Translations under genes and position numbers: made by a program
Source of the DNA: Chrysophaeum taylorii
Lineage: Eukaryota > Sar > Pelagophyceae > Pelagomonadales > Pelagomonadaceae
Length of the DNA stretch: 39,169 nt
Direction of reading: 5' to 3'
Assembly (NCBI GenBank): GCA_029834535.1
Contig: JAQMWT010000602.1
Coordinates: 1 to 39,169 of the forward strand
In this document: positions 1 to 39,169 of the stretch, piece after piece
Position numbering within the stretch: the stretch's first letter is position 1
Layout of the letters: each line of letters starts with the position of its first letter
The notes under the pieces: generated by a model
What the model saw: the letters and a program-made list of their open reading frames with translations, nothing else
Told to the model about the DNA's origin: nothing
Database searches by the model: none

Positions 1-1475
1 TTTCAAGTGTCTGTCTCAATTTCTAAATTTCTGTTAGTGTACTTTTGTCGTAGCACTAACTCCAGCGAATTTTGTAACGCCTTGAGTTGTCCGCAATTTT
101 TGCTCTACTTATGTGTTCATGTACAACTCAAATAAATATTGTGGATTCCTTTAAACCCTATTTATCTCAGCACGTTACAACCCCTTCGTGTGGAACATGG
201 TATTAACATGTCCGCGTTCTCCTTACTTACATGTCTTTAATCATGAAGTAGAAGCCGCTTGTTGGTCACATAGCCACTGCCGCGTCTACACGACTCCGGC
301 ATATGCTTAATGTATCCTATAAAGGTCACCCCCTAACAGATCCGGCACCACACTACCCGTGGGCTGTTATACATGCCATCCAATCATATAATCTCCTCCC
401 TAACGTTTCCCTCGAACGTATTTACAATAAAGTCCTAAGCCCCCAACAAGTTTTGTTATACCAATGTAATGTTCCCCAACAGGACTACCTCGAACCTTTT
501 GGTTCTGTTTGTTATCTGCATTTGGAACCTAACGAATTTCATAAATATGAACCCCGATGTCGTCCCTACATCTACTTATGTGGTGCTAACATTATAAACC
601 CTTTAATAACACCCAATTTGCTCATCTAGCCGATGTTGTCCTTATTCCCGAAAACGGTCAAGTCCGTGTTTCCTCTAAACTGACTTTCCCTCATCTTATT
701 TCTAAATCTTCTCCCGATTATGAACAGCATCCACCTCCCGCACCTTCACCCGACATTCCCTTCTCTCTTCACAGCACCCCCCATGATGCGGCGCAGAGGG
801 GGAATGCTATGCCTACCGACACTGACCATGCGAGGGGGACCTCTTCTTCTCATTTCCATGCTCCCTCTCCCGCTCCCGCATGTGCTCCAGCTGCTTCTGC
901 ACCCGCCGCTTCCGTCACCACACCTACATCTGACGTGTCTTCCAGCACTTTGACACTTTTACCATCTTATCGGTCTCTCTATTCCCATGCTGTCCTACGT
1001 CTCACCCGTGGTCCTCATCACCCTCAGCCTCGTCGCAAAGCCAATCTCACGGATGTTCTTACTCGTACTGCCTCGCCTACTGTTGCCGCTTGTAAACACG
1101 CCGGTGGTGCGCTTGCCGACTTCAAGTATGACCTCTCCAAGCAGCACATAACCTTCTGCGACCCCACCCTCCACTCCCTTCATCTTGCTCATGGCATCCA
1201 CTGGACGGCTATACCTCCAGAGGGAGAATTTACACCACCCCTTCATCACCATGTGCACCAAGCGATCTCACAGTCCTCTTGAGTTATGTGTCATAGGAGC
1301 CATAGCCACCCATCGCCTGATGCTCCTCATGTTCACTTCTGCGACGACACCAACCTTGCAGACTCCCACCTCCCTCAAGCTCTCGTTCATTTAATTTCTG
1401 AACATACTCACGCCTTTCAAGTTCCTCCCGCTCAATATGTTTATGCTTTGTTCGCGCCCCACTCCATTTTGGATC
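1..1475 (+). pseudogene. Ty1/copia pol remnant, part 1: integrase end and linker
   Basis: Degenerate 5' part of a copia-type polyprotein; the element starts before the window. Around 50-105 a translation reads STNSSEFCNAL, which resembles the copia integrase motif SDNGxEFxN with the catalytic Asp lost. At 303-629 the open frame holds the integrase tail pattern (LEPFGSVCYLHLEPNEFHKYEPR), typical of the segment after the DDE core. A proline-rich linker (809-1282 and 1286-1475, different frames) follows, as expected between integrase and RT in copia elements. Several stops and frame changes show it is dead. The same coding unit resumes at 12129 after the gypsy insertion. Copia assignment is firm from the RT half; exact domain limits here are not. 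Confidence 0.75.
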
Positions 1476-1480
1476 ATAAT
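1476..1480. repeat. Target site duplication ATAAT, left copy
   Basis: ATAAT directly abuts the left LTR and recurs at 12124-12128 directly after the right LTR. A 5-bp duplication is the normal footprint of LTR-element integration, and it shows that 1481-12123 entered the copia element as one unit. Confidence 0.9.
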
Positions 1481-1813
1481 TGTGGCGTAAGGAGAATTTA
1501 GACCTACCTGGCGTGCCTTCGAATCCTAGCTCGCCGCTCGCGTCCGTGCCCTTGATGGAGTCACTGGACGAGGATGGCCGTTCTCCCGCCACACAACCAC
1601 AAACAACTTCCGTGCCTGGTCCTCGCAACTTGAGGATCGGCTGTTGCTTTATGATTAAGATATCATCGAAACACAGAAATCAGGGTGACACATGTCACGC
1701 AAAAGGAAGATGATGTCATAAAGAAAACTGACATCATCAGAGAGGAGTAGGGTGCCCCTGATAAGGGGGGCTAGAAGAGGGGTAAGCCTTAGGAGGCGGG
1801 AGTTGCCGCCACA
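1481..1813 (-). repeat. 3' LTR of the gypsy element (333 bp)
   Basis: Pairs with 11783-12123. Ends are TGTGGCG and CGCCACA, a perfect 7-bp terminal inverted repeat of the TG...CA type. Alignment by eye gives about 9 substitutions over 333 bp and a G tract of 6 here against 14 in the other copy, which fully accounts for the 8-bp length difference. Confidence 0.95.
1709..1738. promoter_or_regulatory. LTR palindrome with CRE-like half-sites
   Basis: GATGATGTCA and TGACATCATC form a perfect 10-bp inverted repeat around a 10-nt spacer. Just before it, GTGACA-CA-TGTCAC (1685-1698) is a second inverted pair. TGACATCA differs by one base from the classical bZIP CRE site TGACGTCA. The 10-bp arms are intact in the other LTR (12011-12040), as are the GTGACA/TGTCAC arms (11990-12003). 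A role as a transcription-factor site in U3 is inference. Confidence 0.45.
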
Positions 1814-1825
1814 GGACTCCCCTGG
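1814..1825 (-). other. Candidate polypurine tract
   Basis: In sense orientation the bases just before the 3' LTR read CCAGGGGAGTCC. They include the purine run AGGGGAG, in the place where plus-strand priming is expected. The run is short and followed by TCC, so this is a positional call only. Confidence 0.3.
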
Positions 1826-1853
1826 TAAGAATTCGAGCTGCCCCAGAGAGGTG

Positions 1854-2757
1854 CTAGCGCGAGGAGCGCGGCTTCGCCTTACGAGCATCTCGTGAACGAA
1901 TCTTCTGGTAAACGCGGGTGATGACCGGTTCAGGAACTCGGCCACTGCGCAAAGTAAACTTGGGGATCAACACATCAATCTCGTGAAGAGCGAAATCCGT
2001 GACACAAGGAGTTGTGTTGGAGGAAATCCTGGACTTGTCGGTGAAACTTCGACCTTCGACGTCCTTGAACTCGGGCTTGAGCTTGCGGTGCGAAAGGTGA
2101 GAGGTCGGCTTGAAATAAGCGACATCATCGTTCGGACCCAAATCGGAGTAGAAATGTAGAGCAACACGATCATTTTGGTAATCGTAAGGCTCGTAAACTT
2201 CAGCAACATAAATCTTCTTGCGCCAATCAGAGCGCTTCCGGCCAGGAATCCGGAAAAAAACAAACTTACCGCGCTGATAATCATCACGGAAGGTTTCTTC
2301 GGGTTTGCGGATGGTTTGATCGACGATCGGAGGTACCATCACAGGCGTGATCTGACTAACATGAACACGTCGTTCTTCGGGCGGAGAGTCGAGAGACTCA
2401 ATCCTATAGGTGACCGGGGAAAGGCGTTCCTCGATAATAAACGGGCAGCGCCATTCCGGTCGAAGTTTGTTCTGGAGGAAAGGAATGTAGAGCAAAACGT
2501 GCGATCCTTCCTTGTATTCAACATCAACATGATCGGCATTGTAGACCAATCGTTGTTTCTTTAAAGCTTTATCACGAGCCTCGCGGACGATCTTCGTATA
2601 ATACTTCAGTCGTTCACGAGTTTCAGCGACTGCATCAGAGCGAGTCTTCGGCAACAATCGCGTATCAAAGTCCATAAGCGTGTAATCAGTAGGTAACATC
2701 GGCTGACGGTTCAGGCGCAGCATAAAGGGAGAAATCTACGTGCCTGGAATAAACTTG
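1854..2757 (-). pseudogene. Gypsy integrase C-terminus: GPY/F module plus extra domain
   Basis: The - strand frame reads the end of the integrase (SPFMLRLNRQP), a helical stretch, then a GPY/F-like module (residues 72-112 counted from the ATG at 2723: GSHVLLYIPFLQNKL, then WRCPF and VTYRIE). A further 150-residue extension follows. Its segment 2058-2276 (FVFFRIPG...IYVAEVYEPY...VALHFYSDLG) alternates strands like a small beta barrel and could be a chromatin-binding module; I cannot name it. A TAG codon and a one-base frame change near 2735-2760 separate this frame from the integrase core, so translation is interrupted in this copy. Confidence 0.8.
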
Positions 2758-4546
2758 CGGTTATAACAAGCGCAATAGAATGGGCAAAGTCGGGCCAATC
2801 CGCGATGTTCCGGCCCTGAAGGCAAGCACGGAGGAAGGCCTTGATGAATCGGTTAACACGCTCAGCCGGGTTCGACTGGGCATGATAAGGAATCGTAGTT
2901 TGGTATCGTGTGTTGAAGAGATGGCAAAACTCGCGCATCAACTTGTTCACGAACTCTTTACCGTTGTCGGTACGAATCATCTGGGGCAAGTAGCCCTTGA
3001 GGAGGATGTTAATGACAAAAGACTCGAGGACAGACTCGGCAGTCTTATCGTTCAAAACACCCGGAATCAAGAAATGCGAGAACGGATCAAAAAATACTAG
3101 AAGATACGTCTCGGGACCAGCGCTGGGCAAAGGTCCGAATAAATCCATGCAAAGAACAGCACCATCACCATCGTAGACGGGCTGCTGCAAGAGTCCAGCT
3201 CGTTTCGGCTCCGGCGTACGAGCTTTCTGGCAAACTAAACATTCAGCAATGAAGACTCCAACTTCGTTCGACATGTGGGGCCACCAAAATCCTTCTTGGA
3301 TAGCCTGGACGGTACTGTGACGTCCCATATGACCGCCGTTAACCGGAGTGTCATGGTAGAGTCGAATAATGCGCTTTCGCAACGTAGCAGGTGCAACAAT
3401 CATCGGGTGCAAATCAGCAGAAATGCGGTAAAGAACGTATTTAACGAATTCGAATCGTTCGTTCGCTCGGGAACGTCGCGGCGTCTGACCTTGGGCCATT
3501 CGGTCGCGAATATCCTCGCAAGTAGCATCAGATTCTTGCTCACGTGCGATCTCAGCGAGCGTCATATTATCGGGTATCTTATCGATATAATCTTTGTAAG
3601 CGGCTGCGTCCTTGAAGATCTGTGGCTCATCGCGCGCACGGTTCTTCCGACGTTGTCTCGTAGCGTGAGACGTAGCCAGTTTCGTCGGATCCTTTTCAGG
3701 ATCTTCTTCCTCGTCTTCCGGCAGTTCGGTCGCAACAAACGACATTATGACGTGGCAGCAGGAGGCGGGAATTCCTTGGTCATCAACAGGTCGGGAAAGC
3801 TCTTGGAACACCAAATAAGCGTGGTTCAAATGTTCTCCAAACTCGTCAGTCTCGATGACATGATCTATCGGATTGCGGGAGAGACAGTCAGGGATACTCA
3901 TTCCCGGTGACTTTCCCGGCTTGTAACCAAGTTCAGGGTCAAAATTGGCGAGGCGCATCGCCCAACGAGCAAGCTGCCCAGACGAGTGCGTCGCCTTACG
4001 TAAAAACGTCAAATTTCGGTGATCGGTCTCCAAAACAGTCCGATGCCCTTCTATGTAGGCTCGAAAGTGCTCTAGAGAAAGTATAACTGCCAGCAGCTCT
4101 AACCGACGGGGCTCATAATTGCGCATCTCCTTCGGCACAGCTCGGCTCCAATATTCAATCACTCGTTCTTCTCGAGTCACTCTGCCGGCATCGTCCTTGA
4201 CTTCGACAATCTGGAAGAGATACGTTCCAAGTCCATCCTTGGAAGCATCTGATCGGATATGACAAGGCAGATCATAATCGGGGTGGTAGACTCCTCTGGA
4301 ATCAACCAAATCTTCAATAATCGTATCCCAGGCCTTTTGACACTCGGGCGTCCACTCGAACTTTACGCCTTCGAGGCATAATCGTCTCAGCGGTTCCACG
4401 ATCTTCGAGTAGCCCTTCACATATCGCCGGCAGTAATTACGCGTGCCGATGAAAGAGCGTATCTGGGTCTTCGGGGAAGTATTCGGCAAAGTACCTGGAA
4501 TCGGCATATTCTGTAGTGCTTCCAGCGTCTTCGGATTCGGCTTCAA
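2711..4546 (-). CDS. Gypsy RNase H and integrase core (open 611-codon frame)
   Basis: Starts as the RT thumb/connection (KPNPKTLEALQNMP, SFIGTRNYCRRYV), then RNase H with the four expected acidic residues: D100 in SDASKDG, E150 in RRLELLAV, D175 in LETDHRNL and D220 in IPDCLSR. An acidic, basic-rich spacer (residues 275-360) precedes the integrase zinc finger (H398, H406, C436, C439). The catalytic triad is D468 (CMDLFG), D527 (RTDNGKEF) and E562 (AERVNR), giving the classical D,D(35)E spacing. The frame carries every catalytic residue but lacks its RT start and integrase tail because of frameshifts at both ends. The product would cut RNA in hybrids and insert cDNA. Confidence 0.92.
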   Translation of the reverse strand: MKPNPKTLEALQNMPIPGTLPNTSPKTQIRSFIGTRNYCRRYVKGYSKIVEPLRRLCLEGVKFEWTPECQKAWDTIIEDLVDSRGVYHPDYDLPCHIRSDASKDGLGTYLFQIVEVKDDAGRVTREERVIEYWSRAVPKEMRNYEPRRLELLAVILSLEHFRAYIEGHRTVLETDHRNLTFLRKATHSSGQLARWAMRLANFDPELGYKPGKSPGMSIPDCLSRNPIDHVIETDEFGEHLNHAYLVFQELSRPVDDQGIPASCCHVIMSFVATELPEDEEEDPEKDPTKLATSHATRQRRKNRARDEPQIFKDAAAYKDYIDKIPDNMTLAEIAREQESDATCEDIRDRMAQGQTPRRSRANERFEFVKYVLYRISADLHPMIVAPATLRKRIIRLYHDTPVNGGHMGRHSTVQAIQEGFWWPHMSNEVGVFIAECLVCQKARTPEPKRAGLLQQPVYDGDGAVLCMDLFGPLPSAGPETYLLVFFDPFSHFLIPGVLNDKTAESVLESFVINILLKGYLPQMIRTDNGKEFVNKLMREFCHLFNTRYQTTIPYHAQSNPAERVNRFIKAFLRACLQGRNIADWPDFAHSIALVITASLFQARRFLPLCCA

Positions 4547-4549
4547 GCC

Positions 4550-5395
4550 TTCTGGGGTCGATATGTGTCCCAGAAAATCTATATCATCCTTGAGAAGGTG
4601 GAACTTCGCGGTTCGACCGCTGTACTCTCTGTGCCAAATGACACATAACTTCGATCAAAACTTGTAAATGTCGATGAAGATCGTCAGATCCCGTCATAAT
4701 ATCGTCAACAAACGCAACCAAGTCTCGATACATCCATTTCGAAAGGTCGCTCGCCATTTGCTTGCAGAAAGGAGCTCCGGCCGTCTTCACACCTAGAGGT
4801 AATCGCAAGAAACTATGAGCGCCAAGTGGGCCCAAGTGGGCTAACCATCGTGACAGCGTCTTGCGCTGCCGGATCCAGACGAAGGTTGTGGTATCCCCAT
4901 CTAATATCAATGCATGTCCGCCATCGTCGCATGGCGAGAAAAGCCAAAGCATCATCTTGTCGAATCTTCGGCCAACTGTCATTGACCAATTGATCGTTGA
5001 GCGGACGTAAGTCAAATGCAGCACGGAACGCGTTGGACGTTCCAATCTCAGCTCCTTTCTTGGGAAGCATCAATACAGGAAAGCCCCAAGGTGAGTTGGC
5101 CGGACGAATGACTCCCTCCCGGCACCACTCGCTGATCTGCTTGCGGAGACAATCGAGCTTCGCAGGCGTCAGTCGGTAGGGCGTCATCTTAATCGGTCGC
5201 GGATTCGCGTCTTTGAATCGTAGAGACACAGGAGGCGAGTCCACAGGTCTCATAGTCGGGTCGAAAAAGGCCCAAGAGTATTGCACACAGTGACGGAGCA
5301 TCAGTTTCGCATCGTCATCTAAGTGCGGATTGTCAGGAATTCCCAGCTCCTGAACAACCTTGTCAACTTCTTCCATCGTAGGAGTTTTCACTTTC
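4550..5395 (-). pseudogene. Gypsy reverse transcriptase, frameshifted
   Basis: The first frame (5395-4815) has VIRPANSPWGFPVLMLPKKG, FDLRPLND and the first catalytic Asp in CIDIRWGYHNL (residue 162 of the frame opening at 5391). The frame then shifts around 4830, where AAGTGGGC is tandemly repeated, into the 5045-4584 frame. This holds PLGVKTAGAPF and the YxDD-box variant FVDD at about 4701-4709. A second shift near 4625 leads to the RNase H frame. Family features are complete, so the loss of function is recent. Its N-terminus (KTPTMEEVDKVVQEL) was continuous with the linker at 5772 before the SINE entered. Confidence 0.9.
5385..5395. repeat. SINE target duplication, left (TTTTCACTTTC)
   Basis: An 11-bp perfect direct repeat with 5761-5771, flanking the SINE. 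Long, variable TSDs of this kind come from target-primed reverse transcription. Confidence 0.9.
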
Positions 5396-5760
5396 TAACT
5401 AACTAACTAACTTCAGACCTCTCCCGAGCATGGGAGCCAGGCCGGACCGACAGGTGCCAGTCCGGAATCACGGGCCTGTAGACGAGGAGCGCCGAAAGGT
5501 CGGTCGGCGGAGAGTGACCATCAAGCTTGTCGCCATGCGACGAGGAGACCGCGATGTGACTGACAACCAACTCGTCGATAACCTTCCGTCTTCGCCCCCC
5601 GGCCATACCCCGTCCCACTGCGAACGTTCCGGCTGCCAACCGGCCCGCCCGGGAGGCGAATAGGTGCCAACCTACGCCGGGAGGGCGGATGCCCTCGCAA
5701 GGCTCAGGATTCATGAGGCACCGTCCTCCATCGCAACCGCAGTCGGCGATCAGGGTAAGG
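5396..5760 (-). mobile_element. SINE-like element copy 1, inside the gypsy pol
   Basis: 365 bp. On the - strand it begins CCTTACCCTGATCGCC and ends GGTCTGAAGTTAGTTAG with a (GTTA)n tail, seen on + as TAACTAACTAAC at 5396. Just before the tail are two hairpins, CCGGAC...GTCCGG and CTCCC...GGGAG. It is nearly identical to 14163-14529 and 14748-15112 and has its own 11-bp TSD. It cuts pol exactly between the methyltransferase linker and RT. A 103-codon frame on its - strand (5403-5714) is open here and in copy 2, but GC-rich sequence opens several frames, so I do not call it a gene. Confidence 0.88.
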
Positions 5761-6199
5761 TTTTCACTTTCATCACTTCATTATCCTTGACATGCTCGGG
5801 AGTTTGCACCGGCGGTGCATCCTCAGCATCGCGCGGCGCATCTTTCCATGGCACATCGAACATCTTCTCGTATTTTAGTCTCACTTCCGGGTGGCTTTTT
5901 TTGACCCTCTCGCCTTTGACACGAACACTCGGCTCGCTCTTAATCTTCGGTTCCCGATCTCGCTCAGGATCTGGCGGAACGTCCAAATTTGGTTGTCGGG
6001 GGGGCCCAGCAGAAGAAGCGTGAGACGTCCCCGGCTCATCTGTTGCAGGCGGAATCAACGGCACCTCTGGAGGTTTCCATTTGGTGCGATCTTGGAGATC
6101 ATCAGTCGACACCCATCTTACGACACGTGTGCGCGTGTTTAAAAAGCGGAACTTGTACGTGACGAAGGGTGGTTTCATCGATATGCAAATAACAATCAA
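5761..6199 (-). pseudogene. Gypsy linker between methyltransferase and RT
   Basis: The open frame 6199-5750 contains YKFRFLNTRTRVVRWVSTDD at about 6110-6170, a short strand-rich stretch resembling a chromo or tudor-type barrel. A proline-rich, charged spacer follows, ending EHVKDNEVMKVK at the SINE border. The 5' end overlaps the methyltransferase frame (stop at 6102) in another register, so one frame change probably lies around 6200. 5761-5771 is the right copy of the SINE TSD. The barrel resemblance is by eye only. Confidence 0.55.
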
Positions 6200-7886
6200 A
6201 CGGTCGGTCTGCAGGACTCAACGCGGACGGCAATGTCTCACCGCTCAGGTGAAAATCCTTGGTCACAGAGTTGTGCATATCGAGTACTAATAAGGTCATC
6301 GTGTCTGGTGGCACGACGGACGCCAAGTGTTTCAACGAGGTCGTCCTGGAGAAGCCGGCCCAATCAAAATCAAGGGGCATTGTCCGCAACTCCGAAGTCA
6401 TTTTCAGATTCAAAGATCTGCAATCGGAACGGCGCGGTCCTACGCGAAGCGGAACACGCGTAACGGTATAAACTGCGTCTGTCGCGGCTCGTGATGATCC
6501 TAAATTGTTCATCTGAAGTAAATGTCGTTCGTCGGCGTAGCCAAGCGCAGCGGCGAACTCTTGTTGCATATTCTTGCAAGTCTTTGGAACTGCGCGCAAA
6601 TGGAGCGGATGGCTGGAAACCAACAACCGCACGCGACAGCTCATCAAACTGGGCGTTATGTCGTAAAATTTGACGACGTACACGGAAGGGTGCAAACGTG
6701 CAACGTAAGAAATAATCGAGGCCTCCTGCTCTATCAGCCACATGAAGAAACCAGCCATCTTGCATAATTTCATCGTCCAGTGGGTGGCGGTGACTCCCTT
6801 CCCAACATCCCTGGAAGTCAAGTTGCACAGAGCGGAGTGTACGCAGGGTGGCGACGCGATACACATCGACGACGACCATTCCGCGTAAGGTAAATAAGAT
6901 TCGATCAACCGTAAGGTTGTAACATAGCGACCACAAAGCGTGTGCTGCACCACAGGAATGTCCGGAAAATTCTTGCGGTGGATCTTGTTGGCGGTGTCCG
7001 ACGCATCGAGTGCTAGCACGACTCGAAACGACGTCCCACACATTTCGTTGGCTCGTTGGAGACCTAAAGTACTGCCTCCGGCTCCACTGAACAGCATCAC
7101 CACCTTGCGATAAGTGATCGGAAGCCATTGAACCTTTTCGTATCGTCGGCGGATCTCTGCATCGGTGATCTCGCGGCACTTCTTTTCATCTTCTTCCGAC
7201 CGACGAGCGACATCGTCGTCTCTTTTGGGTCGTTTGAGGGAGGACTTGTCCACAGCAGCGGCTGTAGCTTCCTTCTGCGCCGTGCTCAGCAACGTCGGCG
7301 GGGGGGATTCGTCGCAGCGCGTCAAATGACTAGCGACGGAAACGGTGAAAGAAAGGTTCCCCTTGTCGTATCCTTCTTCACATTCTTTCGTAAGCTCGTT
7401 GATCGTAGAGACGTTCAGCTCATCTTCGTACCGAACGATGTCGCCAATCGCGAGAACCTCGCCTTGAGTGATGACCGTCGGGACTTCTTCCACTGAAGTA
7501 ACCGCCACACGAGCAGCGGACCGGTCGTGCTCTTCGCAAGAAGAACACATCCCGTCGACAACTCCCAGCTGCTCGTTTTCAGCAAACGTAGCAACGAAAG
7601 CCTGTCCTTTTTCCATTGGCTTCGACAAAAGAACCGGTAGATTGTAAGTTCGACCGGGCTCGATTTGAAGCGTGCGCGCAGCGTAAGCAACTACTTCCCG
7701 CGCGGCTTCTCCCGGAGCTGGGGAGAATTTGGTCGTAGAATGTCCCCGCGTCGCCAAGGCTACCGCTCGTTCCGGCGGCGGGCTGCGGAGATCTTTAATC
7801 GTGCTCAAACGAGCGTAAACTCGAGTCTTGACCAGGTCGAGACTCTGCCGAAAGGCATCGTGTTGATGATTGTAAATCGGCACGGT
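6102..7886 (-). CDS. C5-cytosine DNA methyltransferase domain within gypsy pol
   Basis: A 593-codon frame, opening with GTG at 7883 just after a stop, so it is a polyprotein segment rather than a free-standing gene. Residues 70-150 form a beta-rich linker common between protease and RT in gypsy pol (IEPGRTYNLPV, VITQGEVLAIGDIV). Residues 215-255 are basic and acidic. Then come the C5-MTase motifs in order: I, LFSGAGGSTLGL (264-275), the SAM loop; II, LALDAS (290-295); IV, ASPPCVHS (343-350) with catalytic C347; VI, WLIEQE (382-387), where E385 replaces the ENV Glu; VIII, CRVRLLV (416-422); a short target-recognition region (425-495); IX-like ELRTMPLDFD (498-507); X-like SVVPPDTMTLLV (522-533). 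Expected reaction: SAM-dependent transfer of methyl to cytosine C5. Departures are PCV for PCQ, D for E in motif II, and C for Q in motif VIII. No stop occurs in the domain although neighbouring RT and IN frames are broken. Confidence 0.9.
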   Translation of the reverse strand, partial: TVPIYNHQHDAFRQSLDLVKTRVYARLSTIKDLRSPPPERAVALATRGHSTTKFSPAPGEAAREVVAYAARTLQIEPGRTYNLPVLLSKPMEKGQAFVATFAENEQLGVVDGMCSSCEEHDRSAARVAVTSVEEVPTVITQGEVLAIGDIVRYEDELNVSTINELTKECEEGYDKGNLSFTVSVASHLTRCDESPPPTLLSTAQKEATAAAVDKSSLKRPKRDDDVARRSEEDEKKCREITDAEIRRRYEKVQWLPITYRKVVMLFSGAGGSTLGLQRANEMCGTSFRVVLALDASDTANKIHRKNFPDIPVVQHTLCGRYVTTLRLIESYLPYAEWSSSMCIASPPCVHSALCNLTSRDVGKGVTATHWTMKLCKMAGFFMWLIEQEASIISYVARLHPSVYVVKFYDITPSLMSCRVRLLVSSHPLHLRAVPKTCKNMQQEFAAALGYADERHLLQMNNLGSSRAATDAVYTVTRVPLRVGPRRSDCRSLNLKMTSELRTMPLDFDWAGFSRTTSLKHLASVVPPDTMTLLVLDMHNSVTKDFHLSGETLPSALSPADRPFDCYLHIDETTLRHVQVPLFKHAHTCRKMGVD

Positions 7887-9126
7887 TTACCGGGTCTCGA
7901 TCGTAAACAGATCGAAAGGTCACAATGGGTGCATCGACTCGTTCGCCCTTGACTTTAATCTTCTTGCGGCCGTAGACGACGTGGGTTCGATAAAAACAGA
8001 TCCGATCGTGGGGGTAGTCCACGACGGCTCCTAAAACTCGGATATCGCGCCCTCCCAACAGGAACAGATAGTTGGCGTCGGCCACAATAGCGACAATGGG
8101 GGCAGCGATGTCGTCGGCGAGGGCGACCCGGATCGCGATCCAACGATAAATCGTCGTCGTGTTCAACCCCGATTCGTACAGCTTGCGCTTAATCGGAACC
8201 TCGCCTTCATCGGAAATCAACTTATCTTTGGCCAACTTTCTGACAATATCGCGGCAAATATAAGAAACATCTGCCATTCCATCGACACCGATGGTCGTCG
8301 AGAATTTCGGTCCGTCACGATTCCTGTCGATGTGACAGGCCATAAACGTAAGAGTACCCGTATCCAAACAACTCAGGGTAACCAAATCATCTTGGATCGT
8401 CTTGCCATCTCGCGGCGTCAACGCAGTGTGAGCACATTGGGCTCTGACTCGCTCATCGCCGGGGTTGGGCATCGACACCGCGGCTTGAGCTTTCGTATCA
8501 TCTAATGTCGGCGTCATCGACGCAGCGCTCGCGGCAGCCTGTTTATCTGGCGGCTTCCGCTCTTCTTCCATGACTATCTCGGAGGGAATCAGTGCTGGTA
8601 GGGGATCCCGACCTTCGTTATTCTCGGAAGCAAATGACGTCTCCCATAACTCATTCATTTCGTCGTTGCAGAATGCATCCGTAGATTCATTCGTCGTCGG
8701 TTGATCATCACCATCATCGGCGATTGGTTCCGTGTCGGCTGCGGCTTCGAGTCCGTAGCTGAGCGGTTGTTCTGGCGGCTTCTTTAGCAAGAAGTTCCGA
8801 GTTCTCGTCCACCAATCCTGCAGGTTCCACGTCGGCTCGTCTTCGTCCCAATCGAGAACGTTGCTAATCTTCTTCTTAAATCTATCCTTCTCTTCCGGCG
8901 GCGTATCCGTGGCTCGATCCGTCGTAACCGAAACCGTTTCGGGGGGGTCCGCAGGAAAAGATGGCGTCGTCCCCGACGTTAACTCTATCGTAAGATCGTC
9001 GTCTGCATCACTCGTGATGGTCATCGTCTCATCCGTCGAATGATCATCCGTGCTATCGCTGCAGAAATCCATGTCTGGCTCACAGCCAGTCCGGTCGCTA
9101 AAGGTCGTCTCTGGAGGGTCCAAAGA
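7795..9126 (-). CDS. Gypsy protease-like region with acidic N-terminal half
   Basis: A frame of about 442 codons. Residues 1-220 are acidic and low-complexity (repeated DDD, TTNESTD, SGTTPSFPADPPE). Residues 270-380 look like a retropepsin: IGVDGMADVSYI (278-289) takes the place of the usual LxDSGAxxxFI, and YLFLLGGRDIRVLGAVVDY (352-370) matches the family's C-terminal ILGxDxLxxxxAxID segment. The active site would be D281 with GM in place of S/T-G. A DTG at 254-256 is an alternative. The frame ends at a TAA (7795-7797) and overlaps the methyltransferase frame by about 90 nt in the +1 register. It starts after an in-frame TAA at 9127-9129. Confidence 0.65.
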   Translation of the reverse strand, partial: SLDPPETTFSDRTGCEPDMDFCSDSTDDHSTDETMTITSDADDDLTIELTSGTTPSFPADPPETVSVTTDRATDTPPEEKDRFKKKISNVLDWDEDEPTWNLQDWWTRTRNFLLKKPPEQPLSYGLEAAADTEPIADDGDDQPTTNESTDAFCNDEMNELWETSFASENNEGRDPLPALIPSEIVMEEERKPPDKQAAASAASMTPTLDDTKAQAAVSMPNPGDERVRAQCAHTALTPRDGKTIQDDLVTLSCLDTGTLTFMACHIDRNRDGPKFSTTIGVDGMADVSYICRDIVRKLAKDKLISDEGEVPIKRKLYESGLNTTTIYRWIAIRVALADDIAAPIVAIVADANYLFLLGGRDIRVLGAVVDYPHDRICFYRTHVVYGRKKIKVKGERVDAPIVTFRSVYDRDPVNRADLQSSTRCLSAESRPGQDSSLRSFEHD

Positions 9127-10546
9127 TTAGCCGATAGCGTCGAGGGCTTCCTCGTCAAAAACAAACGGTGGGTCGTCCGTGGACGACTCGTCAAGTAACG
9201 TAATCGCGGACACTGGTTCACAAGGTGTAGCTTCTTCGTCTTCCGAGTCTGAATCGCCTTCCCAGTATCGTGGAGCTTCGAGTTCATTGCTCGACATCTC
9301 CTCATAAATCTGTGCCAAAGACCGACGATCGGTCAGCACTTCGTTGGGTGGCTCGTCCGTCGGCGGGCGAGCACGATCGTCGAATGCGGCCGCGGCAAGG
9401 GCGTCGGCTGTGCGTCGTCGGGGCGGGTGTCCGTGTTCGGGTACACCATCACTCCTAATGGTAACTGTTGACCGCAAGGGGTCGTAAACGCGAGCGTAGC
9501 GCTCAAAAAACCCAATTTATATTGGTGTCGGCCTCCGTCGTATTCGTCGTCGCGCGATCGGCGTCGTCTGTGCCGGCGCGAACTTCGACTGGGGCTCTTG
9601 TTATCTTTGTCTCTCTCTGGCGTCAGTTCGGCAGGTCCTAGTACCTCTGGATCGTCCCTGTAGGCGACTGGTGCCCCCAAGCCTATCCGAACTGTCTCAA
9701 TCGTCTCGTCTATCGAAACATCGACACATGCGTCGTCTTCTTGCCAAAACTCCGACCAAACGTAAATTAACTCTCCGTTGGCGAATAAATCCAAGCCTCG
9801 GGTCGGAATCGCACTTCTTTCCGCTCTGGCGGTTTCTTCCTCAGGAAACAGTGGGCTCGTATCCATATCGTCGGGACGCTCATCTTCCTCTTATCCATGC
9901 TGGTCGTCCAATCCAAATTCGATTCTGGGCGGTAGCCGTACTCATCCCTCATAGTCTGTTCGGGATCCTTCTTTATCACATAGCCAGCATCATATGCAGG
10001 CTGAAAACCTTTGAACTCTTCGTTCGTGAGTAATACGCCAGGGCTTTCACAGAGCTCCAAAGGCGGTTCATATATTATAAGGTTCTTCACCTCTTCCGCT
10101 TTCGTATTCATTTTCTCGGCCGTTTCACTCGGCCTATCATCCACTCCATCGCTTAGAATATCGGCAATCGCCTCGTAACTAAAAATGTCGGCACACGAAA
10201 TGTCTGCCATCGTCAAACGGAATAAGACATCTGCACAAACGTCTGCAAAAACGTCTGTAATCCGTTCGTCGGGGGGTCCTGCAAAAGAAGAAGGCGTCGT
10301 CCCCGACGTCATATCGGTCAAGAAATGGTCACCAAAGGGCACGTGACGTTCGATGGGCGTGTAAACAGGTGCTCGCTTATCACTCGAGATAATCCTCAGC
10401 GACGCATCGTCGGTCGATCGTGGAGACGAAGTGACGTCCACTTGAATGTCCGGAGGTAGACTCATAGCATCGAGCGTAGCAGCGGCGGGTCCATTCCTTT
10501 GGGCGTCATCGGCTGCACGGGGCTCGTAAATCGGATTCAAACTTAA
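9127..10546 (-). pseudogene. Gypsy gag-pro acidic region, broken frames
   Basis: Three frames in succession: 10546-9767, 9866-9333 and 9477-9127. The first shares modules with the protease frame (SGTTPSSFAGPPDE against SGTTPSFPADPPE, and FLRKKPPE against FLLKKPPE), suggesting an internal duplication. The second contains an arginine/serine-rich stretch (SPSRSSRRHRRRRSRDDE), perhaps RNA-binding. No CCHC zinc knuckle is visible. Frame changes and an in-frame TAG at 10547-10549 break the reading. Assignment to gag or gag-pro is by position between PBS and protease. Confidence 0.55.
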
Positions 10547-11757
10547 CTACGGCGCGTCGTCTAAACCAAGGGCTGTGTCAGCTGACGACGAATCATATCG
10601 TGCCACCAACGGTGACACCGGGTCAGAAGCGGTTGTTGGCTTCGGCCCGTAATTTAACGACGCTTCGGTCAGATTCTCCGATCCTGTGGGGATTTTGGTT
10701 TGGGTGAGCTCATTCGACTTGGATTGCTCTTGCTCGTAGTTTAGCGACGTTTCTGTCAACTCGGACGACTCGTCGTCGTCGTCGCGCGGCTTCCTAACTT
10801 TCGCTCGCGTTCGCGTGGGCGGCGGTACCTCCGAGGGTCGGAATTCTCCCTCCAGAGTGCTCGCTCGCCTCGAGCGACTCGGCGGACGCAATTCATCCCT
10901 CTCACGGGTCAACCATCGTACTTGCTCGTGTATTTTATCTAATCGAGCGTGTTCGTGCCGCATTTGCTCTTGCATTATTTTTATCTTCTTCTGGTGTAGC
11001 CATTCACGCCGTATCTCTTTTTCTTCTATCAGCTGGATGAGGATTTCTTGTGCGCGCTTATTTTCTCGGCGTATCTCGCGTAACTGGGCTTTGTAAATCT
11101 TTGCAACGTTCGGTGGTTCATCATCTCGCGCACGTTCTGGATGGGCTGCCGGTTGTCTCGCCGGCGGCGCCCTCGGCGGTTCATCGCCGCTGTAGTTCAG
11201 CTCTCCTTCCTCATCATCATCATCAGCATCATCATCATCGTTCCCCTCGCTCGTCTCATCCTGCCGGCTTGGCGGTTCGTCATATCGCATCTGCTCGTCG
11301 GTAGCATCGTCGTCTTCCATATCGGCTCTGGCTCGTTCTAATCGGCCGAGATCAGAGCGGGTCCAAAATGGTTGAGTCGTCGTCGTTCTCGTGCTCCTTC
11401 GACTCTGGGACTTCTACTCGTCCACGACACGCGTAATATCGTCGTCGCGTGCGTCTTCCACCGACCGATCTATCAGTCCGGTGGGCGGCAGAATTCGTCT
11501 CTGCCCGGCAATCAATGCCACAGTGAGTTGCGATCTCACTCCGCTCGCCTGCGGCAGCGGTACCCGGGTTGCGCGTCGGCTAGAACCGAATCGCGCGTCG
11601 TCACTTCCGACGACTAGCGTATCCGGCCGGGGAACTTTCCCACGGCAGTGGTCCTTCTGGAATTCCTTGTCGGCGCGCTTGATCAGGGCGCGCACGGCTT
11701 GTCCGGACCGTGTAGAGAATGCAAGATGCACTCGTTCGCTGCGACCGACATGGTCGC
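10547..11757 (-). pseudogene. Gypsy gag-like ORF with coiled coil
   Basis: Two stretches in the same register separated by one in-frame TAG at 11414-11416. The upstream one, 11757-11417, is Arg/Ser-rich. The downstream one, 11320-10550, has a run of about 12 acidic residues and then a long charged helix, about 11110-10900 (KIYKAQLREIRRENKRAQE, then RHEHARLDKIHEQVRWL), predicted as a coiled coil. Its tail repeats SLNYE/SLNYG. Position just after the primer binding site and the self-association helix suggest a capsid or gag role; no family was recognised and no zinc knuckle is present. Confidence 0.5.
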
Positions 11758-11780
11758 TCGAATCTCGTATTCCTCCACCA
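11758..11780 (-). other. tRNA primer binding site
   Basis: Two bases inside the 5' LTR. The + strand here ends CGTATTCCTCCACCA, preceded by TCGAATCT, the order of a tRNA T-loop, acceptor strand and CCA end. The - strand is therefore complementary to about 20 nt of a tRNA 3' end. I cannot say which tRNA; the acceptor strand would begin GGAGGAA. Confidence 0.7.
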
Positions 11781-11782
11781 CG

Positions 11783-12123
11783 TGTGGCGTAAGGAGAATT
11801 TAGGCCTACCTGGAGTGCCTTCGAATCCTGGCTCGCCGCTCGCGTCCGTGCCCTTGATGGAGTCACTGGACGAGGATGGCCGTTCTCCCGCCACACAACC
11901 ACAAACAACTTCCGTGCCCGGTCCTCACAACTTGAGGATCGGCTGTTGCTTTATGATTAAGATATTATCGAAACACAGAAATCAGGGTGACACATGTCAC
12001 GGAAAAGGAAGATGATGTCATAAAGAAAACTGACATCATCAGAATGGAGTAGGGTGCCCCTGATAAGGGGGGGGGGGGGGCTAGAAGAGGGGTAAGCCTT
12101 AGGAGGCGGGAGTTGCCGCCACA
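11783..12123 (-). repeat. 5' LTR of the gypsy element (341 bp)
   Basis: Partner of 1481-1813; it drives transcription leftward. Contains the same palindromes (11990-12003 and 12011-12040), an AT-rich stretch near 11950-11970 that could serve as a TATA region in sense orientation, and a run of 14 G at 12067-12080. Confidence 0.95.
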
Positions 12124-12128
12124 ATAAT
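12124..12128. repeat. Target site duplication ATAAT, right copy
   Basis: Matches 1476-1480. Copia coding sequence resumes immediately after it. Confidence 0.9.
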
Positions 12129-14549
12129 GGCGCTTCTTATGGTGCCTCCGAGCCTCATATCTCCGCCATCGAAGACTATATCACCGTGCAATCGCATTAC
12201 ATTGAGGCCCACCTTGGTGATGCTCCTCTACTAGTTGTTCAAGTCGTCGAAGATTCCGATCACACTCATCTGCACGATAATGTCGCTTCTTACGCAATTA
12301 CTCATCTGACGACGACTCATGACCCCAGCACGGTTGGTTCGGACGAGTACAAGATTCAAGCCAAAGATATCAAAATTGATGAATATGAGTTGAGCTGCCT
12401 CAAAGGTCTCTCAGACGCTGATCGCAAAGCTTATGTTGCTGCCATCTCCAAGGATATTTTTGATATTGTTAAGTTTGGCTGCTTTAAACTAGCGCTGCCA
12501 GTGGTCAACTCAAAGCCGATTGACACCCGTCTCGTCCTACGTATAAAACCCAACGCTGCTGGTCAGTACATTAAACATAAAGCACGCCTGGTACTACGAG
12601 GATTCTTAGCCTCTCTGGGCACCGATTTCTTCAACACATTCAGCCCTATGGCACAGCTTACCGGCATCCGTTGTGTTCTGGCGCTAGCAGCTCATCTGCG
12701 ACTTCCAGTCTACCATGTCGACGTCCCTAACGCTTTTGTTCAAGCTCCCATCGATTCTCATGTCTATGTCAAACTGCCACAAGGCATTTACCTTCTTGAT
12801 CCCGAAGACACTAAATACCAAGGCCGTCGTCTCCCAAAGCTACTTAAATCTCTCTATGGATTACGTCAGAGCCCTGCCTTTTGGAATCAAACCATAAACG
12901 GCTTCTCTGATTCATTAGGCTATACACGATTTCGAACAGACACATGCATTTACGCTAAAGTCCAAGCTGACGCTACATTTCTAATCTGCACACTCTCAGT
13001 AGACGACGTCGTCATTACTTGCACTTCGGAAACTCTACGTCGTGAGTTCCAGCAAGCCCTGAAAAAGGAATACTCAGTCGACACCTTCGAGGAAGTCCAT
13101 ACTCTCCTAGGCATGCGCATAACACGTACTACTGATGGTTCCATCTCACTTGACTGTCAAGCTAAACTTGATACATTGTTTGAAGAGTACCCATTCTAAT
13201 GCAGTTACGTGCTACCTCTACACCGATGTCACCATCAACCACTTATAAAACTGGAGAGCCATCTTCTGATATGGACAAGTTCATCCTTCACACCTTCTCT
13301 ACTCTACTCGGCAAGCTCACGTTTGTCCAATTGGCCTGTCGCCCCGATCTATCACAAAGTCTTAGTCGTTGTTCTCGAGGAATGCATAATCCAGCATTTC
13401 TACATGTTCAAGTACTAACAGGAACGCTCCGCTACTTGCGCAAGCCCGAAAATTGTAGTCTTCGTCTCTGGTAATACTCTGGTTCGTCCGCTCTAATGGA
13501 CCATCTTCGACTTCTTATCGGTAATCGTACTGACATGGCCACCATGTTGGATTACACTAAAGAACAAGTAAATTCAGGTAATTTTGATCCACTGGTCGCG
13601 TTCGTATATGCCGATAATGCACCCTCTTATGAACAAGACCGCAAATCTACAACCGGTTACGCTATCTTTTTGTTTGGTTCTCTCATCACTTGGAAGTCTA
13701 AGTTGCAGCCTATTACAGCTACTTCTACGCATGAGAGTGAGCTTATCGCCCTTAATATGTGTGCCGATGATGTGGTCTGGTTACGCAAATTGTTAACAGA
13801 AATGGCATTCGCTATAAATCCTCACTTCTATCTCCGCCAACCTTCAGGGAAAGACTTGCTACTAGATTATGATGCTCATGACAATCCCCTCCCATCGGAC
13901 ATGTCGTTCATACGTAACAGTCCTATACTGGGAGACTCTGCCTCTGCTATTCATCTTCCCAACAATCCCGACAGTGCGACTAAGGCCAAAGCTATCAGCA
14001 CACGCTGGTTCCGTATTCGCGACTACGTACAGTTAAAACATATACGTATACATCATGTTTCCGGTACCCAAAATATCGCCGATGGATTTACTAAACCCTT
14101 TGGAGCTCCGCTCTTCAGTAGATTTCGCACTTTACTCGGCTTACAACAACCCATAGCTCAACTAACTAACTAACTAACTTCATACCTCTCCCGAGCATGG
14201 GAGCCAGGCCGGACCGACAGGAGCCAGTCCGGAATCACGGGCCTGTAGACGAGGAGCGCCGAAAGGTCGGTCGGCGGAGAGTGACCATCAAGCTTGTCGC
14301 CATGCGACGAGGAGACCGCGATGTGGCTGACAACCAACTCGTCGATAACCTTCCGTCTTCGCCCCCCGGCCATACCCCGTCCCACTGCGAACGTTCCGGC
14401 TGCCAACCGGCCCGCCCGGGAGGCGAATAGGTGCCAACCTGCGCTGGGAGGGCGGATGCCCTCGCAAGGCTCAGGATTCATGAGGCACCGTCCTCCATCG
14501 CAACCGCAGTCGGCGATCAGGGTAAGGGGTAGCTCAACAAGATGGTTAA
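12129..14549 (+). pseudogene. Ty1/copia pol remnant, part 2: RT and RNase H
   Basis: Frame 12186-13199 is a copia-type RT (RVT_2). It shows the KARLVLRGF and FSPMAQL segments, VDVPNAFVQAPID with the first catalytic Asp, KLPQGI, LLKSLYGLRQSPAFWN, and the catalytic box SVDD (13000-13011) where YVDD is usual. A 2-nt insertion at 13197 shifts the frame to 13199-13474, a stop interrupts at 13472-13474, and 13496 onward is copia RNase H (FVYADNAPSYEQDRKSTTGY, TATSTHESELIAL, then ISTRWFRIRDYV and HHVSGTQNIADGFTKP). The native stop would be TAA at 14547-14549; SINE copy 2 entered 10 nt before it. Strong family match, dead copy. Confidence 0.92.
14163..14529 (-). mobile_element. SINE-like element copy 2
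   Basis: About 365 bp, nearly identical to copy 1, with its (GTTA)n tail at the left border. TSD TAGCTCAAC at 14154-14162 and 14530-14538. It interrupts the last codons of the copia pol. Confidence 0.87.
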
Positions 14550-14747
14550 TCCTTACCCTTCATTATGTCCGAAACGACATTAAACTAACCCTACAATGCA
14601 AAGGAATACTGACTCGCTAAAATGTGAAATGCAATGAAAAATGTGATGTGGATATTCTTTTCACGATGAATCCCACTAAAAACTAAGATGCTGCGATCCG
14701 GCGCCATTCTACCCTGAACCGTGGTCGTGGTGGTGCACTGTCACTAT
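14550..14747 (+). other. Short spacer between copia pol and the downstream ORF
   Basis: About 200 bp, AT-richer than the flanking SINEs. In the register of the downstream ORF there is a TAA near 14687; after it the frame is open (HSTLNRGRGG) up to the SINE, so coding potential of the downstream gene may begin here. I see no LTR or other signal. 14735-14747 is the left TSD of SINE copy 3. Confidence 0.4.
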
Positions 14748-15112
14748 AACTCACTAACTAACTTCAGACCTCTCCCGAGCATGGGAGCCAGGCCGGACCG
14801 ACAGGAGCCAGTCCGGAATCACGGGCCTCTAGACGAGGGGCGCCGAAAGGTGGGTCGGCGGAGAGTGATCATCAAGCTTGTCGCCATGCGACGAGGAGAC
14901 CGCGATGTGACTGACAACCAACTCGTCGATAACCTTCCGTCTGCGCCCCCGGCCATACCCCGTCCCACTGCGAACGTTCCGGCTGCCAACCGGCCCGCCC
15001 GAGAGGCGAATAGGTGCCAACCTACGCCGGGAGGGCGGATGCCCTCGCAAGGCTCAGGATTCATGAGGCACCGTCCTCCATCGCAACCATGCGGTCGGCG
15101 ATCAGGGTAAGG
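14748..15112 (-). mobile_element. SINE-like element copy 3
   Basis: 365 bp with its tail at the left and a perfect 13-bp TSD (GCACTGTCACTAT at 14735-14747 and 15113-15125). It lies in the 5' part of the accessory ORF. Slightly diverged from copies 1 and 2 (for example CGGGCCTCTAGACGAGG). Confidence 0.9.
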
Positions 15113-17300
15113 GCACTGTCACTATCCCCACCTTTTAATGCTCTAACTCCAAGCGTTGCACCGACTAGTTCCCCTAATCGGAAACATCAAACCTATTTGT
15201 CGGTGGCTCAAGGACATCAATCTACGCCCGTTGCGCCTAAGGCACCCAAGGCAACTGTCCAACAACCGTCTAAATCGCAACCATCAAAGTCTGAGTGTTT
15301 CCTGTTTAAACATTGCAAATTTGACGCACTTGCGATGATGTCAGGGAACACGTCCGCCCTTGGTGCATCCCCGCCAAACTCCCTCATCCCTCAGCATAAG
15401 AATCCTCAGTGTTGGCTTAAGTCTGTGCAGCAGCTGCTTACCGAAGCACAACAGACAGGCTTTGTGGGCGATATCCAATATCTTAGTTCACTGCGGTGCG
15501 TCAAAGCAAAGCGCATTCGGAATGCTCCCGCTATATCTCCTAATGAAGGCATTCGCTTTCACCGCTTTCCACCCATTAAAGGGGTTGTCAAAGTGCATGT
15601 GGCGTGTACAAAGTGCTACAACAAAACTGAGATGCCGGGCACACCCCTCGTGCTCATCATCTGTACTGAAGATGAGCTTAAAACTGACAGGATTCGCCAA
15701 ATTATTGAGGATCATCTCGCGTCTGAGCAACATGCATCGCATTGCTTCGATGTACCGCGCCCTTTCTTTTTGTTGATTTGTGTGATGTGTAACTTGTCGA
15801 ATCATGGGATAGCGTTAATTCGCAATAATCAGCAGCCCTTCCAACTCTCTTGTTATAATGATCCAGCTGCCCACATACGCGCTATAGTCCTCCGCCTTGG
15901 AAAGTCCATTGCTATTAACAAGCTGCTCAAAGAGGCAATCATGCAGACTGCAACATCCCATAACGTTGATGCTTCTAAAATTCTCGTCAACCCTGACGCT
16001 AACACCATGCTCTTACTGCAGTTGCCCTTCATTTCGAGTGTAAATCTTAAGATTCTTGTAGCAGCTTGGTCTTTGTTACAATCTGTGGAAGATAAAACCT
16101 GCGTAGTTACCAATCCTGAGGAGTTACTTAACGTGCTCATCGAACGCTTTGTTAACGATGTGTCTCATCAACTTGACGCAACTTCTTCCGAGACGGTACC
16201 GCCAATGCTACACTACTTTCACCAACTTCCACCTAATCAACAACTAGCATTTAAGAACGTGTTAATTCAAGTTGGCTACCCACCCCATATCATTGACACT
16301 TTCACTAATAATACCCCTTCGGAAGATGTGTCATCAGCGCCAATCGATAATCCACCCGCTGAGCCCACGCCAGATAAAGCTAACGACGATATGGCTGCAT
16401 CCTTACACCAATTAAAAGAAGAGATTCGGTCTTTATCTCTACGTCTCACTAACACCGAACAGCAATTGATGGCACGAGAACATCAACTATCGCTTGCTCT
16501 AACGTCTCTCACACAGATGCAAGAAACCTACGAGACCCTTAATACTCAAGTGACCGAGAACATTAAACATGTCTCTTTGTTAGATAACATTTTGTCAAGT
16601 CTTCAAATGCATCAGAACACCATAATACCGACCTCTGCTGTATTTGTCCATATCATTTCTCGGTCGCTTATCTCGTCTATTGGACAGCTCCCTCCAGATA
16701 CGTATAATGAGGCACAGCGAGTTCAAATCGACGCAGCAGCTCATCACCTCCACACAGCTATGTCCGATGCACATGGTCGTGTTATTCCTGCATTGGATCT
16801 ACACGCTCTTACACCAGATGCTGCTATGTCTTTCCTTTCGTCTGTCATGTCACCCTTGGTCACCTTGAGTGATGCAATGACTACACACAATACCAACACT
16901 GCTAACGACCTATCCTCTGATGATCATAATTCGTCTTCTCCATAGTTAAAGGAACTGGACGATAATAGCGAGGGTGAATTGGACCACACATCTGATGTTG
17001 TGGATACCGATACTGCTTCTTTGCGCAACATCACAACACGCTCGACATCATCATTTATTTGTCCTGTTCTGTTGTTGTTTGTTCCATTGTTCACTGTTTT
17101 CATGTATATTGCACAAGTTCCGCCTCAAGAACGTCTGAAATGCATAAACCGTTTCCACACGTCGAGGGGGTCCAGAGAGCTACACTATTATGTGCGCGAC
17201 ACTGGAACATCACACCTATCTCTACACGAGGGTTTTCTCTCCGTAATACGGCTTTCCCTCGTTCCTCCTGTCCTTCCTTACCCTTCCGCAATTATATATT
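15113..17300 (+). pseudogene. Accessory or env-like ORF downstream of copia pol
   Basis: An open frame of about 610 codons (15113-16945). A single TAG at 16943-16945 follows, and then the same register stays open to the MULE border at 17300 and resumes beyond it (19788-19837). The N-terminal part is Pro/Ser-rich. Paired cysteines (CFLFKHC near 15297, CTKC near 15608, CVMC near 15781) and an HLASEQHASHC segment near 15715 suggest metal binding. Residues from about 16390 to 16600 form a heptad-like helix (LHQLKEEIRSLSLRL). After the TAG, 17050-17120 encodes a hydrophobic stretch (SFICPVLLLFVPLFTVFMYI) fit for one membrane span. The C-terminal anchor and coiled coil recall env-like ORFs placed after pol in some copia lineages, but I recognise no family. 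Confidence 0.6.
17292..17300. repeat. MULE target duplication, left (TTATATATT)
   Basis: A perfect 9-bp repeat of 19779-19787. Nine base pairs is the usual duplication of Mutator-like transposases. Confidence 0.88.
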
Positions 17301-17759
17301 GGGAAAAGTCAAGTTTCCAACCACCATATAAGTTTGGTCACCGTAAACCTTCAACAAGTTTGGTCACTTAAGTTTGGTCAATCCGTCTCTTGGTTGACTA
17401 AACTTGTACTCTTAGAGAGCAAACATACGGTTCGATGACAAAACAAGACACGCCGTGATCAAGCTTTCAGCGGTTCTGCACGTCACGCTGTGACTCCGGA
17501 TCGTCCTTCGACTTCGAAACGAACACGGTATCGATGCGGGCTTCGCTCAGGTCGAGCGGGAGCGTGGTGGTAACACGCCGACGTCGGTTGACCACGACGC
17601 CGAGAAAGAAATCAAGAAGTCGCGTGCCCAGGCGAAGGTAAACGACTATGAGAGATCGCCGAGTACGCTGTCGCAGCTCAGAGCGCGCAAATACGAGGCT
17701 CCACTTTACTCGATCTGACCAAGATGCCAAGTTCAGCAGGTGTGTTCTCGAGGCCGACT

Positions 17760-18037
17760 TGCAGCAGATGATGTTCGACACGGGCAGCAAGTTGACGGCG
17801 TGTACAACATGGTCTACAGCGCGACAGCGCTGTCGTTCAAGTGCTATATGCAAGATGCAGCGTTTATGTGCGTGCTGCTCGTTGTGATGTGCAAGTAGAA
17901 AATACCGTCACGTGTGCTAAAAGGCACACCTGCTCCGAACCTTCTTGCCGACAAAGATCCAGCTATCGCGCGAAGCACTTCTGCGAGGCCGTGTCGGTCC
18001 TCATCAAGGGCTTTATGGAGGGCAAGTCAGGCGGCTC
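17760..18037 (+). pseudogene. MULE transposase N-terminal zinc-binding fragment
   Basis: The frame from 17841 reads LYARCSVYVRAARCDVQVEN, then a CAKRHTC cluster and RAKHFCEAV. This is the C...C-[x]-V-R-A...HTC layout of the MuDR-type N-terminal DNA-binding domain. A possible start of the domain (DTGSKL at about 17780) lies in another frame. Reading continues past the SINE to a stop near 18405. A broken fragment; identification rests on the Cys/His pattern plus the 9-bp TSD of the host element. Confidence 0.55.
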
Positions 18038-18333
18038 GCTGGCCGGTTAGCACCCGGAAAGTCCGTGTTGGGATGGGGTTCGCTCGGTTGGGCAGAGCGC
18101 GACGGACAGGTCGATTGTTCGTGCACCAACACGTCCGCGGCCTGCGACGCTTTTGCACGACCTCGCACAAGACCGCGCAGTGGCGGTCCACCATCAACGA
18201 GTCCGTCCTCGTCCCTCGCCTCTGCCCCACAACTGCGTGATTTGCCTCTGTGATTCCGCACCGGCTCCTGCCGGTCCGGCCTGGCTCCCATGCTCGGGAG
18301 AGGTCTGAAGTTAGTTAGTTAGTTATTCAGTCT
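18038..18333 (+). mobile_element. SINE-like element copy 4, second subfamily, 5'-truncated
   Basis: In + orientation it starts GCTGGCCGGTTAGCACCC and ends GGTCTGAAGTTAGTTAGTTAGTTA. Perfect 12-bp TSD GTCAGGCGGCTC at 18026-18037 and 18334-18345. The 3' 60 bp match subfamily 1; the middle differs. GCTCGGTTGGGCAGAGCG (18080-18097) resembles a tRNA D-arm/A-box and AGGTCGATTGTTCG lies where a B-box would be, hinting at a tRNA-derived head. Confidence 0.82.
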
Positions 18334-18345
18334 GTCAGGCGGCTC

Positions 18346-19500
18346 TTCTCGGCATATGCGTTTGATAGACATCTGCAACAGTGTCATCCGCTAAAGGCAC
18401 GAGATGACGAACCGGGATCGTTCGCTGTAGTCTGTCATAAACATCGAACTAATAAGGCGCATCCGAATAATCTTGGGCGACGAAACAGCGTGGTATCAGC
18501 GTTGTCTTGCGCAGGCCTTGTTTGTATATGTTGTTCTGCGAGTGTTCGCATGTCGATGCGTGTGTATGGTCAAACTTGGAGGCATTCAATTTGGTGTGAT
18601 CAAATTTCGAACAATCACATCAAACTTGTCATATTTTAGACTCGTACTGATGACTGGGTTAGAATTACAGGGGTGGTGTCGGCGATCTTCAGCCGAAACG
18701 AGGCTGTCGACGTCTTGACATCCCTTCGCGCCGCAGCTTGTATTTGCCGACTTTCTCGTACAGTGCTCGACGGTGCAGCAGCAGCTCCCGGGGAGATCTT
18801 GCGGCAGGGCGGGGTTGTCGAGATGCGCGAGGAGGAGGATAAGGAGGTGTTCTCTTACGGTCGTGCGAGTTGTTTATGCTGGCGTAACGGCACGTGCTCG
18901 CGTTGCCGTCCCATGATCAAGCTGGACAGCTAACTCCGGATCGGGTACGCGACGGTGAGGAACTCCTGAACGTGGTCCTGTACGGTCCCGCACAAGTGTG
19001 GGACTACTATCTTTGGGTGCTCGAGGGGCGTTGCTCGCGCAGTTTCTCGAGGTCGTCGAGTTTCGCGTTCTCAACCCCGAGTCGATTATCAAAGACGCGC
19101 TCCCTGTCGAGTTTTGGGATGCAGAATGGGGTGATCCGTCTCACGCAGACCGTGTAAGTCTGGTGTCCTATGTCCGCTTGTTGTTGAAGAATGACGCACG
19201 ACCACGGCAACACCACCGTGGTGAGTCGCGGTTTGGGTGGCTTCTACGAACGATGGAAGGTACGAGAATGGGCCCAGCTTAAGTACGCCAAGCCGTGGGA
19301 ATCTGCTCTCGGGGCCGCGTGTCGCTGCCCGCTCTCCTTGCGTATTGCCGTGCTGTCTTAGGACGGACCTCCTTCTAAGACGGTCATGGGGGGGTGTCCA
19401 TGCCGCGCGTGTAACGCCACTGTAGATTCTGCGTAGCTGCAGCACCTAGCTCTCGTTTTTAAAGCATTTTCGCACCAAAAGCGCTCTCGCGCCCCCTTAA
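18346..19500 (+). other. MULE 1 interior without readable gene
   Basis: About 1.15 kb with only short broken frames. A few fragments (GRASCLCWRNGTC near 18865) have a cysteine pattern but no clear family. Probably decayed transposase. Confidence 0.4.
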
Positions 19501-19787
19501 AAAGCCTCCTTAAGTTTGATTTTAAAAGCCGAAGTTTGGTCAATACTGTGGAAGTTTGAGGAGTAGTGACCAAACTTGTTGACCAAACTTACAAGGAAAT
19601 TAATCAAACTTGAAGGGTTGATTGATCAAACTTAATGCAACTTCGGAGTGACCAAACTTAACTGACCTAACTTCTATAGAAAGTGACCACACATGTGAGT
19701 TTTTCCTTAATCATACATCAAAATCGAGCAAACATGAAAGAAATTCACCAAACTTTTTGACCAAACTTGACGGATCCCTTATATATT

Positions 19788-19837
19788 TTCATGACTATGA
19801 AGAACCCAGTCTGAAGCTCTTTTCCAACATGGAGTAG
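19788..19837 (+). pseudogene. C-terminal tail of the accessory ORF
   Basis: If the MULE and one TSD copy are set aside, the register from 17300 continues here for 16 codons (HDYEEPSLKLFSNME) to a TAG at 19835-19837. An open and natural ending across the empty site supports both the coding status of the ORF and the late arrival of the MULE. Confidence 0.6.
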
Positions 19838-20549
19838 GCCTCTAGGTGCGTACCGTCAGGTACGGGGTTGTCTGTTTAATTAACAGAGGCTTCGTTCCTC
19901 GTTGTCAGTGTAAACGCTTCTATGGGACCTAATGTCCTTAAGGAGTTAGGGCTTAAATCCCTACCTTGTGTAGTAGCATGTGACAAGCGGAATGGTCTGT
20001 ACACGCCTAAGACTGCATGCAGTCTCTACCATGTACCCGGAGAGGGTCAAATCTCTCCAATACCCGCCCCTCCTGGCCGGACCAGGGGCCTCAACAACCC
20101 TTTCTCCCAACCCGAACCGCGGGTGAAACCACCACACGCCCGATCTCAGCGCAATACCTCACGCCATCTCGAAATCGGACAATCAAAAGAGGGTAATAGC
20201 AAGAAGACAGCAAGAAAGCAATACAAATGCCTGGTACATTGGGTTCAGTGGAAGCGCAGGTGAGGGTGTCAAGATGACACCCCCCCATCAGTGCAAGGTC
20301 AATACCAGGGCAACAATCAGGGTTAGTCAGGTGGCAGGCAGGCAAGTGGGGGAAATGGGCGTTACTGCCACAGGACCCTGCCTCCGATGACTCCAGGTCC
20401 ATAGCCACAGGCCCAGGAGGTGTGGTGTCAGTGGGCGTGGGGGAAGACCTGCGGCGACGGGAGTCGTGTCGGTCTGGTCCTGGTGCGGGAGGAGGGGAAC
20501 CGGCCCCATGTCCGTGGGCGGTGGAATGGTGAGCTCCTGTCGGCGTTTG
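19838..20549. other. Unassigned stretch after the copia accessory ORF
   Basis: About 710 bp. It should hold the copia 3' untranslated region and perhaps its 3' LTR, but the partner LTR lies outside the window, so no boundary can be set. Purine-rich runs near 20190-20220 and 20343-20358 are possible polypurine tracts. Short overlapping frames look spurious. Confidence 0.35.
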
Positions 20550-20845
20550 TCTCCCGTTTGTTTGTTTGTCTTTAAATGTCGACTGCTAAGAGTTTGTTTG
20601 TTTGTCTTTAAATGTCGACTGCTAAGAGGGGGGTGTGTGTGGGGAGCATGAAGGATGTGGGTGGGTTTGTGGGGTATGAGGGATGTGCCTGACGGGCGGA
20701 GATAAGTACGCGGGACCTAGTCGGGGTCATCGCCGAGTCGTGTGGGGCAGTTTGTTTGTTTGTCTTTAAATGTCGACTGCTAAGAGGGGGGTGTGTGTGG
20801 GGAGCATGAAGGATGTGGGTGGGTTTGTGGGGTACAGTTTGTTTG
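20550..20845 (+). repeat. Tandem copies of the Helitron 5' segment
   Basis: TTTGTTTGTTTGTC followed by TTTAAATGTCGACTGCTAAG occurs at 20557, 20598 and 20751, and once more in the adjoining Helitron at 20890. The downstream block (GGGGAGCATGAAGGATGTGG) is repeated twice. The same blocks, inverted and once each, make up the 5' part of the Helitron at 25860-25940. Probably a duplicated or nested 5' end of that element. Confidence 0.7.
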
Positions 20846-21975
20846 TCCTAACTACTAATCGACAGATGTTTGTCTGTCTGTTTGTTTGTCTGTTTGTCTG
20901 TCTTTAAATGTCGACTGCTAAGAGGGGGGGGTGTGTGTGTCCCTCGATTTAGGGTAAGGATCAGGTAGGCGCGAGAGTAAGGATCAGGTAGTCGCGAGAG
21001 CCAGACAGTGATCCTCCAAGCCGTCTACGGCGACCTCGCAGACTATTTCCACGACCCGCGGCGGCTCTGTTTCCACGACCCGCGGCGGCTCTTTTAGCCA
21101 GCGCGCCATTCTCACGCCCCGTCGAAACGATGTTGTCGATGGTGACAACGCGCGCATGACCGCGGCCTTTTCTTCCCGGAGACGAGGCGTCGGAGTTCTT
21201 TTTGGCAGACTAGGTTGGGTCGGAAGACGACGCCTCGCTCTTTACAGTCGAGTTTTCGACTCCCTGACAACCAACGGCATGCTGGCTTTGAGCGCGAGCT
21301 TAAGGTCTTCGCAACCTCGACCCGTCGCACGGCCACTGCAACGGTACCAGATACATGATCGATCGTGTCGTGTCACCGAGGCTCCTCCAACCTGTATCCC
21401 TTAAGGCCCGCCGACGCCAAACGATCACCAAGAGCCAGGGCCAGACGCCCCGCGAGGTCGGCGTCCTCTCGCCCAAGCCCGTCTTCTGTCACGTCCAGCT
21501 CTACGTGGCTCTCTGTCGATCGGCAACCCCGGGATATGCTCTTCTGAGTCGACGACTCCACCCTACCCCACACGTGCTACGCAATACCTATAAGCCCCCT
21601 CCCGGCGTCTACACGCGCACTGTAAGTGAACTTACTGGGACCAGGTGAGCTTACTGGAACCAGGTGAACTTGCGGAGGTTAGAGATTGGGACTAGGTGAA
21701 ATTAGTGACCAGGCGAACTTACTGAGACCAAGTGAACTTACTGGGGTTTTTAGAGTAAACTCAAAGGTTAGCGGCGTGTGCGGATCAAAGCAGCTTAGAT
21801 TGGCGGGGGTGAGAGCGACGAGTTCAAAGGAGAGTGGGGTGAGTGGATGTGAGCACGAGTGGGTTTACGCCGAATTTACTGGGGTTAGAGATTGGGACTA
21901 GGTGAACTTAACGCGTCCAGGTGAACTTACTGGGGTTAGAGATTGGGAGTAGGTGAACTTACTGGCCTGCGCTTG
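20846..21975 (+). mobile_element. Helitron copy A with helicase C-terminal remnant
   Basis: Begins TCCTAACTACTAATCGACAG and ends GGCCTGCGCTTG, like the copies at 24138-25972 and 36441-37688. Its broken frames encode the last part of a PIF1-type helicase (ILTPRRNDVVD region near 21110-21145, CNGTRY region near 21335, TITKSQGQTP at 21422-21451, LYVAL near 21506), as in Helitron RepHel proteins. The 3' end holds repeats of GGTGAACTTACTGG (about 21625-21975). No Rep domain is present, so it is non-autonomous or truncated. Confidence 0.8.
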
Positions 21976-21993
21976 TTCCCCTTTAATATATAA

Positions 21994-23157
21994 CAGCGTT
22001 GTGCATTTACTAAATCAGTTTAGTAATGTAACGAGCATTACTTACCACACCTTTTGAGTAAAGTAATTCGCAAAGTAAAAGTCGAGCATTACAGCCGGGT
22101 GCCGCGTAAAGTAAAGGTAAAGACTGCTCGGGCTGAAAATTTAATTTTGCCGTATTTCTGTTCTGGCCCCAACCTCGTGCAGGGACGGAGCACTACGCAA
22201 CGATGTGATGAGCGGACTCGCTTGCTTTTAATGGTTAATCGTCGTGGTTAATCGTCTCGTCTCCTTTGTAGGGGAATGATCTCGGACTTGAACTCGAACT
22301 TCTTGAGGATGTGGCCGTACTTGTCTCGAGCCCACTTAATAAACTCCTTGTTCATGCGCAGGGTCACGAGCATGTCCAGCTCCTCGTCGCTCAGGAGGGT
22401 GTTGCCCTCAGTCATGACGATGTTGGCAGCTGAGATGATGCGCTCGCAGAAGCTCTCAGCAGGCAGCGCGCCGATATTGCCCTTCGAGACTCGTGCAATG
22501 TCTCGAAGGTAGCCGTACTCCTGGTTGCCTTCTATTCGCGTGTAGAGCTTGCCGACGTTGAGCAACATCATGTCCAAGAGCTTACGATCCTGGATGAGTC
22601 GGAGGAATCCGAGAGGTCGTCAGGAAACTCCTTGAGCCACTCGATGGTGCGAGCGTACTGGATCCGCTTCATGAAGACGCGTTCGAACTCCACCTTGAAG
22701 TCCGGCATCGCCTCCTCCGATTAATCAGGTTGCTGCTGCTCTTCGGGCTGAGGAATGGCTTCGGCCCAGCAGTCGGGCTCGATGTCGCCATCGTCATCTG
22801 AGTCGGATGCCGGCGCAGTCGTATGAAGGCGTTGCCGTCCTCCTCCTCACCGTCGTCATTAGTACCACCCTCGATCTCATCCTCCATGTTGTGGCATGCC
22901 ATCGGAGGCGACTGCTCCGCTTCGGCCGGCCTGGCCGTCGCATGCGGGGTCCGTAACGCAGACATCGTCTACAGACCCCGCCACGTCGCTCAAAACGACT
23001 CGTCGACATGGGTGACGTACGGATGTAGTAATGTAAAAAAATTACTTTACCATCATTTTGAAACGACTGTAAAGTAATGGTAAAGTAAAGTAAAATAGAT
23101 AAAGTAAAGGAATTTCGTAATGTTTTTTACTAACGTTTGAGTAAATGCACAACGCTG
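21994..23157 (-). mobile_element. hAT transposon, internally deleted
   Basis: 1,164 bp with perfect 18-bp terminal inverted repeats CAGCGTTGTGCATTTACT (21994-22011 and inverted at 23140-23157). Flanks ATATATAA and ATTTATAA match at 7 of 8 bases, fitting the 8-bp hAT duplication. Subterminal AT-rich repeats GTAAAGTAA occur at both ends. The interior keeps a transposase C-terminus. Confidence 0.88.
22248..22720 (-). pseudogene. hAT transposase C-terminal dimerisation region
   Basis: The - strand frame 22577-22248 encodes ESFCERIISAANIVMTEGNT, then LSDEELDMLVTLRMNKEFI. This is the layout of the hAT C-terminal dimerisation domain (P-x-S-x-ER-x-FS, then L-x-L-x-x-N). The preceding segment (22710-22580, DFKVEFERVFMKRIQYART) is in another register, so a frameshift lies near 22580. 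The catalytic core is missing. Confidence 0.75.
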
Positions 23158-23216
23158 ATTTATAATGTTGTCATAAGAATTAGCCTTACCTGTAGTACCA
23201 AATTAAGTCATCGGCG

Positions 23217-23225
23217 CTTAATTTA
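23217..23225. repeat. MULE 2 target duplication, left (CTTAATTTA)
   Basis: Matches CTTAATACA at 30435-30443 in 7 of 9 bases; the length fits a MULE. The mismatches suggest age. Confidence 0.6.
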
Positions 23226-23523
23226 GGGTAAATGTCACATCGCTGGTTCTTGAGGTCACATCACTCGTACCAAGGGTACATCACTGGTTCCTTTATTTTC
23301 TCGGGTCACATCACTGACTCCTTACCCACATCACTTGCCCTAATAATAAATAAGACATATCACTCGTCCTCTCGGGTCAGATCACTCGTTCCAGGACGGA
23401 GCTCCGGAGCGACACGAAAAAACGGTCACAACACTCGTTCTTAGAAACAAGTAATGTGGCCCTGCTTGCCGAAGGCGGAACCAGTGATGAGACCCGAAGG
23501 TTGACCAGGATTTTTTATGGGTA

Positions 23524-23853
23524 ATGGTCACGTCACGGGTTATTTCAAATACTTCTTGTATCTTGATGCCCGCCGACGGGCCACGGCGGTGCGCGCCTGT
23601 GTTACCAACGCAATGGATGTTGCGAACGGCCGACGGGCCTGGTGAGTTGCTCGTGCCAGCAGATGTGTATTTCATTTTGTGGCATGTGGCGAGGCTCGAC
23701 TGCTCTTCGGGGCAATTGCGCCGCGCCGTGACAATAGACGCGGAGGCTCGGCCTGCCCCGGTGCCCCGCGGCCCTCGCCGGGACTCTGCTCGGTCCATTC
23801 GCCAGAACCAAAAAAGTAGGCTCCTACCCCATCTTCCATGTACTATAAGTTAG
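23524..23853 (+). CDS. Small ORF of unknown function in MULE 2
   Basis: A 109-codon frame on the + strand, opposite in direction to the transposase. It contains MPADGPRRCAPVLPTQW and a short hydrophobic stretch (VYFILWHVARL). No family recognised; it may be a second MULE product or chance. Confidence 0.25.
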   Translation: MVTSRVISNTSCILMPADGPRRCAPVLPTQWMLRTADGPGELLVPADVYFILWHVARLDCSSGQLRRAVTIDAEARPAPVPRGPRRDSARSIRQNQKSRLLPHLPCTIS

Positions 23854-25435
23854 GGCTGGGGCAGTGCTGCGGGGCACTGCTGGTCACCCGGCGCTTTTCG
23901 TCAGTGAACTTCCGGGTGAAGGCCCTTCTTCGGCTGAATGGCTAATTGGGGCCTCCCCGGAGGCAAGCAAAGGGAATCATGCGTGCGAGTGAATGGGAGC
24001 ATACGAGTGCACTGAGGCAGGTGATGGCAGACATGCGAGGTTTTAGGATTGCCACATGCTCCAGAGGATTCTGAAATGCAGTGGGAAGAGAAGCGAAGAA
24101 CGATCCCGCCTCAGCGTGTGAGTCTGGTAGGTTAGAACAAGTGCAGGCCAGTAAGTTCACCTAGTCCCAATCTCTAACCCCAGTAAGTTCACCTGGTCCC
24201 AGTAAGTTCACCTAGTCCCAATCTCCAACCTCAGTAAATTCGGCGTAAACCCACTCGTGCTCACATCCACTCACCCCACTCCCATCTGAACTCGTCGCTC
24301 TCACCCCCGCCAATCTAAGCTGCTTTGATCCGCACACGCCGCTGCCCTTTGAGTTTACTCTAAAAACCCCAGTAAGTTCACTTGGTCCCAGTAAGTTCGC
24401 CTGGTCACTAAGTTCACCTAGTCCCAATCTCTAACCCCAGTAAGTTCACCTGGTTCCAGTAAGTTCACCTGGCCCCAGTAAGTTCACCTACAGTGCGCGT
24501 GTAGGCGCCGGGAGGGGGCTTGAGTTTGAGTTGTCAAAAAACTCCAGTAAGCTCACCTGGTCTCAGTAAGCTCACCTGGTCACTCAGTTCACCTAGTCCC
24601 AATGTCTAGACCCAGTAAGTTCACCTGGCCCCAGTAAGTTCACCTACAGTGCGCGTGTAGACGCCGGGAGGGGGCTTATCGGTATTGCGCAGCACGTGTG
24701 GGGTAGGGTGGAGTCGTCGACTCAGAAGAGCATATCCTCGGGGTTGCCGATCGACAGAGAGCCACGTAGAGCTGGACGTGGCAGAAGACGGGCTTGGGCA
24801 AGAGGACGCCGACCTCGCGGGGCGTCTGGCCCTGGCTCTTGTTGATCGTTTGGCGTAGGCGGGCCTTAAGGGATACAGGTTGGAGGAGCCTCGGTGACAC
24901 GACACGATCGATCATGTATCTGGTACCGTTGCAGTGGCCGTGCGACGGGTCGAAGTTGCGAAGACTTTAAGCTCGCGATCAAAGTCAGCATGCCGTTGGT
25001 TGTCAGGGAGTCGAAAACTCGACTGTAAAGAGCGAGGCGTCGTCTTCCGACCCAACCTAGTCTGCCGAAAAGAACTCCGACGCCTCGTCTCCAGGAAAAA
25101 AGGCCGCGGTCATGCGCGCGTTGTCAGCATCGACAACATCGTTTCGACGGGGCGGAGAATGGCGCGCCGAAAGAGCCGCCGCGGGTCGTGAAAATAGTCT
25201 GCGAGGTCGCCGCAGACGGCTTGGAGGATCACTGTCTGGCTCGCGGGCCAAACTGATCCTTACCCTAAATCGGGGGACAAACAAACGATCCCAGCAGGAC
25301 GTCACCCTTCGTCGCACATCTGTCCGGCGGCAGCATGCGTACGACCTACGGGCGGTGCCCGTCCTCTCTTCGCCTGCCCCACGCCTCGGCGATGACCCCG
25401 ACTAGGTCCCGCGTACTTATCTCCGCCCGTCAGGC

Positions 25436-25645
25436 TAACTAACTAACTAACTTCAGACCTCTCCCGAGCATGGGAGCCAGTCCGGACCGACAGATGCCAG
25501 TCCGGAATCACGGGCCTGTAGACGAGGAGCGCCGAAAGGTCGGTCGGCGGAGAGTGACCATCAAGCTTGTCGCCATGCGACGAGGAGACCGCGATGTGAC
25601 TGACAACCAACTCGACGATAACCTTCCGTCTTCGCCCCCCGGCCA
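25436..25645 (-). mobile_element. SINE-like element copy 5, 5'-truncated
   Basis: Tail at left (TAACTAACTAAC), subfamily 1 sequence up to CCCCCCGGCCA. Flanked by CAGGC at 25431-25435 and 25646-25650. Confidence 0.8.
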
Positions 25646-25650
25646 CAGGC

Positions 25651-25817
25651 TAACTAACTAACTAACTTCAGACCTCTCCCGAGCATGGGAGCCAGGCCGG
25701 ACCGACAGGAGCCAGTCCGGAATCACGGGCCTGTAGACGAGGAGTGCCGAAAGGCCGGTCGGCGGAGAGTGACCATCAATCGCCATGCGACGAGGAGACC
25801 GCGATGTGACTGACAAC
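25651..25817 (-). mobile_element. SINE-like element copy 6, 5'-truncated
   Basis: Immediately follows copy 5, sharing the CAGGC between them, with CAGGC again at 25818-25822. It lacks 7 internal bases (AGCTTGT) present in other copies. Two insertions used one target site inside Helitron B. Confidence 0.8.
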
Positions 25818-25972
25818 CAGGCACATCCCTCATACCCCACAAACCCACCCACATCCTTCATGCTCCCCACACACACCCCCCCTCTTAGCAGTCGACATTT
25901 AAAGACAAACAAACAAACAAACAAACAAACAGACTGACAGACAGACAAACATCTGTCGATTAGTAGTAAGGA

Positions 25973-27099
25973 TTCAGGGAACTGGTTAGTTCCCCTAGCC
26001 TAGGCACACGACAAACGATACGTAGAACTGCACCTGGCTTTAACATGTAAAACTACGTGCCTACGGGGCGCGCTAATCTATGAAGATGAGCGTAAGCACG
26101 TTCCATAGGTCGGCTGCTAAGAGGTGCACTCGAGGGGTTTTTAACGGTGGACTGCAAAGAGGCGGGGGGTGCTTGTGGGTGCTTGAAGGTCAATCCAGGG
26201 GTTATTGACAAGGGAAGAAGAGGGATTGTAGGGGAGAGATGTCTTCTCAACGGACAGCGATGGGGTGGACATGCGCAAGAAAGTCGCATGGGCAAGAATA
26301 AGAAAGATCGTCGCATGTCGCATGAGCAAGAATGAGGGCTGCATGCGCAAGAATAGCACGTCGCAGCTTGTCTGAGTGGAAACTACTATGAACAGCGCCT
26401 TGCCCTCGGCGGGACACGGGCGGGTGCAGCATCGTTCTGAAGAGCTATTTGCTACGGCGGCGTTTCACCTCGCGCTGTGGCTTGCGAATTGGCTTGCACT
26501 TGGGTTCCCAGCAGTTGTTTTGCTGGTCGCCTTCATCAACTCCCTGAGCGCGTGCAGCGCACTGTAGGTGAATAAACCGCTGGCAGCGTGAACACGTGTG
26601 CTGCGATGGCAGTCCCACGAAGCACCCAGCAACGGCGCACTTCTGGCCTGGTTCTATGCGCGACTGGTTTCCTGTACATGAGCGAATGGAGGAGCCTGAA
26701 AGTCCCGAGCAATCGCCACGGCAGTCGCACCTCGAGTGCCTTTCGAGATCGGCTCACAGACACCCGCGGCGGGTTGCTGTGACGCGCGGGGTTGCTGCAA
26801 ATTCGGCGCTGCTTCCTCATCAGACATCTCTTCGTCTCGGAAGCTTCGCTTGCGTTCCTTCAAAATGGCGGCTTGTGCTTTCGCAGCCTTCTCCTCGGCC
26901 ACGAGCACCTCGCCTCCGACAGGTGGCCACAATTGGTCTCCAGCAGCGGATGGGGCAGCCAGCCACGGTTCGTCTCCAGCAGTGGCCGGGGTGTCAGAAG
27001 GCGGGCCATCTCGAGGAGCGTCGCGATCGCCTTCTTCGTCGTCAGTGAGCACGTCGACGTTGTCATATTCGTCGCCGTCGTCATCTTCGTCACCGTGGT
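25973..27099. other. MULE 2 interior, no confident gene
   Basis: About 1.1 kb between Helitron B and the OTU-like region. The - strand frame 27208-26654 runs on from the OTU end into an acidic, Pro/Ala-rich tail (DEDDDGDEYDNVDV) that could be the C-terminus of the same protein. The rest (25973-26650) shows only short frames, including CGCATGNGCAAGAA-type repeats at 26270-26355. Confidence 0.4.
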
Positions 27100-27665
27100 T
27101 CTCGTCAGCCAAAGGCCAGAAAAAGAGATTGTAGTGCTCTTTTTGCAGGATGAGCACGACGCCTGAACGCTTGACCGCATTGTTCGGGTTGGGGGGGTTG
27201 AAGGCCATGTCACTGATAGCGGCGCTACTGATCCCTGGAGGCCTGTTTGCAGCATGATAGCACGTGGCAAAGCGCGAAAGTTAGATGTTCACCACCCAGA
27301 CATTACGACCCGAGTGGCATGCGAAGAGTGATATGGCTCTCGCATCGAGCCAAAAGTGGCGCTCCATGCCACTATCTCGAGGGTGTGCTTTCTTGAGAAG
27401 ATCGGCGAACATGTTGATTTCATTGGCGTGCTGGCGCCGCTGTTTCTGACTGGTGTGGCCAGCGAAGTCCGTTTCGAGCGCGAGAAGCTGCTTTTGATGC
27501 CGACTGGCGCTTGCACCCAGTTGCGCCCGTAGATCCTACCGGTCGCATTGTTGGCCTGTCCAAAGCGAGAGCGACTTGGCGAGGGAGGCCCAGCCGCAGC
27601 CTCCGTTAGACATGGCGACGAATTGCGCGGCCTCGAGGCGTCGCCGCGGATCATGTACGTGATCA
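27100..27665 (-). pseudogene. OTU-like cysteine protease domain of MULE 2
   Basis: In the frame ending at 27536: AAQFVAMSNGGCGWASLAKS, matching the OTU catalytic loop (D/N-G-x-C plus W/F). After one in-frame TAG (27536-27538) the register stays open (DLRAQLGASASRHQKQL, then HFWLDARAISLFACHSGRNV, the OTU central W-x-[DE]-x-x-A motif) to TAA at 27281-27283. The catalytic His motif follows in the 27208 frame as VLILQKEHYNLF. OTU proteases cleave ubiquitin-like links; here the domain lies downstream of a SWIM finger and may be the C-terminus of the transposase polyprotein. The three motifs in order make the call likely, though frames are broken. Confidence 0.6.
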
Positions 27666-27899
27666 GGAACGAAAACAGCATCGAGTTGTGTCGCTGTATG
27701 GGAGCCGAGCGATTCGAAGACAAGCACGTCTGACTGACCAGTATTCATGGATTCTGGAATCAGGCACTGTGACGGGGGACGACCGTCCATTCTCGACCTG
27801 GCCCCCCGTTCGTCCCGAGATTGCTTGTACAGGATTTGGGCCTTCTCGCGAGAGCTCAAAAACCGCTTATCACCCTTAGGGCGGCCAGTTTTCGGCTTG

Positions 27900-30026
27900 G
27901 TAAACGGAATCGCCCGAAACTGATTACACGGGTGGAACTGGGCACTCTCGAAAGCGCCAGCGAAGTCAGGCTGCTCGGGAAGCTTTCGTCCAGCATAGAC
28001 GCCACGCCAGCATTTGCCAGAATCATCATCACCGTAAACTCTCTGTATCTGGAGTCCGCAACTTTGGGCGGCTAGCACCAAGTGCCAGCACGGATTATTC
28101 CAGCAGCGTCCGCACTGGCGTTCAGAGACGTCCACACTAAACGGCCTCATCATCCGCCGTATATCGAAACGCGCCCGTGTGATTCTTGTATGATCGTCAC
28201 AACGACAGAGTTGCCTTTCGCGCGGGCCTCGGCTGAGAGGCGTTCCAGATCTTTTTGTGCCCACGGCGACAGCTCGCCAACATGCTTCTGAGCCTCCACT
28301 ACGGTCTTGTTGGCGCATCGACGTAGTCGGTAACAAGCTTGACTGCCTGCGTTATCACGTTCATGCCTCGGCAAAACCCAAAGGCGGTCCACTGGGCCTC
28401 GATCGGATTCGTCGTGTGCTGCTCCATCACGCGAGGATTTGCAGCCGGGAATTGTTCGGCGTCGATGACTTTGGAAACCAATGCGCGCAGCTTTGGCGAC
28501 ATGTTCTGCTTGGCTATTTCGAGCTGTTCCGGAGTTCGCGCGCTGGTGGCGGCGTTGAACTGGTCCGCGATCCCCTTGGGGGCACTATTCGACACTGTGA
28601 TACAGCGATGCCTCGAGCATCTAAAGGGATTCGTTTGGTCGAGATTCGCCCGAATTGATGCGAGAGAGGAGGGAGATTCGTCCACAACCAGTGTCCCGGC
28701 GTCGTTGTTGTACGCTTCGCTATGATACTTCTTCGCCGTTTTGGTAAGGGCACTCCCTGTTTCCATGCTTTCGTTCGTCCCAGCAAAGCCCACGAAGGCC
28801 ACAGGCACGACCCGGTGGCTCGGATCCAGCTTGACAATCCCGCCCAAGCAACCCGCCTTGGTGTGGGTGAAATCACCGAAGCTCACGTTCGAGCAATCCG
28901 GAAGGAGCTCGTATGCGAAGCGAAAGCATACCGAGTAGCCGATGACGAATCGTATGTCCTCGCCTAGATCGTCATACATTTGGAGAGGAACAGCCGTAGG
29001 ATCAAACTTGGCCTTCTCCTTGATCAGCTTCCCTTTCACCAGGCGCTCCTGTTCCCGCCCGAATTTGAGCTTCTCGGCCTCGAGATGCATGGACTTCGCC
29101 TTCGCTGCATTGACACAGATAAATTTGAGATGGATGCCAGCAGCAGCACATGCTTGCTCGATATAAGTTATGGCCTTAACATCATCCTCTGGCTTACCGT
29201 ATGTCACAGCCCGCGTGTGTTTCAGCAGCCGGAGCGCGAATTCGATGTCTACTTTCCGAGGAATAAACTCTTGTAAAATGGAAACCAATCCGCTCGGCGT
29301 TGCTTTGCGTTCTTTCTTCTTCTTCTTTTTGAGGCCGTGAAGCATCGCGGATAGAGCAACTGGAGGCAGCTGCTGCGCGGTGTAGGCGTGGTGCTTTCGA
29401 TGGTCGTTCGAAGGCCCGCCATTCCGCGGCTGGCGTGACGAGACAGTTATCGACCGTTGATTTGAGCAATTGATATCATGATCCTGGGCATACTGGAGAA
29501 CCCAACTCCCGCAGTCCGTGCGCGTCATGATAACGAAAAAACTATCGCACCCACCTCAGCGCAGCGCAAGCCTACTTCCGTTCTTCGTCTGCTTCATGTT
29601 AATGCCCGAGGCGAGCCTTTGAACCGGTGGGCCATTCGCGAGCAGGACCTTGCTGTCCCTCGCAGCCAATTCAGTCGCTTGAAGTTCTGTTTGGGCCCGA
29701 CTCGGGTACACTTTGCCGACTTCGAGTTTCTCGTCGTGCGGGATTTGCGCCAGTTTTCGCGGCATCGGCCGGTTCAAGCCCTCGTGTCGGGCGTTCTCGG
29801 CTTTGATGACTTCGGTCCTGGCCTTTTGACGCACCGCTTTGCGCTCCGTCGCCGAGACTCCTTCAGCGCCCCCGCTCCGCAGCGCATCCTCGGGCCCTCC
29901 GTTCTCCTCGTCGTCGTCGGAAGCTGGGCTTTCAATTTGAGTCGCGAAAACTGCTGCGTGTTCTCTGAATGTGTCCGAGATGTTCATTAGGCTATCGACG
30001 CTCTCCCGAGACGCCGACATCCTCAC
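27900..30026 (-). pseudogene. MULE 2 transposase (N-terminal domain, DDE core, SWIM finger)
   Basis: The N-terminal frame 30026-29556 has LEVGKVYPSR, as at the start of the MULE DNA-binding domain; the frame shifts near 29530. The 409-codon frame 29528-28299 has the core: D219 in FGDFTHTKAG, D283 in VVDESPSSLASI, the C304-x2-H307 motif RCSRHR, and E377 in TTNPIEAQW. These match the MULE DDE fold with its C/H insertion. Two more frames carry the C-terminus (DLERLSAEARAKGNSVVVTI, then QCGRCWNNPCWHLVLAA at about 28120-28070), a SWIM-type zinc finger. The enzyme would cut and join the element ends; three frameshifts disable this copy. Confidence 0.82.
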
Positions 30027-30434
30027 GAGAGTCTACCGACCGTCCAAGACCCGGCGGGACCTGCACCAGCAGAAAGCGCGCGTCTCTCACACACCCCCGT
30101 CTGCAGGTCCGCTGGCAACGGTGCACAGATACGAAACTGCCGGCGTAAGTCTGATTTGAACTTCGTTCCATCAACTGTTGCTTCTTGCTCACATCACTTG
30201 TACCGTTTTTCTAATATGGGTCATATCACTGGTTACTATAGACCAGTTCGGGACACATCACTGGTACCTGTGAGCCCGCGAGACGGGGAACGAGTGATGT
30301 GTCCCTAGGGTACGGGTGATGTGACCTAAGCATAAATGGGGTACCAGTGATTTGCCTAGGGTGCGAGTGATGTGGCCTCACTTTTTTGGGTACCAGTGAT
30401 GTGACCTCAAGAACCAGTGATGTGACATTTACCC

Positions 30435-30443
30435 CTTAATACA
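30435..30443. repeat. MULE 2 target duplication, right (CTTAATACA)
   Basis: Partner of 23217-23225, 7 of 9 bases identical. Confidence 0.6.
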
Positions 30444-30782
30444 CTTGTGTTCATCCAGCTTTGTACATAACAGGACACTTAAAACTAGACCCTCTCTCTC
30501 TCTCTGTCCCCAAGGTGCCACATCAGACGAAAAATCCTTCCCTTCAGAGACACTTGTGTATACAACGAAACCACCCAGCATTTCGTAAATATGTACAAAC
30601 TGCTCATTGGCTGCCTCATCCGGCAACATCATCAAAGCCGAATGCTCGTGCGCCGGGAGTCTCGATGCGAAGTCGCCGAGGAGGTCGCGTCGCCGATGTC
30701 GTCCTCGCGGAAGCTTTCGCGCGCAGGCACAAGTGGTTGGAGAAGCTCTAATCGACATTGGGGTGTCAGTTCCGCCTCATCA
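30444..30782. other. Unassigned sequence after MULE 2
   Basis: Contains a (CT)n microsatellite at about 30491-30506 and overlapping short frames on both strands. On the - strand a frame 30961-30632 continues the register change from the coiled-coil ORF described next (EEDDDEAELTPQCRLELLQP), possibly its C-terminus after a frameshift or intron. Confidence 0.35.
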
Positions 30783-31271
30783 TCATCTTCTTCTCCAGCA
30801 TGCATCGGTGCTTTGGTACGCAAGTCGAACAGCATCAAGTTCGGCCTGTGCGCCACGGATTTCTTCTTGCCGGGCAGCGATCTTGTCCTCTTTCTCGTCA
30901 AGCACGCAATGCAGGCGCTTGACTGTCGTGCGTAGCGTCTCCACCAGAGCTTCATAATCACAGAGCTGCTTTTGCAGCTCCTCCGAACTCAACTCCGCGT
31001 CCATCTCGTTGCCGTCGCGGTATTCGCCGTCATCTTCCTGACCACTCGCTCGACCCTTCTGGCGAGGCGGCGTGGCGTAGCTTCGGCCGTGTTGGACGCG
31101 TCGCTTGCTCCCGGACGACGGCGTCGGCGACGGGCTTCGAACTCGGCCGGTGTCGGTGCCCTGCACGACCGGGACTGCCGGGGCGGGCGCTGGAGCCGGC
31201 AGAATCGCAAGCGCTGGCTCACGCGACAGGCTGCGGGCTTGTTTTCGCCCGTCGGTGGTCCAAAACGTCAC
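30783..31271 (-). CDS. Hypothetical protein with coiled coil
   Basis: A 162-codon frame. The N-terminal half is rich in Pro, Ala, Ser and Arg (a run of alternating AP, then SPSPTPSSGSKRR). The C-terminal half is a regular charged helix (LSSEELQKQLCDYEALVETL, then VLDEKEDKIAARQEEI), predicted as a coiled coil. It resembles the gag-like ORF at 10547-11320 in style but not in sequence. It may be a gag fragment or a host gene exon. No family recognised and the start is uncertain. Confidence 0.35.
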   Translation of the reverse strand: MTFWTTDGRKQARSLSREPALAILPAPAPAPAVPVVQGTDTGRVRSPSPTPSSGSKRRVQHGRSYATPPRQKGRASGQEDDGEYRDGNEMDAELSSEELQKQLCDYEALVETLRTTVKRLHCVLDEKEDKIAARQEEIRGAQAELDAVRLAYQSTDACWRRR

Positions 31272-32037
31272 GTTCGTAACCTCTGGAAACGGAATTCGGC
31301 CGGTCGGCCAATGTAGCGTCTATCCCTCCAGCAAGATGACGTAGGCACAGGCCACTCCTTGCTCAGAACTTAGTGGCGCCGGTAGATGTCATTCGCGTTC
31401 TCGATGTATTCACCAGATTTCAGGCGCGGCCCAAGCGCCGAATTCAGGGAGTCGATCCTCGTCCGCCGGAGGTTCTTCGACCGGTCGCGTGCGAGGAGGG
31501 CCCTCATTAGGCGCCAGGCCGACCAGACTTGCCGGCGCGTGCCGGTGGCCAGTACTGCCTTCACCAGCGGATCCTTTCTGTCGAGAGCGAACGAACGCGG
31601 CATGGCACGTGCTTGAGCAGGTGTAGCGGGTCACAATGGGCAGCCTATACGGAAAGCCGCCGCCGATAGGGCCGGGAGAAGCTCCCGACGACGTGGCTTT
31701 GAGTATTCCTTAGAGGCCCTCGGCGCTCGGGCGGGGCGGCCTCAAACGTGCCGAGCTAGGGTTTGGACGGATTTTCGCGACGGCTTTGAAACGAGTGCCG
31801 CTGGTCTCGATGTGCCCCGGAGCGCGTCGTAGCCCAAGGTGAGAGGGTCGGCGACGTGTTCCCACCTCGCACGGCCGCGCTCGGCGCAGCAGTCCTCCGG
31901 AGAAGCCGGGGATAGAACCAGAGGATGCTAATCCTGATTTCGAAATATGCGCTGCAACGTCAGAGTTTCTCTCTCTCTCCATGGCTGATGACGTCAAGCT
32001 GACTCAGTTTTTCTACAAAGCTGCTCATGAAATAGCT
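31272..32037. other. Unassigned GC-rich sequence before the DnaJ-side SINE
   Basis: About 770 bp with short frames on both strands (for example - strand 31603-31370 and 31997-31710). None shows a family motif. A (CT)n run sits at 31967-31980. It could hold decayed element ends or host promoter sequence. Confidence 0.3.
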
Positions 32038-32433
32038 CCTAACCCTGCGATCGCTAACCGTTGGTTGCGATGGAGGACGGCGCCTAACACGCTTGCTCCC
32101 TGCGGCGGCCCCGGCCGTCCCGGAGTGAGACGGTGCCTGCTCGCCTCCCGGGCTGGCCGGTTAGCACCCGGAAAGTCCGCGCTGGGATGGGGTTCGCTCG
32201 GTTGGGCAGAACGCGACGGACAGGTCGATTGTTCGTGGACAAACACGTTTGCGGCCTGCGACGCTTTTGCACGACTTCGCACAAGACCGCGCGCAGTGGC
32301 GGTCCGTCATCAACGAGTCCTCGTCCCTCGCCTCAGCCCCAACTGCGTGATTTTCCTCTGTGATTCCGGATCGGCTCCTGCCTGTCCGGCCTGGCTCCCA
32401 TGCTCGGGAGGTCTGAAGTTAGTTAGTTAGTTA
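32038..32433 (+). mobile_element. SINE-like element copy 7, full-length second subfamily
   Basis: Begins CCTAACCCTGCGATCGC, matching the 5' end of subfamily 1 (CCTTACCCTGATCGCC), shares GGTTGCGATGGAGGAC, and then follows copy 4 in the middle (GGGTTCGCTCGGTTGGGC, tRNA D-arm-like). It ends GGTCTGAAGTTAGTTAGTTAGTTA. No convincing TSD was found. Its tail stops about 50 bp before the DnaJ ATG. Confidence 0.8.
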
Positions 32434-32484
32434 AAAACCCGCTCTGTCACTAAGCCGCCGTAGCGAAGCAGCCGTGACTTGGCG

Positions 32485-33876
32485 ATGCAAGGAGTAAGAT
32501 GTGTTTGGTGGGCCGTCTTGGTGACACCAGCAGCAAGTTGGGGCTTGGTAGCGGGTTCCCAGCGTCTGCAGCTTACTATGCGCGTTCGCAGCAGCAGCTG
32601 TAGCAGCTCTCTTTTCCGTGTGCGGTGGAACTTAAAACTGGCGAAGGGTGAGCACGGAGGGATCGCCGGCTGTTGGCGTCGAGGATTGGTCGGTGCGCGA
32701 TATCGGCGACACCGGGATCGCGTGGTGTGCTATTTTGCAGGCTCATCGTCGTCGCCTCATGAATGGAGTCGTTGTCGTGGGGTGGTGTATGCTGGCCGCA
32801 ACTACTATGAAATCTTGGAGGTGCCACGGGGCGCAGACCAGGCGGCGATCAAGCGGGCATTTCGGAATGCGGCGCGTAAGTTTCATCCAGACGTCAATCC
32901 GGCTCCCGACGCGCAGCAGCGGTTCCAGGAGGTGCAGAAAGCATACGAGGTACTAAGTGACCCAGAGAAGCGCTTGCGATACGACCGATTTGGCGAAGTT
33001 GGTGTGGGTGGTGCCGCTGGTGGCCCGCCGCCTGGGGGCGTTGAGGTTAACCTCGAAGACATATTTGATTCATTTTTTGGCGGCGGCACGAGGCAGCGTG
33101 CGGCGGCTTCGTCACGCTCTGCTCCACGTGCAGGCGACGACCTCCGGGCTGACCTTGAAATCGATTTACTCACAGCGTGTTTTGGCGGGCGCGAGCGCGT
33201 GCGTATCCAACATCTCGAGCAGTGCGAGACTTGCGGCGGGTCGGGCGTTAAGCCGGGGTCAAACGTGCGCACATGTGGAACGTGTGGTGGCTCTGGCGTC
33301 GTCATGCAGGTGACGAGGACGCCCCTCGGCAACTTCCAGACGCAGACAACCTGCCCAACCTGCCGCGGCTCGGGCCAACAGGTTGACGAGTATTGCGGTT
33401 CATGCAACGGCCAGGGTGTTCAGCGCAAGAGCAAGCAAGTCACGGTCAACATTCCGTGTGGTGTCGACGATGGTGTCAAGCTTCGTGTTGCTGGCGAGGG
33501 CGATGCCGGCACGCGAGGCGGCCCCAGCGGCGACCTCTACATATTCATCGCCGTGAAGCCGGACCCAAACCTACGACGCGACGGCCTTGACGTTTACTCC
33601 CAAATTCAGCTCGATGTTGTCGATGTTATCCTTGGAACCACCACGACGTCGCCCACAATTGATGGCAGCACCGCTTTCGTTGTCCCCCCTGGCACTCAGC
33701 CAGGCGACAAGATCAAACTCGCGAACAAGGGCGTGCCCATGCTCAATAAAAAGTCCAGTCGAGGCGACCACTACGTCACCATCAAAGTCAAAATACCCAT
33801 AGCGATCTCTCCCAAGGCCAAAATCCTCCTCAAGCAGCTCCAGCAGGAGATACAACACTCGAGCAATCAAAACTAA
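32485..33876 (+). CDS. dnaJ: Type I DnaJ (Hsp40) co-chaperone, probably plastid-targeted
   Basis: 463 codons from the ATG at 32485, single exon. In this numbering, residues 1-100 form an extension rich in Ser, Arg and Val with few acidic residues, as in plastid transit peptides. The J-domain follows at about 105-170 (NYYEILEVPRGADQAAIKRA, HPD at 134-136). Next comes a Gly-rich linker, then four zinc motifs CETCGGSG, CGTCGGSG, CPTCRGSG and CGSCNGQG (about 247-311), then the C-terminal substrate-binding domains (DLYIFIAVKPDPNLRRDGLD, VPPGTQPGDKIKLANKGVP). The J-domain stimulates Hsp70 ATPase and the zinc region helps hold unfolded clients. An alternative start at 32572 (MRVRSSSCSSSLFRVRW) would shorten the leader. 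Plastid rather than mitochondrial targeting is inferred. It has no sign of decay. Confidence 0.93.
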   Translation: MQGVRCVWWAVLVTPAASWGLVAGSQRLQLTMRVRSSSCSSSLFRVRWNLKLAKGEHGGIAGCWRRGLVGARYRRHRDRVVCYFAGSSSSPHEWSRCRGVVYAGRNYYEILEVPRGADQAAIKRAFRNAARKFHPDVNPAPDAQQRFQEVQKAYEVLSDPEKRLRYDRFGEVGVGGAAGGPPPGGVEVNLEDIFDSFFGGGTRQRAAASSRSAPRAGDDLRADLEIDLLTACFGGRERVRIQHLEQCETCGGSGVKPGSNVRTCGTCGGSGVVMQVTRTPLGNFQTQTTCPTCRGSGQQVDEYCGSCNGQGVQRKSKQVTVNIPCGVDDGVKLRVAGEGDAGTRGGPSGDLYIFIAVKPDPNLRRDGLDVYSQIQLDVVDVILGTTTTSPTIDGSTAFVVPPGTQPGDKIKLANKGVPMLNKKSSRGDHYVTIKVKIPIAISPKAKILLKQLQQEIQHSSNQN

Positions 33877-34411
33877 ACTTGGGCCCCGTCTCGCTCCACT
33901 TTCTCACTTCTACTCTGGCATCTTTCGTCCTCTGCCGTCGTTCTACTTCTGGTCGTTTCCTTATGATGTAATAGACGAACTAGTGTAAGACTGAGACAAC
34001 ACACTCCGCTCTTATGTGTGCGCGCACACGCACGAGCACATGCAAGCGAAAATGACGCACGCTTTATCGAAGATACCCGCGTAGTTTTCCCGATCGCGCT
34101 ACGTGCGGACTTGATTTTATTTAGCAGGCTCTATGCACGTGTGCAAATAGCACACCACTGAATATAGCTAATGTCCCGGAACTCACGCCTGCCACTCTAC
34201 GCATCGGTGGCCTGAGGACGCGCGCACGAGATAGCATCGCGCAACGTACATAGTCGAGGGATTTTGGCTGCGCGCGAACTCAAGACCTTGTGCGCGTTTT
34301 TTTTTGTGTTAAGCACTCTATACGAGGTGTTTGTGCGAAAGAGAAATCTGCTGCCTCTTACCCTTATCCGTCCGTTGAGGACGTGATCTCTTCCTTACCC
34401 TTCTTCTTCCT
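33877..34411. other. DnaJ 3' region and intergenic sequence
   Basis: No ORF of note. Pyrimidine-rich just after the stop codon, then AT-rich with scattered ACGCGC-type repeats and a T run at 34299-34306. I see no clear polyadenylation signal or element border. Confidence 0.45.
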
Positions 34412-35920
34412 TCCACAATAATTAATTGGGAAAACGTCAGTCAGTGTGTGACAGCACATTACTGGGCCTATACTTTCTGTTCTTTTGCCTATGTATGTTC
34501 GAAACGGCCCGACAAAATCTGCGTTTTGTAAAGCCGATTTATTTCAAAACGCTTCACCCGCGACCTACTTTCTGTTCTTTTGCTAATGTATGCGCCAAAA
34601 GCGCTGCTCTTTATAAAATGTTTTCTTCTTGGAGTGCAGGAGAGTGTTGTGTTGTGGGAGAGACCGACGAACTTTGAGCGAGAATCTGGGGAGGTTGCGC
34701 TACGTACGTCTCGAGTTCGGATCCTGGTGGTCGTAAAAAATCGCGACTAATTCAAAGGAAAACACCCTTACCCTTTTTCATTTTTTTTTGCTATTTGCTA
34801 TGCAAACCCTCGGCCGATCTTTTTTGAAGTAAGGTTGACGCGTGCGACGGCGATGGAGCCTTCGCCCGGCAAACGGGACGACGCGCTCGAGCCAGGGACG
34901 CTACGCGAGCCTCGACGCCGGCATGGCATGCCGGGGTTTTTCTTTCGATGTTCTTTCGGGGTTCTGGCGCGCGCAAAAATGCGACGCGATTTCGCCTTTA
35001 TTCCGCGCGAACTCTTCGGTACCGCGCGATGCGTGCCGGCGTCTTCGTCGCCGCTGCGAGACCGGCCACCGAAATCGAGAAGGGCTTGCCGCGCGCGCGT
35101 CTGCGGTCAAAGCCCGCTTCCACGGCCACGACTCGCTCTTCCGACGGGACGTCCTCGAGAACGCGCGCGACCGAACGAGACTCGACCGTCGACTCGGTGG
35201 ATCGAAGACCGTTTGACCTTCGATACGATGCGTGCCGGCGGCTTCGTCGCCGCTGCGAGCGGCCAGCGCCGTCGCGACCGCGGACTCGGACTCGCCCGCG
35301 GCTTGACGTCAAGTCGACCAACCCGAAAAAAAAACTCCGCGGCGCGGCGCGCCGCCGGGCGGCTCGACGCGTCTGCCAGCGCTTCGATACGATGCGTGCC
35401 GGCGTCTTCGTCGCCGCTGCGAGCGGCCACCGCCGTCCCGACCGCGGCCTCGGACTCTCCCCCGCGGGCGACAACGGCTTGCCGTAAAGTCGCGGCCTTC
35501 GTCGAGGCGTCGTCGAGCTCGACGCGTCTGCGACCGCGATTTCGCTTTCGTCGACGGTGGTCGCGCCACGTCCTGGGACTGGCCGGGCTCTGGCCATCGC
35601 AAACCTCGCGACCTACTGCTGGAGCGCCTACGGATCGAAGACCAGGAACAACGCGGCGACGACCGCGACGAGCGCGCCGCGCGCCGACGCGCCGACGACC
35701 GGCCGCGCGCCCGCGCGCGTCCGCGACGACCGTCCGTGGCCGCGCACTAGCCAGCGCCCACGGAGACGAAGACCTCCCCGCTCGCGTCTACGGCGAAGCC
35801 CGCTTCCACGGCCACGCCTCAATCTTCGAATTGGGGGGCAGAGCCCCCCAATTCCCGGGGGGTTCGGGGGGCTTGCCCCCCGAGAAAAAGGCCGGGAAAA
35901 ACCCGACTTGGCTTTACTAG
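34412..35920 (+). repeat. Tandem repeat unit 1 (AT-rich head, GC-rich body)
   Basis: Starts TCCACAATAATTAATTGGG. The head (34412-34790) has two copies of TACTTTCTGTTCTTTTGC and a sequence near its end, GAGTTCGGATCCTGG, resembling a pol III B-box. The body (34791-35830) is about 65-70% GC with three copies of GATGCGTGCCGGCG-TCTTCGTCGCC (35029, 35228, 35392). It ends in a G/C hairpin region and AACCCGACTTGGCTTTAC. The same order recurs in 35921-39169. Open frames run in several registers on both strands without a consistent protein. Confidence 0.75.
35827..35885. repeat. GC hairpin cluster at the end of repeat unit 1
   Basis: GGGGGGCAGAGCCCCCC and GGGGGGCTTGCCCCCCGAG form two strong stem-loops separated by GGGGGGTTC. 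A related pair lies at 39085-39140 near the end of unit 2. Both units finish with AACCCGACTTGGCTTTAC shortly after. Confidence 0.7.
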
Positions 35921-36440
35921 TCCACAATAATTAATTGGGAAACGTCAGTCAGTGTGTGACAGCACATTACCGGACCTATACTTTCTGTTCTTTTGCCTAT
36001 GTATGTTCGAAACGGCCCGACAAATCTGCGTTTTGTAAAGCCGATTTATTTCAATCCACAATAATTAATTGGGAAACGTGTGTCCGTCCGTCACTCGAGA
36101 TTGCCGGAACTATACTTTCTGTTCAAACGAGCATGTATGCTCGAAACGGCCCGAGAAAATCTGCGTTTTGTAAAGCCGATTTATTTCAAAACGCTTCACC
36201 CGCGGCCTACTTTCTGTTCTTTTGCTAATGTATGTGCCAAAAGCGTTGCTGTTTATAAAATGTTTTCTTCTGGGAGTGCGTGAGAGTGTTGTGTGTTCTG
36301 GGAGAGACCGACGAACTTTGAGCGAGAATCTGGGGAGGGTGCGCTGCGTACGTCTCGAGTTCGGATCCTGGTGGTCGTCTTAATAAATCGAGAGTAATTC
36401 GAAGAAAAAAACCCTTACCCTTATTCATTCTTTTTTGCTA

Positions 36441-37688
36441 TCCTAACTACTAATCGACAGATGTTTGTTTGTTTCTTTCTTGTTTGTTTGTTTGTTTGTT
36501 TGTTTGTTTGTTTGTTTGTTTGTTTGTTTGTTTGTTTGTTTGTTTGTTTGTTTGTTTGTTTGTTTGTTTGTTTGTTTGTTTGTTTGTTTGTTTGTTTGTT
36601 TGTTTGTTTGTTTGTTTGTTTGTTTGTTTGTTTGTTTGTTTGTTTGTTTGTTTGTTTGTTTGTTTGTTTGTTTGTTTGTTTGTTTGTTTGTTTGTTTGTT
36701 TGTTTGTCCCTCGATTTAGGGTAAGGATCAGGTAGGCGCGCGAGCCAGCCATTGATCCTCCAAGCCGTCTACGGCGACCTCGCAGACTGTTTCCACGACC
36801 CGCGGCGGCTCTTTCAGCGCGCCATTCTCACGCCCCGTCGAAACGATGTTGTCGATGCTGACAACGCGCGCATGACCGCGGCCTTTTTTTCCCGGAGACG
36901 AGGCGTCGGAGTTCTTTTCGGCTGACTAGGCTGGGTCGGAAGACGACGCCTCGCTCTTTACAGTCGAGTTTTCAACTCCCTGACAACCAACGGCATGCTG
37001 ACTTTGATCGCGAGCTTAAAGTCTTCGCAACCTCGACCCGTCGCACGGCCACTGCAACGGTACCGGGTACATGATCGATCGTGTCGTTGTCACCGAGGCT
37101 TCTCCAACCTGTATCCCATAAGGCCCGCCGACGCCAAACGATCACCAAGAGCCAGGGCCAGACGCCCCGCGAGGTCGGCGTCCTCTTCCCAAGCCCGTCT
37201 TCTGCCACGTCCAGCTCTACGTGGCTCTCTGTCGATCGGCAACCCCGAGGATATCCTCTTCTTGGTCGACGACTCCACCCTACCCCACACGTGCTGCGCA
37301 ATACCGATAAGCCCCCTCCCGGCGTCTACACGCGCACGGTAGGTGAACTTACTGGGACCAGGTGAACTTACTGGGGTTTGAGATTGGGACTAGGTGAACT
37401 AAGTGACCAGGTGAACTTACTGGGACCAAGTGAACTTACAGGGGTTTAGAGTGAACGCAAAGGCTAGCGGCGTGTACGGATAAAAGCGGCTTAGATTGGC
37501 GGAGGTGAGAGCGACGAGCTCGAAGGAGAGTGGGGTGAGTGGGTGTGAGCACGAGTGGGTTTACGCCGAACTTACTGGGGTTAGAGATTGGGACTAGGTG
37601 AACTTACTGACCAGGTGAACTTACTGGGACCAGGTGAACTTACTGGGGTTAGAGATTGGGACTAGGTGAACTTACTGGCCTGCACTTG
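36441..37688 (+). mobile_element. Helitron copy C
   Basis: 1,248 bp, from TCCTAACTACTAATCGACAG to GGCCTGCACTTG. Unit 1 of the tandem repeat reads TTTTTTGCTA-TTTGCTATGC at the matching place (34785-34804), so the insertion is between A and T with no duplication, subject to a one-base ambiguity. It encodes the same helicase remnant as A and B (ILTPRRNDVVD near 36830-36860, TITKSQGQTP near 37140) and 3' GGTGAACTTACTGG repeats (37342-37688). It lacks Rep. Confidence 0.88.
36463..36707. repeat. (TTTG)n microsatellite, about 57 uninterrupted units
   Basis: After GATGTTTGTTTGTTTCTTTC the sequence is a perfect TTTG array from about 36480 to 36707. Copies A and B have only short, impure TTTG/TCTG runs at the same place. 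All open frames here are translations of the repeat (LFVC). Confidence 0.97.
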
Positions 37689-39169
37689 TTTGCTATACAA
37701 ACCCTCGGCCGATCTTTTTGAAGGTTGAAGGTTGAAGGTTGACGACGGCGATGGAGCCTTCGTCCGGCAAACGGGACGACGCGCTCGAGCCAGGGACGCG
37801 AGCCTCGACGCCGGCATCGGGGCTCCATCTTATCTGTCGGGGTTCTTTCGGGGTTCTGGCGCGCGCAAAAATGCGACGCGATTTCGCCTTTTTTACGCGC
37901 GAACTCTTCGGTACGCGCGCGATGCGTGCCGGCGTCTTCGTCGCCGCTGAGACCGGCCACCGAAATCGACAACGGCTTGCCGCGCTCGCGTCTGCGGTCA
38001 AAGCCCGCTTCCACGGCTATGACTCGATCTTCCGACGGGCCGTCCTCGAGAACGCGCGCGACCGAACGAGACTCGACCGTCGACTCGGTGGATCGACCAC
38101 CGTTTAACCTTCGTTACGATGCGTGCCGGCGGCTTCGTCGCCGCTGCGAGCGGCCACCGCCGTCGCGACCGCGGACTCGGACTCGCCCGCGGGTTGACGT
38201 CCAGTCGACCAACCCGAAAAAAAAACTCCGCGGCGCCGATCGTCGAGCTCGACGCGTCCGCCAGCGCTTCGATACGATGCGTGCCGGCGTCTTCGTCGCC
38301 GCTGCGAGCGGCCACCGCCGTCGCGACCGCGGCCTCGGATTCTCCCCCGCGGGCGACAACGGCTCGCCGTAAAGTCGCGGCCTTCGTCGAGGCGTCGTCG
38401 ACCTCGACGCGTCCGCGACCGCGATTTCGCTTTGGTCGACGGTGGTCGCGCCACGTCCTGGGACTGGCCGCGTTCTGGCCATCGCAAACCTCGCGACCTA
38501 CTGCTGGAGCGCCTACGGATCGAACCAGGAACAACCGCGGCGACGACCGCGACAGGCGCGCCGCCGCGCGCGGCGACCGGACGCGCGCCCGCGCGTCCAC
38601 GACGACCGCCCGTGGCCGCGCTCTGGCCATCGCCGACGGAGACGAAGACCTCCGCTCGCGTCTACGGCGAAGTCCGCTTCGCGGCGCCTCGCTCTTCCCG
38701 CAGCGGCCGTCCTCGCCGCGAGAACCTCTGGACCGTCGACCGCGACGGCGCGTCCGCTATCTATGGATTATGCGCCACGCCCTCCTTCTCACTACGCCCG
38801 CCGCCACCCGGCGCCTACACCAAAAATATTGTCTATAGGAATACTCCAATAAAGCGGCCATCCGCCATCTCGCGAATCCCATCCGCAAAAAATAAGCAGG
38901 CATAACGCTAACCCCCAGAACGCTTCGCGCAACGGAAAGGAAGGAAAACGGTACACACCCTAACCCAAGAACGAAAAATTACGCAGAAATCTTCAAGAAC
39001 CGAAAAGACAGAATTTCCAGGGCGTGCGACGGCGTTTTTGGTCGGCTCCCGAGACGCGGCGGCCGTCGAGGCGGTGGGGTCGGGGGTGTCCCCCGGCGGG
39101 GGTTTGGGGGCAGAGCCCCATTCAGGGGTTCGGGGCTTGCCCAAACCGAAAAACCCGACTTGGCTTTAC

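Follow-up and report, generated by a model that had tools for sequence, protein, structure and literature searches.

A C5-cytosine methyltransferase (MTase) domain lies inside the pol frame of a Ty3/gypsy LTR retrotransposon lineage in Chrysophaeum taylorii. Its place in that frame is fixed in the copies read, it has spread widely through the genome, and it is under selection. We put it at about an even chance that this lineage captured the enzyme and retains it as a functional component of the polyprotein, methylating the element's own new DNA.

The element and its methyltransferase frame

The window, by which we mean the whole stretch of DNA analysed (39,169 nt), is contig JAQMWT010000602.1 of assembly GCA_029834535.1, and all positions are window coordinates. 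The genome in which copies were counted is 70.8 Mb in 697 contigs. The features of the element, with their basis, are:

1481-12123, minus strand: Ty3/gypsy LTR retrotransposon copy, family A (LTR pair; target-site duplication, TSD; RT, RNase H and integrase domains; co-linearity with locus L039)
12124-12128: TSD ATAAT, right (flank reading)
11783-12123, minus strand: 5' LTR, 341 bp (LTR alignment)
11764-11780, minus strand: candidate primer-binding site that begins with TGG and lies 2 nt internal to the 5' LTR (sequence reading)
7888-11413, minus strand: gag side plus protease-like part, split over several broken frames (tblastn of the L039 frame, position, motif)
near 8268, minus strand: retropepsin-like motif DGMAD (motif reading)
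6102-7886, minus strand: open frame of 594 codons, linker (first ~250 residues) then MTase (ORF confirmed)
7140-7886, minus strand: post-protease linker, in the same frame as the MTase (open frame; dN/dS)
6138-7139, minus strand: C5-cytosine MTase domain, 334 aa (Pfam, motifs, selection, fold)
5395-5694: ~300-bp dispersed repeat between MTase and RT of this copy (repeat comparison; the frame resumes at 5394)
1854-5394, minus strand: RT, RNase H, H2C2 zinc-binding and rve integrase regions, in broken frames (Pfam, L039 alignment)
1481-1813, minus strand: 3' LTR, 333 bp (LTR alignment)
1476-1480: TSD ATAAT, left (flank reading)

The two LTRs are 95.0% identical including gaps (9 mismatches and 8 gap positions), and the element has TG...CA termini. 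Pfam returned RVT_1 (weak, E = 6.5e-4), RT_RNaseH, Integrase_H2C2 and rve, arranged as they should be in Ty3, and the LTR pair, the TSD and the order protease (PR)-RT-RNase H-integrase (rve) identify a Ty3/gypsy element. No Pfam gag or protease match was found in the window copy of family A, where the protease is assigned by motif and position only. An exact-pattern search of the genome found no host tRNA matching the candidate primer-binding site. The first-pass annotation, which described an LTR element with a TSD and placed the MTase between the protease-side linker and RT of a Ty3/gypsy pol, is borne out on both points, the second in frame, and the open frame with C5-MTase motifs in the claimed order was confirmed.

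When the single frame of L039 was aligned with the window copy, it matched in nine co-linear pieces in changing frames. Approximately 367 extra bases, the dispersed repeat included, lie between the MTase and RT of the window copy, just upstream of the RT domain. As a member of its family the window copy is dead: it is broken outside the MTase, and only by chance is the MTase frame intact.

The protease-like motifs are unusual, namely DGMAD in family A and its sister family A2, and DGGAS in family B (both described below). The canonical retropepsin motif has the form D-S/T-G.

A divergent C5-cytosine methyltransferase domain

Against PF00145, the whole 594-residue frame scored 21.3 bits (E = 2e-4), just under the cut-off of 22, and the domain cut out of the window copy scored 22.9 bits, in a match that spans motifs I-III only. 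All ten domain-cut copies matched PF00145 at E<=0.1 (best 6.4e-10). The frame scored 60 bits against a profile of 11 database PF00145 proteins, a figure inflated by the choice of those proteins for their similarity to family A. With the same profile, the 230 residues after motif IV scored 6.9 bits, and the best of 1000 shuffles of that stretch scored 4.6. As one of 200 shuffles of the whole frame reached 7.8 bits, the C-terminal score of the window MTase is modest when taken alone; the corresponding stretch of another copy, L041, scored 12.1 bits.

The C5-MTase motif set, namely motif I, the motif IV catalytic Cys, the motif VI Glu, the motif VIII Arg and motifs IX-X, is present in order:

7062-7103, minus strand: motif I, VVMLFSGAGGSTLG (alignment of 10 copies)
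6843-6851, minus strand: motif IV PPC, catalytic Cys codon 6843-6845 (invariant in 10/10 aligned copies)
6723-6731, minus strand: motif VI, EQE instead of ENV (invariant in 10/10)
6627-6635, minus strand: motif VIII RVR, RxR kept and Gln lost (both Arg invariant in 10/10)
6303-6413, minus strand: motifs IX-X, LNLKMTSELRTMPLDFDW ... HLASVVPPD (PF00145-profile alignment; aligned with 11 database C5-MTases)

The ten aligned copies represent four subgroups, with 36-39% identity across the deepest split, and FxGAGGSxLG, the motif II Asp, SPPC, EQE, RxR, TVTR and the S-x-V-P of motif X are invariant among them. The canonical ENV, QxRxR and GN residues are absent from the family A and A2 MTases, and in motif X of the aligned copies Ser replaces Asn. 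Motif I of family A presumably also contrasts with that of DNMT3. Thus family A resembles other PF00145 enzymes (M.HhaI, DNMT1, DNMT2 and DNMT5) in motif order and predicted fold, but differs from them in the EQE of motif VI, the RxR without Gln and the Ser for Asn in motif X. These changes would weaken a claim that the enzyme is typical, not the assignment to the fold family, and they are a common feature of a clade rather than the decay of one copy. The suggestion in the first-pass annotation of a distinct clade with divergent catalytic surroundings is borne out by changes common to all ten aligned copies. Its description of the MTase as complete holds for length and motif order, but not for the residues replaced or lost in motifs VI, VIII and X.

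Among the 50 structures listed as similar to an AlphaFold2 model of modest quality, only C5-MTase-type enzymes were found; a single-sequence fold model was discarded at pLDDT 33. When the single sequence was compared with the PDB, DNMT2 accounted for three of the four best matches, though these were weak (E = 0.11-0.58) and restricted to motifs I-IV; with the family profile as query, no DNMT2 chain was matched up to E = 10. DNMT3 chains were likewise absent from the profile's PDB matches to that limit and from the 50 structures listed. On its profile match, motifs and predicted fold, we read 6138-7139 as a full-length, divergent C5-cytosine MTase domain.

An overlapping frame within the MTase (6370-7185) is 271 codons long in the window, 270 in L005 and 200 in L002. 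It was set aside, as the longest in L041 is only 78 codons.

Copies, a sister family and an enzyme-less derivative

The first-pass annotation called for other genomic copies, and these are numerous. Searching the genome with the window protein gave 77 matches, which after joining pieces correspond to at least 74 family A loci, and a sister Ty3 family, A2, gave 117 matches at a minimum of 105 loci. Some matches are partial, and the two sets have no locus in common. Both counts are lower bounds, with 74 of 1271 and 108 of 950 candidates scored, respectively. MTase-bearing Ty3 loci therefore number at least 179 for A and A2 together, as whole or partial matches. The A2 MTase is 36-39% identical to that of family A and occupies the same place in the element. 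PF00145, RVT_1 and RNase H fall within one frame in L040, so that the C5-MTase is here part of a gypsy Pol frame.

A search with RT listed 100 matches, all at 90% identity or more, of which 31 had a listed MTase upstream and 69 did not. Three of the 69 were read, and all three carry the MTase, which for them had gone unlisted because the number of candidates scored was capped; a MTase-less subfamily proposed from these matches was therefore dropped. Three loci were read from 150 listed RNase H matches. The first, L049, has a complete family A2 MTase, and the second, L050, retains at least the C-terminal part of the domain, in frame. The third, L048, has no MTase; to either side of a 1.1-kb deletion, its sequence matches that of L049 at 98% identity. 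Copies without the domain had been proposed as a sign of chance insertion. The three suspected RT copies that were read carry it, and the one MTase-less copy read is a deletion from an otherwise near-identical MTase-bearing element, which leaves the capture unrefuted.

The exact deletion junction is found at four family A2 loci (L063-L066, that of L048 among them), which are 97.7-98.8% identical to one another over their aligned parts; a fifth match to the junction has two mismatches. As the same exact junction recurs at four loci, the enzyme-less A2 derivative has multiplied or been duplicated. These naturally MTase-deleted copies provide a built-in comparison.

Selection and descent

By the Nei-Gojobori method, the MTase dN/dS is 0.08 between the window copy and L041 and 0.06 between L039 and L041, at dS 1.4-1.7, and 0.12-0.25 in close family A pairs; these comparisons leave out L042, which has frame breaks in the MTase and gives 0.16-0.57. 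The A2 comparisons gave 0.09-0.13 at dS 0.12-1.5, leaving out the pair L051-L054 (dS 0.01, dN/dS 1.02). For the two families together, dN/dS is 0.06-0.13 over dS 0.4-1.7. The MTase is under strong purifying selection, and its catalytic residues are invariant. The linker that precedes it gave 0.15-0.25 and RT 0.03-0.04, and the MTase evolves faster than RT. As RT and MTase order the groups of copies alike, the pattern fits one old capture followed by joint descent.

A second methyltransferase in a Ty1/copia family

When PF00145 was used to search the genome (123 of 474 candidates scored), 57 matches were listed. Fifty-five are of one type, here family B, with 65-100% identity over the aligned part, and represent at least 55 loci; 28 of them were also compared in translation. 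In L044, one frame of 1952 codons contains a DGGAS protease-like motif followed by:

residues 349-475: PF00145 (E = 1.1e-7)
residues 1016-1110: rve (E = 0.006; 17.2 bits, under the cut-off of 32.6)
residues 1686-1933: RVT_2 (E = 1.6e-38)

The integrase upstream of RVT_2 identifies a Ty1/copia element, and in L043 and L044 the C5-MTase lies between the protease and the integrase. A further stretch of about 300 residues without assigned function follows the MTase, before the integrase. All seven family B copies examined matched PF00145, and the seven PDB matches up to E = 10 were 8yf3 and M.HhaI variants (E = 0.05-0.18). In 15 pairs dN/dS was 0.08-0.22, and this MTase too is under purifying selection.

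Families A and B thus carry the same kind of enzyme, in both cases after the protease, but B belongs to the other LTR superfamily and has the motifs PCQ and ENV. No similarity between the two MTases was detectable with hhalign (probabilities of 1.2% and 0.1%), a result best taken as no detectable relation and not as proof of separate origin.

Host methylation genes and the CpG footprint

The two remaining listed PF00145 matches, the only ones outside the element MTases, are a DNMT2-like gene (L009; E = 3.9e-39 to chain 1g55, DNMT2) and a DNMT5-like gene (L010; E = 3e-143 to 7r76; entry 7r78 is titled DNMT5). Neither DNMT1 nor DNMT3 appeared among the listed PF00145 matches of the genome, from which intron-split or low-scoring genes could escape. 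The host genome also has one SRA-domain match. DNMT5 has been described as a maintenance enzyme (PMC10538959, in the part available).

Neither CpG loss nor CpG transitions gave a clear signal of a CpG-methylation footprint in families A, A2b and B. The CpG observed/expected ratio is 1.30 in the family A element and 1.18 in the whole window; the 5' LTR alone has 0.71 (GpC 0.79). The ratios are 0.98 in L049 (A2) and 0.98 and 1.03 in L043 and L044 (B), below those of the host-gene loci (1.26 for L009 and 1.46 for L010). Transitions per site at CpG, CpA, CpC and CpT were 0.048, 0.038, 0.039 and 0.061 in family A (8 non-independent pairs), 0.036, 0.028, 0.036 and 0.046 in A2b, and 0.070, 0.042, 0.057 and 0.077 in B; pairs share members in all three families. 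Three points weigh against reading this as an absence of signal: the low ratio of the 5' LTR, the A2 and B ratios below those of the host-gene loci, and CpG transitions that exceed CpA in each family. In family A, CpG transitions are at most slightly raised. The evidence on lasting CpG marking is mostly negative, and the proposal in the first-pass annotation that the element marks itself, hiding from or steering host silencing, is not supported by this test.

C/T changes are commonest in the CpT context in all three families.

What the captured enzyme may do

The self-marking reading, to which we gave an even chance at the outset, would run as follows. Long ago, a C5-cytosine MTase domain would have been picked up by a Ty3/gypsy lineage and come to lie between protease and RT. 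The MTase, presumably active, would be packaged with RT and integrase and would methylate the element's fresh cDNA or new insertion de novo, leaving a mark that is transient or falls in a sequence context where few CpG mutations result. The likeliest benefit would be that incoming DNA resembles host DNA, or that silencing of the new copy is influenced. Against self-marking stand the high CpG ratio of the element and its barely raised CpG transitions. The MTase-deleted derivative at four loci also counts against it, and because of that derivative the MTase may be dispensable in cis. The replacement of Asn in motifs VI and X and of Gln in motif VIII speaks against a working enzyme.

The MTase-less loci fit a product that can be shared, and the enzyme might instead act in trans on host chromatin or silencing loci, altering defence or the integration landscape rather than its own cDNA. 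The host DNMT5-like enzyme and SRA-domain match, which could maintain or read CpG methylation, agree with this, but an enzyme fused into pol between PR and RT would more readily be packaged together with the cDNA, and we regard action in trans as possible though unlikely.

Methylation of RNA in the fashion of DNMT2, with the element's genomic RNA or a primer tRNA as substrate, would account for the unclear CpG footprint and recalls the SymbioLINE DNMT, which did not methylate DNA in yeast and for which an RNA role was proposed (PMC5890265, as far as its available text goes). DNMT2 predominates among the best single-sequence PDB matches; however, these weak matches stop at motif IV and vanish when the family profile is used, and this explanation seems rather improbable.

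The replacement of ENV by EQE and the loss of the motif VIII Gln and motif X Asn, together with the faster evolution of the MTase than of RT, could mean that the domain is catalytically dead and retained as a DNA-binding or scaffolding part of pol. We doubt this, as all ten copies keep the catalytic Cys, the Glu of motif VI and the two Arg of motif VIII without exception.

A broader proposal is that de novo cytosine methylation in this genome comes mainly from the retrotransposons, with insertions arriving premethylated by the element enzyme and host DNMT5 only copying and so perpetuating the mark. It is prompted by a profile search that listed only DNMT5-like and DNMT2-like host genes, while Ty3 and Ty1 elements each carry a C5-MTase, and we consider it a long shot. 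The host gene set (DNMT5-like, an SRA match, no DNMT3 match seen) nevertheless suits a direct test of parasite-supplied de novo methylation.

An explanation by chance similarity, or by a single insertion of part of a host gene, to which the sub-threshold Pfam score of the single-copy frame and the one whole-frame shuffle that beat the C-terminal part might point, is refuted by the number of loci, the purifying selection, the Pfam matches of all ten copies and the fold match.

Relationship to known retroelement methyltransferases

DNMT3s carried by gypsy and DIRS elements, and orphan DNMTs carried by LINEs, are already known, according to the available text of PMC5890265 (de Mendoza et al. 2018), the source of the descriptions in this paragraph. 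KnitGypsy-Dnmt3 of Klebsormidium nitens is an LTR gypsy element with a C5-MTase in its Pol frame, several copies and purifying selection, and family A resembles it in all these respects. It differs in that the KnitGypsy-Dnmt3 MTase is DNMT3-related and the element has a DIRS-like repeat structure, while family A has an ordinary LTR pair and TSD, the motifs LFSGAGG, PPC and EQE, and a host whose listed matches, apart from the element MTases, comprise only DNMT5- and DNMT2-like genes. The Symbiodinium retroelements SymbioDIRS-Dnmt3 and SymbioLINE-Dnmt also carry C5-MTases, and the DIRS-borne DNMT3s methylate CG de novo in yeast. Like that of SymbioLINE, the family A MTase appears to be an orphan lineage; however, the SymbioLINE enzyme is in ORF1, and SymbioDIRS uses a tyrosine recombinase and has DIRS-type repeats, in place of which family A has an rve integrase and an ordinary LTR pair.

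Orchid Ty3/Gypsy elements carry an m6A RNA demethylase and so, like family A, are Ty3 elements with a captured nucleic-acid-modifying enzyme, but there the AlkB-type eraser is in an extra ORF (PMC9289625, in the part available) and the family A MTase is inside pol. In the accessible text of a 2025 paper, PMC12344493, one sentence on DNMT3 members names 'LTR Copia', citing the 2018 paper PMC5890265. Titles and abstracts, mostly outside the subscription literature, yielded no description of a non-DNMT3 gypsy MTase or of a copia element with a C5-MTase.

Among the protein matches listed for the family A MTase, one had E = 7.6e-4 and is a tandem C5-MTase; a further search (8000 candidates scored) gave 11 matches at E = 1.1-7.6, all PF00145 proteins. 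The family B MTase gave no match up to E = 10 (8000 candidates scored). A word-based search of a 5.8-billion-protein collection found no close relative of the EQE clade among the candidates scored, and scans of viral contigs found no relative of the captured MTase.

As no special affinity to DNMT3 appeared, the capture was probably independent of the published cases. Our findings suggest that retroelements have captured C5-MTases repeatedly, not only in the dinoflagellate and charophyte cases already published, and that within one genome both LTR superfamilies have done so, with the enzyme placed after the protease in each.

Other features of the window

The segment at 12124-14173, which adjoins the family A element in antisense, contains RVT_2, and also an RNase H-like frame, belonging to a Ty1/copia element; the RT of that element shares 33% identity with family B. 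The family A element seems to have inserted into this neighbour. The ~300-bp dispersed repeat is present in four copies, at 5395-5694, 14162-14461, 14746-15045 and 25435-25734. Large inverted and direct repeats, roughly 85-99% alike, are common to 20974-25286 and 36698-37719. A DnaJ-like open frame at 32464-33876, read by eye, has CxxCxGxG repeats and, towards its N terminus, a hydrophobic segment resembling a signal or transit peptide.
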